Below are positions 1 through 64,000 of a stretch of DNA of 64,000 nt, one piece after another. The stretch lies in NCBI RefSeq assembly GCF_000969415.1, contig NZ_JZEX01000179.1, positions 1-64,000 on the forward strand, in the 5' to 3' direction. Below the pieces are notes generated by a model. That model had not been told where the DNA came from, made no database searches, and worked only from the letters and a program-made list of their open reading frames with translations. The position numbers were made by a program, and so were the translations under genes. Origin of the DNA: Devosia geojensis (GTDB lineage Bacteria; Pseudomonadota; Alphaproteobacteria; Rhizobiales; Devosiaceae). Position 1 is the first letter of the stretch, and the number at the start of each line of letters is the position of its first letter.

Positions 1-2
1 CG

Positions 3-278
3 GCGCCGGCCGTCCCCGTTCTGCGCGAGGTGCTGGGCGACCTCGACCCGGAGCTGGTGCGGTTCCACGCACCCGAAGACGCCGGCGCGCTCGCCCATGA
101 GGCCGCGGTGCTGACCGCCGCCCGTCCGGGCGATGCACGGCGCATGCGGCTGGCAACCGCCGCCCACCGCCGGCACGGCGTCGACGCGATGATCGACCGC
201 TACATGGCGCTCATCGCGGCGTCACGCCCGGCTGCCGATGGATCGCGCGAACCAGTCGCCGAGGATCGCGCGGCATGA
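3..278 (+). CDS. Glycosyltransferase, C-terminal fragment (cut by window edge)
   Basis: The reading frame is open from the left edge to a TGA at 276-278, so only about 91 C-terminal residues are visible. They begin with APAVPVLREVLGDLDPELV, which resembles the end of a group 1/GT4 glycosyltransferase, where a 'VPVV..' strand and an acidic sugar-nucleotide site are followed by 'LV.P.D...LA'. A GTG at 30 is an internal codon, not a start. The gene sits in an exopolysaccharide locus, so transfer of a sugar to a lipid-linked glycan in the cytoplasm is a reasonable role. Its last 68 bases overlap the 3' end of the convergent flippase gene. The family call rests on a short stretch and is moderate. 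Confidence 0.6.
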   Translation, partial: APAVPVLREVLGDLDPELVRFHAPEDAGALAHEAAVLTAARPGDARRMRLATAAHRRHGVDAMIDRYMALIAASRPAADGSREPVAEDRAA

Positions 279-1497
279 GGCGGCCGCCGGGATCGGCAAG
301 GACGAAGACGAGGAGCCCCGCCGCCTGCCCGGCGGCGAAGGCGAGCGCCGCGCCGGCCGCGCCCCAGGGCGGCACGAGGAGCAGCCCGGAGAGCCCCGTG
401 GCGGCGAGCATGGCGGCGGACGAAACGACGTCGGCCCAGGCGGTGCGGGAAAAGTAGATCACCTGCCCGAAATAGTAGGCGCGCAGCACCAGGCACACCG
501 TGCCGGCAAGGAGGAGCGGCAGGACCTCGCGCGCGGCGTCACCATAGCCCGGAGCAAACAGCAGTGCGAACAGCGTGTCTCCCAAGGTCAGGAAGAAGGC
601 CGCACCCAGCACGCACGCCAGCGACAGCACGACCAGCGCGCGTTCCAACGCCCGCCGCGTTCCGCCCGCATCGGCCCGGCCGTGAGCCGCCTTGGCGGCC
701 GACACATAGGCGGCGGCCACCGCCTCGCCGACCAGCACGAAGCTCTGCTTGATGAAATCGGCAACCGCGCCATAGGCGGCGACCGGTTCGGGGCCATGGA
801 AAAAGCCGATCAGCATGCGGTCGAGATTGAGGGCCAGCGCCGCCGCGCCCAGCGAGAGGACGAGCGGCCAGCCGTAGCGCGCGAGCCCGGCGATATCCGC
901 GCGCCGCGGGCGGGGAAAGCCGTCGGCCCAGAGCGTTGCGCGCAGCCGCGCCGCCACCGGGAGGGCCGCCAGCACATGCGCCAGGGCGACCGCGCCGAGG
1001 AGCGCGGGCGCCGACTGGGTCAGCGCCAGCACCGGTGCGCCGAGCGCGAGAACCAGCGCCGCCCGCAACACGCTCGCCAGCCCCACAGCCGTAGCCAACA
1101 GCCGCGTGCGGCCGATCTCGACCATGGCGAAAAAGACGGAAAGGCCGATGACGAGACCTATGCACCCGGCGGCCATCGCGGCCGACAACAGCCCGGTCGC
1201 GGCCGCCAGCGCCAGTCCCGCTCCGGCGACCGCCACCAGTGCGCCGCCCGCCACCAGCGCGGCCGATGCCGCTCGCGCCGCGTCGGCCGGCGCATGACGG
1301 GCAAAGAACGCCTGCAGCAGCCACTGCACGGCGATCGCGTAGACCACGAACGCGCAGGCGAAGCCGATGAGATAGTCGCCGAACACGGCGGGAGCGGCGA
1401 GCCTGGTGAAGAGGACGAGGGCGAGCATGTTGCATGCTGCGGCGAATATCCGCGTCGCGAGGTAAATGCCCGCATGGCGATCAGAGATCGAAAACAC
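211..1497 (-). CDS. Wzx-type polysaccharide flippase (oligosaccharide translocase)
   Basis: This is a 428-residue, very hydrophobic protein with about 12 predicted membrane helices, the layout of MATE/Wzx flippases that move undecaprenyl-linked oligosaccharide units across the inner membrane. The N-terminus (TRIFAAACNMLALVLFTRL) has the typical first helix and 'FTRLL..FG.Y' pattern of this family. I chose the GTG at 1497 because GAGGGG lies four to five bases upstream; the frame stays open much further upstream, but that part overlaps the divergent glycosyltransferase and reads as antisense. Neighbours are glycosyltransferases, so it probably exports the repeat unit. A second flippase at 12,890-14,206 means the locus may handle two glycans. 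Confidence 0.82.
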   Translation of the reverse strand: MFSISDRHAGIYLATRIFAAACNMLALVLFTRLAAPAVFGDYLIGFACAFVVYAIAVQWLLQAFFARHAPADAARAASAALVAGGALVAVAGAGLALAAATGLLSAAMAAGCIGLVIGLSVFFAMVEIGRTRLLATAVGLASVLRAALVLALGAPVLALTQSAPALLGAVALAHVLAALPVAARLRATLWADGFPRPRRADIAGLARYGWPLVLSLGAAALALNLDRMLIGFFHGPEPVAAYGAVADFIKQSFVLVGEAVAAAYVSAAKAAHGRADAGGTRRALERALVVLSLACVLGAAFFLTLGDTLFALLFAPGYGDAAREVLPLLLAGTVCLVLRAYYFGQVIYFSRTAWADVVSSAAMLAATGLSGLLLVPPWGAAGAALAFAAGQAAGLLVFVLADPGGRLMPRDPRRLVRAIHRQPGVTPR

Positions 1498-1555
1498 AAT
1501 ACCCCTCACATATAAGTATTTCTGCGTACACGTTAATATTAATTCTTCTTCAACA

Positions 1556-1584
1556 TTGCCGTTGATCCGATCATTATTGATAAA
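1556..1584 (+). promoter_or_regulatory. Candidate sigma-70 promoter for the GT4-deacetylase-GNAT operon
   Basis: TTGCCG (1556-1561) and GATAAA (1579-1584) are separated by exactly 17 bases and lie 38 bases before the ATG at 1622. Each hexamer matches four of six consensus bases. The divergent intergenic stretch 1498-1621 is strikingly A+T-rich compared with the rest of the locus. Confidence 0.35.
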
Positions 1585-1621
1585 TTCATTTCGTGCAAAC
1601 AACTTGACGAGGATTAAGTAA

Positions 1622-2791
1622 ATGCAGATGTTCAGTGCGGCGATGCACCGGCCGGACGTCTGCTTCCTGGTGCGGGCCATGGCGGGCGGCGGCGCGCAGC
1701 GCGATGCGGTGCTGCTCGCCAACGGCCTTGCCGCCATGGGCATCATCACCGCCATCGCCACGCTCGGCGCCAATGGACCGTTGGCGGAACTCGTCGACCG
1801 GAGGGTGCGCTTCATCGATCTCGGCGAAGGCAGGCGGCGGCGCATGGCGCTCGCGGCCGGGCCGATCGCGCGGTTCTTGCGGACCGGGCGGCCCCGTGTC
1901 CTCGTCGCGTCGGAAGCGTCCGGCAACGGGCTCGCCGTCCTTGTGAGCCGCCTCCTGCCGGCGGCCGAGCGCCCCCGGCTGGTGCTGCGCGAAGTCGCGA
2001 GCCCCCTCGCCGCGCGCCGGCACGATCCGCACTGGCAGAACCGGCTCGGCTACCGGCTCGCCCCGCTCCTCTACGCCAAGGCGGACCTCCTCGTGACGCT
2101 GAGCCAAGGGGCACGCGACGAGCTCGTCACGCACTTCGGACTGAGTCCCGCGCAGGTCGTCAATCTGGGCACCAATGCCGTGCTGACGGACATGGGCGCG
2201 AGGGCGCCGGACGGAACGCGCGAGGCGGGGCTCATCGTCAACGTCGCGCGGCTGTCGCGCGAGAAGGACCACGAAACGCTGCTCCTCGCCTTCGCCAGCC
2301 TCATCCGCACCCATCCGGCGCGGCTGGTGATCGTTGGCGACGGCCCCGAGCGGGCGCGGATCGAACAGACGATCGCCATGCTCGGCCTTGCCGGACATGT
2401 GACGCTCGCCGGCTTTCTCGCCGACCCGACGCCGCTCCTCGCCAGGGCGGCGCTCTTTGCCTCCGCCTCCCGTCACGAAGGCCTCGGCAATGCGCTGATC
2501 GAGGCCATGGCGCTGGGCGTGCCGGTGGTGGCGACGAATGCGCCACACGGGCCGCGCGAGGTCCTTGCGGGCGGGCGGCTCGGCGCCCTGGTGCCGGTCG
2601 GGGACGCCGAAGCGCTGGCCGACGCCATGGCCGGGGCGCTCGACGCTCCCCCGGCGCCCGAAGCATTGCGGGCCCGGGCATCGGACTTCACCGTCGCGCG
2701 GGCCGCAGCGCGTTTCGCGAACCTTCTGCGCGAGCGCAGCCTGCTGCCGGCGCCGCTGCCTCTTGCCGCGCCGGAGGCCGTCCATGGCTAA
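1622..2791 (+). CDS. GT4-family glycosyltransferase
   Basis: The 389-residue product has the GT-B architecture of GT4 enzymes, which transfer a sugar from a nucleotide donor to a lipid-linked acceptor on the cytoplasmic side of the membrane. The N-terminal domain has a glycine-rich loop (AMAGGGAQR, about residues 19-27). The C-terminal donor domain has VARLSREKD (208-216), and the E-x7-E motif is clear at E286 and E294 (EGLGNALIE), followed by GVPVVATN. The ATG at 1622 is preceded by AGGA eight bases upstream. It overlaps the next gene by eight bases, so the three genes 1622-4642 are one operon. The donor and acceptor cannot be read from sequence. Confidence 0.88.
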   Translation: MQMFSAAMHRPDVCFLVRAMAGGGAQRDAVLLANGLAAMGIITAIATLGANGPLAELVDRRVRFIDLGEGRRRRMALAAGPIARFLRTGRPRVLVASEASGNGLAVLVSRLLPAAERPRLVLREVASPLAARRHDPHWQNRLGYRLAPLLYAKADLLVTLSQGARDELVTHFGLSPAQVVNLGTNAVLTDMGARAPDGTREAGLIVNVARLSREKDHETLLLAFASLIRTHPARLVIVGDGPERARIEQTIAMLGLAGHVTLAGFLADPTPLLARAALFASASRHEGLGNALIEAMALGVPVVATNAPHGPREVLAGGRLGALVPVGDAEALADAMAGALDAPPAPEALRARASDFTVARAAARFANLLRERSLLPAPLPLAAPEAVHG

Positions 2792-3548
2792 TGCGTTTCA
2801 GGATATCGGCGCGGGCCTCTCGCGCCGGCTCGCGCGGAACCTGCCGTTCCGACCCGCACGCTGGCGGCTCGATGCGCCGGTCGTTGCCTTCACTTTCGAT
2901 GACTTCCCCGCCTCCGCCGCCGACAACGCCGCGCCGATCCTCGAGGACGCCGGCATGCGGGGCACGTTCTACCTGGCGACCGGCCTCGTCGGCTCGGCCG
3001 AGAACGGCCAGCCCATCGCCGGCCTCGACCGGGTCGAGGCGCTCGCCGCCGCCGGCCACGAGATCGGCGCCCACACCCACGGGCATATCGACGTGCAGCG
3101 CGCGCCGGACAGCGCGCTCATTGCCGACGTCGAGATCAACGGCCTCCTCATCGCCGAGGCGGCAGGGGCGGCGCCGGCGTCCTTCGCCTACCCCTACGGC
3201 ATCGTCTCGCTGCGCGCCAAGCAGACCCTGATGCACCGCTACGCGGGCCTGCGCGGCATCGCCGGGGGCATCAACCGGGGCGTCTTCGACCTTGCGCACC
3301 TGCGCGCCGAGGAACTCTATGACAGCACCAGCTCACCCGCCTCGATCGAGGCCCTGCTCGACGGGCTGGAGCGGCTCGGCGGTTGGCTGATCTTCTATAC
3401 CCATGATGTGCGGCCGGAGCCGACGGGCATCGGCTGCTCGCCGGCGCATTTCGCACAGACCGTCGCCGCGGTGCGACGGCGCGGCATCCGCGTCGAGCCA
3501 GTCGCAACGACGCTGCGCCGGATCGGTGCGGCGGGAGCCGCGCCATGA
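2784..3548 (+). CDS. Polysaccharide deacetylase (NodB-type, CE4)
   Basis: The 254-residue protein belongs to the NodB/polysaccharide deacetylase superfamily, metal-dependent enzymes that remove N- or O-acetyl groups from glycans. Motif 1 is FTFDDFP (about 36-42) with the catalytic/metal Asp pair, and motif 2 is GAHTHGH with H97 and H101. YPYG near 137-140 fits the substrate-groove motif. No signal peptide is apparent, so it may act on a lipid-linked intermediate in the cytoplasm or be secreted by another route. The ATG at 2784 has GGAGG seven bases upstream and overlaps the glycosyltransferase stop; the open frame continues upstream but only as a shadow of that gene. It overlaps the following gene by ATGA. 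Confidence 0.87.
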   Translation: MANAFQDIGAGLSRRLARNLPFRPARWRLDAPVVAFTFDDFPASAADNAAPILEDAGMRGTFYLATGLVGSAENGQPIAGLDRVEALAAAGHEIGAHTHGHIDVQRAPDSALIADVEINGLLIAEAAGAAPASFAYPYGIVSLRAKQTLMHRYAGLRGIAGGINRGVFDLAHLRAEELYDSTSSPASIEALLDGLERLGGWLIFYTHDVRPEPTGIGCSPAHFAQTVAAVRRRGIRVEPVATTLRRIGAAGAAP

Positions 3549-4642
3549 GCGGTCGAGGCGGCGTGCGCAGCATGCGGCCCGAGGACGTGCCCGAGGTCGG
3601 GCGGCTCTTCAACCGCGTCTTCCGCGATCGCGACGCGCCGAGCAGCGCCGATTTCGACGCCTACTTCGCCGAGCTCTGCTTCGGCAGCCCGGCCTTCCGT
3701 CCCGAAGCCGGCAGCATCGTCCACCTGCGCGAGGACGGCGCCGTCGATGGCGCCATCGGGGTCGTCCCCATGCAGGTGCGCGCGGGCGAGGATCTGCTCA
3801 CCGGCCGGCTGATGAGCATCTATATGACCGACCCCGATGCGCCGGGGCGCGGCGGAGCCGAACTGGTGCTGACCATCCGCCCGCGCCACCAGGATTTCTG
3901 CTTCTGCGACAGCGCCAACGCCGTCAGCGCCGACCACTACAAGGCCATCGGCGGCCTCGTGCTGCCGGTCCAGAGCCTTGCCTGGCACCGCACCTTCCGT
4001 CCTGTCCGGGCCGGCATCGAGCGGGTGGGGGGGCGTCTGCCGGCCTGGGCAAGACGGGCGGGCGGCGTTGCGGCCGGTACGGCGGATGCGGTGCTGCGGT
4101 CGATCAGGACGTCGCTGCGCCAGAAAGAAACGAACGGCGGCGTCGAGGCGGTCGATGTGGAGGCCTTCGCGCAGATCGCCCCCCTCTTCCTCGACCGCTT
4201 CGCCGTCGCGCCGGCCTGGTCGAAGGACGAGCTGGCCTGGCTGATCTCGATGGCCGCGCGCAACACGCTTCACGGTCCGCTGCAGCTCCATCTGGTGCGC
4301 GACGAATGGTGGAAGGTCGCCGGCGCCTTCGCCTGCCATGCGCAAAAGGGCGGGATTGCGCAGGTGCTGAACGTCCTTGCCCGCCCGAAGGGCGAGGAGA
4401 TGGTGGTGACGACCATGCTCGCGCACCTCGATGCCGCCGGATGCGCAGGAGCGAGCGGCATGACGCAGCCCTTCCTCATGGACGCGCTCTGCCGCCAGCC
4501 GCACACGAGCTTCCGCCACCGCGGCTATGTGTGCCTCTCGACCCGCCACGGCCACATCCGCGACGCGGCGATGCGCGGCGACATCTATCTCGGCGGCCTG
4601 ATGGGCGAGAGCTGGAGCCGGCTGATGGCGGATTTCCGGTGA
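3545..4642 (+). CDS. GNAT-like acyltransferase of the glycan locus
   Basis: The 365-residue product starts with SMRPEDVPEVGRLFNRVFRD, the usual first strand-helix of GNAT acyltransferases, and continues with IYMTDPDAPGRGGAEL, which fits the acetyl-CoA-binding loop. The length suggests a tandem or extended GNAT fold. Such proteins sit in many exopolysaccharide loci and probably acylate a sugar or an amino-sugar precursor in the cytoplasm. The ATG overlaps the deacetylase stop by four bases (ATGA), so translation is coupled; with a deacetylase next to it the pair could tune glycan acylation. The substrate is unknown. It ends at a convergent junction containing a palindromic repeat. Confidence 0.62.
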   Translation: MSGRGGVRSMRPEDVPEVGRLFNRVFRDRDAPSSADFDAYFAELCFGSPAFRPEAGSIVHLREDGAVDGAIGVVPMQVRAGEDLLTGRLMSIYMTDPDAPGRGGAELVLTIRPRHQDFCFCDSANAVSADHYKAIGGLVLPVQSLAWHRTFRPVRAGIERVGGRLPAWARRAGGVAAGTADAVLRSIRTSLRQKETNGGVEAVDVEAFAQIAPLFLDRFAVAPAWSKDELAWLISMAARNTLHGPLQLHLVRDEWWKVAGAFACHAQKGGIAQVLNVLARPKGEEMVVTTMLAHLDAAGCAGASGMTQPFLMDALCRQPHTSFRHRGYVCLSTRHGHIRDAAMRGDIYLGGLMGESWSRLMADFR

Positions 4643-4712
4643 AGCCTAAGCGCAGCGCCGGTGTGGGGTCGCGGTGCCGCAACATATGCCAGCTCTCGCG
4701 CCGGCATCGCTA

Positions 4713-4760
4713 ACCCCTCATCCGCCCTTCGGGCACCTTCTCCCACAAGGGGAGAAGGGG
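4713..4760. repeat. Palindromic REP-like element between convergent genes
   Basis: Between the stops at 4642 and 4825 there is a CCCCTCATCCGCCCTTCGGG stretch followed by CTTCTCCC...GGGGAGAAGGGG, which can fold into nested hairpins. This resembles a dispersed repeat common in Rhizobiales genomes. It sits between two convergent genes and may terminate transcription from both sides. I see nothing else in the 180-base gap. Confidence 0.6.
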
Positions 4761-4822
4761 AACCGTGCACATTCGATAGTTCTCCCAGGGGGTGACCGAC
4801 CCGCCAATTCCGCTACTGATCC

Positions 4823-5584
4823 CTAGGCCTGGGCGAGGCTTGCGACCACGAACCGGCCGCGGCCGGCGCGCTTGGCGCGGCCGAGCATGGTGCGCGCGGT
4901 CCTGAGGTAGGGCTCGATGAGGCCGGGGCGGGTCATGGCGCCGCCGATGTTGACCGAGAGCGCGCCGATGGTGCGTTCCTCGTTGAGGTAGATGGTGTTC
5001 TCGACGCTCTCGCAGATGCGGCGGGCGACCTGCGCGCTCACACCGTCGGTCGCGCCCTTGAGGTAGACGCCGAACTGGTCGGCGCCGGTGCGCCCGACGA
5101 GATCGTCGCTGCGCACGGAGGTCCTGATGGTCTGGGCGATGAGCCTCAGCGCTTCGTCGCGGCTTGCGAGCTGCCGGTGGGGCCGGCGCACGGAGAATTG
5201 CGTGGCATCGATGAGGAGAAGCGCGCCGCCGCCCTGACGCAGCGTTGCCTCGAGGTGATCCATGAAGGCGGGGCTGGACAGAACGCCCGTGGCGGGGTCG
5301 AGCTCATCGGGAGCGGCCGCCGTTGCAGCGGGCGCACCGGAGCGCAGGGCAAACGGACCGCCGGCGGTCTCGCGCCGGTCGCGCATCAGAAGCACCAGGA
5401 CCGCCGCGACGGTCGCGACGACCGCAAGCGCCAGAACCACCAGCACGAAGTAGGCGGGCGGCGCGCCCCCGAGCGCCAGATAGCCGACGATCCACAGCAT
5501 CGCCCCGCAACAGAGCAGGGCGATGGCAACCAGAACAACACGGAGCGACATACCGGGCATGGAGGGTTCCACGGAATTGGCCAC
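4823..5584 (-). CDS. Membrane-anchored degenerate GGDEF protein with intact I-site
   Basis: The 253-residue protein has two N-terminal membrane helices (about 14-37 and 44-67) followed by a GGDEF domain (about 95-250). The active-site loop reads GADQF (167-171) in place of GGDEF, so the metal-binding Glu is Gln and cyclase activity is doubtful. An RxxD inhibitory site (R158-D161) lies exactly five residues before it, the correct spacing for c-di-GMP binding. It may therefore be a c-di-GMP receptor; this is inference. It lies between exopolysaccharide genes and a sugar cassette, on the same strand as the AraC gene and 78 bases after it. The GTG start at 5584 is uncertain; ATGs at 5560 and 5551 are alternatives. 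Confidence 0.75.
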   Translation of the reverse strand: MANSVEPSMPGMSLRVVLVAIALLCCGAMLWIVGYLALGGAPPAYFVLVVLALAVVATVAAVLVLLMRDRRETAGGPFALRSGAPAATAAAPDELDPATGVLSSPAFMDHLEATLRQGGGALLLIDATQFSVRRPHRQLASRDEALRLIAQTIRTSVRSDDLVGRTGADQFGVYLKGATDGVSAQVARRICESVENTIYLNEERTIGALSVNIGGAMTRPGLIEPYLRTARTMLGRAKRAGRGRFVVASLAQA

Positions 5585-5662
5585 GGTATTTACTTACGCG
5601 CCACCCCTCAACACCGGGTATCGCCGGCCGATGCAATTTGATCGATTGCAATAGGCGCGCGT

Positions 5663-6697
5663 TTATACTGCCGCGCGCTGGTTGAGCCGTATCTCGCCCG
5701 GCGGATGGCCGAACCGCTTCTTGAAGCAGGTGGCGAAATACTGGCTGGAGGAGAAGCCGCACTCATAGGCGACGGTGGTGACCGGCAGGTAGGCATCGGC
5801 CTCGAGCATGCGCCGCGCCGCGTCGAGCCGCAGCATCTGCAGGTAGCGCACCGGCGTCATGTTGGTGATCGACAGGCAATGGCTCGAGAACTGGGTGCGC
5901 GACAGGTTGCACTCGGCGGCCATGTTCTCGAGCGTCCAGTCCTCCTCGAGGGCGTGCTGCAGGCGCTTCAAGAAAATCTCGACGGTGCGGCGCGAATGGG
6001 CCAGCGCCTTGTCGAGCGGCGGGTCCTGCGCCTCGATCTGCTCCATGAACTGCAAAAGCATCATGGAAATCAGGAGGCGCAGGCGCGTCTCGCCGCCGGC
6101 GATGTCGCCGGTCGCGACCACGTCGGCGATGTCGAGGAAGGTGCGGGCGACCTCGCGCGAGGCCTGGTACCAGGGCTGCTCGTTGCGCGAGAGGAGTTCG
6201 GTCAGCCGGTTCTGGTCATGTTCGGGCCAGGCGACCCAGTCGGGCCAGAGCCACTGCTCGTGCGGGCGGCGCACGCCCATGTCGAAGAGCACCCAGATGA
6301 TCTGGCTCGCGCCCACATGCGGGTCGCCGAAGGCGTGGAGCTGCCAGGGGCGCACCACGAACATCTGGCCTTCCTGGATGGTGTAGCGCTTTCCGTCGAG
6401 CAGGAGGCTCATGGTGCCGCGCGCGAGGTAGGCGATCTTGACGCCCTCGTTGCAGTGCTCCTTGAGGCCCCAGTCCTGCGGGTGGGCCGCGTCCCAGCCG
6501 CCGACCGAGCAGACCTGCGGCAGCGCCTCGCCGAGGTCGCGCCCTGGATAGCCGCGGCGCGTCCAGGCGCTGAGCTTGACCTTGCCGGCGAGCGAAGCCT
6601 CAAGCAGGTCCTTGCAGTTGCCGGCATAGAGCAACGCGCCGGGTTCGCGGAACACGGTCGGGCGCGCCACCGCCCTCGCCTTCTCGGACTTGTCCAT
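5663..6697 (-). CDS. AraC-family transcriptional regulator with cupin sensor domain
   Basis: The 344-residue product has an N-terminal cupin-like ligand domain (GTMSLLLDGKRYTIQEGQMF, then RPWQLHAFG) and a C-terminal double helix-turn-helix, ending in VAYECGFSSSQYFATCFKK and a typical AraC signature near residues 310-335. GAGGAGGGG stands just before the ATG at 6697. It is divergent from the epimerase/ABC operon starting at 6988 and probably activates it when its sugar ligand is bound. A 29-base inverted repeat (6712-6740) lies directly upstream and is a likely binding or autoregulation site. Confidence 0.9.
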   Translation of the reverse strand: MDKSEKARAVARPTVFREPGALLYAGNCKDLLEASLAGKVKLSAWTRRGYPGRDLGEALPQVCSVGGWDAAHPQDWGLKEHCNEGVKIAYLARGTMSLLLDGKRYTIQEGQMFVVRPWQLHAFGDPHVGASQIIWVLFDMGVRRPHEQWLWPDWVAWPEHDQNRLTELLSRNEQPWYQASREVARTFLDIADVVATGDIAGGETRLRLLISMMLLQFMEQIEAQDPPLDKALAHSRRTVEIFLKRLQHALEEDWTLENMAAECNLSRTQFSSHCLSITNMTPVRYLQMLRLDAARRMLEADAYLPVTTVAYECGFSSSQYFATCFKKRFGHPPGEIRLNQRAAV

Positions 6698-6711
6698 ATC
6701 CCCTCCTCGTG

Positions 6712-6740
6712 TTCGAAATTTACCAGCTGGCTATTTCGAA
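6712..6740. promoter_or_regulatory. Inverted repeat, candidate AraC operator
   Basis: TTCGAAAT (6712-6719) and ATTTCGAA (6733-6740) form a perfect eight-base inverted repeat, with CCAGCTGG, itself palindromic, in the middle. The site lies 15-43 bases upstream of the AraC start codon in the divergent promoter region. A second inverted pair, ATGATCGTT at 6764-6772 and AACGATCAT at 6821-6829, lies nearer the epimerase operon. The 290-base gap 6698-6987 shows no gene. Confidence 0.45.
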
Positions 6741-6987
6741 CGCTAAGCGGGCCGTGTTGTCGGATGATCGTTGTCGGCTGCCGCTGACCGGACCGTAAAG
6801 AGTTGCGGGCGGAAAAGTCAAACGATCATTGGGCTCAGGGAGGGTCGGAGCGAATCGGGGGAGCGGCGAACGGCCAAGATTCTGTCAGCCTTGCTGACGT
6901 TCAAAAAATGCCAAGCCGCAATCCAGGGTTCTCCCGACACCACTCATGCGAAGACGGCGGGCGGCCGATGGCCGCCGAGGGAGGACC

Positions 6988-7842
6988 ATGCAGGTCGGCA
7001 TCAATCTGCTGTGCCTTGCAGGCAAGATCACGCAGGAGCACCTGCCGCAGATCGCGCGGCTGAAGGCGCTCGGCTATGACGGCGTCGAGGTGCCGGTGCT
7101 GACCGGCGAGCCTGCCCATTATGCGTGGCTGGGCCGGGAGCTCGACGCGATGGGGCTGCGGCGCGCCACCACATCCGTCATCCCCTCGGTCGAGGCCAAT
7201 CCCCTGAGCGCGGACCCCGAAATCCGCAGGCGCGGCATCGCCCATCTCGACTGGGCGATGGACTGCGCCCTGGCGCTCGGGGCCGAGAGCGTCGGCGGGC
7301 CGTTCCATGCGCCCATCGGGCACTTCACCGGCACGGGTCCGAGCGCGGACGAGATCCGCTACGGGGCCGAGGCGCACCATGCGATGGCCGAGCGGGCGCA
7401 GGCCAACGGCATCTATTTGAGCCTCGAGCACCTCAACCGCTTCGAGACCTATTTCCTCAACACCATGGAACAGGCGAGCGCCTATGTGGCCGCCGTCGAC
7501 CATCCGGCATTCGCCATCATGTACGACACGTTCCACGCCAATATCGAGGAGCAGAAACAGGTCCGCGCCATCGAGACCATCGCCGGCCATATCGGCGTGC
7601 TGCATGTGTCGGAGAACGACCGCGGCATTCCGGGGCGCGGGCACATCGATTTTGCCGAGATCTTCTCGGCCGTCCGCAGGACCGGGTTCGACGGCTGGGT
7701 GACGGTCGAGGCATTCGGGGCGGGCCTGCCCGAGCTTGCCGCCGCGACGCGCGTCTGGCGGCCGCTCTTTCCCGATTTCGAGACGCTCTTTGCCGAATCC
7801 ATCGCCTTCATCCGCAAGGGCTGGGCGGAGGCGGCGCCATGA
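6988..7842 (+). CDS. Ketose 3-epimerase (D-tagatose/D-allulose 3-epimerase family)
   Basis: The 284-residue TIM-barrel protein fits the D-tagatose 3-epimerase family, which interconverts ketoses at C3 using a divalent metal. The presumed metal ligands E147, D180, H206 and E241 have spacings 33, 26 and 35, the same as E152, D185, H211 and E246 of the Pseudomonas cichorii enzyme as I recall it. Flanking motifs also fit: LNRFETYFLNT, YDTFHANIEE and SENDRGIPGRGHIDF. I start at the ATG at 6988, which has GGGAGG upstream. It is the first gene of an operon with a ribose-type importer (ATGA overlap), so it should act on the imported sugar or its ketose. No kinase or dehydrogenase for the next step lies nearby. 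Confidence 0.88.
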   Translation: MQVGINLLCLAGKITQEHLPQIARLKALGYDGVEVPVLTGEPAHYAWLGRELDAMGLRRATTSVIPSVEANPLSADPEIRRRGIAHLDWAMDCALALGAESVGGPFHAPIGHFTGTGPSADEIRYGAEAHHAMAERAQANGIYLSLEHLNRFETYFLNTMEQASAYVAAVDHPAFAIMYDTFHANIEEQKQVRAIETIAGHIGVLHVSENDRGIPGRGHIDFAEIFSAVRRTGFDGWVTVEAFGAGLPELAAATRVWRPLFPDFETLFAESIAFIRKGWAEAAP

Positions 7843-9371
7843 ACGAAACCGTGCCCGAGACCGTCCCTCCGCCCGTGATCGAGATGCAGGGCATCGGCAA
7901 GTCCTTCCCCGGCGTGCGCGCGCTCCATGACGTGAGCTTTGCCGCCAAGGCCGGCGAGGTGCACGCGCTCGTCGGCGAGAATGGGGCCGGCAAGTCGACG
8001 CTGATCAAGATCCTCTCGGGCGCCTACCGGCCCGATGCCGGCACGATCCTGCTCGCGGGCGCGCCGGTCAGCTTCCAGCACCCGGTCGAGGCGCTGCGCG
8101 CCGGTATCTCGGTCATCCACCAGGAGTTCTCGCTGCTGCCCGAGCGTACTGTCGCGCAGAACCTCTTTCTCGGGCGCGAACCGGTCAAGCGCGGGCTTAT
8201 CGACTACACCGCCATGCGCGCCGAGACGCGGCGGGTGCTCGATCTTTTCGGCGCGGGCGGGCGGATCGATCCCGACATGCTGGTGACCGAGCTCGATGTG
8301 GCCAGCCAGCAGATGGTCGAGATCGCCAAAGCCATCTCGCTCGAGGCGCGCGTCGTCGTCATGGACGAGCCGACCGCCGCGCTCAACGAAGCCGAGTGCG
8401 AGGTGCTGTTCGGCATCGTCGGGAAGCTGCGCGATCGCGGCACCGCCGTCATCTACATCACCCACCGCATGCGCGAGGTGACGCGGCTGGCCGACCGGGT
8501 GACGGTGCTGAAGGACGGCGAGGTCGCCACCCGCTTCGACACCCGTCCCGCCCCCGATGTCATCGTGCGCGCCATGGTCGGGCGCGACATCGCCGATTTC
8601 TACGCGCCGCGCGCCACGCGCGAGGAGATCGGCGACGTGGTGCTCTCCATCCGCGGCGGCGGCAACGCGGCGCTGCGCGGGATCGACCTCGACCTCCGGG
8701 CCGGCGAGATCCTCGGCTTTGCCGGCATCCAGGGGGCCGGGCGCGTGGCGCTCGCCATGGCCCTCATCGGACACCGGCCCTTCACCGCCGGCAAGGTCTA
8801 CCTCAGCGGCGCCGAAGTCGCCTTCGCCCATCCGCGCGAGGCGATCCGCGCCGGCATCGGGCTCGTCCCCGGCGACCGCAAGGCCGAGGGGCTGACGCCG
8901 ATGCAGAGCGTGCGCGACAACGGCATGCTGACCGCGCGCGCCTTTGCCGGTCTCGCCGCCACCCACAAGGCCAACCACCACACGGACCTTGCCGGCATGG
9001 ACCGGCTGCTCGACAGCCTCGAGGTCAGGGCCGCCTCCTACGACCAGTCGATCGGTAGCCTTTCGGGCGGCAACCAGCAGAAGGCGATCGTCGCGCGCTG
9101 GCTGGCCCTGAAGCCCAAGGTCATGATCTTCGTCGAGCCGACCCGCGGCATCGACGTCAACGCCAAGGCCGGCATCTACCACCTGATGCGCGAGCTCGCC
9201 CGCGAGGGCACGGCGATCCTGATGATCTCGTCGGACCTGCCCGAAGTCATCGGGGCGGCCGACCGTATCCTCGTTATGCGCGCCGGCGCGATCGTTTCCG
9301 AATTCGGCCCCGGCCCGACGGAGGCGCAAATCATGCTGGCAGCGACCGGGGAAACGGAGGCGGCGGCATGA
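7839..9371 (+). CDS. Sugar ABC importer ATPase, RbsA-type double NBD
   Basis: The 510-residue protein carries two fused nucleotide-binding domains, as in RbsA/AraG, and powers the two permeases that follow. NBD1 has Walker A GENGAGKST (46-54), a degenerate signature VASQQMVEIAKA and Walker B VVVMDEP (D176). NBD2 has the usual degenerate Walker A (FAGIQGAGR) and a good signature LSGGNQQK, but its Walker B reads MIFVEPTRGID: V432 replaces the Mg-binding Asp, which is unusual. The ATG overlaps the epimerase stop by four bases; the open frame upstream of it is antisense-type shadow. The stop overlaps the next ATG, so expression is coupled. Confidence 0.92.
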   Translation: MNETVPETVPPPVIEMQGIGKSFPGVRALHDVSFAAKAGEVHALVGENGAGKSTLIKILSGAYRPDAGTILLAGAPVSFQHPVEALRAGISVIHQEFSLLPERTVAQNLFLGREPVKRGLIDYTAMRAETRRVLDLFGAGGRIDPDMLVTELDVASQQMVEIAKAISLEARVVVMDEPTAALNEAECEVLFGIVGKLRDRGTAVIYITHRMREVTRLADRVTVLKDGEVATRFDTRPAPDVIVRAMVGRDIADFYAPRATREEIGDVVLSIRGGGNAALRGIDLDLRAGEILGFAGIQGAGRVALAMALIGHRPFTAGKVYLSGAEVAFAHPREAIRAGIGLVPGDRKAEGLTPMQSVRDNGMLTARAFAGLAATHKANHHTDLAGMDRLLDSLEVRAASYDQSIGSLSGGNQQKAIVARWLALKPKVMIFVEPTRGIDVNAKAGIYHLMRELAREGTAILMISSDLPEVIGAADRILVMRAGAIVSEFGPGPTEAQIMLAATGETEAAA

Positions 9372-10351
9372 CGGACGCAGCCCTGCCCCGGCCCCGCGCG
9401 GGCTTGCGCTTCGAGCGCTGGGCGCCGGCCCTGCTGCTGGTCGTCGCGCTGCTGCTATACGTCCTCATCGCCGTCGGCACCGGGCAATCGCGGTACCTGA
9501 CTTGGGACAATCTCATTTCCGTCCTCGGCCGCTCGATCGCGCTCGGACTCACCGCCATCGGGCAGACCTTCGCCATCCTCGTTGCGTCCATCGACCTTTC
9601 GGTGGCAAGCCTCATCTCGGCGACCGCCGTCCTCGCCTCGGTGGTGATGAACGGCGATCCGGCGATGATCCTGCCGGCGAGCATCGCCGTCCTCGCGCTC
9701 GGCGCCATCGTCGGGCTCGTCAACGGCGTGCTGGTGGCAAAGCTCGAGATCAACCCGCTGATCGCGACCCTCGGCATGAGCCTCGTCATCCAGGGGTGCC
9801 TGTCGGCGTTCGTCTCGAACTTTGCCGGCTCGGTGCCGGTCGAATTCCAGTACTTCGCCTACGGCACGCTTTTCGGCCTGCCGTTCAGCCTGATCTTCAT
9901 GATCCTGCTCGCGCTCGCCGCCTGGTTCATCCTGCGCCTCACCCGCTTCGGATCGGACGTCTATTCGGTGGGCGGCAACCGCGAGGCGGCGCGGCTGGCC
10001 GGCATCAAGACCGCGCGCGTCGTCATCGGGGCGCACCTCATCTGTTCGCTCTGCGCGGCCATCGCCGGGCTCTACCTCGCCAGTCGCCTCCGCTCGGGGG
10101 CGCCGTGGATCGGGGCGGACGGCGTCTACGACCTCGAATCCATCGCCGTCGTCGTCATCGGCGGCACGGTGCTGGCCGGCGGGCGCGGCGGCATCTGGGG
10201 CACGATGGCCGGGGTGATGATCTTCTCGCTCATCGACTCGATCTTCAACATCGCCGGCGTCGACGCCTTCGCCAAGCAGGTGCTGCGCGGCATCATCATC
10301 GTTGCCGCCGTCGCCTTCTATGCGGTGCGCTCGCGGAGGCTCGTCGCATGA
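9368..10351 (+). CDS. Sugar ABC importer permease (RbsC family), first subunit
   Basis: The 327-residue integral membrane protein has about eight to ten helices and the RbsC-family signature GQTFAILVASIDLSVASLI (about 56-74) together with GGNREAARLAGI and a C-terminal VVVIGGTVLAGGRGGIWGT segment. It forms half of the transmembrane channel for the imported sugar. ATGA overlaps link it to the ATPase upstream and the second permease downstream. Having two distinct permease genes points to a heterodimeric channel, unlike the homodimeric RbsC of Escherichia coli. Confidence 0.92.
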   Translation: MTDAALPRPRAGLRFERWAPALLLVVALLLYVLIAVGTGQSRYLTWDNLISVLGRSIALGLTAIGQTFAILVASIDLSVASLISATAVLASVVMNGDPAMILPASIAVLALGAIVGLVNGVLVAKLEINPLIATLGMSLVIQGCLSAFVSNFAGSVPVEFQYFAYGTLFGLPFSLIFMILLALAAWFILRLTRFGSDVYSVGGNREAARLAGIKTARVVIGAHLICSLCAAIAGLYLASRLRSGAPWIGADGVYDLESIAVVVIGGTVLAGGRGGIWGTMAGVMIFSLIDSIFNIAGVDAFAKQVLRGIIIVAAVAFYAVRSRRLVA

Positions 10352-11337
10352 GCGAGAACGCCCTGCCCCACGAACCCGCCCGTCCGCGCCGCGCGCTGCC
10401 GCAGATCAACCCGGTCTATTTCGTGCTGGCGGCGCTGATCGTTGCGATCATCGTGCAGAACCCGGCCTTCGTCGAGCCGACCGGCTACATGAACTTTTTG
10501 AAGCGCGCCGCCCCGCTCGCGATCCTCGCGGCCGGCCAGCTCTATGTCATCGTCTCGGGCGGGTTCGACCTCTCGGTCGGCTCGCTCATCACGCTGGTCG
10601 TCGTCGGCTCCTCGATGCTGACCAACAACGATCCCAACGCCACCTGGTGGGTGATCGCGGTGATGTTCGGCATCGGGCTCGGCGTCGGGCTCATCAACGG
10701 GCTCGTCGTCTGCTACCTCAAGGTGCCCTCGCTCATCGCGACGCTCGGCATGATGATCACCCTCAACGGCCTTGCCTTAATGTGGTCGGGCGGGGCGCCG
10801 CGCGGGTACCTGCCCGACAGCTTCCGGTTCTTCGGCCGCTTCAACTTCACCGACCTGCCGGTCATCCGCATCCTGCCGGTCGCCATCATCGTCCTCGTGG
10901 TCGCCGGGTTCGTGCTCTACTGGTTCATGCACCGCACCAATTTCGGCCGTCTGCTCCACGCCATCGGCGACAATCCGCGCGCCGCCCGGCTCGCCGGAGT
11001 GCCGGTCAACCGGGTGCGCATCTCCGCCTTCGTCGTCTCCTCGCTCTCGGCGGTCGTCGCCGGAATCCTGCTCGGCGGGTTCGCCGGCGTCTCGACCGAT
11101 GTCGGGCTCGGCTACGAGCTGCAGGCGATCACCGCGACGGTCCTCGGCGGGGCGCAGCTTCTGGGTGGGCGCGGCTCCGTGCCGGCGGCGATCGCGGGCG
11201 CGCTGACGCTGATGGCGATCTTCACGCTTCTCAACTTCCTCGGCCTGCCGCAGCCGGTGCGGCAGGTGGTGCAGGGATTGATCCTCATTCTCGCCGTGGC
11301 GGCGACGGTCTACCGCCAGCGGCGGGCCGGGCGCTAG
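10348..11337 (+). CDS. Sugar ABC importer permease (RbsC family), second subunit
   Basis: The 329-residue polytopic protein is a paralogue of the preceding permease: it has ILAAGQLYVIVSGGFDLSVG, AIGDNPRAARLAGVPV and ATVLGGAQLLGGRGSVPAA, all RbsC-family landmarks. The ATG at 10348 overlaps the previous stop. The two permeases should pair in the inner membrane and be driven by the double-NBD ATPase. A binding protein gene follows after 58 bases with its own strong ribosome site. Confidence 0.92.
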   Translation: MSENALPHEPARPRRALPQINPVYFVLAALIVAIIVQNPAFVEPTGYMNFLKRAAPLAILAAGQLYVIVSGGFDLSVGSLITLVVVGSSMLTNNDPNATWWVIAVMFGIGLGVGLINGLVVCYLKVPSLIATLGMMITLNGLALMWSGGAPRGYLPDSFRFFGRFNFTDLPVIRILPVAIIVLVVAGFVLYWFMHRTNFGRLLHAIGDNPRAARLAGVPVNRVRISAFVVSSLSAVVAGILLGGFAGVSTDVGLGYELQAITATVLGGAQLLGGRGSVPAAIAGALTLMAIFTLLNFLGLPQPVRQVVQGLILILAVAATVYRQRRAGR

Positions 11338-11395
11338 CCCGACGAATGCACCCGAACGGGCGCGACGATGCAAACCAACGGGAGGAGATTTGCAA

Positions 11396-12523
11396 ATGAA
11401 GAGACTGGTGGCACTAGCAGCGGCGGCCGGACTGGCGCTGACCGCGGGCGCCTTCGCCCAGGCACCCAATTTCGATGATCCGGAGGAGTTCGCCAAGCAG
11501 CGCGAGCAGCTGACGGCGACGCCGATGGGGCCGGAAGGCATGCCTTGGGAGCAATACCTGATCGACACCATGGCCGACACCTCGGCCCACGCCAAGGAGG
11601 GGCCCTATACGGTCTGCTTCTCGAACGCGGGCGTCAACAATCCCTGGCGCGTGGTGGGCTACACCAACATGACCGAGGAAGTGGCGCTGCACGAGGAGAT
11701 CGGCGAGTTCATCCATGTCGATGCCGAGGGCTCGGACGACAAGCAGATCGCCGACATCGACGATCTGCTCGCGGGCGGCAATTGCGACATCCTCATCGTC
11801 TCGCCCAATACCACCGCGGCGCTGACCCCGGCGGTCGAGAAGGCCTGCGCGCAGCTGCCGGTCATCGTCTTCGACCGCGGCGTCAACACCGACTGTCCGG
11901 TGACCTTCATCCATCCGGTCGGCGGCTACGGCTTCGGCATCCAGGGCGCCGAGTTCATTGCCGAGAACGTCGAGCCGGGCGCCAACGTGCTGATGCTGCG
12001 CATCCTGCCGGGCGTCGACGTGCTCGAGACCCGCTATTCGGCGGGCCGGCGCATCCTCGAGGAGGCCGGGCTCAACATCGTCGGGGCCGAGTTCACCGAC
12101 GGCGACAACGCCAAGACCAAGTCGATCGTCGAGGACTACCTCGCCCGCGGCACGATCGATGCGGTGTGGATGGATGCCGGCGCAACGGCCGTCGCGGCGG
12201 TCGAAGCCTTCGAGGACGGCGGCTACGACATTCCGGTGTTCGTCGGCGAAGACCAGCAGGATTTCCTGCGCAAGTGGCAGGACCTCGGCATGACCGCCAT
12301 CGCCCCGACCTACCCGACCTACCAGTGGCGGACCCCGATCATCGCGGCGGTGCGGATCCTCCAGGGTGAAGAGGTGCCCGGCCCCGAGTGGGTGCTGCCG
12401 CAGCCGGCGGTGACGCAGGAGAACCTCGAGGCCATGGTCAACCCGGCCATGCCCCCGCTGCACTACGCCATGTGCGGCTGCGAGGAGATGCCGAACTATC
12501 CGCAGGCCTGGGGCGGGCAGTAA
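11396..12523 (+). CDS. Periplasmic sugar-binding protein of the RbsA/C-type importer
   Basis: The 375-residue protein starts with a Sec signal peptide (MKRLVALAAAAGLALTAGAFA, cleavage probably after AFA) and has the periplasmic-binding-protein 1 fold: FSNAGVNNPWR, then LLAGGNCDILIVSPNTTAAL, and VIVFDRGV. GGAGGAGAT precedes the ATG at 11396. It delivers its sugar to the two permeases encoded upstream. Being the last gene of the operon, it may be boosted by the hairpin just after its stop. The N-terminal linker (about residues 24-60) before the first strand is longer than in RbsB. Confidence 0.9.
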   Translation: MKRLVALAAAAGLALTAGAFAQAPNFDDPEEFAKQREQLTATPMGPEGMPWEQYLIDTMADTSAHAKEGPYTVCFSNAGVNNPWRVVGYTNMTEEVALHEEIGEFIHVDAEGSDDKQIADIDDLLAGGNCDILIVSPNTTAALTPAVEKACAQLPVIVFDRGVNTDCPVTFIHPVGGYGFGIQGAEFIAENVEPGANVLMLRILPGVDVLETRYSAGRRILEEAGLNIVGAEFTDGDNAKTKSIVEDYLARGTIDAVWMDAGATAVAAVEAFEDGGYDIPVFVGEDQQDFLRKWQDLGMTAIAPTYPTYQWRTPIIAAVRILQGEEVPGPEWVLPQPAVTQENLEAMVNPAMPPLHYAMCGCEEMPNYPQAWGGQ

Positions 12524-12544
12524 GCGGAGGTCTCGTGCGTGTGT

Positions 12545-12567
12545 CCCTCTCCCCTCAGGGGAGAGGG
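12545..12567 (+). terminator. Hairpin after the sugar importer operon
   Basis: CCCTCTCCCC (12545-12554) and GGGGAGAGGG (12558-12567) make a perfect ten-base stem with a three-base loop, 21 bases after the stop at 12523. No T-run follows, so it may protect the 3' end of the message or work with Rho instead of being a classical intrinsic terminator. Confidence 0.55.
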
Positions 12568-12670
12568 ATGGCGTCCCCTATACGGCGGAAAGTCTGGGGA
12601 GGGTCTGCGATCTTTCCCCGCGCCTTCCGGCTGCTCGTACTTACCTTCGCACCCGCCGCCGCCATCGCGG

Positions 12671-12810
12671 TGTCATCCCGGCGAAAGCCGGGACCCAGTA
12701 AACGATGCGGTTGGAGCTTTGCGGCGGATGTCGTTAGCTACCAAGTGAAGACATCGAGCGAAATCCGTCCAGTCAGCGTGTACTGGGTCCCGGCTTTCGC
12801 CGGGATGACA
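12671..12810. repeat. 140-base unit with perfect 30-base inverted repeats
   Basis: Bases 12671-12700 and 12781-12810 are exact inverted copies of each other (beginning TGTCATCCCGGCGAAAGCCG), with 80 bases between them. Each arm alone can fold a hairpin CCCGGC-GAAA-GCCGGG. This is the form of a paired REP/BIME or a short MITE-like element. It lies in a convergent gap and interrupts no gene. A related pair with a CCCGC-GAAA-GCGGG core lies at 20327-20407. Confidence 0.75.
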
Positions 12811-12889
12811 GCCGGTGGGTGCGGCACGATGATGCCACGAGCATGATGGGCCTCGCTCCCCTCTGAGGAAGGGAGTCGAGTTGGCGGGC

Positions 12890-14206
12890 TCATCCCCGCG
12901 GCTTTTTCATGCTCGGCAGGCCGAGCGAGACGGCGCTGATGCCGGTGGTGCGCCGCACCACGAAGGCCAGCGCCACGCTGCGCCCGGCGAGCGCCAGCGC
13001 CGTGCCGATGGCGGCGCCAAAGAGGCCGAAGGCTAGAACGAAGGCGACGGTCAGCGCGACGTTGAGCGCCAGCACGCCGAGGCCGATGAAGATGCTCTCG
13101 CGCTGCCGGCCGGCAACGACCAGCAGTTCGCCCGCCTGCCCGCTCGCGGCGCGCGCGATGTGGCCGAGAGCGAGGATCGCCATCACCGGATAGGCGGCGA
13201 CGAACTCCGGACCAAAGGCGCGCAGCAGGATCGGCCCGGCGGCGAGGGTGACGACGACGGCGACGACCGTCAGCCAGAAGGTGAGGCGCGAGGCCTCGCG
13301 CACGGACCGCTGCAAACGGCTCTTATCCGCATCGGCCATGTCGAGGGCGAAGCGCCGGCCGGAGACGAGATACATGGCGTAGTAGACGAAGTTGGTCAGC
13401 GCCAATGCGCGGGCGGCGGCGAAATAGAGGCCGACGTCCTCGCCCGGCAGCATGAGGCTCAAGATCAGCACGTCGCAATAGGCGAGGAGGTCCTCGAGGC
13501 CGGAGACGAGCAGCAGCGGCAGCGAGGCGCGCAGCCACAGGTTGCCCGTGGCGGACGTGGGCTTCTGCTCGGCGCTCGCCCCACGCATCCGCAGTGCGAG
13601 GACGATGGCGAGCCCGCACGAGACCAGCGCCATGGACCCGACGACGGCGGCGCCGACGACCGGCAGCGTCAGCGGCACGCCGGAGAAGTGGATCGCAAGA
13701 CAGATGGCGCCGATCAGGAGCGGGCGCACGATATAGACCGGCACCGTCGTCAGCCGGAACCAGCCGAAGCTGCGCGCCACGCCCTCGAGGTAGTATTCGA
13801 CGGCAAGGAACGGCAGGCCGATGGCGACGTAGAGGACGATGAGGCCGGGTTCGGTGCGCGTGCCGAGGACGAAAGCGAGGATCAGCGCAAGAACGGCAAG
13901 CGCCAGCGAGCCCAGCACCACGGCGCGCAACCCATAGCGCCAGTAGGCGCGCACCTGCGCCTCGCGCCCGCGCGCCCGGTAGCGCGGCAGGAAGCGGACG
14001 CTCGATTCGGCAAAGCCGAGGGCCGCGAAGCTGCCGATGGCGAGGAGCCAGGTCCAGAGGGTGACGAACCCGCCATAGCCCTCGAGCGGCATCAGGCGGG
14101 CAAGCAGCACCTGCAGGCCGAAGACGAGGCCGGCGCTGAGGACGCGGATGGCGAACGCTATGGCCGCGTCGAGCATGACGGTACGGGCAGCTCTTGACAG
14201 AAACAC
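12890..14206 (-). CDS. Second Wzx-type polysaccharide flippase
   Basis: The 438-residue protein has about 12-14 hydrophobic segments and resembles Wzx/MATE oligosaccharide flippases: RVLSAGLVFGLQVLLARLM followed by LEGYGGF at the N-terminus, and GQAGELLVVAGRQRES in the C-terminal half, a common flippase motif. It should move a lipid-linked glycan unit across the inner membrane. The GTG at 14206 has GAGGAG nine bases upstream; the ATG at 14176 is possible. It is the last gene of a reverse-strand operon (GumC-like protein, GNAT protein, flippase). Confidence 0.82.
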   Translation of the reverse strand: MFLSRAARTVMLDAAIAFAIRVLSAGLVFGLQVLLARLMPLEGYGGFVTLWTWLLAIGSFAALGFAESSVRFLPRYRARGREAQVRAYWRYGLRAVVLGSLALAVLALILAFVLGTRTEPGLIVLYVAIGLPFLAVEYYLEGVARSFGWFRLTTVPVYIVRPLLIGAICLAIHFSGVPLTLPVVGAAVVGSMALVSCGLAIVLALRMRGASAEQKPTSATGNLWLRASLPLLLVSGLEDLLAYCDVLILSLMLPGEDVGLYFAAARALALTNFVYYAMYLVSGRRFALDMADADKSRLQRSVREASRLTFWLTVVAVVVTLAAGPILLRAFGPEFVAAYPVMAILALGHIARAASGQAGELLVVAGRQRESIFIGLGVLALNVALTVAFVLAFGLFGAAIGTALALAGRSVALAFVVRRTTGISAVSLGLPSMKKPRG

Positions 14207-14281
14207 GGGCCGACAGGCTCCTCTCCCCCTTGAGGGGAAGGAGGCGATAGGGCCGCCAATGCTGTTAAGATCTGAACCACT

Positions 14282-15460
14282 CTAGAAACAAAGGATCAGG
14301 CAGCCGACGCCCTGCCCGAAGATCATCAGCTTGCGCATGCGCTCGGACACCGCCGCATAGGCCGCCTTGGCCGCCGGCAGCATCGGCAGCCAGGCGCTGA
14401 TGTAGAGCCGGCCCTTCCAGCTCATCGGCGCGGCGAAGCCGAGGAGCCGGATGGCCGTGTTGCTCCAGCTCTTCTTGTAGTCGGCCGGATTGGCCAGGAG
14501 GTCGTAGCCGACGACGCCGTTGTCGATCAGCCAGCAGACGGTCATCTCCATCTGCACCTTGCCGGGGGACATCTCGCGCAGCTCCCAGTCGAAGCCGCCG
14601 ATATAGGCGTAGTAGGCGCGCTTGTGGATGAAGCCCAATTCGACCGCGACCACCCGCTCGCCGGCGCGCAGCACGGAGAGGCACGCGCCTTCGAGCCGTT
14701 CCTTATCGCCGGAAAGGTGGCCGAGGAAATCCTCATAGCCCTTCATGGCAAAGCCGGTGCTGTAGCGCCCGGTTTCCTTGAGCCAGCGGCGCTTCATGCG
14801 TGTGCCCTCGGCCACCAGCGCGGCGAAATCGGGATGGTCCGGCCAGATCACCTCGAAGGAGAGCTCGCCCAGCCGCGCCAGGTGGTTGCGGCGCCGGTTG
14901 CGGTTGCGCTTCTGCAGCTTGCCGAGGCCCTGCACATAGGCCTCGGACGAACCGAATTCCGAGAGGTCGAGGATCGAGGATTCGTTGTCGTAGTCGGCGA
15001 TGCGCGGCACGACATCCAGCGCCGGCACGAGCGGCGAGCTTTCCGGCACCGGGCGGAAGAGCGCGACGTCGCACCCGTTCGTTGCCAGCGAGCTGGCAAG
15101 GAGCGTGCGCACGGTATCGGCCTCGCCGTGCTCGGGGTGGCAGATGGCGTTGCAGTATTGGGAATGCGGATCGCCTAGCGCCACGATCTTGCGGATGCCC
15201 CAGCGGCCGGTCAGCATCAGCGGCCAGACGGCGACGAGGGTATCGCCGCGCCAGGCGGTCTGGATGACCGGCTGGTGCTCCCCGCCGTTCGCGGCGAAAT
15301 GCGCCACCCAGTTGCGGCACCAGGAATAGGTCTGGAAATAGGAAAGGGAATCGGCGGAGGCGGCCTCGAGGGCGCGCCAGTCGGCGGCGATGGCCTCGAT
15401 ATCATCGAGGCTGCGGACCGTCCTGACGGTCAGGTCGCGCTCCTGCATGATCGTCGTCAT
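14282..15460 (-). CDS. CelD/BioF2-like GNAT acyltransferase
   Basis: The 392-residue product matches the acetyltransferase group often called CelD or BioF2-like (Pfam Acetyltransf_6), found in cellulose and exopolysaccharide loci. Landmarks are WRALEAASADSLSYFQTYSW near the N-terminus, KLQKRNRNRRRNHLARLG in the middle (a very basic stretch) and YYAYIGGFDWELREMSPG near 300-320, which fits the acyl-CoA-binding part. I chose the ATG at 15460, which has GGGGGATGGG upstream. It probably acylates a glycan precursor in the cytoplasm. The acyl donor and acceptor are not readable from sequence. Confidence 0.75.
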   Translation of the reverse strand: MTTIMQERDLTVRTVRSLDDIEAIAADWRALEAASADSLSYFQTYSWCRNWVAHFAANGGEHQPVIQTAWRGDTLVAVWPLMLTGRWGIRKIVALGDPHSQYCNAICHPEHGEADTVRTLLASSLATNGCDVALFRPVPESSPLVPALDVVPRIADYDNESSILDLSEFGSSEAYVQGLGKLQKRNRNRRRNHLARLGELSFEVIWPDHPDFAALVAEGTRMKRRWLKETGRYSTGFAMKGYEDFLGHLSGDKERLEGACLSVLRAGERVVAVELGFIHKRAYYAYIGGFDWELREMSPGKVQMEMTVCWLIDNGVVGYDLLANPADYKKSWSNTAIRLLGFAAPMSWKGRLYISAWLPMLPAAKAAYAAVSERMRKLMIFGQGVGCLILCF

Positions 15461-15551
15461 CGCCCATCCCCCGGCGCGCACGGCTGCCGCGCCGTCCGGC
15501 TGCAAGTGTTAGCCTCTAACAATGAACAACCCATTGCCGGCATTGTGCGCC

Positions 15552-16928
15552 TCAGGCGGCCGTGCGCCGGCGCGCGACGGCAAGCCCGGTCACCACCATC
15601 CAGACAAGGATCACGCCGGCCGCGACGATGGCGACGGCGGCCAGCACCAGCCCGGTGCGCGGCGAGATCGGCCCGGAGGCCGGCATGGCGTGGGTCACGA
15701 CGCGCATGTCCGGCAGCGCCGCGCCCGTCGCGACCAGCGATCGCGCCGCGTCGAGCCGCAGGAGGTAGTCGTCGAGAAGGCTCCGGCTCGCCGCCGCCTC
15801 GCGCTGCAGCGCGGCAAGATCGACGGCATCGACGATACCGCGCGATGCCGATTGCTGGAGCGCGGCGAGGTCGTCGCGCAGCCTGCCGGCGAGCTCCGCC
15901 TCCGCCGCTGCCTCGCTCGCCAGGTCCTCGGCGATGCGCCGGCCTTGCGAAACGATCTGGCGCTCGATCTCGCCGATGCGGGCGCGCAGCGCATTGAGCT
16001 GCGGATGACCGGCCAGGAGCGTTGCCGCGTCACGCGCCAGCTGCACCTGCAGGTCCGAGCGCTGGCGCAGGAGCCCGTCGATGGTCGGAGCCTGCGCGAG
16101 CTCGGCAAGCGCGTCGACGGGAGCCCCGCTGCCGATCATGCGGGTGAGGACGTCGGCGCGCACGGAAAGGGCGATGCGCCGGCCCTCGGCCGCGGCGATC
16201 CGCTCGGCAAGGCTCGTCATCTGCTCCTCGACGAGGCTGCCGTCCGGCGTCCCGCCCAGCATGTCGCGCTCGATCCGGTAGTCGGCGACGGCGGCCTCGG
16301 CGGCACGCACGCGCGCGGTCAGGTCCGGCACCACGCCGTCGAGCCATTCGATGGCGCGGCGGGCATCCTCGACCATGAACTGCGAGCGCCGTGCGATGGC
16401 CGCCTCGCCCACGCTGTTGGCGATCTCCATGGCGAGATCGCGATCGCGCGAACGGGCCCTGATGTAGAAGACCGCGGTGCGGCGGTCGGTATCGACGACC
16501 ACCCGGTCGGTGAGCGTCGCCAGCGCCGCCTCGAACGCGGCCTGCCCTGTCCTGCCGCCGTTGAACTCGGGGACATCTGCGAGACCCAGCTCCGAGACGA
16601 CCATGGCGAAGGTATCCGGCGAACGGGCGAGCTCGACGCGGCTGGCAACCTGCGGACCGGTCACCTCGCCGATAGGCTCGCCGGGCCAGAGGTAAGTGTT
16701 GGGGCGCGGCTCGACGAGCATGGTGACAAAGGACTCGTAGTGGCGCGGCACGCGCGAGACGACGAGATAGGCGATGGCGAGCGTCAGCGCGAGGACGAGC
16801 CCGATCCAGAGCCAGCGCGACAGGAGCGCGCGCAGCAACTGGTAGAGATCGATCTCGGCGTCGTATCGGGACAAAGCGGCGGCCTCTTTCCGGCGTACCA
16901 GGAAGCTATCCGAAACTTCTGCCCGCAC
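15552..16928 (-). CDS. Wzz/GumC-type polysaccharide chain-length and export protein
   Basis: The 458-residue protein has the polysaccharide co-polymerase layout: an N-terminal membrane helix (about 37-58), a long periplasmic coiled-coil region (about 150-400, with ELAGRLRDDLAALQQSAS) and a C-terminal helix (about 427-450). It sets chain length and connects polymerisation to export. No tyrosine-kinase domain follows the last helix, so a separate kinase or none is used. The GTG at 16928 gives the full length; a TTG at 16874 with AAAGAGG before it is an alternative start. It leads a reverse-strand operon with the GNAT protein and the flippase and is divergent from the gene at 17074. Confidence 0.85.
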   Translation of the reverse strand: MRAEVSDSFLVRRKEAAALSRYDAEIDLYQLLRALLSRWLWIGLVLALTLAIAYLVVSRVPRHYESFVTMLVEPRPNTYLWPGEPIGEVTGPQVASRVELARSPDTFAMVVSELGLADVPEFNGGRTGQAAFEAALATLTDRVVVDTDRRTAVFYIRARSRDRDLAMEIANSVGEAAIARRSQFMVEDARRAIEWLDGVVPDLTARVRAAEAAVADYRIERDMLGGTPDGSLVEEQMTSLAERIAAAEGRRIALSVRADVLTRMIGSGAPVDALAELAQAPTIDGLLRQRSDLQVQLARDAATLLAGHPQLNALRARIGEIERQIVSQGRRIAEDLASEAAAEAELAGRLRDDLAALQQSASRGIVDAVDLAALQREAAASRSLLDDYLLRLDAARSLVATGAALPDMRVVTHAMPASGPISPRTGLVLAAVAIVAAGVILVWMVVTGLAVARRRTAA

Positions 16929-17073
16929 GGTTAACCGATGGAGCGGTTTTCTATAGCTTTTGCCGCCCTCACGGTTGTCGAAACGTCAACGCAAACCGGC
17001 CATTTGTTGCGCCGTCTGGACGGATTATTCATATTTACGCGCCACCCTGCGCCGCACAATTCAGGGGGCCGGC

Positions 17074-18309
17074 ATGCACATTCGGCGCATCGCGATTTCC
17101 ATTGTTCTTCTCGGCCTCGCCCTCGCCGTCCTCGCGGCGCTGGCGCTCGCGGTCATGCGCGAGACGCCGGGCACCAACACCTATGCCCAGCTCGCCGCCT
17201 CCTGGCTGCAAGGCCGGCTCGACACCGCCGGCCCCTGCTTCGACAACGATTGTGCGCTGTTCGAGGGGCGCACCTACATCATCTTCCCGCCGATGCCGGC
17301 GGTGATCGCCCTGCCGTTCGTTGCGCTCTTCGGCATCGACTTCCAGTTCTTCGTGCCCCTGAGCCTCGTCGCCTTTGCGCTTACGGGCCTCATCTGGTGG
17401 CGGATCGGCGAGCGCGAGACCGGCAACGAACGAGACCTGACGGCACTAATGACGCTGCTCGTGCTCTTCGCAACGCCCCTCGCCTTCGTCACCCTGCGCG
17501 GCGACCATGTGTGGTTCTTTGCCCAGAGCTGGGGCGTGCTGTTCTCGTCGGCGGCGATCTATTTCGCGTTGAAGCGCAACGTACTGGCGGCGGGGCTCTT
17601 CATCGGCATGGCGTTCCTCTGCCGGCAGATGACCATCCTCTACCTACCGTTCCTCTACGTGCTGCTGCTCGACCGGGAGACGCCGCTCTTTCGCATCGAC
17701 ATGGCGGCCATCAAGCGCGGGTTCTCGCTCGCGGCGGTGCCGATCCTCGCCGTGCTGATCTACTTCGCCTACAACTATGCGCGGTTCGGCTCGATCGGCG
17801 AGACCGGCTACAGCTTCATCTTCCCGGCCGAGTTCGACGCCGCGACCACGTCGGCCGGCGACTTCCTGCAGTACCGCGTGCGGGAGCTCGGCATCTTCGC
17901 GCCGGACTATTTCCTCTTCAATTTCATCTACATGTTCATCGCCGGCCCGCATGTGGAGTTCGCCGGACGCTATATGACGCAGATGTCCGGCTTCGACATC
18001 AACGGGGCCTCGCTCTTCCTCGTCACGCCCGTGCTGCTGCTTGCGCTGCTGGCGCCCTGGAACCGGGCGTTCTGGTTCGGGCTCGGCACCTGCGCGGTGA
18101 TCCTCGGATTGACCCTCCTCTACCATTCCAACGGCTTTTCCCAGTACAGCGCGCAGCGCTACGCGCTCGACTGGCTGCCGGTGCTGCTGGTGCTGCTGCT
18201 GCGCGGGATCAAGCGCGAGCATGTGCCGGTGCTTTCTATCCTCATCGCCTATTCCATGATGGTCACCCTCGCCATGATCGTCTTCGGCGGCATCCTCGGG
18301 AACGCCTGA
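17074..18309 (+). CDS. Multi-pass membrane protein, possible GT-C-type glycosyltransferase
   Basis: The 411-residue protein has about ten membrane helices. After the first helix comes a loop with NTYAQLAASWLQGRLDT and GRTYIIFPPMPAVIALPF, which resembles the first periplasmic loop of GT-C enzymes that use polyprenyl-phosphate sugars (ArnT/PMT-like). A clear DxD or ExD motif is not obvious, so the call is tentative. CAGGGGG precedes the ATG at 17074. It heads an operon with a GMC oxidoreductase and its small partner. It could be the acceptor-side transferase for the lipid-linked sugar made by the UbiA-type protein at 22,229; that link is inference. Confidence 0.5.
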   Translation: MHIRRIAISIVLLGLALAVLAALALAVMRETPGTNTYAQLAASWLQGRLDTAGPCFDNDCALFEGRTYIIFPPMPAVIALPFVALFGIDFQFFVPLSLVAFALTGLIWWRIGERETGNERDLTALMTLLVLFATPLAFVTLRGDHVWFFAQSWGVLFSSAAIYFALKRNVLAAGLFIGMAFLCRQMTILYLPFLYVLLLDRETPLFRIDMAAIKRGFSLAAVPILAVLIYFAYNYARFGSIGETGYSFIFPAEFDAATTSAGDFLQYRVRELGIFAPDYFLFNFIYMFIAGPHVEFAGRYMTQMSGFDINGASLFLVTPVLLLALLAPWNRAFWFGLGTCAVILGLTLLYHSNGFSQYSAQRYALDWLPVLLVLLLRGIKREHVPVLSILIAYSMMVTLAMIVFGGILGNA

Positions 18310-18310
18310 C

Positions 18311-19909
18311 ATGCTGGCGGATCTCGAAACCCTGGAAGACAACACGACGCTGCGCGCGCCCGTCTGCATCGTCGGCGCGGGAGCCGCCGGCATCACCATG
18401 GCGCTCGAATTCGCCCGGGCCGGCGTCGAGGCGATCCTCCTCGAGGGCGGCGGACTCGAATTTACCGACGAGTCACAGGCGATCTACGAGGGCGAGGTGA
18501 CGGGCCAGGGGCACACCGACATCGCCTTCTCACGGCTGCGCCAGTTCGGCGGCACCACCGGGCACTGGACGGGGCTCTGCGCGCCGCTTGCGCCCATCGA
18601 CTTCGAGAAGCGCGAGGGCGTGCCGCACAGCGGCTGGCCGATCACGCGCGCCGACCTCGACCCGTTCTACGAGCGCGCCCAGCCCTATCTGCAGCTCGGC
18701 CCTTACGCCTATGCGCCGGCCGACTGGGACGGGCTCCTTACCGGCGCGCCATGGGCGCTCGATTCCGCCGTGGTCGAGCCGGCGGTCTACCAGAGCAGCC
18801 CGCCGACGCGGTTCGCCGAGACGTACCTTCAGGCCATCACCGACGCGCCGACGATCCGCTGCCTCTACCACGCCAACCTCAAGAACCTGGAATTGAGCGA
18901 TGGCGGAGCGGTGACGCGGGCGCAGGTCGTCGGCTATTCGGGCAAGACGGTCTTCATCGAAGCCGAAAGGTTCGTGCTTGCCTGCGGCGGCATCGAGAAC
19001 GCGCGGCTGCTCCTCAACTTCGACAGCCAGCGCGCGGGCGGCATCGGCAACGAGAACGACCTCGTCGGGCGCTATTTCATGGACCACATGAACTGCACCC
19101 TGAGCGAGCTGGCGCCGGCCGACCGCCAAGGCGACATCGCCTACTACCTGACGCACCAGACCGACACCGTGCCCGTCCATATCGGCCTGAAGCTGACCGA
19201 GGACCTGATGCGGCGCGAGGGGCTGCTCGACAATACGGTGTTCCTCGACCCCGTGTGGGAAAGCGAGAGTCACAACGACGACTTCCGCGACCATGCGTGG
19301 CTCGCGTTCTCGGCCATAGCGCGGGCCTTCTCGCGCGGCCAAGTGCCCGACCAGTTCTGGGCGCGCACCTGCACCATCGCCGAAGCGCCCGGCGCTGTCG
19401 TCACCGGTGTCTACCGGAACATCCGGCGACGTTTCGAGCCGGCGGGGACCGTCACCACCATCCGCTTCCGCCAGGATGCCGAGCAGGCGCCGAACCCCGA
19501 CAGCCGCGTGACGCTCAACGGCGAGCTCGATCCGCTCGGCATGCGCCGGGCGACGCTCGACTGGCAGCTGACCAAGGCGGACCTGCTGTCGTTGCGGCGC
19601 ACGCACGAACTCATCGGGCAGGCGGTGGGCGCTGCCGGCATCGGGCGCGTGCGGCTGGGGATCGACATTCCGCCTTTGTTCGACGCGATCTATACCGGCT
19701 ACCATCATATCGGCACCACGCGCATGCATGACGATCCGCGCCAGGGCGTCGTCGATGCCGATTGCCGGGTGCACAGCGTCCAGAACCTCTACATGGCCGG
19801 CAGCTCGGTCTTCACCACCGGCGGCACGGCCAACCCGACGCTCACCATCGTCGCGCTGGCGATCCGGCTTGCCGATCACCTGGCCGGCGAAATCTCGGGA
19901 GCCGCATGA
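18311..19909 (+). CDS. GMC-family FAD-dependent oxidoreductase
   Basis: The 532-residue flavoprotein has the N-terminal dinucleotide fold (CIVGAGAAGITMALEFARAG, about 19-38), an FAD loop (FGGTTGHW) and the C-terminal GMC signature, with the catalytic His-Asn pair at H466 (YHHIGTTRM) and N508 (GGTANPTLTI). GMC enzymes oxidise alcohol groups of sugars or polyols. No signal peptide is visible, yet the next gene encodes a small protein with a twin-arginine signal and overlaps it by four bases. That recalls gluconate/fructose dehydrogenases, whose small Tat subunit carries the flavoprotein to the periplasm. In this locus it may oxidise a glycan sugar. Confidence 0.82.
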   Translation: MLADLETLEDNTTLRAPVCIVGAGAAGITMALEFARAGVEAILLEGGGLEFTDESQAIYEGEVTGQGHTDIAFSRLRQFGGTTGHWTGLCAPLAPIDFEKREGVPHSGWPITRADLDPFYERAQPYLQLGPYAYAPADWDGLLTGAPWALDSAVVEPAVYQSSPPTRFAETYLQAITDAPTIRCLYHANLKNLELSDGGAVTRAQVVGYSGKTVFIEAERFVLACGGIENARLLLNFDSQRAGGIGNENDLVGRYFMDHMNCTLSELAPADRQGDIAYYLTHQTDTVPVHIGLKLTEDLMRREGLLDNTVFLDPVWESESHNDDFRDHAWLAFSAIARAFSRGQVPDQFWARTCTIAEAPGAVVTGVYRNIRRRFEPAGTVTTIRFRQDAEQAPNPDSRVTLNGELDPLGMRRATLDWQLTKADLLSLRRTHELIGQAVGAAGIGRVRLGIDIPPLFDAIYTGYHHIGTTRMHDDPRQGVVDADCRVHSVQNLYMAGSSVFTTGGTANPTLTIVALAIRLADHLAGEISGAA

Positions 19910-20310
19910 TGGCCAAGTTCATCAACCGCCGTAATGTGCTGTTCGGCGCCGTGGGCGTGATGTCGGTGCTGGCGACGCGCGACTTCTTCCTGCTCTATTG
20001 CCGGAACGTCTCGCGCAACACGCCGGACTTCTTCGCCAGCCTCGGCGACGAGAGCGTCTTCGGTGCCGCCAGGGCGGTGGGGCGGCAGGTCAAGCGCCTG
20101 CACCCGGATTTCGGCACGGAGACGATGCTCGCGCGCTTTTATGGCGAGCGGCCGCTGCTGCTAGAGGCGGCCGAGGAGACCTGCCTCGACACGAGGAAGG
20201 CGATGCTGCAGAGCCAGTGCGGCGAGGATTTCTCCAACGGCCGCTGCCTCGTGGTCGACGGCTGGGTGATCTCGGAGACGGAAGCGCAGCTCTGCGCGGC
20301 GGTGGCGTAG
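19906..20310 (+). CDS. Small twin-arginine-signal partner of the GMC oxidoreductase
   Basis: The 134-residue protein starts MMAKFINRRNVLFGAVG: the twin arginines R8-R9 followed by NVLFG and a short hydrophobic stretch make a good Tat signal. The mature part has cysteines at 93, 105, 114 and 130. The ATG overlaps the GMC gene stop (ATGATGG), so the two are translationally coupled. Gluconate 2-dehydrogenase-type enzymes have a comparable small third subunit; overall similarity cannot be judged here, so function is inferred from the signal and the context. It ends at a convergent junction with a repeat element. Starting at the second ATG (19909) would make no functional difference. Confidence 0.7.
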   Translation: MMAKFINRRNVLFGAVGVMSVLATRDFFLLYCRNVSRNTPDFFASLGDESVFGAARAVGRQVKRLHPDFGTETMLARFYGERPLLLEAAEETCLDTRKAMLQSQCGEDFSNGRCLVVDGWVISETEAQLCAAVA

Positions 20311-20326
20311 TTCCGTTGTCGCCACC

Positions 20327-20407
20327 GGGTCATTCCCGCGAAAGCGGGAACCTCTGTTTGCAACGCGGGCAAAGAAACGGAGGTCCCCGCTTTCGCGGGG
20401 ATGACCC
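20327..20407. repeat. Inverted repeat (33-base arms) between convergent genes
   Basis: Bases 20327-20359 and 20375-20407 are inverted copies with three mismatches, separated by 15 bases. Each arm holds a CCCGC-GAAA-GCGGG hairpin, related to the repeat at 12671-12810. It occupies most of the gap between the stops at 20310 and 20435 and is well placed as a two-way terminator. Confidence 0.7.
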
Positions 20408-20434
20408 TGTGGGATTTGCTGCATGGTGGGCTTG

Positions 20435-21718
20435 CTAAGCCACCTTCCGCTCCAGCACGCCCATCCTTCCCTTCGGATCGGCGTTGACCGTCAGGCCCCA
20501 GACGAGGCCGACGACGAGGAAGTAGTGCCGCCAGTGGTCGGTGTCGATGAGGCCGGACTGGAGCGCGAGCGGGATATAGACGGCTATGACCGGGATGAGG
20601 AGCGCGCGCTTGCCGGCATCGCGCAGGCCTGCGATGCCGCGCCAGAGGGTCGCCAGCACCAGGATGTAATAGGCGATGCCGCCGCCCCAGCCATAGGCCT
20701 GCAGCACCGTGACATAGGTGTTGTGCGGCTGCTCGCTGATCAGAAGGTTCTCGAACTCGGTGGGCCCCAGGCCCCAAGGATGGGTGAGGGCGAGCTCGAA
20801 GGCGTAGCCCTGCCGTCCGAAGCGGCCGGTCTCGCCGGTATCGTAGTCCTGCGCGGCGCTGGCGCGCTGCTCGAAGAGGGCGCCGACCTCGGGAATGCTG
20901 AGAAGCCCAGCGAGGGCGACGAGGATGACCATCAGCCCGGCGAGGGCGAGGATCATCATGCGAACCTTGTCGCGCGCATGCGCCTCGAGGAAGAAGCAGA
21001 GCGCGAAGACGATGACGGCGGACGCGGCGAAGTGCCCCCAGGCGGCACGCGAGAAGCTGACGAAGACGCCGATCGCCAGGACAAGGAAGGCGGCGGCCGC
21101 AAAGAGCAGCGCGTGCCTGTGGCCGAAGAACACGTCGCGCAGGAGGAACATCGCCGGCAGGATGAGGAAGGGCCCGTAGACGTTCGGATCCTTGAACATG
21201 CCCTTGGCGCGGTCGAAGCGCAGGAAAAACTCGGCATTGGGGATGAGGCCGAGATAGGCGAGCGTGCCGAGGCCCGCCGAGACCAGCGCGATGGCCACAT
21301 AGGCGCGGCGGATGACAGCCATGCGCCGGTGCGGCGCCTCGCCCACATAGTTGGCGAGGAAGCACGAGGTGAGGAAAAGGAAGACCGTGACGGCGGAGAA
21401 CTGGAACGCCTGGGACAGGCCCGTGTAGCGCACCTGGAACGCGCCGACCATGGCAAAGCCGGTGAAGACGATCGTCAGGGCGAGGAGCGGAACCGTGGAG
21501 CTGTAGATGCTCATGCCCGCCGCGAGCGCCAGCAGCAGCACGAAGATGAAGGCGAACTCGTAGATCGACGGCTCGAAGAGGATGATGCCGCCGCCGAAGA
21601 TCCAGACGGCGACGACGATATCGAGGAGCGAGGCGGTCTGCGCGCGCACGAACGCGCGGCCGAGCCGGCCGGCATCTTTTGCGGACGACGGTGCGAAGGC
21701 GCCTGCTGTTCCTGCCAT
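20435..21718 (-). CDS. Wzy/O-antigen ligase-type polymerase
   Basis: The 427-residue membrane protein has about ten to twelve helices and the ligase/polymerase pattern: FKDPNVYGPFLILPAMFLL in the middle, then a large periplasmic loop (about residues 280-340) ending in GLGPTEFENLLISEQPHNTYV, with the H in PHNTYV that is typical of this superfamily. It should join glycan repeat units at the periplasmic face of the inner membrane. It is the last of three reverse-strand genes after the HAD-UbiA fusion and the GtrA protein, 79 bases after the latter. Confidence 0.8.
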   Translation of the reverse strand: MAGTAGAFAPSSAKDAGRLGRAFVRAQTASLLDIVVAVWIFGGGIILFEPSIYEFAFIFVLLLALAAGMSIYSSTVPLLALTIVFTGFAMVGAFQVRYTGLSQAFQFSAVTVFLFLTSCFLANYVGEAPHRRMAVIRRAYVAIALVSAGLGTLAYLGLIPNAEFFLRFDRAKGMFKDPNVYGPFLILPAMFLLRDVFFGHRHALLFAAAAFLVLAIGVFVSFSRAAWGHFAASAVIVFALCFFLEAHARDKVRMMILALAGLMVILVALAGLLSIPEVGALFEQRASAAQDYDTGETGRFGRQGYAFELALTHPWGLGPTEFENLLISEQPHNTYVTVLQAYGWGGGIAYYILVLATLWRGIAGLRDAGKRALLIPVIAVYIPLALQSGLIDTDHWRHYFLVVGLVWGLTVNADPKGRMGVLERKVA

Positions 21719-21797
21719 CTTCAGGTGTCCCGGATCGGCGGGCAGAATAGGAAGGGCGGCGTGAAGGAAGTGCTAAGCGCCTTCCGTCCGCCCAGCA

Positions 21798-22229
21798 TCA
21801 GGCCGGCTTGCCGTTCTTCAAACGGAAGGTCAGCGTCTTGTGGCCGATGAAATTGACCACCGAACCAACGCCGATGGCGAGCCCGTGGGCCAGGCCTTCC
21901 CTGACGAAGGCCGGCCAGGCGAGCCCCGCCTGCGCTTCGATGAGCGCGTGGGTCAGGCCCAGCACCACCAGCGCGCCGACGAGATTGACGGCCAGGAAGA
22001 TGAGGCTCTGCTCGACGATCGGGCGGGTCGAGCCCGGAAAGACGTATCTGCGGTAGAGGGTGAAGCCGACCGTCATGCCGATGACGTAGGCCAAGACGAT
22101 GGCGAGGCTCATCGGCAGCACGGCCGAGAGCGGGAAGCGCACCAGCCAGTTGACCGCCGCGGCGAACCCGCCGAGCGCGAGGAACCGCACGATCTGATTG
22201 TCGGCGAGGGCCTTGAGGCGCGCGCGCAT
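21798..22229 (-). CDS. GtrA-family membrane protein
   Basis: The 143-residue protein has four membrane helices and the GtrA landmarks RFLALGGFAAAVNWLVRFPL at the N-terminus and NFIGHKTLTFR at the C-terminus. GtrA proteins are thought to flip or hold polyprenyl-phosphate sugars. The ATG (22229) shares one base with the stop of the HAD-UbiA gene (TGATG), so translation is coupled. In mycobacteria the GtrA protein Rv3789 works beside the UbiA-type decaprenyl-phosphate phosphoribosyltransferase, and the same pairing occurs here. The open frame continues upstream but only as a shadow of the UbiA gene. Confidence 0.85.
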   Translation of the reverse strand: MRARLKALADNQIVRFLALGGFAAAVNWLVRFPLSAVLPMSLAIVLAYVIGMTVGFTLYRRYVFPGSTRPIVEQSLIFLAVNLVGALVVLGLTHALIEAQAGLAWPAFVREGLAHGLAIGVGSVVNFIGHKTLTFRLKNGKPA

Positions 22230-23713
22230 CAGAGCAGCCAGCCCGAGAGGAACGCCACGCCCATCAGCCCGCCGAGGCCGATGCTGATGCGGTCGCGGAT
22301 GGCGAAGGCGACGGGATCGTCGTTGAGCTCCTGCCGGTGGCAGAGCAGCCAGATGCGCGACACCCACATGAAGAGCGCGGCCGGGAACACCCAGAGGAAG
22401 AGCGGCTGGCCGTAGAACTCGGCGCTGTAGACGTCGTTCATGATGTAGAGCACCATGATGGTGATGGCGGCCATGGAGGTGGCAACGCCCATCGCAACCA
22501 CCAGCGCCGCATCGGTGCCGAGATACCCTCGCCCGCTGACCGAGGTGCGGCCATTGGCGACACTCTTCTGGATCTCCGTCTGCCGCTTGGCAAAGGAGAG
22601 CGAGGTGAAGAGGAACATCGAGAAGACCAGCAGCCAGGGCGACGGGATGGCCCCGACCGCGGTGATGCCGATGCCGAGGCGCAGCGTAAAGAGCGCGGCA
22701 AGGGTGAACGCGTCGACGATCGGCTGGCGCTTCAGGTAGAACGAATAGGCGAGGGTCGTCGCCATGTAGACCACGAGCAGGGCAAGCGAAGGCAGGCCGA
22801 GAGTCGCGGCTGCGAGGAGGCTGGCGCCGACGAGGCCGGCGGCGGCCGGCACGCCGTGCTTGATGCGCAGCGCCCCGGAGGCGAGGGGGCGGTTGCGCTT
22901 GGTCCAATGCACGCGGTCGTCGGCGAGATCGAAGAGGTCGTTGAGCAGGTACGTTCCCGAGGCCATCAGCGACATGGCGAAGAAAGCGACGAGCGCCTGC
23001 ATGACCGCCAGCGGCTCGTCGGCCATGCCGGAAAGGATGAGCGGCACGAAGACGAGGGCGTTCTTGGCCCACTGGTGGACGCGCAGCGCCCTTGCCCAAC
23101 CCTTGAGGCCGAGGGCGGGGCGGATGAATTCGGCCTCGACGGGCTTACCAAGGGCCTTAGCCTTGCGCGCGGTCGCGGGAGCGGCGCCAGCGAGCACGAT
23201 CGTCTCAGCCTGCGACCAGACCTGAAGGTCGGAGCGGCTGTCGCCGGCATAGGCGAAGCCGTCGGGGAAGCGTTCGGTCAACGCCTTCGCCTTGCGGGCG
23301 CCCTTCATGTTCTCGACGCCATCGCTCGCAACGACGAAATCGACGAATTCGAAGCGGCGGGCGAGGCGCAGCGTCAGCAGTTCGTCGGCGGCGGTGGCGA
23401 GCCCCACCTGCCGACCCCTGGCATGCTCCTGACGCGCATATCCGACGAGCTCCTGGTTGACGGGCAGGTTGTCGACGTCGAGCGGCACGCTCTCGCTGAG
23501 CTTGCGCTTCAGCGTCGCCTTGCCCTTCAAAAGCCAGAGGACGAGGTTGAAGACGCGCAGCGGATTGGCCTTGACGTAGGCCACGGCCGTCTCATGCAGC
23601 ATATCGGTGCGCAGGAGCGCATCATCGACGTCGAGGACCAGCGGCGGCTTGCGGGTCGCCCCTGCTTCATCCACGCGGCTGCGGTCGACCTGAGGCAGGG
23701 ACAACGAACTCAT
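22229..23713 (-). CDS. HAD phosphatase-UbiA prenyltransferase fusion (polyprenyl-phosphate pentose synthesis)
   Basis: The 494-residue fusion has an N-terminal HAD-like domain (LVLDVDDALL with D28 and D30, later GDSRSDLQVW) and a C-terminal UbiA-type domain with about eight helices. The UbiA part has the aspartate motif NDLFDLADDRVHW followed by KRNRPLASG, and a second motif region YSFYLKRQPIVDAF. UbiA proteins near GtrA proteins usually add phosphoribose to polyprenyl phosphate, and the product must then lose a phosphate, a step the HAD domain could do. The lipid-linked pentofuranose would serve the glycan made by this locus. I start at the ATG at 23713; a TTG five codons upstream is possible. 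The substrate is inferred. Confidence 0.8.
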   Translation of the reverse strand: MSSLSLPQVDRSRVDEAGATRKPPLVLDVDDALLRTDMLHETAVAYVKANPLRVFNLVLWLLKGKATLKRKLSESVPLDVDNLPVNQELVGYARQEHARGRQVGLATAADELLTLRLARRFEFVDFVVASDGVENMKGARKAKALTERFPDGFAYAGDSRSDLQVWSQAETIVLAGAAPATARKAKALGKPVEAEFIRPALGLKGWARALRVHQWAKNALVFVPLILSGMADEPLAVMQALVAFFAMSLMASGTYLLNDLFDLADDRVHWTKRNRPLASGALRIKHGVPAAAGLVGASLLAAATLGLPSLALLVVYMATTLAYSFYLKRQPIVDAFTLAALFTLRLGIGITAVGAIPSPWLLVFSMFLFTSLSFAKRQTEIQKSVANGRTSVSGRGYLGTDAALVVAMGVATSMAAITIMVLYIMNDVYSAEFYGQPLFLWVFPAALFMWVSRIWLLCHRQELNDDPVAFAIRDRISIGLGGLMGVAFLSGWLL

Positions 23714-23806
23714 CTGCGAGCCACCCAATACTGATATGGAGCGCTCTTCTAGCGGAAAACCGGAGGTCGCAACAGTGCTCGACGCAGATAATGGTCAATA
23801 AGTAAA

Positions 23807-23835
23807 ATTATATCTAAAATATAAATGGTAGTTAA
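23807..23835 (-). promoter_or_regulatory. Candidate promoter of the UbiA-GtrA-Wzy operon
   Basis: On the reverse strand, TTAACT (23835-23830) and a perfect TATAAT (23812-23807) are 17 bases apart, about 95 bases before the start at 23713. The surrounding 23795-23860 is strongly A+T-rich with many TpA steps, unlike its neighbours, which could also suit a Ros/MucR-type regulator. Confidence 0.5.
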
Positions 23836-23853
23836 TACAGTATTTCTTCTTCC

Positions 23854-25020
23854 TTACGCATTTACATCGGCAACCGAGCCAGCCGTGGCTACCTGCCCGG
23901 CGGGTTCCAGGTCGAGATAAGCCATCAGCTCGGCGGCGGCCGCGGAGCCGGCACGGTTGGCGCCGATGGTCGAGGCCGAGGGGCCGTAGCCGACGAGGTG
24001 GATGCGCGGATCGCGCGCGACCTGCGTTGCGAGCCGCCCGGCCATGGTTATGCCGCCGCCCGCTTCGCGCAGCATCAGGGGCGCCAGGTGATCGAGCGAG
24101 CTGCGAAAGCCCGTGCACCAGAGGATGACGTCGGCGCGAATATGGGTGCCGTCTTCCCAGCGCACGCCGTCCTCGACGATCTCGGCGAACATGGGCAGGC
24201 GGTTCAGCACGCCGCGGGCGCGCATCGCCTCTATGGCAGGCGTGACCGGAAGGCCGGTGACGGAAACGACGGATGTGGGTGGCAGGCCGGCGCGCACGCG
24301 CGCCTCGACCATGGCGACGGCGTTGCGGCCGGCGTCCTCGTCGAAGGGGCCGTCGCGGAACTGCGGCTCGCGCCGGGTGACCCAGGTGGTGGTCGTCACG
24401 CCCGAGATCTCGTTGAGGAGCTGGATAGCCGAGATGCCGCCGCCGACGATGAGGACGTGCTGGCCGACGAACTCGTCGGCGGTGTTGTAATCACGGGTGT
24501 GGAGCTGGCGGCCCTTGAAGCGATCCTTACCCGGATAGTCGGGAATGTAGGGCGTCTCCCAGGTACCGGTGGCGTTGATGAGCCCGCGGGTGGAAAAAAG
24601 GCCGCGATCGGTCTCGACGCGCAAGCGCCCGTCGCGCTCGCAGACGACCTTGACCTCGACCGGACGGTAGACCGGCAGGCCGAATTCCTTTTCGTAGGCG
24701 GCGAAATACTGCGGCACGGCAACCGAAGCCTTGACCGTCTCGGCCGTGGTGCCGATGGCGTCGGTGAACTTCATGCCGGGCAGGTCATGGATGCGGTTGA
24801 CGGTGCTGAGCGTCAGCGAGGGCCAACGATGCTGCCAGGCGCCGCCGGGCTCGGGATTGCGGTCGAGAACGATGAAGCCCTTGCCGGGCGCGAGGCCCCG
24901 GCGTTTCAAGTGATAGGCGCTGGAAAGCCCCGCCTGCCCTGCGCCGATGACCAGGATTTCCGTCTTGACGGCGACGCGGGGCGCCGGGGCGGCTTGCGGC
25001 GGGGCGAGGACTTCGCTCAT
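23854..25020 (-). CDS. Flavin-containing monooxygenase-like FAD/NAD(P) oxidoreductase
   Basis: The 388-residue protein has two dinucleotide-binding folds: VIGAGQAGLSSAYHLKRRGL for FAD (about 24-43) and HVLIVGGGISAIQL for NAD(P) (about 188-201). The order and spacing fit the FMO/TrkA-like flavoprotein monooxygenases, and VILWCTGFRSSLDHL matches their 'ATG' segment. The substrate is unknown. GGAGA precedes the ATG at 25020, but that site lies in the 3' arm of a ten-base hairpin (25027-25051), which may limit translation. It follows the second flavoprotein gene by 67 bases on the same strand, after the Rrf2 gene. Confidence 0.8.
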   Translation of the reverse strand: MSEVLAPPQAAPAPRVAVKTEILVIGAGQAGLSSAYHLKRRGLAPGKGFIVLDRNPEPGGAWQHRWPSLTLSTVNRIHDLPGMKFTDAIGTTAETVKASVAVPQYFAAYEKEFGLPVYRPVEVKVVCERDGRLRVETDRGLFSTRGLINATGTWETPYIPDYPGKDRFKGRQLHTRDYNTADEFVGQHVLIVGGGISAIQLLNEISGVTTTTWVTRREPQFRDGPFDEDAGRNAVAMVEARVRAGLPPTSVVSVTGLPVTPAIEAMRARGVLNRLPMFAEIVEDGVRWEDGTHIRADVILWCTGFRSSLDHLAPLMLREAGGGITMAGRLATQVARDPRIHLVGYGPSASTIGANRAGSAAAAELMAYLDLEPAGQVATAGSVADVNA

Positions 25021-25026
25021 GACGAT

Positions 25027-25051
25027 CTCCGGCGGCAGAACGCCGCCGGAG
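25027..25051 (-). promoter_or_regulatory. Intercistronic hairpin covering a ribosome-binding site
   Basis: CTCCGGCGGC and GCCGCCGGAG form a perfect ten-base stem with a five-base loop between the two flavoprotein genes. On the message the 3' arm contains GGAG, the probable Shine-Dalgarno of the ATG at 25020, six bases upstream of it. When folded, the stem should hide this site. Confidence 0.5.
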
Positions 25052-25087
25052 CGAATGTGGGGCCCTCTCCCGCCCGGCGCAAGCCGG

Positions 25088-26467
25088 TCAGGACGAGGGA
25101 AACCGCCGCGCCTGCGCGACCTGCCCGCCGGTCAGCCGTTCGGCGAGCCGGGCGCATTGCAGGCGAATGTCGGGGATGGCCTCGATCTCGAAGAAGCGGC
25201 CGCGCGTCAGGGGACCGGCGACGAGAAGGCGCCGCGAAGGCTGTCCGGCCGCATCGATGACGAAATTGTCCTCGGTGACGTCGAGCCCGATATGGAGGGG
25301 ATCGGGACGGCCGCGACCGGTCGCGACGAGATCGCGGATGAGAGGATTAGAGCTCGCTTCGACATCGACGCTCACCCCGCCGCAGTCGTAGACGCGGGCG
25401 ACCTCGATGGTCTCCTCGTCCCTGGCCCCGCGCCGCCGGATGGTGGCGTCGACCATGTCGCCATGCTGCGCGATACCGAGGAACTCGCCGGCGATGAGGG
25501 TCGCCTGGCCCTGGTCCACAGCCTCGATCATGCGCCGGTGCAGGTCCGGCGGAAGGCGATGGCGATGGATATTCCACCAGGGGCGCAGATGCAGCAAGAA
25601 CTGGCGGCGCGAATGCTCCGACCAGCTCTGCCAGATGCGCTGGTTGAAGGGACGCAAGCCATCGACGACGCTGCGCCAGTCGCCGCCGGTCTCCTCGGTT
25701 TCGTCGGCAAGATCGCGGAACCAGCGCATGAAGTACTGCACATTGGTGCCGAAGGGCACGTCGGCCGCATCGATCTCGATGGGCGGAACGTCCCTGTGCG
25801 CTTGCGGCAGCAGGCCGTTGCGGGAGACGACGAGGATCGGCCCCTTGTGATTGGCCTCGGCGAGCGAGAGCCAGGCATCGACCATGCTGAGACCCGAGCC
25901 GAGGATCATCACCCTGGCGTAGGGATCGAGCGGGGTGTCGCGAGCAGAACCGACGCGCACGGCGATGCCGCGGCCGCGCGCGGGCTGCGTCTCGTGGCCG
26001 ACGGCGAGAACGGCATGGTGGCTGAGGACGCTGGTGCCGTTGGCAAGGCGCGTTTCGATGCCGGCCGCCGTCTCGCGCACGGCAATCGCCTCCTCGGAGA
26101 GGACGACCAGGCGTCCGGGGCGGGCCCGGTCGGCCTCACGCAGCACATCGGCGAGATAGGTCCCGTAGGTGCTGCGCGCGACGAACGACCAGGGATCGTT
26201 ACCCTCGGCGTAGCCGTGGGCCTTGAGCCAGCGCAGGAAATGCTCGGAATCGTCGGCAAAGGCGCTCATGCCGCGCGAGGGCACGTTGACCTTGTGGTCG
26301 CGCTGAACGGCCGAATAGGCCAGCCCCCGGCCGAACGAGCCTTCGCGCTCGATGAGCGTGACGCGGATGTCCGCTTCCTCATTGCGCAACAGGTGGGCGG
26401 CGAGGAGCACGCCGGTCGCACCGCCGCCGACGATGGCGACCGAGTGTCGCTGGTTGGGAGCGCTCAT
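25088..26467 (-). CDS. FAD/NAD(P)-binding oxidoreductase (NAD_binding_9 type)
   Basis: The 459-residue protein begins with AIVGGGATGVLLAAHLLR (about 11-28), a dinucleotide fold, followed by LIEREGSFGRGLAYS and VNVPSRGMSAF, which are characteristic of the FAD-NAD(P)-binding Pfam group NAD_binding_9. A second glycine-rich segment, VMILGSGLSMVDAWLSL, lies near 190-206. Members are annotated as hydroxylases or oxidoreductases of unknown substrate. GGAGGG lies just before the ATG at 26467. It is 16 bases downstream of the Rrf2 regulator gene, which suggests one operon of regulator plus two flavoproteins, possibly responding to iron-sulphur or redox state. Confidence 0.8.
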   Translation of the reverse strand: MSAPNQRHSVAIVGGGATGVLLAAHLLRNEEADIRVTLIEREGSFGRGLAYSAVQRDHKVNVPSRGMSAFADDSEHFLRWLKAHGYAEGNDPWSFVARSTYGTYLADVLREADRARPGRLVVLSEEAIAVRETAAGIETRLANGTSVLSHHAVLAVGHETQPARGRGIAVRVGSARDTPLDPYARVMILGSGLSMVDAWLSLAEANHKGPILVVSRNGLLPQAHRDVPPIEIDAADVPFGTNVQYFMRWFRDLADETEETGGDWRSVVDGLRPFNQRIWQSWSEHSRRQFLLHLRPWWNIHRHRLPPDLHRRMIEAVDQGQATLIAGEFLGIAQHGDMVDATIRRRGARDEETIEVARVYDCGGVSVDVEASSNPLIRDLVATGRGRPDPLHIGLDVTEDNFVIDAAGQPSRRLLVAGPLTRGRFFEIEAIPDIRLQCARLAERLTGGQVAQARRFPSS

Positions 26468-26483
26468 GGCACCCTCCCCCGGC

Positions 26484-26936
26484 TCAGGCGCGGATCGGCT
26501 CCTCCTCGACGAGCTTCTCCGGGCCGCCGGCATCGCGCATCTCTGCCAGGCTCGTGTTGTCGAGCACCTCGGCGATGGCATTGCGCACGTCGAGCATCAG
26601 ATGACGGACTCGGCATGTGGCCTCCTCGCAATCATCGCAGGGCTGATAGCGCGTCTTGCTGGCGCAGGGGATGGGCGCGAGCGGACCATCGAGCACGCGC
26701 ACCACGTGGCCGATCTTGATCTCCTCGGGCGGGCGGGCGAGGCAGTAGCCGCCAGCCTTGCCCTTGCGGGAATAGACGAAGCCGGCGTTGCGCAATTCGG
26801 CAAGGATGGCGTCGAGGAATTTCTTGGGGATGTTGTTGGCCCTGGCCACCTCGCCGACAAAGGCGAGATCGCCCGGAGGCAGCGCGGCAAGGTGCGTGAG
26901 CGCCTTGAGTCCGTACTTGCCTTTTTTCGTGAGCAT
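26484..26936 (-). CDS. Rrf2-family transcriptional regulator
   Basis: The 150-residue protein has the Rrf2 layout: an N-terminal winged helix (LTKKGKYGLKALTHLAALPP, then EVARANNIPKKFLDAIL and SRKGKAGGYCLARPP) and a cysteine cluster, C91, C100, C103 and C108, in the loop that often binds an iron-sulphur cluster. Spacing differs somewhat from IscR, so whether a cluster binds is open. I chose the ATG at 26936 because the family nearly always begins MLTKKGKYG; the frame extends 22 codons upstream without a good site. It heads the flavoprotein operon and has a promoter-like sequence at 27021-27049. Confidence 0.9.
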   Translation of the reverse strand: MLTKKGKYGLKALTHLAALPPGDLAFVGEVARANNIPKKFLDAILAELRNAGFVYSRKGKAGGYCLARPPEEIKIGHVVRVLDGPLAPIPCASKTRYQPCDDCEEATCRVRHLMLDVRNAIAEVLDNTSLAEMRDAGGPEKLVEEEPIRA

Positions 26937-27020
26937 CTGGCGTGAATGGTTGGTGTGACGGGGCGGAACGCCCAAGGGCTCGGCGCCGCTGCGCCAGCCC
27001 ATTCCTGCGGGTCCGCCCCA

Positions 27021-27049
27021 TACATAAAGTCTAGCGAAGCAGTGTACAA
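27021..27049 (-). promoter_or_regulatory. Candidate promoter of the Rrf2 operon
   Basis: On the reverse strand TTGTAC (27049-27044) and TATGTA (27026-27021) are 17 bases apart, a fair sigma-70 match about 85 bases before the ATG at 26936. A related segment, AAAGTCTATCG at 27101-27111, repeats the AAAGTCTAGCG seen at 27026-27036 inside the promoter and may be an Rrf2 site. Confidence 0.4.
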
Positions 27050-27105
27050 GAGTGATCTCCTCCTCTGCTGCCGACTGGTGAACGGCGAGTATAGTTGCGA
27101 AAAGT

Positions 27106-27675
27106 CTATCGTACCAGTCGTGTTTCGACAGGCGCTACGCGTCCGGCAGCCGCCAGGCGCGGAACGAGCCGGTAGCCTTCCACCCAGCGCCCGTACCCGC
27201 TGGCCGGGTTGATGTGTCCGGCATAGCCGAGATCCACGATCTCGCTGCCCCAGTCCGTTCCGATGTCGATTGCGGCGCGGAACGACATGTAGATGTCGTC
27301 GCGGCTGGCGACGAGGATCGACGGGAACGGCAGGCGTCGGCGGGGAATGACGCCGAATTGGTAGGTGCGGGCGTGCAGGCGCGAGGTGCGCTCGATGTCG
27401 GCCGGGGCCACGAGAATGGCGCCACCCACCATGGGCGCGACTGGGCTTTCGGCAAGGCGGGCGGTGAGAATCGTGCCGAGGCTGTGGCCGACGACGATGG
27501 CGCCGGGCGAAGCGCGCACGGCCGCCTCGAGGGCGGCGAGCCATTGGTCGGCGTCGGGCCGGGCCCAATCCTCCTGCTCGACGAGGCGCGCGCCCGGCTG
27601 GTCGCGCAGCCACCACCACTGCCAGTGGCCTTCGCCCGAGCCGTTGAGGCCGGGCACGATGAGGGTCCGCGCCAT
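27106..27675 (-). CDS. RBBP9/YdeN-type small alpha/beta hydrolase
   Basis: The 189-residue protein has the short alpha/beta-hydrolase fold of the RBBP9/YdeN family: LIVPGLNGSGEGHWQWWW at the N-terminus, the nucleophile elbow VVGHSLGT (S65), SRDD near 123-126 and the catalytic-His motif GHINPASGYG (H154). All three catalytic-triad residues therefore seem to be present. Such proteins are serine hydrolases of unknown substrate. The ATG at 27675 is the first with a family-like start. It lies upstream of the Rrf2 gene on the same strand, with 169 bases between that include the Rrf2 promoter, so it is probably a separate unit. Confidence 0.82.
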   Translation of the reverse strand: MARTLIVPGLNGSGEGHWQWWWLRDQPGARLVEQEDWARPDADQWLAALEAAVRASPGAIVVGHSLGTILTARLAESPVAPMVGGAILVAPADIERTSRLHARTYQFGVIPRRRLPFPSILVASRDDIYMSFRAAIDIGTDWGSEIVDLGYAGHINPASGYGRWVEGYRLVPRLAAAGRVAPVETRLVR

Positions 27676-27724
27676 CGCCGCCGCTCCAGTTCGTTCAGGG
27701 AATCGGTCCGCAGGAGGCGGCGCC

Positions 27725-27937
27725 TCAAGGACCCGGCGGCAAGCAGAGCTGCAGGAAGCGGCGTTCGGCTTCCTCTTCCTCTGGCGTGCGGGGCACATGG
27801 CGCTGGGAACGCCCGGGAGCGGCCTGCTCCTTCCGGGTAAGCGCCGCTCCACCGAAGAATGGACGCTTGCGAGGCGCTTTCGCCGAACGTCTGCGCCGCC
27901 CGGAGCCGGGCTGCAGGATACCGAAGAACGCGATCAT
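27725..27937 (-). CDS. Possible short protein of unknown function
   Basis: The 70-codon frame has a good ribosome site: GGGAGAG six bases before the ATG at 27937. The product is very basic in its first half (GSGRRRRSAKAPRKRP) and then has an acidic patch (TPEEEEAERRFLQLCLPPG). It may be a small nucleic-acid-binding or disordered protein, but I recognise no family. It precedes the hydrolase gene on the same strand by 49 bases. The spacing and site support it, while the sequence is low in complexity, so confidence is modest. Confidence 0.4.
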   Translation of the reverse strand: MIAFFGILQPGSGRRRRSAKAPRKRPFFGGAALTRKEQAAPGRSQRHVPRTPEEEEAERRFLQLCLPPGP

Positions 27938-28102
27938 GATGTCTCTCCCGTTTCGGCTAACCTGCCAATAATTTCTTTCTCTATAGAATTAGTCGAGTTG
28001 TGATCGTTGCGTATTTCCCCGCTCTGGTAAAACCCTGTTCCCTCACGACGGGAATGTTGGGAATGCCGCTGCGGCGAGCGGGCAACCGAGCGTCTTGCCG
28101 CC

Positions 28103-28999
28103 TCAGGCGTCGATCAGCGAGCTGCTGCGCTGGCGGCGGAAATCGGACGGGGACTGGCCGGTAACCTTGCGGAAGGACTGGTTGAAGGCGCTCAAGGAGC
28201 CGAAGCCGCTTTCCATGGCGACATCGAGGACCGTCACGTCGTCAGCAAGGAGCAGGGATTGCGCATAGGAGAGGCGCAAGAGCGTGATGTACTCGTTGAG
28301 CGTCATGCCGGTCGATTTCTTGAAGACGCTCATGGCGTATTTGGGGTGGATCTCGACGTGAGAGGCGACGTCGGCCGAACCGATGTCGTGCCGGAAGTTC
28401 TCGGTGATGTAGGCGCAGATCTCGATAACGTTGCGGAAGCCCTGCGCATCGAGCGGCTCGCCTTCGAGCCGGCCCATTTCCTCGCCGTCGACGAGCCGGT
28501 AGGGCTCGAAATTGATGCGGTTGAGGCGCAGGAGCAGCTCGTCGATCGCGTGCTCGCGGCGCACGGGATCATCGCTGTTCATGTATTGGGTCAGGCGCCG
28601 GAAGGTTTCGCCGTCGGCCTGCCCCTCGTGGCGCGTGACGACCGTCGCGCCGCGCGTCAGGCGCTGCATGAGCTCGCCCGAGAGGCGCAGCCGGAAGAAA
28701 TGGACGAGCGGCAGGTGGATGGCGACGAGCTCGGTATCGGGCGCCACCTCTACGGCCTGGTGCGGCTGGCCGCCCCAGAAGATGCAGACGTCCCCCGCCT
28801 CGAGGTCGACGGTGTGATTGGCCATCCGGTAGGTCATGGCCCCGGAATAGATGTGGTTGACCTCGACCTGGGCGTGCCAGTGCGGGTGCGGCATGTAGCA
28901 GCCGCTGTTGCTGGCGGCGACGAGGCTGGTGGGGATGCGCTCGAGCTCGTGCGAGAGCTGCGTCCACGCCTTTGTTTGCGCCGTCTTACCTTTCCACAA
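28103..28999 (-). CDS. AraC-family transcriptional regulator (cupin sensor)
   Basis: About 298 residues with an N-terminal cupin-like half (MPHPHWHAQVEVNHIYSG, then DLEAGDVCIFWGGQPHQA) and a C-terminal AraC DNA-binding domain ending MESGFGSLSAFNQSFRKVTG. The HPHWH cluster is the usual cupin ligand-binding loop. No ATG lies at the right place; the TTG at 28999 has GGGAG seven bases upstream and gives a sensible length. The frame is open further upstream but then overlaps the divergent binding-protein gene and reads as antisense. It is divergent from, and probably regulates, the importer-aldolase-reductase operon that starts at 29165. Confidence 0.85.
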   Translation of the reverse strand: MWKGKTAQTKAWTQLSHELERIPTSLVAASNSGCYMPHPHWHAQVEVNHIYSGAMTYRMANHTVDLEAGDVCIFWGGQPHQAVEVAPDTELVAIHLPLVHFFRLRLSGELMQRLTRGATVVTRHEGQADGETFRRLTQYMNSDDPVRREHAIDELLLRLNRINFEPYRLVDGEEMGRLEGEPLDAQGFRNVIEICAYITENFRHDIGSADVASHVEIHPKYAMSVFKKSTGMTLNEYITLLRLSYAQSLLLADDVTVLDVAMESGFGSLSAFNQSFRKVTGQSPSDFRRQRSSSLIDA

Positions 29000-29164
29000 G
29001 TCTCCACTCCCATCCAAAGAGACGCAGCCCTCCGCGCGACCTAGGGTATGGCCAGCTCGAGGCCGGCGCAAACGAAATGGACCGCAGCAAGACGGTCCCG
29101 AGGTGCGGCGCGGCCGGAGGCCCCGCAAATCATAGCGCCCACCGGGCGCGTGGAGGAGACCCGA

Positions 29165-30454
29165 ATGTCTGGACCATTCTATCGCATGCTGGCTTGCGCC
29201 GGCACGGCTGCACTTTTTCTGTCGGGCGCGGCGACCGCGCAGGAGCGGGTGGAGCTGACCTACTGGAACTGGGCGCCGCATATCGACGAGGTCGTGGCCA
29301 TCTGGAACGAGGCCAACCCCGATATCCACGTGACGGTCAGCCGCGCGGCCGGCGCCGCCGAGATCGTGCAGAAGCTCTCGGCCGCCCATACGGCCGGCAA
29401 TCCGCCGGACGTGACCAACGTCACCTATCAGGACCTGCCGGCGCTGGTGGTCAACGGGCTTGTCGCCGACATCACCCCCGAGATGGCCTCGCTCAAGGAC
29501 CAAATCGCGCCGGTCGCCTGGGACCTCGTCACCTTCGGCGACACGACCTGGGCGACGCCGCAGGGCACCTCGCCGATGATGTTCTTCTATCGCAAGGACA
29601 TCCTCACCGATCTCGGCATCGAGGCGCCGGCGACCTGGGAGGAGTTCGAGGCAGCCGCCAAGGCGGTGCGGGCGGCCGACCCCGGCAAGTACCTCGCTCA
29701 TTTCCCCTCGAGCGACCCGGGACTCTTCGCGGCCCTCACCCATCAGGTGGGCGCCCAGTGGTGGCGGCTCGACGGCGACCAGTGGACGGTCGGCATCAAC
29801 ACCCCGGCAGCCAAGGAGGTCGCGGCCTACTGGGAGCGGCTCGTGGCCGAGGACGCCGTCTCGACCATGCAGACCTGGTCGCCCGAATGGGGCGCGGCGA
29901 TGGCCGACGGGTCGCTGCTCGGCTTCATCAGCGCGGTCTGGGCGCCGCCGCTCATCGCCAACCTCGCACCCGACACGCAGGGCAAGTGGGGCGTCGTGCC
30001 GCTGCCGCGCTGGAGCCAAGGCACCGGCGCCGAGCTCTCGGGCGGCGTCATGGGCGGCAGCGCCACGGCCGTCTCCTCGCTCACCAAGCACCCGGAGGAG
30101 GCCAAGGAATTCGCCATCTGGATCACCAACAATCTCGATGCGCTCTCGGCCTATGTGCGGCTAATGAACATCTGGCCGGCCCAGCTTTCCGCCCGCGACC
30201 TGCCGCAACTGAAAGAAGCGCCGACGTTCCTGCCGGACGCGACGGATTTCTACACCATGGCCGCCGAGATCGACGTCGATACGCCCAGCGTTTCCTGGGG
30301 ACCAAATGTCAGCGCCGCGTTCGACGTCTATCGCAACGCCATGGGCGAGGCGGTGCAGAACAAGTCCGGTTTCGCCGGGGTTCTCGACCAGGTGCAGCAG
30401 ACGGTGTTCGGCGACATGTCGAACCAGGGCTACAGCGTGGTCGAGGCGCAGTAA
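29165..30454 (+). CDS. Extracellular solute-binding protein, family 1 (CUT1 sugar importer)
   Basis: The 429-residue protein has a signal peptide (about 1-27, ending in GAATA) and the family-1 binding-protein fold, with ELTYWNWAPHIDEVVAIWNE at the start of the mature protein, a TSPMMFFYRKDIL hinge segment and YWERLVAEDAVS. Such proteins catch mono- or oligosaccharides in the periplasm for CUT1 importers. GGAGGAG lies seven bases before the ATG at 29165. The two permeases follow after a hairpin at 30475-30497. An ATPase gene is missing from this operon. Confidence 0.9.
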   Translation: MSGPFYRMLACAGTAALFLSGAATAQERVELTYWNWAPHIDEVVAIWNEANPDIHVTVSRAAGAAEIVQKLSAAHTAGNPPDVTNVTYQDLPALVVNGLVADITPEMASLKDQIAPVAWDLVTFGDTTWATPQGTSPMMFFYRKDILTDLGIEAPATWEEFEAAAKAVRAADPGKYLAHFPSSDPGLFAALTHQVGAQWWRLDGDQWTVGINTPAAKEVAAYWERLVAEDAVSTMQTWSPEWGAAMADGSLLGFISAVWAPPLIANLAPDTQGKWGVVPLPRWSQGTGAELSGGVMGGSATAVSSLTKHPEEAKEFAIWITNNLDALSAYVRLMNIWPAQLSARDLPQLKEAPTFLPDATDFYTMAAEIDVDTPSVSWGPNVSAAFDVYRNAMGEAVQNKSGFAGVLDQVQQTVFGDMSNQGYSVVEAQ

Positions 30455-30474
30455 GGCGCCGCGTTCCGCACGAT

Positions 30475-30497
30475 CCGGCCGGGATCATCCCGGCCGG
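30475..30497 (+). promoter_or_regulatory. Hairpin between binding-protein and permease genes
   Basis: CCGGCCGGG and CCCGGCCGG form a perfect nine-base stem with an ATCAT loop in the 74 bases between the binding-protein stop and the permease start. Hairpins here typically stabilise the binding-protein message or reduce read-through so that it is made in excess over the permeases. Comparable hairpins occur at 41292-41322 and 61804-61827. Confidence 0.55.
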
Positions 30498-30528
30498 GCT
30501 CTCCAACCAGACGCAGGCAACACCACCG

Positions 30529-31440
30529 ATGCGCAGGAAACGCTACCATCCCGTCCCGCCGATAACGCCGTGGCTCTTCGTCGGGCCGGCGGTGGCGCTC
30601 TCGCTCTTCACGATCCTCGCCCCGTTCGTCTATTCGATCATGCTGAGCCTGCGCGGCATCCGCGTCAGCGGGGGCGGCCTCGGGCGGCGCGAGGAGGTGT
30701 TCGTCGGGCTTGCCAACTACTGGACGGCGCTGACCAATGCCGAATTGTGGGCCGGGTTCGGGCGGATGCTGACGGTCGGCATCATCACCGTACCGCTGAT
30801 CCTCGGCTTTGCCCTCCTCTTCGCGCTGATGCTCGACGTGCCGCGGGTGCGCTTTGCGCGCTTCTCGCGCATCGCCATCTTCGTGCCCTATGCCGTGCCG
30901 GGCGTCATCGCGTCGCTGATGTGGGGGTTCATCTATCTGCCCGGCGTCAGCCCCATCCGCGAGATCGCCGCCAATCTCGGCCTGCCGCAGCCCGATTTCT
31001 TCACCCGCGATTCGGTCTACTGGTCGATCTCCAACATCGTCATCTGGGGCGGGGTGGGCTTCAACATGGTCATCCTCTTCACGGCGCTGCGCGGCATTCC
31101 CGCCGACCTCTACGACGCGGCGCGCATCGACGGCTGTAACGAGTGGCAGATCGCCCGGCACATCAAGCTGCCGCTCTTGCTGCCGGCGATCGTCCTCACC
31201 GGGCTCTTCTCGCTCATCGGCATGATCCAGCTCTTTTCGGAGCCGACGACGCTGGAGCCACTGAGCAACGCGGTCTCGACCACCTGGGTGCCGATGATGC
31301 TGGTCTATCGCGACACCTTCGTCGCCCAGAGCCTGCACGCGGGCGCCGCGACCTCGATCCTCATCGCCGTGCTGACGACATTCGCCTCGGTCGTCCTCTT
31401 CTGGATCACGCGCCGGCGCAGCCAGGGGGGACGGACATGA
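30529..31440 (+). CDS. CUT1 ABC permease (MalF/UgpA type)
   Basis: The 303-residue protein has six membrane helices and the EAA loop of this family: RGIPADLYDAARIDGCNEWQ, followed by HIKLPLLLPAI, near residues 186-215. It begins with a cytoplasmic tail and PWLFVGPAVALSLFTILAP. It forms a channel with the next gene product. The ATG at 30529 is the first in frame after the binding protein; the longer open frame upstream overlaps other genes. It overlaps the next gene by ATGA. No ATPase gene is present in this operon, so a shared ATPase must be used. Confidence 0.92.
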   Translation: MRRKRYHPVPPITPWLFVGPAVALSLFTILAPFVYSIMLSLRGIRVSGGGLGRREEVFVGLANYWTALTNAELWAGFGRMLTVGIITVPLILGFALLFALMLDVPRVRFARFSRIAIFVPYAVPGVIASLMWGFIYLPGVSPIREIAANLGLPQPDFFTRDSVYWSISNIVIWGGVGFNMVILFTALRGIPADLYDAARIDGCNEWQIARHIKLPLLLPAIVLTGLFSLIGMIQLFSEPTTLEPLSNAVSTTWVPMMLVYRDTFVAQSLHAGAATSILIAVLTTFASVVLFWITRRRSQGGRT

Positions 31441-32315
31441 GCGCGTTCACCGACGGCAAGACCGCCCGCGCCGGAGTGCGGGGCGGCTCGGCCTGGATCC
31501 CGACCGTCATCCTCATCCTCGGCGCGCTCTATTGCCTGCTGCCGCTCTACTGGCTGGTGGCGGCGGCCAGCAAGCTGCCGGGCGAACTCTTCACCCTGCC
31601 CTCGTTCCTGCCCGGTTTCAGCGGCGGGCTCTGGGAGAATATCGCGAGCCTTACGAACTATCGCAGCGGGCGCTACTGGCTGTGGACCTGGAACTCGCTG
31701 ATCTATGCCGGCGGGGGCGCGGCGCTCTCGACCATGGTTTCGGCGATGGCGGGCTACGGGCTGGCCAAATACAACTTCGCCGGACGCGGGCTCGTCTTCG
31801 GGTTCCTCCTGGGGGCGGTGCTGATCCCCGGCGTGGTGCTCGCCGTGCCGCAATACCTGCTGATGAGCAAGCTCGGTCTCGCCAGCACCTACTGGTCGGT
31901 GCTGATCCCCTCGATCGTCTCGCCGCTCGGCATCTATCTCTGCCGCGTCTACGCGGCGGCGGTCATTCCCGACGAACTGCTGGAGGCCGGAAGGATCGAC
32001 GGGGCGAGCGAGGTGCGCATCTTCTTTTCCATTGGCCTGGCGCCGATGATCCCCGGCCTCATCACCGTGTTCCTTTTGCAGTTCGTCGGCATCTGGAACA
32101 ACTTCCTTTTGCCCTTCATCATGCTCGCCGACGAAAGGCTCTTCCCGTTGACCGTCGGCCTCTACACCATGGTCAACCAGGGCACCGAGCAGCCGGGTGT
32201 CTATACCCTCATCATCACCGGCGCGCTCGTCTCCATCCTCCCCCTCATCGCCCTCTTCCTGCTGCTGCAGCGCTACTGGCGGCTCGACCTCATCTCCGGG
32301 TCGGTCAAGGGCTGA
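31437..32315 (+). CDS. CUT1 ABC permease (MalG/UgpE type)
   Basis: The 292-residue protein has six membrane helices, starts with TVILILGALYCLLPLYWLV and carries the EAA loop IPDELLEAGRIDGASEVRIF (about 178-197). Its C-terminus QRYWRLDLISGSVKG is the standard MalG-type ending. The ATG overlaps the preceding permease stop. Together with the MalF-type subunit it should make the heterodimeric channel for the sugar caught by the binding protein at 29165. A DapA-type aldolase follows 18 bases later. Confidence 0.92.
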   Translation: MSAFTDGKTARAGVRGGSAWIPTVILILGALYCLLPLYWLVAAASKLPGELFTLPSFLPGFSGGLWENIASLTNYRSGRYWLWTWNSLIYAGGGAALSTMVSAMAGYGLAKYNFAGRGLVFGFLLGAVLIPGVVLAVPQYLLMSKLGLASTYWSVLIPSIVSPLGIYLCRVYAAAVIPDELLEAGRIDGASEVRIFFSIGLAPMIPGLITVFLLQFVGIWNNFLLPFIMLADERLFPLTVGLYTMVNQGTEQPGVYTLIITGALVSILPLIALFLLLQRYWRLDLISGSVKG

Positions 32316-32333
32316 ACCCAAAGGAAACCAAGA

Positions 32334-33290
32334 ATGTCCAAGGACCTCATCCCCAACGGCGCCTGGCCGGTTATGCTGACGCCGTTCCTTACCGACCGGT
32401 CCATCGACTGGGTCGGCGTCGACCGGCTGGTCGACTACTACGCGGCGGCGGGTGTCGCCGGAATCTTCACCGTCTGCCTGTCGAGCGAGATCTACCAGAT
32501 GAGCCCGCAGGAGCGCCTCGAGCTCGCCCGCCGGGTGGTGAAGCGCGCCAACGGGCGCGTGCCGGTCATCGCATCGGCGGTCGCTGGAGCTTCGCCCGAG
32601 AGCCAGGCCGAAGCGGTCAAGGCCATGGCCGATACCGGCGTTGCCGCCGTCGTGCTGCTGCCCTGCCTCATCGCGGGGGAAGGCGAAGGGGACGACGTGT
32701 GGCGGACGCGCGTCGAGGCGATCCTTGCCGGGACGGGGAACATCCCCCTCGGCTTCTACGAGTGCCCGCGGCCCTACAAGCGCGGCGTCTCGCCCGAAAA
32801 CCTCGGCTGGGCGGCGCGCGCCGGGCGCGTGCTCTTCCACAAGGACACCTGCCACGACCTCGACCTGATGCGCGAAAAGCTCAAGGCCGTTGCCGATACC
32901 GGGCTCAAGTTCTTCAATACGCAGATGGGCACGCTGATCGAGACGCTCGACGCGGGCGGACACGGCTTTTCGAGCTATGCGGCCAACCTCTATCCCGAGC
33001 TCGTGCAGTGGCTGTCGACCAATCACGCCGCCGACCGGGCGCAGGCGCTGCGCGTGCAGCAGCTCCTCGCCATCGCCGAGCATGCGATCAACGCCAAATA
33101 TCCGGCTTCGGCCAAGTTCTTCGTTGCGCAGAACGCCGGCGTCGAGATCGCGACGACCTGCCGCTCGATCTACGACAGCCTCAGCCGGCATGACGAGCTG
33201 CCGTTGCTCGCGCTCATCGATTATGTGAAGAGCCTCGACCTGCCGGTCGACATCGTCAGCCTCGCGACGGCGCTTCGAAAAAGCGCATAA
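32334..33290 (+). CDS. DapA-superfamily aldolase/dehydratase
   Basis: The 318-residue TIM-barrel protein belongs to the dihydrodipicolinate synthase superfamily. The Schiff-base lysine is K170 (VLFHKDTC) and the paired tyrosine is Y142 (GFYECPRPYKR). The usual GTTGE loop reads CLSSE, so it is probably not a lysine-synthesis DapA but a sugar-acid aldolase, for example for a 2-keto-3-deoxy-aldonate, giving pyruvate and an aldehyde. The operon (importer, this enzyme, aldo-keto reductase) fits a sugar-acid or deoxysugar catabolic route. The exact substrate is not readable. Confidence 0.85.
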   Translation: MSKDLIPNGAWPVMLTPFLTDRSIDWVGVDRLVDYYAAAGVAGIFTVCLSSEIYQMSPQERLELARRVVKRANGRVPVIASAVAGASPESQAEAVKAMADTGVAAVVLLPCLIAGEGEGDDVWRTRVEAILAGTGNIPLGFYECPRPYKRGVSPENLGWAARAGRVLFHKDTCHDLDLMREKLKAVADTGLKFFNTQMGTLIETLDAGGHGFSSYAANLYPELVQWLSTNHAADRAQALRVQQLLAIAEHAINAKYPASAKFFVAQNAGVEIATTCRSIYDSLSRHDELPLLALIDYVKSLDLPVDIVSLATALRKSA

Positions 33291-33331
33291 GAGCTCCGGC
33301 ACTTCCCAGCTTTCAACAACCAGGACAAGCC

Positions 33332-34366
33332 ATGACCTATCGCGCGGCCGCGAGCCGTTACGACTCCATGCCCTATCGCACCGCCGGACGCAGCGGCCTC
33401 AAGCTCCCCGCCATCAGCCTCGGCCTCTGGCAGAACTTCGGCGGCACGCGCGACTACCCGTCGGCGTTCGCGATCCTCGGCGCCGCGTTTGATGCCGGCA
33501 TCACGCACTTCGACCTCGCCAACAACTACGGCCCCCCGCCGGGCGCAGCCGAGGAGCTGTTCGGTCAGGTGATGGCGCGCGATTTCCGGCCCTATCGCGA
33601 CGAGATCATCGTCTCCAGCAAGGCCGGCTATCGCATGTGGGAAGGACCCTATGGCGAGTGGGGCAGCCGCAAGAACCTGACCGCAAGCTGCGACCAGAGC
33701 CTCAGGCGCCTGGGGCTCGACTATGTCGACGTCTTCTATTCCCACCGCTACGATCCCGTCACGCCGCTCGAAGAGACGATGGGCGCACTTGCCGACATCG
33801 TGCGGCAAGGCAAGGCGCTCCATGTGGGTATTTCCAACTATCCGCAGTCCGAGACCCGCGCGGCGCAGGCCATGCTCCAAAAACTCGGCACGCCCTGCGT
33901 GCTGCATCAGCCGAGCTATTCGATGCTCAACCGCTGGATCGAGGCGGACGGCACGATCGATGCGTGCGGAGAGCTCGGCATCGGCATGATCGCGTTTTCG
34001 CCGCTGGCCCAAGGCGTACTCTCGGGCAAGTACAACACCGGCGACACGCAGGGCGCGCGCGGGGTGAGCAACAACCCGTTCCTCAAGGCCGCCGAGATCA
34101 AGCCCGAGACGCTCAACGCCGTCGACGCCCTGGCGAAGATCGCCGCGGCGAGCGGGCAGAGCCTGCCGCAACTGGCGCTCGCCTGGGTGCTGCGCCGGCG
34201 CGAGATCACCTCGGCGCTGATCGGCGTGCGCACGCTCGAACAGCTCCACGACAACCTTGGCGCCCTCGCGCGCCTCGATTTCTCGCCAGAGGAACTCGAG
34301 GCGATCGACAAGGCCACCGCAGGCGGACGCTCGGACGCCAGGCCCTCCTGGCAAGCGGCGCGTTAG
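33332..34366 (+). CDS. YghZ-type aldo-keto reductase
   Basis: The 344-residue protein matches Escherichia coli YghZ (L-glyceraldehyde 3-phosphate reductase) along nearly its full length: MPYRTAGRSGLKLPAISLGL, ITHFDLANNYGPPPG, YVDVFYSHRYD and HQPSYSMLNRW are all family landmarks. The tetrad D61, Y66, K97 and H138 is present. It reduces an aldehyde with NADPH in the cytosol. Sitting after a DapA-type aldolase, it may handle the aldehyde product of that reaction. It ends 20 bases from the convergent apiosidase-like gene. Confidence 0.88.
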   Translation: MTYRAAASRYDSMPYRTAGRSGLKLPAISLGLWQNFGGTRDYPSAFAILGAAFDAGITHFDLANNYGPPPGAAEELFGQVMARDFRPYRDEIIVSSKAGYRMWEGPYGEWGSRKNLTASCDQSLRRLGLDYVDVFYSHRYDPVTPLEETMGALADIVRQGKALHVGISNYPQSETRAAQAMLQKLGTPCVLHQPSYSMLNRWIEADGTIDACGELGIGMIAFSPLAQGVLSGKYNTGDTQGARGVSNNPFLKAAEIKPETLNAVDALAKIAAASGQSLPQLALAWVLRRREITSALIGVRTLEQLHDNLGALARLDFSPEELEAIDKATAGGRSDARPSWQAAR

Positions 34367-34380
34367 CCGGCCCAAGTGCC

Positions 34381-34400
34381 GCCCGCTCAGTCGAGCGGGC
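34381..34400. terminator. Hairpin between convergent operons
   Basis: GCCCGCTC and GAGCGGGC make a perfect eight-base stem with an AGTC loop. It overlaps the stop codon of the reverse gene (34387-34389) and lies 15 bases after the stop of the forward reductase gene, so it can act on transcripts from both sides. Confidence 0.5.
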
Positions 34401-35901
34401 GTACGCGGATGGCGAGGTAGGGCTTGCCGGGCAGCTCGACGGCGAAGGCGGCGTCGGGCCTTCTCGGCCGGACGATCGCGCCGTGGCGGGTGGGATGGTT
34501 TTCCGGGGCGGGGACGATCTTTGCCGGCGTCACCGTCATGTTCCAGGTGTCGATGAGATCGACCGCATAGCGCCGGTCGTCCTGGGGCAGGCCCGCCGCC
34601 CAGATGACCGGCTGGTGCTCGCCGAAATAGATGTAGGTGACGTCGCCGTCGCGGGCGCCGGAGATGCGGTTCCAGGGGAAGCCCGTCGCACGTTCGATGG
34701 GCTCCAGGCCGTGGGTGACGTCCTCTTCGAGAAGGTCACGCAGGAACCCGATCCGCTTCCAGGCCTCGCCGTGCAGCTCGCCGCCCTTGGCCCACCAGAT
34801 GAGGTCCTGCGGGTGGCTGTAGGTCTCGCCATGCCCGGCATAGCCGCCGCGCATCAGCGTCGTCCAGAAGCGGTGCGTCAGCTCGCCGGCAGAGATGTTG
34901 CCCCAGCACTGGATGATATTACCCTCATATTCCGGCTCGTCGTTGACGACGGGCTTGCCGTAGTCGGCGCGCCATTCGGGAGTGCGCTTGACGTCCCAGT
35001 TCTGGATGCAGACATGGGTGACCCAGGGCTTCCTGTGATCGTAGTTGGCGGCAGGATCGCCGTTGTGGATGGAGCGCAGGTGGCCGTAAGGGTCGTTCTC
35101 CTCGATGATATGGAAATAGCGCTCCCACTGGTGGAGCGGCTTGGTATCGAGGAGGAAGTCGTACTCGTTGGCGAGCGCCCACCAGACATTGCGGTAGGCG
35201 GCGAGGCGTGCGGTGAGGTAAGCGACGTAGCGGTAGTCCTGCTCTTCGCTCATGTCGCAATAGCCCCAGCGGTCGTAGGGATGGAAGATGATGATGTCGG
35301 CCTCGATGCCGAGCTCGCCCAGCGCCTTCACCTGGTTCTCGAAGTGGCGGAAGCTTTCCGGATTCGGCCGGTCGAAATCGAGCTTGCCGTCGGCGCCGGG
35401 CTGGTAGACGTCGTGCAGCGGCTCGTTGACGTTGTAGGGGTAGTCCTTGGGAAAGACGCCCATGCGGATCTTGTTGAAGCGCGTCTTCTTCAGCGTCGCG
35501 AGCGTCTTTTGCTGCTCGGCGAGCGGCTGATGGGTCCAGGCATAGCAGGTGGTGCCGAAGGAGAGGTACGGCGTGCCATCGGCATAGGCGAAGTGGAACT
35601 TGTTGGCGACCCGCACGGGTCCATGGACCTCCGGCCGGGCGGGCGTGACGGTAAAGGCGCCGGACTTACCGTCTAGTTCTGCCACGTTGGAGCGGGTCGA
35701 AAAGCTCCACTCGCCTTCGTTGTCGGGCATGAAGCGCAGCTTGTAGACGCCACCGCCATCGTAGAACCCGGGCACCCGCACGACCCGGCCGTGCTGGCGG
35801 AAGAACCCATCGAGGGTGACGTCGAGAAAGGGATTGCCGCCGGCCGGACCGGCAAGGCTCGCCTCGTACACATCCCATTTGGCGACGCTGGTGTTCGTCA
35901 T
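34387..35901 (-). CDS. Apiosidase-like glycoside hydrolase A (DUF5060/DUF4038 type)
   Basis: The 504-residue protein has an N-terminal beta-sandwich (about 1-95, DUF5060-like, GFYDGGGVYKLRFMP) and a TIM barrel of the apiosidase-like/DUF4038 group, related to GH140. Active-site candidates are E246 (WWALANEYDF) as acid/base and E322/E324 (VVNDEPEYEG) as nucleophile, with HPYDRWG at 207-213. No signal peptide is visible, so it should act in the cytoplasm on imported oligosaccharides. It follows a paralogue by 14 bases at the end of an oligopeptide-type importer operon. GH140 enzymes release apiose-containing units; the exact linkage cut here is inference. Confidence 0.72.
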   Translation of the reverse strand: MTNTSVAKWDVYEASLAGPAGGNPFLDVTLDGFFRQHGRVVRVPGFYDGGGVYKLRFMPDNEGEWSFSTRSNVAELDGKSGAFTVTPARPEVHGPVRVANKFHFAYADGTPYLSFGTTCYAWTHQPLAEQQKTLATLKKTRFNKIRMGVFPKDYPYNVNEPLHDVYQPGADGKLDFDRPNPESFRHFENQVKALGELGIEADIIIFHPYDRWGYCDMSEEQDYRYVAYLTARLAAYRNVWWALANEYDFLLDTKPLHQWERYFHIIEENDPYGHLRSIHNGDPAANYDHRKPWVTHVCIQNWDVKRTPEWRADYGKPVVNDEPEYEGNIIQCWGNISAGELTHRFWTTLMRGGYAGHGETYSHPQDLIWWAKGGELHGEAWKRIGFLRDLLEEDVTHGLEPIERATGFPWNRISGARDGDVTYIYFGEHQPVIWAAGLPQDDRRYAVDLIDTWNMTVTPAKIVPAPENHPTRHGAIVRPRRPDAAFAVELPGKPYLAIRVRPLD

Positions 35902-35915
35902 GGTGTTTTCTTCCC

Positions 35916-37508
35916 TCAGTTGTCGACGCGCGTCAGCAGCAGCGCCTGGTAGGGCTTTGGCGCGAAATGCAGCAGCTGGCCGCGCTCGACGTTGTCGGCG
36001 AGCGGGGTCTGCGTCATCTCCCAGGTATCGATGAGCGTGGCCGCATAGCGCTCGCCGGGCGGTACGGCTGCAGCCACCTCGCCCGGCTGGTTCTGGCCGA
36101 AGTAGGTGAGGTAATAGCGGTGGGGCTGACCGGCGGTGGCGAAATGGGCGGGAACGCGGGACCAGTCCTCCTCTCCCGGCACGGGGGTGAAGAGACGGTT
36201 CATCAGCACCTTGTCCAGTCCGCCGGCCATCATGACTTTGTAGGACCCGGTGTGCGGCATCGGGTCGAGCCCTTCGTCCGGCCCCTCCTCCAACAGACGC
36301 TTGAGGAACGCAATGCGCGCGATGCTCTCGCCGCGCAGAGAACCGCCCTTGGCCCACCAGATGACGTCGCCGGGGTTGCGGAAGGTCTCGCCGTGGGTGA
36401 CGTAGCCGCCATTGACCGTGCCCTCCCAGAAGCGGTGCACCAGCTCGCGGCCGGAGATGTTGCCCCAGGCTTCGGCGATGTCGCCCTCGTAGCAGACCTC
36501 GTCCATGGAAACGGGCTTGCCGTATTGCTCGCGCCAGAGCGCCGAGCGCGCGGGATCGGGCCGCTGGATGCTGGCGTGGGTCACCTTGGGGTGGTTGTGA
36601 TCATAGAAGGCGAAGCAGTTGTGGACGCCGAGCAGGTGCCCATAGGGGTCGTTGTCGGCCACCACATGGATGAGCCGATCCCAATCGGCCGGCGACTTGG
36701 CGGCCATGAGATCATATTCGTTGGCCATCGACCACCAGACGTTGGGAAAGGCCGAAAGGCGCGCGACGAGGTATTTGAGATAGCGGTCGTCCTCGTCGGC
36801 GCTCATGCGCGCGAAGCCCCAGCGGTCATAGGGGTGGAGCACGATGAGGTCGGCCTCGACGCCGATCTGCGCCAACTGGGCGATGCGCTTTTCGAGGTGG
36901 CGGAAATAGCCGGGCTCGAAGCGCTCGAAATCGAACTCCCAGCCGCTGCCGGAGAACCCGCCGACCCACTTGCTCTCGCCCTTCTTCAGCAAGGGGAAAG
37001 GATACCGCTCGGGCTCGTTCTCGTTGTAGCGGTAGTGCTTGGGAAAGACACACATGCGAATCTTGGTGAAGGGCGCCTCGGCAAGGGTTGCCAGCGTCTC
37101 CTCCTCCAGCGCGTCGCCCTGCAGGTTCCACACATAGGCGGTGGTGCCGATGTTGATGTAGCGGGTGCCGTCGGCATAGCGGAAATGATGGCGGTTGGAG
37201 ACGCGCACGGGACCGTGGTGGCCGGGCCTGGCGGGCGCCACGTCGACGGTTCCCGTCGCACCGTCTAGCGCCGGGCTGTTGCTCCTCGTCTCGTAGGTCC
37301 ATTGGCCGATGGCGTCGGGCAGGAAGCGGATCCTGTAGATGCCGTCGCCGTCATAGAAGCCTGTCACCCGCACCCGCCGATCGCCCCGGCGGAAGACGGC
37401 GCCGAGCTCGACGTCGCGGAACGGATTGCCCTGCGAAGGGCCGGAAAGCGTGAGCTCGAACGTCGCCCACAGCGACGCGGCGCCGTTGGCGGTGGCGGTA
37501 TCGGTCAT
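35916..37508 (-). CDS. Apiosidase-like glycoside hydrolase B (paralogue of A)
   Basis: The 530-residue protein has the same two-domain layout as its neighbour: beta-sandwich (about 10-95), then a barrel with HPYDRWG (225-231), E264 (WWSMANEYDL) and E337 (VSMDEVCYEG). Between about 155 and 200 there is an extra stretch (NENEPERYPFPLLKKGESKW) not found in A, which may alter the substrate groove. The start is the ATG at 37508; a longer frame upstream lacks a better site. No signal peptide is visible. It is 53 bases after the last importer ATPase and 14 bases before A, so all are probably one operon. Confidence 0.72.
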   Translation of the reverse strand: MTDTATANGAASLWATFELTLSGPSQGNPFRDVELGAVFRRGDRRVRVTGFYDGDGIYRIRFLPDAIGQWTYETRSNSPALDGATGTVDVAPARPGHHGPVRVSNRHHFRYADGTRYINIGTTAYVWNLQGDALEEETLATLAEAPFTKIRMCVFPKHYRYNENEPERYPFPLLKKGESKWVGGFSGSGWEFDFERFEPGYFRHLEKRIAQLAQIGVEADLIVLHPYDRWGFARMSADEDDRYLKYLVARLSAFPNVWWSMANEYDLMAAKSPADWDRLIHVVADNDPYGHLLGVHNCFAFYDHNHPKVTHASIQRPDPARSALWREQYGKPVSMDEVCYEGDIAEAWGNISGRELVHRFWEGTVNGGYVTHGETFRNPGDVIWWAKGGSLRGESIARIAFLKRLLEEGPDEGLDPMPHTGSYKVMMAGGLDKVLMNRLFTPVPGEEDWSRVPAHFATAGQPHRYYLTYFGQNQPGEVAAAVPPGERYAATLIDTWEMTQTPLADNVERGQLLHFAPKPYQALLLTRVDN

Positions 37509-37561
37509 TTCTTTTATCCCGTAGCTAGTGGCGGGCAGGACCCGCCGGCAACAAACGACTT

Positions 37562-38392
37562 TCAATGAGGCGCCGCGGCCGCCTTGCGCGGCCGCCAGCG
37601 GGAGCGGGTGGTGGGAATGGATCCGAGCAGCAGGCGCGTATAGGCGTGCTGAGGGTTGGACATCACGTCGCGGGCGGCACCGAACTCGACGACCTGCCCC
37701 TTGTTCATCACCGCCACGAAGTCGGAGATGTAGTAGGCGGTGGCCAGATCATGGGTGATGTAGAGGAAGCTGCGGCCGGCCTCGTCGCGCAGACGCTTGA
37801 AGAGGTTGATGATGATCATGCGGCGCGACGCGTCGATCATGCTCACCGGCTCGTCGGCGACGATGAGGCTGGGCTGCGGGATCAGCGCGCGGGCAATGGA
37901 GACGCGCTGCAGCTCGCCGCCGGAGAACTGATTGGTGTATTTGCCCACGACATCGGCGAATTCCAACCCGACCGAGGCCAGCGCCTGTTCGACCGCCGCT
38001 TCAGCGGCCTGGCCGCGAAGGCCAGCCACCCGGTCGGCGGTCTCGAAAAGGTAGGCATCGACCGTGCGGTAGCGGCTGAAGGCCTCGAACGGGTTCTGGA
38101 AGATCGGCTGGATGGAAGAGAGGAACTCGCGCTTGCCGGGCTGCGCTCCGCGCCCCGCGACCACCTTGTCGTAGACGATGGCGCGCCCGGACGTCGGCTC
38201 GACGAGGCGCAGCAGCGTCTTGGCGAGCGTCGTCTTGCCGCTGCCGGATTCGCCGACCACGGCGATGATGACCGGATTGTCGCTCTCGACGCTGATGTCG
38301 ACATCGTTCAAGGCCTGGATGGTCCTGGCGCGCCCGAAGCTGCCGAGGCGGTAGACCTTGTTGAGGCCCTCGGTCCTGAGGATCACTGCCAT
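37562..38392 (-). CDS. Oligopeptide/oligosaccharide ABC importer ATPase (DppF/OppF type)
   Basis: The 276-residue protein has Walker A VVGESGSGKTTLAK (about 45-58), signature FSGGELQRVSIARAL and Walker B LIVADEPVSMIDASRR, the usual OppF-like variant in which VSMID replaces TSALD. It couples ATP hydrolysis to import together with the DppD-type protein encoded just upstream, whose gene it overlaps by ten bases. It belongs to the same operon as the two apiosidase-like enzymes, which suggests that the importer carries an oligosaccharide instead of a peptide. Confidence 0.9.
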   Translation of the reverse strand: MAVILRTEGLNKVYRLGSFGRARTIQALNDVDISVESDNPVIIAVVGESGSGKTTLAKTLLRLVEPTSGRAIVYDKVVAGRGAQPGKREFLSSIQPIFQNPFEAFSRYRTVDAYLFETADRVAGLRGQAAEAAVEQALASVGLEFADVVGKYTNQFSGGELQRVSIARALIPQPSLIVADEPVSMIDASRRMIIINLFKRLRDEAGRSFLYITHDLATAYYISDFVAVMNKGQVVEFGAARDVMSNPQHAYTRLLLGSIPTTRSRWRPRKAAAAPH

Positions 38393-39360
38393 TGGACGCC
38401 TCCCGACGGCATCTCGGCGCCGGCATAGTGGCAGGCGGCGAAGTGGCCGGGCCGGTGTTCGACGAGCACCGGCTCCTCGACGCGGCAGCGATCGGTGGCG
38501 AACGGGCAGCGGTCGGCGAAGCGGCAGCCGCGCAGCTCCCCCCAAAGGCTCGGCGGGCGGCCCGGAATCCCGTCCCGCGCGCGATCGTCGCCGATGGTCG
38601 GCAGCGAGCTGATCAGCATGCGCGTATAGGGGTGGAGCGGCGCCTCGAAGACGCTGTCGCTGTCGCCATATTCCACGGCCTTGGCCGCGTACATGATGAG
38701 CATGCGATGGGTGACCTGGTAGTGGACGCCCATGTCATGGGAGACGAGGACGATGGTGTTGCCCATCTCCTCCTGCAGCTCCATGAGGAGCATGAGGATC
38801 TCCTTTTGCACCACCACGTCGAGGGCGGTGGTCGGCTCGTCGGCGAGGATCAGCTCAGGCTGGAAGAAGGTCGCCATGGCGATCATCATGCGCTGGCGCA
38901 TGCCGCCCGAAAGCTGGTGCGGGTAGGCATCGAGCGCCTCGGCGGGAAGGCCGAGCTTGCCGATATAGGCCCGCACCTGCTCGAGCACGCGGCGCTTGTC
39001 CGGATCGTTGCCGGGAAAATCGATGAACTGCTGACTGATGCGGATGACCGGGTTCAGCGAATTCATCGAGCTCTGCGGCACATAGGAGACGCGGCGGAAC
39101 CACTCCTGCTGCACGGTATGGCTGGTGACGGGCGCGCCGCGCCGGTCGACAAAGCCATATTCGATGGAGCCCGACGCGAGGGTCATGGGTGAAAGGATGT
39201 CGCCATAGAGGACCTTCATCAGGGTCGACTTGCCGCAACCGGACTCCCCGGCGACGCCCAGGATGCAGCCATCGGGGATCTCGATGGTGACGCCGTCGAC
39301 GGCGTTGATGGAGCCGCGCCCGGTGCGATAGCTGGCAACGACGTTGTTGAGGCGGATCAT
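38383..39360 (-). CDS. Oligopeptide/oligosaccharide ABC importer ATPase (DppD/OppD type)
   Basis: The 325-residue protein has Walker A GVAGESGCGKSTLMK (about 35-49), signature LSGGMRQRMMIA and Walker B ELILADEPTTALD. The C-terminal extension has the cysteine-rich motif GCRFADRCPFATDRC (about 280-294) that is typical of OppD/DppD and may hold an iron-sulphur cluster. The ATG at 39360 overlaps the stop of the DppC-type permease by four bases, and the 3' end overlaps the DppF-type gene. Confidence 0.92.
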   Translation of the reverse strand: MIRLNNVVASYRTGRGSINAVDGVTIEIPDGCILGVAGESGCGKSTLMKVLYGDILSPMTLASGSIEYGFVDRRGAPVTSHTVQQEWFRRVSYVPQSSMNSLNPVIRISQQFIDFPGNDPDKRRVLEQVRAYIGKLGLPAEALDAYPHQLSGGMRQRMMIAMATFFQPELILADEPTTALDVVVQKEILMLLMELQEEMGNTIVLVSHDMGVHYQVTHRMLIMYAAKAVEYGDSDSVFEAPLHPYTRMLISSLPTIGDDRARDGIPGRPPSLWGELRGCRFADRCPFATDRCRVEEPVLVEHRPGHFAACHYAGAEMPSGGVQWQ

Positions 39361-40265
39361 GAGACACCACGCTTGCTGGCGAAGGCCGCGTTGAAGCCGG
39401 TCGAAGTGAGAAAGAGGCCGAGGAACAGCACCACCGTCGCGACGATCGGCGCGACGATCCAGACGTACTGGCCGGTGAAGAGCGCGTTGTAGTTGAGCGC
39501 CCAGAAGATAATGGAGCCGAGCGTCGGCACCTCGATCTTGGAGAGCCCGATCACCGCCAGCGTCGCCTCGAGGTTGATCGCAAAGAGGATCGTGTTGATG
39601 AAGCCGACGAGGGTATAGGCCATGACGTAAGGGAACACCTCGCGCACGAGGATCTGGATGGTGTTGGCGCCCGAGAACCGCGCCATGTTGATGAACTCGC
39701 GCTCGCGCAGCGACAGGGCCATCGACCGGACCGTGCGCGCGTCCCACGCCCAGCCGAAGATCATGATGATGATGCCGACGGTGAGGAACGAGGTGTTGCC
39801 GCGGATGAGCGCGCCGAGGATGATGAGGATCGGCAGCAGCGGAATGGTGATGAAGGTATCGACGAAGAGCATCACGATCCGCTCGAACCGTCCGCCGATA
39901 TAGCCGGCGCTCAAGCCGACGATCGTGGCGATGACGGTCACGCCGGCCGCCACCAGAACGCCCAGCATCAGCGAGTTGCGCACGGCAAAGACGAGGAACC
40001 AGAAGATGTCCTGCCCGAGGGCATTGGTGCCGAGCCAGTGGACCGGCGACATCGGCAGATTGCGCATATAGGTCGCCTGCACCGACGGGTCCGCCGGCGC
40101 GAACAACGGCAGGACGAAGCTGCCGAGCCCCATGACCACGAGGATGGCCAGCCCGGCGGCAAGGCGCGGGTTGACCAGCCAGAGCCAGCTTGCACGGGCC
40201 TTCGATCTGGCCGGGGCGGACACGAGAACGGCCGGCATGGCGGTGTCTTTGATGTCGATGCTCAT
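39357..40265 (-). CDS. Oligopeptide/oligosaccharide ABC permease (DppC type)
   Basis: The 302-residue protein has six membrane helices and the DppC pattern: a long N-terminal tail, a first helix LAAGLAILVVMGLGSFVLPLF, then HWLGTNALGQDIFWFLVF and REREFINMARFSGANTIQI, which contains the EAA-type loop. It pairs with the DppB-type subunit. The start overlaps the DppB stop, and the stop overlaps the DppD start, as expected for a tight operon. Confidence 0.92.
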   Translation of the reverse strand: MSIDIKDTAMPAVLVSAPARSKARASWLWLVNPRLAAGLAILVVMGLGSFVLPLFAPADPSVQATYMRNLPMSPVHWLGTNALGQDIFWFLVFAVRNSLMLGVLVAAGVTVIATIVGLSAGYIGGRFERIVMLFVDTFITIPLLPILIILGALIRGNTSFLTVGIIIMIFGWAWDARTVRSMALSLREREFINMARFSGANTIQILVREVFPYVMAYTLVGFINTILFAINLEATLAVIGLSKIEVPTLGSIIFWALNYNALFTGQYVWIVAPIVATVVLFLGLFLTSTGFNAAFASKRGVS

Positions 40266-41263
40266 CTGTGCCGGATCCGCGGGTCGAGAAGGGGATAGAT
40301 GAGGTCGATCACGAGGCCGGCGGTGGCGACGGCGATGATCGACAAGGTGATGGCGCCATAGAGCACGTTGTAATCGCCGCCGGTGGCGGCCGTGCGCATG
40401 ACGAGGCCGATGCCGGGATAAGAGAAGATCATTTCGGTCAAGAGCGCGCCGTTGAACACCATGCCGAGCGAAAGGGCGAGCGCGGTGACCTGCGGCAGGA
40501 GCGCGTTGCGGAAGACATAGCGGGTCATCCGCATCCAGTTGGAGGCGCCCTTCAGGCGCGCATAGGTGACGTAGGGCTCCTCGGTCGTCGCGACCGCCAG
40601 CGCCTTCATCGACAGGATGTTCCAGCCGAACCCGGCAAGGACCAGCGTGATGCCCGGCAGAAGCGAGTTGTAGATGATCATCCCGAACTTTTCTGGCGTC
40701 ATCTGGCCGACGGGGAACGTCGCCGAGAGCGGGAAGATCGGGAAGACATAAGCGAGCAGCAACAGCACCGTGACCGCGAGGATGTAATAGGGGATGGGGT
40801 AGAGCAGGATGCCGACGAACTCGAGGACGGAGGCGGCCTTCTTCCTGTGGAAGTAACCGGCGACGAGCCCGACCATGTTGCCCATGACCCAGGCGATGAA
40901 CGTCGACATCAGCAGCAGCCCCAGCGTCCAGGGCAGCGCGTTGAGGATCATCGCCGAGACGGGCTGCGGGTAATAGGTGAAGGACGGGCCGAAATCGAAG
41001 TTGAGGACCACGCGCTTGAGGTAGGCCAGGTACTGGGTGAAGAGATCACCTTCCAGGCCGTAGAGCTGCTCGAGATTGACGCGCAGCTCCGCGATCGCCT
41101 CGGCCGAGATCGAGCCGTTGGCCCGGCTCTGGATCTGGCCGATATAACCGTCGACAGGATTGATCGGCATCAGCCGGGGCAGGAGGAAGGTGATCGTCAG
41201 TCCGATGAAAAGGACCGCCAGATAAAGCCCCAGCCGCTTGGCCACGTAGCGCATGACACCCAT
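40262..41263 (-). CDS. Oligopeptide/oligosaccharide ABC permease (DppB type)
   Basis: The 333-residue protein has six membrane helices, starts with VAKRLGLYLAVLFIGLTITF and LLPRLMPINPV, and has the loop EEPYVTYARLKGASNWMRM (about 230-248) that contacts the ATPases. It ends DLIYPLLDPRIRHR, the standard DppB tail. It follows the binding-protein gene after a 72-base gap that contains a strong hairpin. Together with the DppC-type subunit it makes the channel. Confidence 0.92.
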   Translation of the reverse strand: MGVMRYVAKRLGLYLAVLFIGLTITFLLPRLMPINPVDGYIGQIQSRANGSISAEAIAELRVNLEQLYGLEGDLFTQYLAYLKRVVLNFDFGPSFTYYPQPVSAMILNALPWTLGLLLMSTFIAWVMGNMVGLVAGYFHRKKAASVLEFVGILLYPIPYYILAVTVLLLLAYVFPIFPLSATFPVGQMTPEKFGMIIYNSLLPGITLVLAGFGWNILSMKALAVATTEEPYVTYARLKGASNWMRMTRYVFRNALLPQVTALALSLGMVFNGALLTEMIFSYPGIGLVMRTAATGGDYNVLYGAITLSIIAVATAGLVIDLIYPLLDPRIRHR

Positions 41264-41291
41264 GGGTCACATCCTTGGCTTGAAGAGCGCG

Positions 41292-41322
41292 GCGGGGCAG
41301 CCGGGAGGATTGGCTGCCCCGC
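41292..41322 (-). promoter_or_regulatory. Hairpin between binding-protein and permease genes
   Basis: An 11-base perfect stem, GCGGGGCAGCC with GGCTGCCCCGC, with a nine-base loop lies in the 72 bases between the family-5 binding protein and the DppB-type permease. It probably stabilises the binding-protein message or reduces read-through into the permeases. Confidence 0.55.
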
Positions 41323-41335
41323 CCCGTGAGACGAC

Positions 41336-43243
41336 CTATTGCTGGCCGGTCGGCTCGATCCGGACGACCGTCTGCTTGAACGAGCTCCACCAGGTGTAGG
41401 GGGTGGCGTAGAAGTTGTCCTGCTTGGGGAAGTTCGTCCAATAGGTGCTGTTGGTCGGGATGGTGGTGGGGATGTTCATCAGATTGATCATCTGCATGTC
41501 TTCCACCAGGTAGCGGGCGATCTGCCGGCCGTTCTCGATGAACTCGGGCGCGTTCGTCTCGAGGCTGGCGCTCTCGGCCACGAGATCGAAGATCCGCTCG
41601 TCGGTGATGCGCATGTAGTTGCCCGAAAGCTGGTCGGTTGAATCGGCCGGCTGCACGTTGTTGGGGGTGAACTGGCGCCAGGAATTCTGCCAGTTCGAGT
41701 TGTAGGTGCACGAGTTCGACCAGTTGAGCTGCAGCTCGTTGCGCGAGTTGGTGTTCTGGACGGTGGTGAATTCGCCATTGTCCACCTGGCGGGCGCTGAC
41801 GTTGAACCCGGCCTGCCGCCAGCTGTCGGCGATGGAAAAGCCTATGCGCTGCATCACCTTGTTCCAGTCGCCGGGGATGACGAGCTCGAAGGTCCAGGGC
41901 GAGCCGTCCGGCAGGGCGAAGTAGCCGTCCGCCCCTTTGACCATGCCGACCGACTCGAGGAGGCTGGCGGCCTGCTCGGGATCGTGCTTCCACCAGCCCA
42001 TGCCGAAGCCGTCGCGGATGGCATCGCCTGAGGGCAGCTGCGAGGCATCGACGCCCTGGGCGGCCAGGGTCTCGGCGAGCTCGGCCCCGAAGTTCGGGTT
42101 GAAGGGTTTGTAACCGTCGGCGAGGGTCAGCTCCTCGAGGAACGAACGCAGCTCATCATAGTAGAGCGGCCCGGTGATGGGCGTATCGGCGAGCGGCAGG
42201 GCGCCGGCCTTGAACTGCCCGCTCATGGCGCTGATGCCGACCTGCTGTAGGTTGACCGTCAGCGCCAGGGCCCAGCGCACCTCCGGCATGTCGAACGGCG
42301 CCTTCTGGCCGTTGATGTAGATGCCGTAGGAGCAGGCATCGTTCATGTCGTGGTAGGGGAAGGTCGGCGAGAAGGTCTCGATATTGGGATTGCGCGCCTT
42401 GGCGGCATCGATGCTGTCCGGGCTCATGAAGGTGTCGACGTCGTACTGGTTCTGTACGAACGCCAGCGCGCGCGTCTCCTCGGTGCCGAAGTCCTTGTAG
42501 AGGATGTATCTGGGCTTGGGTTCGCCGAGATTGCCCCAGCCGGAGCGCTCCCAGTCCTCGCGCAGCTCCCAGAGCTGCCAGAAGCCGTTGGGGTCGAACT
42601 CGCGGATCTTGTAAGGCCCGAGCGTTACCGCCGGCGCGTTCTGGAAGGTGACGACCTCGTCGCCCAGCGGCTCGAAGATATGCTTGGGCACGATGTTGAA
42701 CTGGGAGCCCCAGGTATAGACGCCCAGGACCGTGGTGAAATCGTAAGCCGGGCGGACCGTCTCGATCTCGAAGGTATAGTCGTCGACCTTATTCCAGCTC
42801 TTGACGTAGTTGGTGACGGTCGCAACGTTTGTCAGCTGCTCGCGGTATTTGAACGCGGTCTCGAGGGTGTAGATCACGTCGTCGGCGGTGAACTCGACGC
42901 CGTCGCTCCAGTAGACGCCCTCGCGCAGCTTGACGCGGAATTGGGTGCGCTCATCGTTGAGGACTTCCGGGAAGCCATCGGCGAGCTCGGGATAGGATTC
43001 GCCGGTGGCGGTGTCCATCTCCCAGAGGAAGCTCCAGCCGAGCTCGCGGAAGCCGCGCCAGATGGCGTAGGAATTGAGCGGGTTCTGTGCCGAAGGGTTG
43101 GCGGAACGCCCGTCGAACGCCTGGACGATCAAAGTCTCGCTGCGGGGCGTGCCGACGTCGGTCATCGCCCCCTGCGCAAAGCCGGTAGTGGTCATCAGGG
43201 CACCCAGGACGGGCGCCAGCAGGTATCGGCCGAGCCGTGCCAT
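41336..43243 (-). CDS. Family-5 solute-binding protein (DppA/OppA type)
   Basis: The 635-residue protein has a signal peptide (about 1-24, ending in TGFAQG) and the family-5 binding-protein fold: ERTQFRVKLREGVYWSDGVEFTADDVIY (about 95-125) is a hallmark. This family binds peptides but also oligosaccharides; the longer length compared with DppA (about 535) and the hydrolase genes in the same operon favour an oligosaccharide. AAGGAGG precedes the ATG at 43243. It is the first gene of a seven-gene operon: binding protein, DppB, DppC, DppD, DppF, hydrolase B, hydrolase A. Confidence 0.9.
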   Translation of the reverse strand: MARLGRYLLAPVLGALMTTTGFAQGAMTDVGTPRSETLIVQAFDGRSANPSAQNPLNSYAIWRGFRELGWSFLWEMDTATGESYPELADGFPEVLNDERTQFRVKLREGVYWSDGVEFTADDVIYTLETAFKYREQLTNVATVTNYVKSWNKVDDYTFEIETVRPAYDFTTVLGVYTWGSQFNIVPKHIFEPLGDEVVTFQNAPAVTLGPYKIREFDPNGFWQLWELREDWERSGWGNLGEPKPRYILYKDFGTEETRALAFVQNQYDVDTFMSPDSIDAAKARNPNIETFSPTFPYHDMNDACSYGIYINGQKAPFDMPEVRWALALTVNLQQVGISAMSGQFKAGALPLADTPITGPLYYDELRSFLEELTLADGYKPFNPNFGAELAETLAAQGVDASQLPSGDAIRDGFGMGWWKHDPEQAASLLESVGMVKGADGYFALPDGSPWTFELVIPGDWNKVMQRIGFSIADSWRQAGFNVSARQVDNGEFTTVQNTNSRNELQLNWSNSCTYNSNWQNSWRQFTPNNVQPADSTDQLSGNYMRITDERIFDLVAESASLETNAPEFIENGRQIARYLVEDMQMINLMNIPTTIPTNSTYWTNFPKQDNFYATPYTWWSSFKQTVVRIEPTGQQ

Positions 43244-43536
43244 TGTTGTCTCCTCCTTGAATGGCCGTGCGCCGCATGCGGCAGCCGACCAGATCCGGGC
43301 GGATTTCGAGGACTGACGAGCCGGAAGGCGACCATGCCGGTTCAGCCCCGCCGTTCGGCCAGGCATATCCGGTCTTTTGCGGCAACCTCCCGCAGATCCC
43401 ACGCGCACACCCGTGGCGCGCTTCGCAAGTTAGTTTTCGTTTTCTTGCGATTTCTAACGAATATGAGCGAAAGAATTCGGTGTCAATGGCTCTCGCAAGC
43501 CAAGTGCCACGATTCGATAAAAAACGAAGGGGCCGA
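43244..43536 (-). promoter_or_regulatory. Promoter region of the oligosaccharide importer operon
   Basis: The 293-base gap upstream of the binding-protein gene holds no gene. On the reverse strand, TCGCAAGAAAACGAAAA (43450-43434) resembles the motif repeated upstream of the transketolase operon, and CGAAAGAATTCGG (forward, 43469-43481) is a weaker copy. These are candidate sites for the DeoR-type regulator encoded immediately beyond. Confidence 0.5.
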
Positions 43537-44367
43537 TTAGCCGGCGACGATGACCTCGACGCCGCGCCGCTCGAACTCGGCCCGGTCGGCATCGGAAATG
43601 CCGTCGTCGGTGATAAGCGTATGGACGATCTCCACACCGCCGAGGGCCGAGAAGGACACCCGCCCGATCTTGGTGGAATCAGCCAGGAGATAGACGTGCG
43701 AGGCGGCCTTGACCATGGCGCGCTTGACATAGATGTCGCCGATGGCCGGATAGGTGAGCCCCGCCTCGAACGAGACGCCGGCGGTCGCCAGGAACAGTTT
43801 CTCGGCATAGATGCCGACGAAGAAATCGGCGGACTTCTCCCCGCTCAGCGACAAGGTCGGCGCCTTGAATTGACCGGCGGGCATGTGCACCGTATTGGTG
43901 GGCATGGCCCCCAGGATCAGGGCGATGTTGAGCGCGTTGGTGATGATGTTGAGGTCGTGCCGGGCCTTGAGATTCTCGGCAAACTGGGTGGCGGTGGTGC
44001 CGGAATCGATGATGATCGTTTCGTGATCGCCGACGAGCGCGGCGGCGGCCTCGCCGATCTTGCGCTTCTTGTCCATGTTCTGCACGTGCTGCAGCGTCAT
44101 GGACTGCACCTGCTGCGGCACGGACTTGAGGTAGGCCCCGCCGTGCTCGCGCGTGATGTAGCCATCGGCATCGAGGCGCTCGAGATCCTGGCGGATCGTC
44201 GCTTCCGAGACGGCAAAGGCGGCCGAAAGGTCACGCACGCGCGCGCTCCCCTCCTCCTGCAGCCACTCGAGGATCTTCATGCGCCGCGGTTCGGCAAGAA
44301 GCTGCTGCCGGCCGCCGTCGGCGGCGATCCGCTCGCGCACGGCTCTGGACATCCTGGGTTTCTGCAT
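43537..44367 (-). CDS. DeoR-family transcriptional regulator
   Basis: The 276-residue protein has an N-terminal DeoR-type helix-turn-helix (RRMKILEWLQEEGSARVRDL then AFAVSEATIRQDLERLDADG, about 28-70) and a sugar-phosphate-isomerase-like sensor domain with IIDSGTTATQFAENL and YAEKLFLATAGVSFEAGLT. Such proteins usually repress sugar operons until a phosphorylated intermediate binds. GGGGGAGC lies just before the ATG at 44367; upstream codons lack a site. It lies between two putative target operons, the oligosaccharide importer (reverse) and the transketolase operon (forward), and shared motifs occur in front of both. Confidence 0.9.
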   Translation of the reverse strand: MQKPRMSRAVRERIAADGGRQQLLAEPRRMKILEWLQEEGSARVRDLSAAFAVSEATIRQDLERLDADGYITREHGGAYLKSVPQQVQSMTLQHVQNMDKKRKIGEAAAALVGDHETIIIDSGTTATQFAENLKARHDLNIITNALNIALILGAMPTNTVHMPAGQFKAPTLSLSGEKSADFFVGIYAEKLFLATAGVSFEAGLTYPAIGDIYVKRAMVKAASHVYLLADSTKIGRVSFSALGGVEIVHTLITDDGISDADRAEFERRGVEVIVAG

Positions 44368-44504
44368 CGCTCCCCCGCTTCCTTGCGCAAGCCCCGGCAG
44401 ATCAGGCGACCTAGACACCGCAGTACCGCCAATCCGCCGCTTCCTGTTTGTCACCGCAGCCTGCGGAACGCAACAGGGTCAGCCAGGCCGACACCAAAGC
44501 CGAT

Positions 44505-44522
44505 CGCAAGAAAACCGCATAA
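44505..44522 (+). promoter_or_regulatory. DeoR operator candidate, copy 1
   Basis: CGCAAGAAAACCGCATAA is repeated 40 bases downstream as CGAAAGAAAAACGCATTA, with three differences in 18 bases. The spacing is close to four helical turns, so both copies lie on one DNA face, as is common for a multimeric repressor. Confidence 0.5.
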
Positions 44523-44544
44523 ATCGAAATTTTTCCGTATTGCG

Positions 44545-44562
44545 CGAAAGAAAAACGCATTA
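44545..44562 (+). promoter_or_regulatory. DeoR operator candidate, copy 2
   Basis: CGAAAGAAAAACGCATTA is the second copy of the motif at 44505-44522. It shares CGMAAGAAAA with the sequence TCGCAAGAAAACGAAAA on the reverse strand at 43450-43434, upstream of the oligosaccharide importer. Confidence 0.5.
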
Positions 44563-44735
44563 TAGCTTCTCGGCAAACGAGACGGCACGGGCATTCCGAC
44601 GTCGTGCGCGAGGAGAACAGCTTTCCGCGAGGGCACCGCCGCCATGGCGGCCTGGTGCCGCCGGCGAGCCAGCCGATCCCGGCACGCGTATGACGAAGCG
44701 AAGTCGGAGCCCTGCGATTGCCCCGGGAGGCCAGA

Positions 44736-45584
44736 TTGTCATCGTCCGCACCGGCCCATCACATGCAGACCAACGACCTCGTCTCGGCCATCCGCGCCAA
44801 GGCGCTATGGATACGCCGGCGCAGCTTCCAGATGGTCTATGAGGCCCAACAAGGTCATCCGGGAGGCGACTTCAGCGCCGCCGATATCCTGGCAACGCTC
44901 TATTTCGGCGTGCTGAGATTCGATCCCACCCGACCAAACGACCCGGCGCGCGACCGGTTCGTCATGAGCAAGGGGCACTGCACCGGCGCGTTCTATTCGG
45001 TGCTGGCGGCGGCGGGATACTTTCCGGAAGCGGAACTTTCGACCTACATGCTGCCGCTGTCACGGCTCAACGGCCACCCCAACCGCAACTACTTGCCCGG
45101 CGTCGAGACCAATACCGGGCCGCTCGGCCACGGCCTGCCGGTCGCCACCGGCATCGCCATCGCCGGCCAGATCGACGGAGCCGACTTCCGCACGTTCGTT
45201 CTGACCGGAGACGGCGAGTTGCAGGAGGGCAGCAACTGGGAGGCGGCCCTGACCGCCGCGCACCGCAAGCTCGAGAACCTCACCCTGATCATCGATCGCA
45301 ACCGCCTGCAGCAGGGCGCGCGCACCGAGGAAACCGCCTCGCTCGACCCGCTGGACGACAAATGGCGGGCATTCGGCTGGCACGTGGAGATCGTCGACGG
45401 GCACGATCACGCCCGGCTGCTCGACATCCTGTCGGTCAGCCCCAAAGGGCGGGGCAAGCCGCTCTGCGTCATCGCCAATACGTTCAAGGGCAAGGGGGTG
45501 AGCTTCATGCACGACAATGTCGCCTGGCATCACGGCGTGCCCAACAAGGAACAGTACGAACAAGCCATGGCAGAACTGGTCTGA
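44736..45584 (+). CDS. Transketolase N-terminal subunit (candidate apulose-4-phosphate transketolase)
   Basis: The 282-residue protein is the ThDP-binding half of a split transketolase: AQQGHPGGDFSAADIL, then LGHGLPVATGIAIAGQ and the ThDP motif starting GDGELQEGSNWEAAL and ending IIDRN. In the apiose pathway, a two-subunit transketolase converts D-apulose 4-phosphate and glyceraldehyde 3-phosphate to xylulose 5-phosphate and DHAP. The downstream kinase and isomerase genes make this the best reading here; a general or xylulose-specific role is the alternative. I chose the TTG at 44736 because GGGAGG lies five bases upstream; the ATG at 44763 has no such site. Confidence 0.82.
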   Translation: MSSSAPAHHMQTNDLVSAIRAKALWIRRRSFQMVYEAQQGHPGGDFSAADILATLYFGVLRFDPTRPNDPARDRFVMSKGHCTGAFYSVLAAAGYFPEAELSTYMLPLSRLNGHPNRNYLPGVETNTGPLGHGLPVATGIAIAGQIDGADFRTFVLTGDGELQEGSNWEAALTAAHRKLENLTLIIDRNRLQQGARTEETASLDPLDDKWRAFGWHVEIVDGHDHARLLDILSVSPKGRGKPLCVIANTFKGKGVSFMHDNVAWHHGVPNKEQYEQAMAELV

Positions 45585-46543
45585 TGAGCGCAGCAGTCCC
45601 GACACCCAGCGGTTATTTCGACTGCCGCGACAGCTTTGCCAACGTCATCGAGACGCTCGCCGAGGCCGACCCGCGCATCGTGACCGTCGTCAGCGACAGC
45701 GTCGGCTCGTCCAAGCTCACGGGATTTCGCAAGAAGTTCCCCGAGCGCATGGTCAACGTCGGCATCGCCGAGCAGGTGCTGGTGGCGGTCGGCGCGGGGC
45801 TCGCCAATGGCGGCAAAGTGCCGTTCGTTTCGGCGGCGTCGTGCTTTCTCACGGGCCGGGCATTGGAGCAGGTGAAGGCGGACGTCGCCTATTCCAACGT
45901 CAACGTCAAGCTCATCGGCCAGTCGAGCGGTGTCGCCTATGGCGAGCTCGGGCCAACGCACCATTCGATCGAGGACATGGCCTGGCTGCGCCCGCTCTCG
46001 AATCTCACCGTCATCGTGCCCTCGGACCCATGGGAGACGGCGGAAGCGGTGCGGTTCGCGGCACGGCACGAAGGCCCGGTGTTCATCCGCGTCAGCCGCA
46101 TGCCCGTGCCGGCGCTCGAGCGCAAGAATCCGGTCTTCACCGTCGGCAAGGCCGAGGTGCTGCGCGAGGGCGGCGACATCGCGATCATCGCCAACGGTGT
46201 GATGGTGCACCGGGCGCTCGCCGCGGCGGCGGCATTGGCCGGCGAAGGCATCGAGGCGCGCGTCGTCAACATGTCGAGCATCAATCCGCTCGACGAGGAG
46301 GCCATTCTGGCAGCAGCCAAAACCGGCGCGGTGGTCACCGCCGAGGAGCACTCGGTGCGCGGCGGGCTCGGCGGCGCGGTCGCCGAGGTGCTGGCGACGC
46401 ACCGGCCGGTGCCGATGAGCATCCTCGGCTTCCCGGGCTTCGTGCCGACGGGTTCGGCCGAATGGCTGCTCGAGCATTTCGGTTTGACGCCTGCTGGCAT
46501 CGCCGAGGCGGCGCGCAGGACGCTGGCGCGCAAGGCCCAATAG
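45584..46543 (+). CDS. Transketolase C-terminal subunit
   Basis: The 319-residue protein carries the pyrimidine-binding and C-terminal domains: MVNVGIAEQVLVAVGAGLAN holds the catalytic Glu, YGELGPTHHSIEDMAWLR lies in the substrate loop, and EEHSVRGGLGGAVAEVL in the last domain. The ATG shares one base with the previous stop (TGATG), so the two subunits are made together. The complex should use ThDP and Mg in the cytosol. The next gene starts directly after its stop. Confidence 0.88.
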   Translation: MSAAVPTPSGYFDCRDSFANVIETLAEADPRIVTVVSDSVGSSKLTGFRKKFPERMVNVGIAEQVLVAVGAGLANGGKVPFVSAASCFLTGRALEQVKADVAYSNVNVKLIGQSSGVAYGELGPTHHSIEDMAWLRPLSNLTVIVPSDPWETAEAVRFAARHEGPVFIRVSRMPVPALERKNPVFTVGKAEVLREGGDIAIIANGVMVHRALAAAAALAGEGIEARVVNMSSINPLDEEAILAAAKTGAVVTAEEHSVRGGLGGAVAEVLATHRPVPMSILGFPGFVPTGSAEWLLEHFGLTPAGIAEAARRTLARKAQ

Positions 46544-48010
46544 ATGACCGCGCCGCTCGTTCTCGCCATCGACCAGGGCACGACCAACACCAAAGCGCTG
46601 CTGGTTTCGCCCGACGGGCGGATCGTCGCGCAGGCAAGCGTGCCCAACGCGGTCGACTATCCCCGTCCCGGCTGGGCGGAGCAATCGGGCGAGAAACTCT
46701 GGCAGGGCGTGCGCGCAGCGATCGAGGCGGCGGTCGGCCGGGCCGGCGGCGCGGAGGAGATCGTTGCCCTTGCCATCTCCAACCAGCGCGAATCCGTGCT
46801 GGTCTGGGATGCGGCAACGGGCGAGCCGATCGGCCCCTGCATCATCTGGCAATGCCGGCGCACGGCAGAGGTGTGCGCGCAGCTGCAGGCGGCCGGCCAT
46901 GCCGACCTGATCGCGGTGCGCACGGGCCTCGGGCTCGATCCGCTTTTTCCCGCTGCCAAGATCGCCTGGCTGATCGATGCCGTGCCCGGCGCGCGGCAGC
47001 GGGCCGAGCGCGGGGAGCTGCGCGCCGGCACGGTCGACACCTGGCTCCTCTGGAAACTAACGGACGGCGCGCTGCACGCCACCGACCACTCCAACGCCTC
47101 GCGCACCCAGCTTTTCGACATCGGGCGCCTCGCCTGGGACGCGGAGCTCGCCGAACTCTTCCGCGTGCCGATGCCGCTGCTGGCACAGGTGCATCCCTCC
47201 AATACCCGGTTCGGCAAGGTCGCAGCCGGCACGACTGCCCTGCCGGCGGGCATACCCATCCACGCCATGATCGGCGACTCGCATGCCGCACTCTACGGCC
47301 ATGGCGTACGCTCGCCGGGCACCGTCAAGGCGACCTACGGCACCGGCACCTCGCTGATGACGCTGACGCCGGGCAAGGTGCGCTCGCGCCACGGGCTTTC
47401 GGCGACCATCGCCTGGAGCACGCCGGCGGGTGCCGTGCATGCGCTCGAAGGCAACATATCGGTCTCGGGCCAGGCAGCGCAGTTCATGGCCGAACTTCTC
47501 GGCCTTACCGATGCGAATGCGGTCGCAACGCTTGCCCAGACGGCCATCGACACGCAGGGCGTCACCTTCGTTCCTGCCCTTGTCGGGCTCGGCGCGCCGC
47601 ATTGGCGCAGCGACGCGCGCGGCACCATCACAGGCATGTCGCTGACGACAAAGCCCGCCCACTTCGCCCGCGCCGCGCTCGAGGCCATCGCCTTCCAGGT
47701 CGCGGACGTGTTTACGGCGATGGAAAAGGACCTCGGTGCCGAGCTCGCCGGGCTTTCGGCCGACGGCGGCGCCTCGCAGAACGCCATGCTGATGCAGTTC
47801 CAGGCCGATCTTCTCGATCGGCCCGTCACGGCAAGCGCGGCGCCCGAGGTCAGCGCGCTGGGCGCCGCTGCCCTTGCCTTCGACGGGCTCGGCATCGCGA
47901 CACAGTTTTCCGACGGCGGCACCCGCTTCTCGCCGGCGATCGATCCGGCGGCGCGCGCCGCACATCTCGAGCGCTGGCAGGCCGCCGTCCGGCAGACCTT
48001 GACGACATAA
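46544..48010 (+). CDS. FGGY-family sugar kinase (candidate D-apulose kinase)
   Basis: The 488-residue protein is a two-domain FGGY kinase: AIDQGTTNTKALLVSPDGRI (about 9-28) is the phosphate loop, GPCIIWQCRRT a substrate-side segment, and GDSHAALYGHG includes the catalytic Asp that corresponds to GDQQAAL of glycerol kinase. YGTGTSLM and ADGGASQNAMLMQFQADLL complete the ATP side. It resembles glycerol and xylulose kinases, but the neighbours (split transketolase, sugar isomerase) favour a ketopentose-like substrate such as D-apulose. It starts immediately after the transketolase stop. Confidence 0.85.
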   Translation: MTAPLVLAIDQGTTNTKALLVSPDGRIVAQASVPNAVDYPRPGWAEQSGEKLWQGVRAAIEAAVGRAGGAEEIVALAISNQRESVLVWDAATGEPIGPCIIWQCRRTAEVCAQLQAAGHADLIAVRTGLGLDPLFPAAKIAWLIDAVPGARQRAERGELRAGTVDTWLLWKLTDGALHATDHSNASRTQLFDIGRLAWDAELAELFRVPMPLLAQVHPSNTRFGKVAAGTTALPAGIPIHAMIGDSHAALYGHGVRSPGTVKATYGTGTSLMTLTPGKVRSRHGLSATIAWSTPAGAVHALEGNISVSGQAAQFMAELLGLTDANAVATLAQTAIDTQGVTFVPALVGLGAPHWRSDARGTITGMSLTTKPAHFARAALEAIAFQVADVFTAMEKDLGAELAGLSADGGASQNAMLMQFQADLLDRPVTASAAPEVSALGAAALAFDGLGIATQFSDGGTRFSPAIDPAARAAHLERWQAAVRQTLTT

Positions 48011-48037
48011 CGCACAACGCATTTCAGGGAGGAAGCA

Positions 48038-49018
48038 ATGAGCACACAGCGTTTCGGCGCCGGCATCTGGCACTTCGCCACCTATGTCGACCGCTACGCC
48101 ACCGACGGCTACGGAGAGCCGAGGAGCGTCATCGAGGCCATCGATCTCGCGGGCAAGGTTCGCGACCTCTCGGTCGTCGACATCAACTATCCCTTCTTCG
48201 GCGGCGATTTCACCAACGAGGAAATCAAGGCGGCGCTCGATCGCAACAAGCTCGGCGTCATCGGCGTCACACCCGAGATCTATACCCGCGAGTTCCGCAA
48301 GGGCGCCTTCACCAACCCCGATCCCGGCATCCGCCGGCGCGCGCACAAACTCATCAGCGAGGCGTGCGATGTCGTGCGCTTCTTCAAAGCCGACTACGTC
48401 AAGCTCTGGCCCGGCCAGGACGGCTGGGACTACCCCTTCCAGGTCGACCACGGCGCGCTCTGGAAGCATTCGCTCGACGGCGTCGGGCAGCTTGCGAGCG
48501 AAAACCCGGACTTGAAGTTCGTCATCGAATACAAGCCGCGTGAGCCGCGCGTGCACATGAGCTTCGATTCGCTTTCGAGGACGCTCCTCGGCATCGAGAA
48601 GATCGGCCTGCCCAATGTCGGCATCCTCTTGGACTTCGGCCATGCGCTCTTCGGCGGGGAATCGGCGGCCGATTCGGCCCAGATGGCCATCGACTACGGC
48701 CGGCTCTTCGGCATGGACGTCAACGACAACTTCCGTTCCTGGGACGACGATCTTGTCGCCGGCAGCCTCCATCCCATCGAGCTCTTCGAATTCTTCTATG
48801 TATTGAGGAAGAACAAGTGGGCGGGCGTCTGGCAGCTCGACCAGTTCCCGTTCCGCGAGGACAGCGTCGAGACCGCCAACCACGCCATCGACTTCCTCAA
48901 GGCCGCCGCGCGCGGGCTCGACGCCCTCGACATCGACGCCTTGAAGGAAGCCCAGGCGCGCCACGACGCCATCGGTGCGTTGAAGATCGCCCAGAAGGCG
49001 CTGTTCGGCGCGTTCTGA
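48038..49018 (+). CDS. TIM-barrel sugar isomerase (candidate D-apiose isomerase)
   Basis: The 326-residue protein is of the xylose-isomerase-like TIM-barrel superfamily, close in style to the Pseudomonas-type L-rhamnose isomerase. Candidate metal ligands are E in [11 protein letters not shown] in [15 protein letters not shown] in [14 protein letters not shown] and D in [10 protein letters not shown], in the correct order for this fold. AGGGAGGAAG precedes the ATG at 48038. It would convert an aldose to the ketose used by the FGGY kinase upstream. With the kinase and transketolase subunits this completes a D-apiose route; the assignment of apiose is inference. Confidence 0.78.
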
Positions 49019-49029
49019 CCTGCACACTC

Positions 49030-49061
49030 GAGCTGCACGGACCGGCCGGTCCGTGCAGCTC
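49030..49061. terminator. Perfect 32-base palindrome after the isomerase gene
   Basis: Bases 49030-49061 (starting GAGCTGCACGGACCGG) form an uninterrupted palindrome centred at 49045/49046, 12 bases after the isomerase stop. It can fold into a long hairpin and probably ends the transketolase operon, although no T-run follows. It is 132 bases before the LacI gene and could instead be a dimer-binding site. Confidence 0.5.
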
Positions 49062-49192
49062 CGCGAGCATTGCCTCAGGAAACACAACGCACTGGCGCCC
49101 TCGGACTTCGTCAGATACTGCCTATCCTGCGACCAGCCGGAATGCTCGGAACCTCGAGTCCCGGCGTGAACACCGGGGCTCGACGGACAGGC

Positions 49193-50206
49193 ATGCAGAA
49201 ACCACCGACCATGCGGGATGTGGCCGACAGCGCCAAGGTCTCCCAGGCCACGGTGTCGCTGGTGCTGAGCGGCGTACCCAACGCGCGCATCTCCAAGGCG
49301 ACGCGCCGGCGGGTGATCGAGGCGGCCGACGCGCTGGGATACCGACGCGAGAAGGTGCGGTCCCTGCGTGAGAACCACCGCCGGCTGATCGGCCTCTTCA
49401 TCGACGAGGTCAGCACGACCGCCTTCGCCTCGCCACTGATCGAGGGCGCGCGCGAGCAGGCCGGGCTGCACAATGCCTATGTCGCGACGTTCTGCACGGC
49501 CGGAAATCCGGATGTCGAGCGCGAAGCCCTGCACATGCTGGCCAGCCAGGATGCTATCGGCGTCATCTATACAACGCTGATCACCCGCGAGGTGGCCGTG
49601 CCCGAGATGTTCCTCGAGTTTCCGCTGGTGCTGCTCAATTGCTACGAGCGCAAGCTGCGGTTTGCCTCGATCGTGCCGGGGGATTTCGTGGGTGGTTACA
49701 CGGCGACCGAAACATTGCTCAAGGCCGGGCACCGGCGGATCGCCCACCTTGCTGGGGAACACTCGATGGATGCCGGCCGGGATCGCGAGCGCGGCTTCCG
49801 GCAAGCCATGGCCGACTGGAGCGTTCCGGTGGACGAAAGCCTCGTCACGCTCGGCGGATGGCGGCTGCCGGCGGGGCGCGAGCGGGCGCTGGCGCTGCTG
49901 CAGCGGCCGGACCGTCCCACCGCAGTCTTCTGCTTCAACGACCGCATGGCGCTCGGATGCAACGAGGCGGCCAGGAGCCTCGGCCTTCGCGTGCCCGAGG
50001 ACCTGTCGATCGTCGGCTTCGACGACGAGACGGACCTGGCGGCCGGCATGGACCCGCCGCTGACCACCATGGTGTTGCCGCATGACGAGATGGCGCGGCT
50101 GGCGGTCAGCTTCCTGGCGGAGGGGGGCGATGCGGACGAGCGCCTGCAGAAGGTCAAGATCGAGTGCGAGCTGGTGACGCGATCCTCGATCGCGCCGCCG
50201 CCCTAG
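49193..50206 (+). CDS. LacI-family transcriptional regulator
   Basis: The 337-residue protein starts MQKPPTMRDVADSAKVSQAT, a typical LacI helix-turn-helix (about 7-26), then the hinge and a periplasmic-binding-protein-like sensor domain: IGLFIDEVSTTAFASPLIEG, VFCFNDRMALGC, LRVPEDLSIVGFDDE. It should bind a sugar and control a nearby operon. The ATG at 49193 lacks a strong ribosome site; M7 (49211) is possible. Its 3' end meets a second LacI gene on the reverse strand after seven bases. Which operon it controls is uncertain: it is separated from the transketolase genes by a palindrome. Confidence 0.9.
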   Translation: MQKPPTMRDVADSAKVSQATVSLVLSGVPNARISKATRRRVIEAADALGYRREKVRSLRENHRRLIGLFIDEVSTTAFASPLIEGAREQAGLHNAYVATFCTAGNPDVEREALHMLASQDAIGVIYTTLITREVAVPEMFLEFPLVLLNCYERKLRFASIVPGDFVGGYTATETLLKAGHRRIAHLAGEHSMDAGRDRERGFRQAMADWSVPVDESLVTLGGWRLPAGRERALALLQRPDRPTAVFCFNDRMALGCNEAARSLGLRVPEDLSIVGFDDETDLAAGMDPPLTTMVLPHDEMARLAVSFLAEGGDADERLQKVKIECELVTRSSIAPPP

Positions 50207-50213
50207 CAATGCT

Positions 50214-51302
50214 CTAGCGGCGCGGAGAGGCGACGGAGCTCCGCTGCACCAGCGCGCATTCCAGCCGGGTCAGGAGCACGGGCGGGGAGTCGATATCCTG
50301 GCCGTTGAGCACCATTTCGGCAGCCCACTGCCCCATCGCCCGATGCGGCAGAACCACCGTCGTCAGTTGCGGGTGCAGGTGGCGGGCGATCTCCTCGTCG
50401 TCGTAGCCCATCACCGACATGTCGCGGGGAATGTCGAGGCCCGCCTCCTTCAGGGCTTCGAAACAGCCGATCGCCATGCGGTCGTTCTGGCAGAAGATGG
50501 CGGTCGGCATGTCCGGCAGCGCCAGAATGCGCCGGGTCGCCTCATAGCCGGCGCTGGCCGACCAGTCGCCCTCGAACACCAGGTCCGGATCGAACGGAAT
50601 GTCGGCGGTGGAAAGCGCGCGCCGATACCCCTTGGGGCGGTCGCCGGCCGCCTCCATCCAGGCCTCGCCGGTGATGGTGGCGATGCGGCGATGGCCTTTG
50701 TCGATGAGGTGCCGGGTGGCGCGCTGTCCGCCGGCGACCTCGCCGGGCACGACGGCCGGGAAATCCGCTTCGGTGCTGTAGCAGTTGATCAGCACGACGG
50801 GTGCATCGAACTCACGCAGCCCCTGGGGTACGATCAACTCACGGGTGAAGATGGTCATCAGGACGAGCGCTTTGACGCGCTGGGCGGCAAAATGGGCGAC
50901 GAGCTGGGCCTCGGCATCGTGGCTGCCATAGGTCTGCGCGACGAGGACGGTGAGGCCCGAGGGGCGCAGGGCCTGGCTCAGGCCCTCGATGGCCTGGACG
51001 GCTTCCGGACTGGTGGAGAGATTGTCGACGATGAACCCGACGAAACCCGCCTCCTGCGGCGGTTTCGGCTCGGCGGGCCGGCGCGGGGAGGTGTAGCCCA
51101 GCCGGCGCGCGACCTCGAGTACCTTCTGGCGCGTCTCCGGTGAAAGGCGGATATCCTCGACATTGTTGAGGACGAACGAGACGGTGGTCTGCGAACAGCC
51201 GGCCTCGCGGGCGATGTCGGTCATGGTGACCCGGCGCGCGGCGCCACCCGCACGCCCCTTGCCGCCCGCACGCTCACCTTTGCCAGACCCGCGGGCCGCC
51301 AT
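50214..51302 (-). CDS. LacI-family transcriptional regulator
   Basis: The 362-residue protein has a basic, glycine-rich N-terminal tail (about 1-24), then VTMTDIAREAGCSQTTVSFVL, a LacI-type helix-turn-helix, and a sensor domain (VGFIVDNLSTSPEAVQAIEG, IFCQNDRMAIGCFEAL, MSVMGYDDE). The tail is longer than usual; a start at V25 is less likely because the ATG at 51302 is the only ATG in place. It follows the DUF4965-type hydrolase by 60 bases on the same strand and is probably the last gene of the arabinoside operon that begins at 59123. Confidence 0.88.
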   Translation of the reverse strand: MAARGSGKGERAGGKGRAGGAARRVTMTDIAREAGCSQTTVSFVLNNVEDIRLSPETRQKVLEVARRLGYTSPRRPAEPKPPQEAGFVGFIVDNLSTSPEAVQAIEGLSQALRPSGLTVLVAQTYGSHDAEAQLVAHFAAQRVKALVLMTIFTRELIVPQGLREFDAPVVLINCYSTEADFPAVVPGEVAGGQRATRHLIDKGHRRIATITGEAWMEAAGDRPKGYRRALSTADIPFDPDLVFEGDWSASAGYEATRRILALPDMPTAIFCQNDRMAIGCFEALKEAGLDIPRDMSVMGYDDEEIARHLHPQLTTVVLPHRAMGQWAAEMVLNGQDIDSPPVLLTRLECALVQRSSVASPRR

Positions 51303-51362
51303 CGTCCGTCCTTGCCAGTTGCGGACGTCCTTTTGCGCTGGACGCCCGCCCGAGGCAAGAGG

Positions 51363-53393
51363 TTAGCGGGACCCCATGCGGTCGATCAGCAGCTTGATGA
51401 AGATGCCGCCGACGACCGAGCGCGCGAAGAACCCGTGGTTCCTCGGCTGCAGCCCTGTGTCGGTCTCGAACCAGTCGGAAAGGGGCACCCGCGCCGGCGC
51501 ATCGTCGAGCCAGCGTTCCAGAGGCGCCAGCATGGCGTCGAAATCCGCCTGCCTGCCGGTGAGGCACGCGCTCCAGACCAGCCAATCCAGCTTGGTGTAG
51601 GCCTTGCGGCTGTCGAGGGGCAGGCCGTAGCGGTTGAGGCGCGAGCGATAGGACGCCATCTCGGTCTCGGCGATCTCGGACGGGAAGAGACCGAGGCCGA
51701 GAATCCGGTCCCAGACGAGGTTGTACTTCTGGCTCCAGCTGCCCGGCTGATCGAACGCCAGGCGATAGCCGGCCTCATCGCGGGCCATCTCCTGCCATTT
51801 GCCGGCCCAATCGCGCGCGGTCGCCATGTAGTGCGTCGCGTCCGCGTCGCGGCCGATGCGGGCGCAGAGCTGCCCGAACGCGCCGAGGCCGATTATGGCC
51901 TTGATCGCGAGATTGGCGTTGTGCGGCATATGCCCGGCGAAATCGTCGGTGCAGAGCTGGTTGTCGGGGTCGAGCCCGTGGCCGACGAGATAGTCGGCCC
52001 AGCCCTTGAGCTGGGTGAAGAAGGTTTCGGCCAGATCCAGCTCGCCGGTGCGGTGCGCCAGGGCCGCAACGAGGACAAGCATGTTGCCGCACTCCTCGAC
52101 CGGCATCTGATTGTGCCCGGTGCGATCGCCGCCCCCGTAGTTCTGGCCGTTGCCCCAGGGATAACGCCCGATATCGTGCGGCGCATAGGGGAAGGGCCAG
52201 CGGCCGCTGGCCGAATAGTCGAGCACCGGCCAGAGCTGGGCCCGCAGGAGGGCCGGATTGAAGTGCAGGAAGAAGGGGGCGGTCGGATAGGTCACATCCA
52301 CCGTCGCCAGCGAACCGTTCGAGCTGTTCTCCTTGGAGAAATGCAGCAGCTCGCCGTTGAAGTCCTCGACGAGGATATGGGCGGCGAGGGACTGGCGCAG
52401 CGCCAGCGTTCCGAGGCGCGCATAGATCGGACCGCCGGAGGCCTGGAGCTGAGCTACGAGGTCAGCGTCGAAAGCTTCCACGCGCTTCATGATCGCGTCG
52501 CGCTCGGCCCACGCGGCCTCGATCAGACCGATCGCGGACTGACCGTTGCGGCTCCAGTAGGGGCGCAGGCGGCGATCGAAATAGGTGGCGGCCCAGACCT
52601 GGTCGTAGGCGACGAGGGTGCGCCAGGACGCAGAACCGGCGATGTCGCCGAAATGGTGGCAGATCGCCAGCGCCTTGCTTTCGCTGCTGGCAGGCATGCG
52701 CAGCGGACGCACCTCGCGAACGTCGTCGCGATCCGGAATGGCGCCCGTCGCGGCAAACTCGCGGCGCAGGGCCCTGATGTCGCCGAAGGCACTCGCCGCC
52801 GGCGTTCCGGGCTGCGAGGAGACGAAGAGATAGCCCCACTCGATCTGTACCTCGTCGCCCGAGCGGCGCAGATAGTCCTGCCGTGCGGCGCCGAGGAACA
52901 TCGCCTCGACCGGCCCGGCGCGGTGCCGACCCCACGAAATCTCCGTTTCGGCATCCCCGGTGGCCCAGCGCGCCCCGAAATCGAGATAGGCGCTAACGGC
53001 GTGGGCCGCGCCGTCGGTGCTGCGGACATCGAGATCGATATAGCTGACGGGGCGACCGATCAGTTCGAGATCGTCGGGCAGCAGGGGACTGGTAAAGGTG
53101 AGGGTCAGCTCGACCCCGCCGGCGGCGAACGTGTAGATGGTGCGTAAAGGCGTGATCCGCCGCTCCACCTGCTCCATGACGGGCAGGGGGTCGGTCATCG
53201 AGGTCTGCATGCCGAGGAACCGGTAGGCGGTGCCGTCGACGGTCAGCAGGCCGCACACTTCCTGCAGCTTGCCGGTCCAGTGACGGGACCAGTCATCCGT
53301 CGCGAGGTCCGCGTGCGACCAAACGCTCATGAACGGGTCGTGCAGCACCAGCGGAACGGCCGGGGCGCGTGCGCTTGATATATCGTAGGTCAT
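51363..53393 (-). CDS. GtaA-like/DUF4965-DUF5127 hydrolase
   Basis: The 676-residue protein resembles the fungal glutaminase GtaA family (DUF5127, DUF4965, DUF1793 in order): VPLVLHDPFMSVWSHAD at the N-terminus, an interior DUF5127-like sandwich, then FYFDRRLRP-like AATYFDRRLRPYW, YPWGNGQNYGGGDRTGHN and GHNQMPVEECGNMLVL, the hallmark (alpha/alpha)6-barrel part. The 'glutaminase' name is doubtful in bacteria, where these proteins sit with glycan-degrading genes; I expect a glycosidase or related enzyme. No signal peptide is visible. It lies between the MalK-type ATPase and a LacI gene in the arabinoside operon. Confidence 0.75.
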   Translation of the reverse strand: MTYDISSARAPAVPLVLHDPFMSVWSHADLATDDWSRHWTGKLQEVCGLLTVDGTAYRFLGMQTSMTDPLPVMEQVERRITPLRTIYTFAAGGVELTLTFTSPLLPDDLELIGRPVSYIDLDVRSTDGAAHAVSAYLDFGARWATGDAETEISWGRHRAGPVEAMFLGAARQDYLRRSGDEVQIEWGYLFVSSQPGTPAASAFGDIRALRREFAATGAIPDRDDVREVRPLRMPASSESKALAICHHFGDIAGSASWRTLVAYDQVWAATYFDRRLRPYWSRNGQSAIGLIEAAWAERDAIMKRVEAFDADLVAQLQASGGPIYARLGTLALRQSLAAHILVEDFNGELLHFSKENSSNGSLATVDVTYPTAPFFLHFNPALLRAQLWPVLDYSASGRWPFPYAPHDIGRYPWGNGQNYGGGDRTGHNQMPVEECGNMLVLVAALAHRTGELDLAETFFTQLKGWADYLVGHGLDPDNQLCTDDFAGHMPHNANLAIKAIIGLGAFGQLCARIGRDADATHYMATARDWAGKWQEMARDEAGYRLAFDQPGSWSQKYNLVWDRILGLGLFPSEIAETEMASYRSRLNRYGLPLDSRKAYTKLDWLVWSACLTGRQADFDAMLAPLERWLDDAPARVPLSDWFETDTGLQPRNHGFFARSVVGGIFIKLLIDRMGSR

Positions 53394-53464
53394 TGGAAAG
53401 CTCTGACGTTCGTTGAGGGTGCGCCGGACGTTCGGTCCGGAGCGGCAGAATGGAAAACCCGCGA

Positions 53465-54538
<1,074 letters not shown>

Positions 54539-54559
54539 CTGCGTTCTCCTATCGCGCCT

Positions 54560-56026
54560 CTAGTCAGCGAGCTCGATCACGAAGGCATTCACCGAGGCCT
54601 TGGGCACGGCGATGCGGCTGACGTCCTCGACGGGCACCTGCTCGACGGCGAAGACATCGAGGTTGGTGGTGTCGATCGCCGCATCGAGGGCGTCGGGCGC
54701 GATGCGATGGCAGGTGGCGCGGGCGATCTGCGCCCCATCCAGGTCGATCGCCAAGGTCGCATCGTCGCGGATGTCGAGATTGGTGGCGTGGACGAAAACG
54801 GTGTTGTCCCGGCGGGAGGCGGAGACGACCACGTTCTCGCTGTCGCTGCTGGCGGCGAGGCCATGCGTGCCCGAACTGCGCCGGAAGAGCCGCATCACGT
54901 GCCCGACCGGCAGCAGATAGGGCTTTTCGACGGGCGAGCCCAGCAGCACCGCATTGACCGTCCAACTGGTGCCGGCGAAGTCGGCGAGCGTGCAGATGTC
55001 GATGATGTCCGAGTGCTGCTCGAAGAGCGTCAGACAACGGGCGTGGTAGACGCCGGAGAGCCATTCGCGCAGCAGCTCGATCTTGTTGTGCGGCTGCAGC
55101 GACAGATGCCCCTCGGTGATGGCGAGCTTCAGGTTGGGGTTGGCGGCAGACACCACCTCCCTTGCGCCCAGAAGCTTGGCCTCCATGGCCTTGTAGATGG
55201 CGTCGAGCTCGGACCAGGTGCGGTCGTAGTCGTTGCGGTAGAGTCGGCCCTTGAGCACCGAATTCGCCGGATCCTTGGGACGCTGCTGCATCATGTGCAG
55301 GGCGACCATGTCGATCCGGTCTCCGGCCGCCTCGATCAGCTCCGGCGCCCACCAGCGCTCGCCCTGCTCCATGTCGCCCCAGCCGATCAGCAGGATATTG
55401 GGATCGCGCGACCGCATGGCGTCGGCGAATTCGCGGTAGAGCGTGGCGTTTTCCTTCGAGGTGAAGCGCGCGCCCTCCCTGGGATAGGAGGTTTCGTTGC
55501 CGATCTGCCAGGTGCGCACCTTCCAGGGCTTCTCGCGTCCATTGGCCTTACGCTCGGGATGGTCGGGTTCGTTGCAGTAGCTGACGAGATCGGCGGCCTC
55601 CTCGGTGGTTCCCGCCCGCCGCTCGCCGCGCGCCGTCTCGATGTAGTCGGGGCGTCCGTCGGCGGCGAAATTGATCGCCATGATCGGCTCGGCGCCCACC
55701 GCCTCGCAGAAATCGAGGAATTCGTGCACGCCGATGCGATTGGTCTCCATGCCGCCCCAGAGATAGTTGACCATGGGCACCCGGTCGGCCGGCGCGCCTA
55801 CGCTCTCGCGCCACTTCCAGAAGCTGGTGAGAATGCCGCCCCAGCGGATCGAAGATGGGGCGAGATCGCGTACGACCTCGACGAAATCATCGCGCCACTG
55901 GTCCTTGAGGATGTCCCAGCAGGCCTCGACCGAGGAGTCGGTGGTCCCCAGCGGTTCCATGAACTGCATGTAGAGGCGGGGCGAAATCTCGTGGCGGGGC
56001 CGGATGTCCACTCGGATACGGGTCAT
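54560..56026 (-). CDS. GH51-type alpha-L-arabinofuranosidase
   Basis: The 488-residue protein has the GH51 signatures: an acid/base Glu in WQIGNETS (E178) and a nucleophile Glu in LAITEGHLS (E305) on a TIM barrel, followed by a C-terminal beta-sandwich. MQFMEPLGTTDSSVEACWD near the N-terminus is a variant of the usual 'F.E..G...GG...E' loop. It should remove terminal L-arabinofuranose from imported oligosaccharides; no signal peptide is visible, so the work is done in the cytoplasm. It lies between permease and ATPase genes of a CUT1 importer, which supports an arabinoside as substrate. Confidence 0.82.
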   Translation of the reverse strand: MTRIRVDIRPRHEISPRLYMQFMEPLGTTDSSVEACWDILKDQWRDDFVEVVRDLAPSSIRWGGILTSFWKWRESVGAPADRVPMVNYLWGGMETNRIGVHEFLDFCEAVGAEPIMAINFAADGRPDYIETARGERRAGTTEEAADLVSYCNEPDHPERKANGREKPWKVRTWQIGNETSYPREGARFTSKENATLYREFADAMRSRDPNILLIGWGDMEQGERWWAPELIEAAGDRIDMVALHMMQQRPKDPANSVLKGRLYRNDYDRTWSELDAIYKAMEAKLLGAREVVSAANPNLKLAITEGHLSLQPHNKIELLREWLSGVYHARCLTLFEQHSDIIDICTLADFAGTSWTVNAVLLGSPVEKPYLLPVGHVMRLFRRSSGTHGLAASSDSENVVVSASRRDNTVFVHATNLDIRDDATLAIDLDGAQIARATCHRIAPDALDAAIDTTNLDVFAVEQVPVEDVSRIAVPKASVNAFVIELAD

Positions 56027-56045
56027 GAAGAAAAGTCCTTAGTTC

Positions 56046-56873
56046 CTATTTGATGCCCGCGGTCGGGCGCATGCCGTTGACGATCCAGCGCTGTCCGAAA
56101 AGGAACAGGATGATCATCGGCAGAGAGGTGAAGAAGGCAGCGGCGAGGATCACGGTGTAGTTGATGATGGCGGCCGTATCGGCCGAGAGGTAGGAAACCG
56201 CCACCGGCACCGTCATCGAGGCGGGCGAGTTGGTGATGATCAGGGGCCAGAGGAAGTTGTTCCAGCTATAGAGCGCCGAGAGCACGCCGACGGTAATGAT
56301 CGCGGGCGCCGCCAGCGGCACCATGATCAGGCGGAACACCTGGAAATCGGTGGCTCCATCCATGCGCGCCGCCTCCTCCATCTCGCGCGGCAGCTGCTGG
56401 AAGAACTGGCGCAGGATGAAGATGCCGACGACGCGCGGCAGGCCGGGCAGGATCACGGCATAGACGGTGTCGACGAGGCCCCAATTGGCCATGAGGTCGT
56501 AGAGCGAAATGACCTCGAGGATGCCTGGCATCATCATGGTGACGAGCACGAGGAAGAAGACGAAGTCCCGCCCCGGCCAGCGCAGGCGTCCGAACGCATA
56601 AGCCGCCGGGATGTCGAGCAGCAGGATTCCCACCACCTGCGCCACCATGATCACGGCGCTGTTGAGCATGGCCTGGGGGATGCTGACGCCGCGCCCGGCG
56701 TCGGTCAGCACGCGCCAGTAGTTGCTCCAGGTCCAGTTGGAAGGGACGAGCTGATCCTTGAGGATCTCGGACGAGGGCGCGAAGGAAAAGAGGATCAGCG
56801 ACGCCATGGGCAGGATCCACAGCAGCGCCAGCACCAGGAGGATCAGCCAGCGGGGGACGTTGTTCCTGTTCAT
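56046..56873 (-). CDS. CUT1 ABC permease (MalG/UgpE type)
   Basis: The 275-residue protein has six membrane helices and the EAA loop LPREMEEAARMDGATDFQVF (about 160-180). It begins MNRNNVPRWLILLVLALLWI and ends GQRWIVNGMRPTAGIK, the standard MalG-type C-terminus. It follows the MalF-type gene by 11 bases. The frame is open further upstream only as a shadow of that gene. Confidence 0.92.
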   Translation of the reverse strand: MNRNNVPRWLILLVLALLWILPMASLILFSFAPSSEILKDQLVPSNWTWSNYWRVLTDAGRGVSIPQAMLNSAVIMVAQVVGILLLDIPAAYAFGRLRWPGRDFVFFLVLVTMMMPGILEVISLYDLMANWGLVDTVYAVILPGLPRVVGIFILRQFFQQLPREMEEAARMDGATDFQVFRLIMVPLAAPAIITVGVLSALYSWNNFLWPLIITNSPASMTVPVAVSYLSADTAAIINYTVILAAAFFTSLPMIILFLFGQRWIVNGMRPTAGIK

Positions 56874-56884
56874 GGGACCGATCC

Positions 56885-57745
56885 TCAGCGCTGCCGGAAG
56901 AAGCGGAACTGCACCAGCGAGAGCGCAGCGATGATGATGGTGATGATCACGCCGATCGCGGCGGCGCGGCCGATGGCGAAGTTGCGGAAGCCTTCCTCGT
57001 AGAGCAGCATGGTCAACACCTCGGTGCTGCCGAACGGGCCGCCCTGGGTCATGATCAGGACCTCGCCGAAGACCTGGAAGGCCTGGATCAGGCTGAGGAC
57101 CATGACGATGAGCATGATCGGCTTCAGCAGCGGCAGGGTGATGAAGAAGAAATTCTGGATGGGGGTCGAGCCATCGAGCTCGGCAGCTTCGTAGAGATCG
57201 TCGGGGATGTTCTCGAGCCCGGCGAGCAGGATGATGACCATGAAGCCGACGCTGCCCCAGAGGGCGATCAGCGCGATGGCGATCAGCGCCCAGCCCGGCT
57301 CGGCCAGCCATGTCTGGTCGGGAAGACGCAGCAGGCGCAGGACCTGATTGATTGTGCCCGCCTGCGGTTCGAACAGCCATTTGAAGGCAATGGAGGCAAC
57401 CGCGACGTTGACCACCAGCGGCAGGAAAAAGGCTGTGCGGAAGAGCCCGATGCCCGGGAGCGTGCGATGCAGCAGCACCGCCAGGACGACCGAGACCACC
57501 ATGATCATCGGCACGAAGATCAGCGCGAACTGGGTGGTGGTGAGGAGCGAGCTCCAGAAGCGGGCGTCAGCGAAAAGGGACGCGTAGTTGCCGAGGCCGA
57601 CAAAACCGTTGGGTCCGAATATGCCCCAGTCGTGGAAGCTGATGTAGATCGCCCGCACGATGGGATAGCCGATGAAGACGGCAAAGACCGCGAGATAAGG
57701 GCCCACCAGCAGATAGGGGAACAGTCTGGCGCGCAATTGCGACAT
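56885..57745 (-). CDS. CUT1 ABC permease (MalF/UgpA type)
   Basis: The 286-residue protein has six membrane helices (first FPYLLVGPYLAVFAVFIGYP) and the EAA loop IPDDLYEAAELDGSTPIQNF (about 188-207). I start at the ATG at 57745, preceded by GGCGGGAG; the open frame upstream has no better start. It is the second gene of the operon after the binding protein, from which it is separated by 97 bases with an imperfect GGCGGG/CCCGCC hairpin at 57805-57830. Confidence 0.92.
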   Translation of the reverse strand: MSQLRARLFPYLLVGPYLAVFAVFIGYPIVRAIYISFHDWGIFGPNGFVGLGNYASLFADARFWSSLLTTTQFALIFVPMIMVVSVVLAVLLHRTLPGIGLFRTAFFLPLVVNVAVASIAFKWLFEPQAGTINQVLRLLRLPDQTWLAEPGWALIAIALIALWGSVGFMVIILLAGLENIPDDLYEAAELDGSTPIQNFFFITLPLLKPIMLIVMVLSLIQAFQVFGEVLIMTQGGPFGSTEVLTMLLYEEGFRNFAIGRAAAIGVIITIIIAALSLVQFRFFRQR

Positions 57746-57842
57746 GGGCAGGCTCCCGCCGAGGGCGTGCGAAATCGGGGCGAGGTGGTGACGGGTCGTC
57801 CGGAGGCGGGACCGGCACACCAGCCCCGCCCGGAAATCTCTC

Positions 57843-59123
57843 TCAGAGCGCGGCGTTGATGCCGTCGGCCATCCTGGCGACCGTCTGCTCAATGGTGCTG
57901 CGGCCTGAGAAGAACTCCTCGAGGGCCTGCTGGACCACGCGATCGACCGCAGGCTGCGTGACGAGGCTGGGCGGGAAGTGCGCGGTATCGATGGCCTCGG
58001 TCACGATGCTCTGCTCGGGCAGCGCCCGATAGGCCTCGCTCTCGATGACGGAATACTGCGGTGAGACCTTGCCCGTCTTGGCCCACTCCACGCCGTTCTC
58101 GCCGATCCACTTGATGAAGGTCAGCGCGTCCTGGCGCGCTTCAGGGCTGGTTCCGCGGGGAATGAGGAACTCATGCGCCAGGGCGAACACCGCCGGCTGA
58201 TCGCCGAAGGTCGGGAAGCCGGCAATGCCGTATTCGAGCCCCAGATCGCGCGCCGCGGCCTGGTAGACCGGCAGGTCGGTGATCTGCATGACCGCGATGC
58301 CGATCTTGTTCTGGGCGAAGAGCTTGTTGGCATCCGCGCCGATGTCGCGGGTCGGGGTGACCCCGGCATCGGTAAAGGCCTTGAGGTCGGTCAGCACCTT
58401 GGTGGCGGTCGCAGCGAAGGTATCCGACACCGCCGTCAGGTCGGCGTTGTAGATGCTGTCCTCGTACTGCCAGTAGATGCTGTAGAAATTGCGGAACGTG
58501 CCGCTGCCGGTGAGCTGGAAGAAGAGCCCGGTCACGTCGTCGCCGAGACCTGAAAGCGCCTCGGCCGCGGCCATCAGCTCTGCCTTGTTGGTCGGAGGCG
58601 CTTCGGGATCGAGGCCGGCTTCTTCGAACAGGGCCTTGTTGTAGTAGATGCTGCGCGGGAAGATCGAGATCGGCACGCCGTACTGCTCGCCGTTGAACGC
58701 GCCGGCCTGCCAGGCGGCGGGCACATAGTCCTCCTCCTCGATGCCGGCGGCGGCAAGCTCCTCGCTCGTGAACGGATCGAGCGCGCCCTGATTGGCATAG
58801 ACCGGCACCTGATCGGAATTGACGACGGTCAGCGCCGGCGCCTTGCGCGAGGCCATGGCGACGGAAAGCTTGGTGTTGAAATCATCCCACGGGATGATCA
58901 GCAGCTTGACCTCGACACCCGCCTCCTGGCCGGCCGTGGCGTTGAAATCCTTGACCAGCGCGTCGATGGCTTCGCCATCCGGGCCACTGAACAGGGTCCA
59001 GAATTCGATCGTGCCGGCGGCGGCACCACCCACCCCCAGACCCGAGACCGCCACAGCACCAATCAGTACCGTCCGCAACCGGGCCAGCCAACCCGCTCCG
59101 CGGGACATTCCTCGAGTGTGCAT
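57843..59123 (-). CDS. Extracellular solute-binding protein, family 1
   Basis: The 426-residue protein has a signal peptide (about 1-37, ending GVGGAAAG) and a family-1 binding-protein fold: IEFWTLFSGPDGEAIDALVK, FPRSIYYNKALFEEAGLD and FIKWIGENGVEW. GGGAGG stands six bases before the ATG at 59123. It binds the sugar of this CUT1 importer in the periplasm; neighbouring GH51 and GtaA-type genes suggest an arabinose-containing oligosaccharide. It heads a reverse-strand operon of seven genes ending with LacI at 50214. Confidence 0.9.
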   Translation of the reverse strand: MHTRGMSRGAGWLARLRTVLIGAVAVSGLGVGGAAAGTIEFWTLFSGPDGEAIDALVKDFNATAGQEAGVEVKLLIIPWDDFNTKLSVAMASRKAPALTVVNSDQVPVYANQGALDPFTSEELAAAGIEEEDYVPAAWQAGAFNGEQYGVPISIFPRSIYYNKALFEEAGLDPEAPPTNKAELMAAAEALSGLGDDVTGLFFQLTGSGTFRNFYSIYWQYEDSIYNADLTAVSDTFAATATKVLTDLKAFTDAGVTPTRDIGADANKLFAQNKIGIAVMQITDLPVYQAAARDLGLEYGIAGFPTFGDQPAVFALAHEFLIPRGTSPEARQDALTFIKWIGENGVEWAKTGKVSPQYSVIESEAYRALPEQSIVTEAIDTAHFPPSLVTQPAVDRVVQQALEEFFSGRSTIEQTVARMADGINAAL

Positions 59124-59175
59124 CGTTTCCTCCCTTTGCACTCGGCTTAGCGCCATTATCAAAATTAGTAATGGT

Positions 59176-59191
59176 GATTAATATATTAGTC
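59176..59191. promoter_or_regulatory. Near-perfect palindrome, candidate GntR operator
   Basis: GATTAATATATTAGTC is a 16-base palindrome with a single mismatch, in the A+T-rich gap between the binding-protein start (59123) and the GntR start (59247). A related TTAGTAA lies just before it. The divergent arrangement and the palindrome suggest control of both directions by the GntR protein. Confidence 0.45.
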
Positions 59192-59246
59192 AACGACGTC
59201 CGCCGAATTTTTGACGCTTGCATGCCAGGTCAATTTGAGGGCTAGA

Positions 59247-60005
59247 ATGGGAGAACCTGAATCGAGGCCGCCAAGCATGGGTGATAATTCACTGTCAAAA
59301 CAGAATTTTTTCGTGAAATCAACTCGGCCGTCACTGCCTGTAAGCCGCAGCGCATTGCGGTCCGGCGGAGCGTGGCGATTAGTATATCAGAGCCTGCGGG
59401 ACGATATCGTCGCCATGAGGCTCGCGCCTGGATACAAAATTAGTGAAAGTGAATTAGCACGACGCTTCGGCATCAGCCGCACTCCGGTGCGCGAGGCCAT
59501 ACAGAGGCTGGCCGACGAGGGCCTGGTGGAGATCTTTCCGCAATCGGGCACGTTTGTCGCCCGCATTCCCTATGACGCGCTGCCCGAGGCCATGGTCATT
59601 CGCAAGGCGCTCGAGCAGACGACGGCGGCCCTGGCGGCGGGCAAGGCGACGCGCAGCCAGACCCTCATCCTCGCTTCAGTGGTGGAGCAGCAACGCGAAG
59701 CCGCCCAGAGGAACGACTCGACCGCCTTCCACCGCGCCGACGAGCTCTTTCACAGTCAGATCGCGGAAATTTCCGGCTTTCCCGGCATCTGGAGGCTGGT
59801 GCTGCAGGTCAAGACGCAGGTCGACCGTTTCCGCCACCTGACCCTGGCGCTTCCGGACCGGATGGTCGCGGTGATCAAGGAGCACGAGGCGGTGCTCGAC
59901 GCCATCCAGCGCAAAGACAGCGACGCCGCCCGCGACGCCATGCTGCGTCATCTCGACGGCGTGCTCCCGGCAATCGACCAGCTGCCGGACACGAACACGG
60001 ACTAG
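59247..60005 (+). CDS. GntR-family transcriptional regulator (FadR/FCD type)
   Basis: The 252-residue protein has a GntR winged helix (YQSLRDDIVAMRLAPGYKIS then ARRFGISRTPVREAIQRLADEG, about 48-95) and an FCD-type all-helical sensor domain with ADELFHSQIAEISGFPGI and HRLTLAL-like FRHLTLALP. D, H and H residues of the usual metal site in FCD domains appear in HRADELFHSQ and later IKEHEAVLDAIQ. The ATG at 59247 follows GAGGG. It is divergent from the CUT1 arabinoside operon and upstream of a GAF protein and the second ribose-type importer, so it could control either side. Confidence 0.88.
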   Translation: MGEPESRPPSMGDNSLSKQNFFVKSTRPSLPVSRSALRSGGAWRLVYQSLRDDIVAMRLAPGYKISESELARRFGISRTPVREAIQRLADEGLVEIFPQSGTFVARIPYDALPEAMVIRKALEQTTAALAAGKATRSQTLILASVVEQQREAAQRNDSTAFHRADELFHSQIAEISGFPGIWRLVLQVKTQVDRFRHLTLALPDRMVAVIKEHEAVLDAIQRKDSDAARDAMLRHLDGVLPAIDQLPDTNTD

Positions 60006-60148
60006 CGTTTCTTCTCCTGGATGCCCCGGCCAACCTCCCGAGGGCCAGTCGCGAGGGAGCGCGCTGCCCGTCGAGCAGAATGCGCTCATACCGTCTTGTC
60101 GACAGTTTGGATACCGTGTACGGTTTCCTTCGTCACAGGGAGACGCGC

Positions 60149-60673
60149 GTGATCCAGTCCCGTCAGACAGAAGCATTCATGGCGGCCGTGCGCGGCCCCG
60201 GTGTGGATGCGCGGGAACTGATCGGCCACCTCGGCGCGATAATCCACGACATCATCGGTACCAGGCTCCTGACCGCCTCGGTCTTCGACATGGACGCGCG
60301 CCAGTCCCGCCGCGTCTATTCGGAAAACCTCGAGGCGTATCCGCTGGGCGGGATCAAGCCGATCGAGGACAACCACTGGACGCAGATCGTGCTGCACGAG
60401 CAGCGGATCTTCCATACCCTGCGCATCGAGGAGATCGCCGAAGTCTTCTTCGACTGGCGGCTGATCCAGTCGCTGGGCTGCGAGTCCAATGCCAACATTC
60501 CGGTCGTCGTAGATGGCAAGGTGATCGGCACGCTCAACCTCCTGCACGAGGCCGGCTACTACACCAGCGAGCGCCTGGCGCCGGTCGGCGCGCTCATGCC
60601 TTACGCCACCATCGCCTTCATGGCGCTCGGCGCCAGCGCATTCGATGCCGGCGCGGCGGCCGAGCCGTCATGA
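60149..60673 (+). CDS. GAF-domain protein
   Basis: The 174-residue protein is mostly one GAF domain: HLGAIIHDIIGTRLLTASVF, DARQSRRVYSENLEAYP, then GCESNANIPVVVDGKVIGTL and NLLHEAGYYTSERL. GAF domains bind small ligands and often belong to sensors. There is no attached output domain, so it may be a stand-alone sensor or a chaperone-like modulator. The GTG at 60149 has AGGGAG just upstream; an ATG at 60080 would give 197 residues but has no site. It lies between the GntR gene and the ribose-type importer, an unusual companion for a sugar transporter. Confidence 0.68.
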   Translation: MIQSRQTEAFMAAVRGPGVDARELIGHLGAIIHDIIGTRLLTASVFDMDARQSRRVYSENLEAYPLGGIKPIEDNHWTQIVLHEQRIFHTLRIEEIAEVFFDWRLIQSLGCESNANIPVVVDGKVIGTLNLLHEAGYYTSERLAPVGALMPYATIAFMALGASAFDAGAAAEPS

Positions 60674-60701
60674 ACCGGAGAATCCAACACCAACGAACTG
60701 T

Positions 60702-60724
60702 GCACGGTCCTGCCCCGACCGTGC
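60702..60724 (+). promoter_or_regulatory. Hairpin upstream of the second binding-protein gene
   Basis: GCACGGTC and GACCGTGC form a perfect eight-base stem with a seven-base loop in the 121 bases between the GAF gene and the binding-protein gene. It may separate the two units or help stability of the downstream message. Confidence 0.35.
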
Positions 60725-60794
60725 GGCCCACCGCCGGCATGGCGGAATAACCGGCAACGGAGCCAGGGACTCCGGCCAAAGGAAGGGAACCGAA

Positions 60795-61790
60795 ATGAAC
60801 CGAAATCTAGTCCTGCTCTCGACCGCTGCCGCGGTGAGCCTGCTTTCTGCCCAGATGGCGGCGGCCCAAGAAGCGCACCGCGTGGCGTTCCTCGCCGCCA
60901 GCAGCCAGAACGGGTATAATCAGGCCATCTATGCCGGCATACAGGAGGCGGCCGCGGAACTGGGCGTCGAGGTCGAGATCTTCGACGGCGCGTTCGACTC
61001 GGCCGCCCAATACGCTCAGGTCGAGGACCTTGCGGCCGGCGGGCGGTTCGACGCCTTCATCGTCACGCCCAACGATACGGTCGGCATCGCCACCGCGCTC
61101 GAGGATGCCACCGCCGACGGGATCGTCGTTGCGACGGCGCTCTTCCCGGTCGGTCCGGAACTCAGCAACATGGAGCCGCAGGTTGCGGGGCTGACCACGA
61201 CCGTCGCCGCCAATCCCGCCCAGGGCGCCGCCGCGCAGGCGCAAGCCGTCGTCGATTTCTGCGCCGACAAGGACCCGTGCCGGGTGGTCATCATGATCGG
61301 GCAGCTGATCTACCCGTTCGACAACCTGCGCTACGAGACCTTCCGACAGGTGCTGGGCGAACATGCCAACATCCAGATCGTCGCCACCGGCGAAGGCAAC
61401 TACGACCCGGACGCCTCGCTGACCGCGATGCAGGACATTCTTCAGGCCAATCCTGAGGTCGACGCCGTGCTCTCCAACGCCGACCAGCACCTGATCGGCG
61501 TCGAGATCGCGCTTTCCGACGCCGGCTACGACGTTGCCTCGGTATTCCTGATCGGGGGCGGCCTCAACCAGATCGCCGTCGATGCCATCCGCGCGGGGAC
61601 CTATGACGCAACGCTTGCCGAGTATCCGCACAGCATGGGCAAGGCGGCGCTGGAAGCCGTGGTGACGACGCTCGAGGGCGGCACCGCGCCGGCATGGATC
61701 GATCCGACCACCCTCGGCGCGGCGCCAGAGATCGTGACCAAGGAGTGGCTCGACGCCAATCCCGATTTCGTGGCCGAGTGGCAGGGCTGA
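60795..61790 (+). CDS. Periplasmic sugar-binding protein (RbsB type)
   Basis: The 331-residue protein has a signal peptide (MNRNLVLLSTAAAVSLLSAQ and AAA, cleavage probably after QMAAA) and the periplasmic-binding-protein 4 fold: VAFLAASSQNGYNQAIYAGI, LAAGGRFDAFIVTPNDTVGI, and SNADQHLIGVEIALSDAGY. It resembles binding proteins for pentoses. GGAAGGGAA lies before the ATG at 60795. The substrate is unknown; the neighbouring apiose-type genes make apiose or arabinose possible. It is the first gene of the RbsB-RbsA-RbsC set. Confidence 0.88.
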   Translation: MNRNLVLLSTAAAVSLLSAQMAAAQEAHRVAFLAASSQNGYNQAIYAGIQEAAAELGVEVEIFDGAFDSAAQYAQVEDLAAGGRFDAFIVTPNDTVGIATALEDATADGIVVATALFPVGPELSNMEPQVAGLTTTVAANPAQGAAAQAQAVVDFCADKDPCRVVIMIGQLIYPFDNLRYETFRQVLGEHANIQIVATGEGNYDPDASLTAMQDILQANPEVDAVLSNADQHLIGVEIALSDAGYDVASVFLIGGGLNQIAVDAIRAGTYDATLAEYPHSMGKAALEAVVTTLEGGTAPAWIDPTTLGAAPEIVTKEWLDANPDFVAEWQG

Positions 61791-61803
61791 TCCGATGGCG
61801 GAA

Positions 61804-61827
61804 CGGGGCGGCGCCGAGGCCGCCCCG
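61804..61827 (+). promoter_or_regulatory. Hairpin between binding-protein and ATPase genes
   Basis: CGGGGCGGC (61804-61812) and GCCGCCCCG (61819-61827) make a perfect nine-base stem with a six-base loop, 13 bases after the binding-protein stop. It should raise the amount of binding protein relative to the ATPase and permease, as at 30475-30497 and 41292-41322. Confidence 0.5.
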
Positions 61828-61854
61828 CGTCTTTGCCTGGAAGAGGAGAAGCGC

Positions 61855-63405
61855 ATGCCTGAGCCGATGAGCGGGCCAGTCGTCAGGCTGGCGGGCGTCG
61901 AGAAGAGTTTCGGTGCCGCGCGGATCCTGCGCGATATCACGCTCGAGTTCGCGCCGGGCGAAGTCCATGCGCTGATCGGCGAGAACGGCGCGGGCAAATC
62001 GAGCCTCGGCAAGATCGTCGGCGGCTATTACGGCGCCGACCGCGGCACCGTCGATATTCTGGGCGTGCGGCTCGAGCGGCCGACACCCCGACATGCGCTG
62101 CAGCTCGGGGTCGCCATGATCCACCAGGAACTGCAGCTGGTGCCGCAGCTCAGCGTCGCCCAGAACGTCTTCCTCGGCCTCGAGACCAATGTCGCCGGGC
62201 TTCTCAGGGGCTCGGAGAACCAGCGCTTTACCGAACTCGACCGTCGGTGCGGGTTCGGTCTCGATCCGCGCCGCACGCTCGGTGACCTCTCCATCGCCGA
62301 GCGGCAGAAAGTCGAGATCATGCGCGCCATCGCCCGCGACGCGCGCGTCATCATCATGGACGAGCCGACCTCCTCGCTCACCGCCGACGAGGCCGAACGC
62401 CTGCACAAGGTGATCGCGTGGCTGCGCGACGAGGGACGCACGATCATCTACGTCACGCATTTCCTCGACCACGTGCTGGCGGTCTGCGACCGGGTCACCG
62501 TCATGCGCGACGGCTGCATCGTGCGCACCGGCCCTATCGCCAAGGAAACCAAGCGCTCGCTGGTCGAGGCCATGCTCGGAGAGAGCGCCGAGGTCGCCTA
62601 TCCGGCCCTGCCGCCAGCGCCCGATCCGACGTTGCCGCCACGTCTTTCTGTCCGCAACGCCTCGACCGAAGCCGGGATTGCCGATGTCAGCATCGACATC
62701 CGCCCCGGCGAGATCGTGGGCCTGGTCGGCCTCGTCGGTTCCGGCCGCAGCGAAGTGGCGCGCGCCATCTTCGGGGCCGATCCGCTGACGAGCGGAACCG
62801 TCGCCCTCGACGACAAGGCGATCGTCAACCTCTCCCCCAAGCGCGCGGTGCGGGCCGGCATCGCCTTCATCCCGGAAGACCGGCGCAAGCAGGGGCTGGT
62901 GCTGACCCAGCGCACGCGGCCCAATATGAGCCTGCCGCACCTGGCCGCCATCAGCCGCTTCGGGCTGCTCGACATCGCCGAGGAACGCCGGCGCACCCGC
63001 GCGATGATCGCGCATTTCGGCATCGTGCCGGCCGCGTCCGACGGGGAGGTCGCCTATTATTCGGGCGGCAACCAGCAGAAGGTGCTGCTCTCAAAATGGG
63101 CCTATGGAACCCCGCAGGTGGTGCTCCTCGACGAGCCGAGCCGCGGCGTCGATATCGGCGCGCGCCGGCGCATCCACGACTTCATCGTCGAGCTGGCGCA
63201 ATCGGGCGTCGCCGTGCTGCTGATCTCCTCCGAGCTCGAAGAGGTCCTCAACCTCTCCCACCGCAGCTACCTGATGAGCAGGGGCGCAATCGTGGGGGAG
63301 ATCGCGAGCGCCAGTGCCAGCGTCGACCAGGTCCTCTTCCGCCTGTTCAACGTCGAAACGCAACAGCCGGGTGAAGCCGCCGCTTCGCCCGCATATCCGG
63401 AATAG
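61855..63405 (+). CDS. Sugar ABC importer ATPase, RbsA-type double NBD
   Basis: The 516-residue protein has two fused NBDs. NBD1 carries GENGAGKSSLGKI (about 45-57), signature LSIAERQKVEIMRA and Walker B VIIMDEPTSSL. NBD2 has the usual degenerate Walker A (VGLVGSGRSE), signature YSGGNQQKVLLSKW and an intact Walker B VVLLDEPSRGVD, in contrast to the ATPase at 7839. I start at the ATG at 61855, preceded by GAGGAG; an ATG further upstream (61795) lies in the hairpin region and is less likely. The permease starts four bases after the stop. Confidence 0.92.
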   Translation: MPEPMSGPVVRLAGVEKSFGAARILRDITLEFAPGEVHALIGENGAGKSSLGKIVGGYYGADRGTVDILGVRLERPTPRHALQLGVAMIHQELQLVPQLSVAQNVFLGLETNVAGLLRGSENQRFTELDRRCGFGLDPRRTLGDLSIAERQKVEIMRAIARDARVIIMDEPTSSLTADEAERLHKVIAWLRDEGRTIIYVTHFLDHVLAVCDRVTVMRDGCIVRTGPIAKETKRSLVEAMLGESAEVAYPALPPAPDPTLPPRLSVRNASTEAGIADVSIDIRPGEIVGLVGLVGSGRSEVARAIFGADPLTSGTVALDDKAIVNLSPKRAVRAGIAFIPEDRRKQGLVLTQRTRPNMSLPHLAAISRFGLLDIAEERRRTRAMIAHFGIVPAASDGEVAYYSGGNQQKVLLSKWAYGTPQVVLLDEPSRGVDIGARRRIHDFIVELAQSGVAVLLISSELEEVLNLSHRSYLMSRGAIVGEIASASASVDQVLFRLFNVETQQPGEAAASPAYPE

Positions 63406-63408
63406 CCC

Positions 63409-64000
63409 ATGGCCGATCTCTCCCTGACCTCCGTATCCGGCCGCCGCGCCTTTTCCGTCGGCGATTTCCTGCGCGAATACGGCGTGCTGATCATCATCGT
63501 GCTCCTGATGATCGGGCTGAGCTTTCTCAGCCCTTCGTTCCTGACAGCACGGAACCTGCTCAACATCCTCAACCAGAGCGCTCCCCTGGCGCTGATCGCC
63601 GCCGCGTTGACCCTCGTCATCATCAGCGGCGGTTTCGATCTTTCGACCGGGGCCATCTTCGGGGTGGCGAGCGTCAGCGCCGCGTGGCTCGCCGTCAATG
63701 TCGACCCGACGCTCGCAATGATCGCCGGCCCGCTGATCGGCCTCGGGTTGGGCGTCGTCAACGGCCTCGTCATCACCGGCTTCAACATCCACTCGTTCCT
63801 GGCGACGCTTGCCACCAGCATGGTCTATCGCGGCATCGCCGTGCTCATTACCGGCGGCGCGCTGATCCCGGTGCGCATGGAGGAATTCGCCTGGATCGGA
63901 CGCGGACGCGTCGGCATGGTCAACATTGCCGTCATCATCCTCGCCGTCTTCACCATCGCCATGATGATCCTTCTCAACCGCACCACCTTCGGCCGGCGCG
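63409..64000 (+). CDS. Sugar ABC permease (RbsC type), cut by window end
   Basis: The frame is open from the ATG at 63409 to the window end (about 197 codons). The visible part has the RbsC-family features NLLNILNQSAPLALIAAALT, VIISGGFDLSTGAIFGVASV and NIHSFLATLATSMVYRGIAV, with about five membrane helices. It is the transmembrane partner of the double-NBD ATPase just upstream. Further subunits or catabolic genes may follow beyond the window. Confidence 0.9.
   Translation, partial: MADLSLTSVSGRRAFSVGDFLREYGVLIIIVLLMIGLSFLSPSFLTARNLLNILNQSAPLALIAAALTLVIISGGFDLSTGAIFGVASVSAAWLAVNVDPTLAMIAGPLIGLGLGVVNGLVITGFNIHSFLATLATSMVYRGIAVLITGGALIPVRMEEFAWIGRGRVGMVNIAVIILAVFTIAMMILLNRTTFGRR

Follow-up and report, generated by a model that had tools for sequence, protein, structure and literature searches.

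Whether a four-gene operon of Devosia geojensis serves the breakdown of D-apiose, a branched plant cell-wall sugar that occurs in rhamnogalacturonan II and in the apiogalacturonan of aquatic plants, is the question raised by the stretch of 64,000 nucleotides analyzed here (contig NZ_JZEX01000179.1, positions 1 to 64,000; hereafter the window). An initial annotation, made from the letters alone, had assigned the operon to this pathway. In order to evaluate the assignment, gene layout, family scores, active-site residues, phylogenetic placement and conservation across related genomes were considered together, and we conclude that the window very probably holds a D-apiose (apioside) utilization locus.

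The operon consists of four tightly packed open reading frames on the plus strand, in the order transketolase-kinase-isomerase, with the gene of a DeoR-family regulator divergent from them. The N-terminal (ThDP-binding) transketolase subunit (AptA-like, PF00456) spans 44736–45584 or 44763–45584; the TTG start at 44736 is preceded by GGGAGG (44725–44730) and agrees with the N-termini of Devosia relatives, the alternative being an ATG at 44763. The C-terminal subunit (AptB-like; PF02779, PF02780; 45584–46543) overlaps it by one base, the first gene ending and the second starting at 45584. An FGGY kinase (46544–48010) begins directly after the stop of the C-terminal subunit and is followed, after a gap of 27 bases, by a TIM-barrel sugar isomerase (48038–49018) with GGGAGG ahead of its start. 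Open frames and Pfam matches thus bear out the arrangement first described for this stretch, i.e., a split transketolase with overlapping genes, an adjoining FGGY kinase and a TIM-barrel isomerase.

The isomerase (ApsI-like, a putative D-apiose isomerase) scores 66 bits against PF01261 (cut-off 31) and 436 bits against PDB entry 3ktc, which we take to be P. atrosepticum ApsI, the next best match being a xylose isomerase at 68 bits. It is 61% identical to a protein from a cluster in genome G222 that agrees with 3ktc at every one of 319 residues (100% identity). In a tree with two other TIM-barrel enzymes (xylose and rhamnose isomerases were not among its sequences), the window isomerase and the 3ktc protein formed one clade (100/100), and 39 residues, including E164, K166, D199, H202, and D268, were invariant across all 22 isomerase rows. 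Readings as a xylose isomerase (TIGR02631, 67 vs. 447 bits) or a rhamnose isomerase (TIGR02635, 59 vs. 531 bits) were rejected, the scores being far below the curated cut-offs. The isomerase alone is no proof of the pathway, as relatives of it occur without such a kinase or transketolase nearby in Pantoea and G377 (62–64% identity) and in G158 (72%), and without the other operon genes in at least five rhizobial loci with long flanks (L006, L014, L020, L026, and L067).

The association of the genes was examined in the loci of the best 80 of 413 isomerase relatives. All four genes were found together in 62 of these loci, spanning ≤ 10.1 kb, which excludes a chance association; several of the remaining 18 loci are short contigs. 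Within the genus of the window, the isomerase occurs in 24 genomes, and in 22 of them the transketolase subunit lies on the same contig, 3.3–3.4 kb from it.

The kinase, putatively an apulose kinase, has both FGGY domains (PF00370, 212 bits; PF02782, 125 bits), and its closest solved relatives are glycerol kinases. Its score against the glycerol-kinase model TIGR01311 (508 bits) falls below the cut-off of 590, as do the scores (466 and 495 bits) of the kinases from two D-apiose clusters, that of G222 (49% identical to the window kinase) and that of E. coli SE15 (43%), whereas glycerol kinases reach 708 bits in the window's own genome and 761 bits in G222. The xylulokinase and rhamnulokinase cut-offs are likewise missed, and a separate XylB (546 vs. 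380 bits) is encoded, like this GlpK, elsewhere in the window's genome. At the positions of Tyr135, Gln246, and Phe270, presumably the glycerol contacts of GlpK (GlpK numbering), the window kinase and both D-apiose-cluster kinases have L, S, and S, while three glycerol kinases have Y, Q, and F. The pattern was also followed in 51 kinases, drawn from 51 loci among the 59 that lie outside the low-GC group described below, and S was found at 246 in 51/51, S at 270 in 51/51 and L or M at 135 in 50/51 (one gap). On the grounds of these changed pocket residues and of the scores below curated cut-offs, glycerol kinase and xylulokinase were rejected as readings; the three-residue signature offers a simple separator of apulose-type kinases from similar glycerol kinases.

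Both transketolase subunits match their families (N-terminal subunit: PF00456, 146.6 bits vs. a cut-off of 22; C-terminal subunit: PF02779, 124 bits, and PF02780, 112 bits). The N-terminal subunit is 51% identical to its counterpart in the 3ktc-bearing cluster and 47% to that of E. coli SE15, the C-terminal one 42% and 44%, respectively. In the transketolase tree, two split transketolases of other contexts lie nearer to the subunits of E. coli and of the 3ktc-bearing cluster than those of the window do, on long branches. In the kinase tree, also with long branches, the window kinase and those of the D-apiose clusters fail to come together; a single clade of the 15 non-marine cluster kinases was not rejected (p-AU 0.21), and neither was a placement of the window's group with the glycerol kinases (p-AU 0.41). 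In the comparison by trees that the initial annotation had called for, the isomerase groups with the 3ktc protein at 100/100, and the kinase and transketolase are not placed specifically with the D-apiose reference proteins. Clustering with xylulose or L-rhamnose enzymes, named there as the outcome that would count against D-apiose, was probed through family models, in which the isomerase and kinase fall under the respective cut-offs; erythritol enzymes were outside the comparison.

On the minus strand, beyond the regulator gene, lies a unit coding for import and hydrolysis. A family-5 (Opp-type) substrate-binding protein (41336–43243, start approximate; PF00496), whose best PDB match is 4pfu (named Mannoside ABC transport system, sugar-binding protein), is followed by two Opp-type permeases in open frames (40262–41263 and 39357–40265; 87% and 82% identical to those in locus L179, where the order is the same) and two Opp-type ATPases (38383–39360 and 37562–38392, starts approximate; both PF00005 and PF08352). 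Two hydrolases with DUF5060, PF13204, and DUF5605 domains come next, B at 35916–37508 and A at 34387–35901 (starts approximate), with PF13204 scores of 51.8 and 68.8 bits vs. 26.5, and 398 and 347 bits, respectively, against PDB entry 4n0r. This entry, a putative glycoside hydrolase, is their only clear solved relative. No evident signal peptide was seen by eye in either protein, and the predicted structure of hydrolase A (mean pLDDT 56.5) was too poor for use. By Pfam both hydrolases are apiosidase-like, of a DUF5060/DUF5605 type that is putative with respect to GH140 proper, the family that we assume to stand behind PF13204. The earlier mention of apiosidase-like hydrolases in the divergent unit beside the operon holds at the level of PF13204 (34387–37565, minus strand), membership in GH140 being putative.

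The Opp-type importer lies between the operon and the hydrolases in the window and in some relatives. Hydrolases of the window type were found in 22/24 genomes of the genus with the isomerase and in 1/25 without it (Fisher p = 1.2e−10, a value that overstates independence because these genomes are related), while a second, higher-scoring PF13204 class was not linked to the isomerase (4/24 vs. 3/25). The two classes were split post hoc by PF13204 score (49–73 vs. 110–123 bits); pooled, they occur in 23/24 genomes with the isomerase and 3/25 without. In 5 of the 24 genomes, the window-type hydrolase is absent from the contig within 15 kb of the isomerase (G433, G434, and G443 as well as the fragmented G449 and G453), and among the loci of the best 80 of 413 isomerase relatives hydrolase A was present in nine, four of these being cut by the locus end. 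The paired DUF5060-type hydrolases may represent a second group of apiosidases.

The divergent DeoR-family protein (43537–44367, start approximate, minus strand; PF00455, PF08220) has relatives (62–91% identical) that lie, in Devosia and rhizobial loci, close to the isomerase gene, and is probably the regulator of the operon. An AT-rich stretch between the two (44515–44543) is tentatively a candidate operator. Of 36 related upstream regions, 21 contain one 14-mer with ≤ 3 mismatches, compared with 11, 9, and 5 for three shuffled versions, which were tried at alternate positions.

The substrates, reactions and regulation considered here are modeled on the known pathway, onto which the observed gene presence and order, families, pocket residues and co-conservation would map. 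The Opp-type importer would take up apiose-containing oligosaccharides or glycosides, from which the two hydrolases would free D-apiose in the cytosol. The isomerase (48038–49018) would convert D-apiose to D-apulose, the FGGY kinase (46544–48010) would phosphorylate D-apulose to apulose 4-phosphate, and the two-subunit transketolase (44736–46543) would transfer the C1-C2 unit to glyceraldehyde 3-phosphate, with DHAP and xylulose 5-phosphate as products. The DeoR protein would keep the locus repressed when the inducer is absent.

It is unlikely that the operon degrades some other sugar of similar shape (e.g., another branched pentose, a tetrulose or a DHA-type ketose) with the same chemistry of aldose isomerase, ketose kinase and split transketolase. 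Such a substrate would be compatible with the kinase and transketolase trees, which do not settle the placement relative to the D-apiose reference proteins, and with the several contexts in which the isomerase family is found, but it is opposed by the pocket residues common to both D-apiose-cluster kinases, the isomerase identity to the 3ktc protein, the link between operon and apiosidase-like hydrolases, and the interchange of importers, as RbsABC plus DUF2291 of the E. coli type replaces Opp in the equivalent locus of G440. Catabolism of glycerol, xylose or L-rhamnose with an odd transketolase is highly improbable: the glycerol-kinase relatives of the kinase and the weak matches of the isomerase to xylose and rhamnose isomerases speak for it, while every score is under its curated cut-off, the genome has its own GlpK and XylB, and the glycerol-contact residues are lost. 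The assignment to D-apiose is supported by the isomerase identity and clade, the sub-cut-off score and L/S/S pocket of the kinase, the occurrence of the E. coli-type importer in related loci, and the hydrolase link.

Isomerases with 79–84% identity to that of the window also occur, unexpectedly, in streamlined, low-GC Alphaproteobacteria, for instance in the marine HIMB59 family, where 20 of 52 genomes have one. Their clusters mostly contain the split transketolase and a GlpK-like, sub-cut-off kinase, and some also the two SDR dehydrogenases that presumably stand in for the isomerase in the D-apiose cluster of E. coli. Core SAR11 was rejected as the home of these genomes, given ≥ 5 mismatches to SAR11 16S probes in the 11 rRNA loci compared (one locus was partial). 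One genome of the surveyed HIMB59 family, AG-916-M14 (L066 = G527), is named HIMB59-1.A in PMC10734472. The chances are about even that the isomerase-centered pathway extends beyond plant-associated bacteria, with HIMB59 (AEGEAN-169) and a second low-GC lineage living in seawater on D-apiose or a branched sugar much like it, and the SDR pair having its own role besides replacing the isomerase. The clusters suggest plankton fed by a sugar seen as terrestrial, and bear on what the SDR pair contributes to the D-apiose cluster of E. coli ST131. In the open-access literature searched, we found no paper joining apiose with SAR11 and none joining apiose with Devosia; the papers on apiose and bacterioplankton include one on RuBisCO-like proteins.

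A Pectobacterium cluster of D-apiose isomerase, apulose kinase and apulose-4-phosphate transketolase was reportedly described by Carter et al. (2018, Nat Chem Biol 14:696). The 3ktc-bearing cluster of G222 resembles the window in its clustered isomerase (61%), FGGY kinase (49%) and two-subunit transketolase (51%/42%), while in place of the Opp-type importer, DeoR protein and two apiosidase-like hydrolases this Pectobacterium-type cluster has RbsABC plus DUF2291 and a regulator from a different family. Against the E. coli SE15 cluster, the G222 cluster shows identities of 79% and 71% for the transketolase subunits, 70% for the regulator, 45% for the kinase and 45–53% for RbsABC. According to PMC13001218, growth on D-apiose was found for P. 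carotovorum WPP14, E. fergusonii and three E. coli strains, all with the cluster, SE15 being a sequence query outside the growth test, and apsI is present in the Pectobacterium cluster and missing from the Escherichia one. The E. coli ST131/STc14 cluster (SE15, L083) shares the kinase (43%), transketolase (47%/44%) and kinase pocket residues with the window, but has two SDR dehydrogenases and no isomerase (PMC13001218), in contrast to the window's genome, which has the isomerase and in which no SDR1 relative was found at E 1e−70. A plasmid cluster of Rhizobium sp. SL42 (L086) has isomerase (87%), transketolase (73%/66%), kinase (55%) and DeoR (66%) counterparts, but with RbsABC plus DUF2291 beside the four genes and the order isomerase-transketolase-kinase. 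This importer is usual, though not essential, to the D-apiose pathway (an RbsC ≥ 50% identical to that of SE15 occurs in 33 of the loci of the best 80 of 413 relatives), and that of the window is Opp-type instead. Compared with GH140 apiosidases, both window hydrolases likewise exceed the PF13204 gathering score and differ in their DUF5060 and DUF5605 flanks. The core of the locus looks like the pathway already known in other bacteria and its import and hydrolysis side like a variant of it. The locus is now testable with import and release steps, i.e., the Opp importer and the paired DUF5060-type hydrolases, attached.

The four genes of the operon were found on the plus strand at the positions given by the initial annotation (44736-49018), in the order transketolase N subunit (44736-45584), transketolase C subunit (45584-46543), FGGY kinase (46544-48010) and TIM-barrel isomerase (48038-49018), and their families were confirmed, with Pfam scores far exceeding the cut-offs for all four products. 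The transketolase genes share one base, the kinase follows after 0 bases and the isomerase after a further 27, and the TTG start at 44736 has a ribosome-binding site upstream and matches the N-termini of relatives. The D-apiose operon via apulose 4-phosphate proposed in that annotation was upheld as very probable, based on the kinship of the isomerase to the protein of PDB structure 3ktc, the scores and residues of the kinase, and the genomic surroundings.

The best solved relative of the window isomerase was 3ktc (436 bits), followed by a xylose isomerase (68 bits), and its best named matches were from Devosia (91-92% identity). Relatives at E 1e-40 were present in 11 of the 398 phylum genomes searched. 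The 3ktc letters were matched 100% over 319 residues by a protein of G222 (a 5.0 Mb genome), which is 61% identical to the window isomerase and forms with it one 100/100 clade versus two other TIM-barrel enzymes. The cluster around it contains RbsB, DUF2291, RbsA, RbsC, two transketolase subunits, an FGGY kinase, the isomerase and a regulator. In the sections consulted of PMC13001218, where E. coli SE15 provides the query sequence, D-apiose supports the growth of P. carotovorum, E. fergusonii and three cluster-bearing E. coli strains, and the Escherichia version of the cluster is described as devoid of apsI; as the enzyme found in G222 and missing from E. coli is the 3ktc protein, the latter corresponds to apsI by position. 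Isomerase relatives of 62-72% identity on Pantoea plasmids and in two further genomes (L084 and L085, both 8980-9972; L105, 9775-10737; L107, 9774-10742) had no window-type kinase or transketolase in the inspected stretch. A decayed copy (52% identical, four in-frame stops) was seen at G423:C5:27054-27791, in a genome that also carries two full-length copies on other contigs.

The N and C subunits of the window transketolase shared 51% and 42% identity, respectively, with their counterparts in the 3ktc-bearing cluster, and 47% and 44% with the E. coli ones; as the subunit tree was not resolved and two split transketolases of other contexts were nearer to the reference subunits, this assignment is supported by context. 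The kinase (77% identical to its closest named match, from D. nitrariae) shared 49% identity with its counterpart in the 3ktc-bearing cluster and 43% with the E. coli one. A glycerol kinase function was weighed using the GlpK model, on which the window kinase reached 508 bits, below the cut-off of 590, as did the kinases of the 3ktc-bearing and E. coli clusters (466 and 495 bits), whereas the glycerol kinase of the window's own genome scored 708 bits and that of G222 761 bits. GlpK residues Tyr135, Gln246 and Phe270, retained in three glycerol kinases, are replaced by Leu, Ser and Ser in the window kinase and in the kinases of both D-apiose clusters. The three glycerol kinases formed a 100/100 clade with the window kinase outside, and the tree did not resolve the kinship of the latter to the reference kinases (p-AU 0.21 for a single clade of 15 non-marine cluster kinases, 0.41 for the window group joined with the glycerol kinases).

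Among the 80 isomerase loci (best 80 of 413 relatives), 21 came from low-GC (0.29-0.35) alphaproteobacterial single-cell or metagenome assemblies (L040, L055, L060, L062-L066, L068-L070, L072-L076, L078-L082), with isomerases 79-84% identical to that of the window. These are probably marine, judging from sample names and from AG-916-M14 (L066, genome G527) being named HIMB59-1.A in the part of PMC10734472 consulted. In the family to which this genome belongs (HIMB59), 20 of 52 genomes carried the isomerase, and the remaining low-GC loci include a second lineage (16S ~86% identical). All four genes (isomerase, split transketolase, GlpK-like kinase) were present at 15 of the 21 loci. Outside this group, 51 of the 59 loci provided kinases for the residue count, with Ser at 246 and at 270 in 51/51 and Leu/Met at 135 in 50/51 (one gap). 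Four of the low-GC kinases scored 461-473 bits on the GlpK model, again below the cut-off. The low-GC kinases grouped with glycerol kinases in the tree, which speaks against a simple apulose-kinase reading for them, but the 16 aligned had all lost Gln246 and Phe270, with Tyr/Phe and never Leu/Met at 135. Apiose is absent from the main text of three papers treating the HIMB59 clade, and a marine reach of the D-apiose pathway, as suggested by these sequences, would be the most surprising by-product of the analysis.

The minus-strand neighbours are a DeoR regulator, a five-gene Opp-type importer (37562-43243) and hydrolases A (34387-35901) and B (35916-37508), both of DUF5060, PF13204 (Apiosidase-like), DUF5605 architecture. 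The Opp binding protein was nearest to 4pfu, named a mannoside-binding protein. No signal peptide was seen by eye in either hydrolase, so the substrate is likely imported before cleavage. Between regulator and operon, an AT-rich stretch (44515-44543), partly conserved in relatives, is a candidate DeoR site. Two further sugar loci flank this region: 29048-34366 (+), with another sugar ABC transporter, a DHDPS-family protein and an aldo-keto reductase, whose end adjoins the hydrolases, and 50214-59162 (-), with a LacI regulator, a GtaA/DUF4964-type protein, ABC transporter parts, an arabinofuranosidase-like enzyme and a binding protein.

Across 49 genomes of the genus, the window's included, the isomerase (at least 80% identity) was found in 24, a transketolase subunit (at least 85%) in 23 and both in 22. 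Hydrolases of the window's type (49-73 bits on PF13204) occurred in 23 genomes; the isomerase accompanied them in 22 (Fisher p 1.2e-10, only a guide, as the boundary between hydrolase classes was set after the scores were seen and the genomes share ancestry), and 19 of the 24 isomerase genomes had at least one copy within 15 kb of the isomerase. The higher-scoring class (110-123 bits) was unlinked to the isomerase (4/24 with vs. 3/25 without); both classes pooled gave 23/24 vs. 3/25. In G420, the sole genome with a window-type hydrolase and no isomerase, hydrolase A adjoins a shortened transketolase gene.

The window's full order (both hydrolases, five Opp genes, DeoR, operon) recurs at L179 (G422). 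The equivalent locus of G440 has RbsABC and DUF2291 in place of Opp, and hydrolase A alone, suggesting that both importers feed the same pathway. Of the loci of the same best 80 of 413 relatives, 33 carried an RbsC sharing 50% identity or more with its E. coli SE15 counterpart and 13 an OppB sharing 60% or more with the window protein. Five rhizobial/Agrobacterium loci (L006, L014, L020, L026, L067) combine the isomerase with DeoR and D-apiose-type RbsA/RbsC, with no window-type transketolase or kinase within 10 kb; L020 has SDR1, one of the two SDR dehydrogenases of the SE15 cluster, nearby.

According to the sections consulted of PMC13001218, the two SDR dehydrogenases of the E. coli cluster are supposed to substitute for the isomerase. 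Neither G439 (from the same genus as the window) nor G043 has the isomerase. Their transketolase subunits share 55-61% and their kinases 47-50% identity with the window proteins, and both genomes carry two SDR dehydrogenases that match the E. coli pair at 62-65% and 54-63% identity; such clusters (L172, 3663-13357, in the window's genus; L173, 2777-12617, in G043) include RbsABC and an E. coli-cluster-type regulator. SDR1 was found at E 1e-70 in 3 of 81 relatives, the third genome, G415, also holding the isomerase operon at a different place. SDR1 of at least 50% identity lay near the isomerase at 10 of the best 80 of 413 loci (6 low-GC, 4 rhizobial), and four low-GC clusters (L040, 7371-9927; L076, 11000-13548; L080; L081) have the isomerase and both SDRs (52-57% identical to those of E. 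coli). Compared with the SE15 cluster, that of G222 has transketolase subunits 79% and 71%, a regulator 70% and a kinase 45% identical. The core D-apiose pathway is already known, and the import and hydrolysis side of the window looks like a variant.
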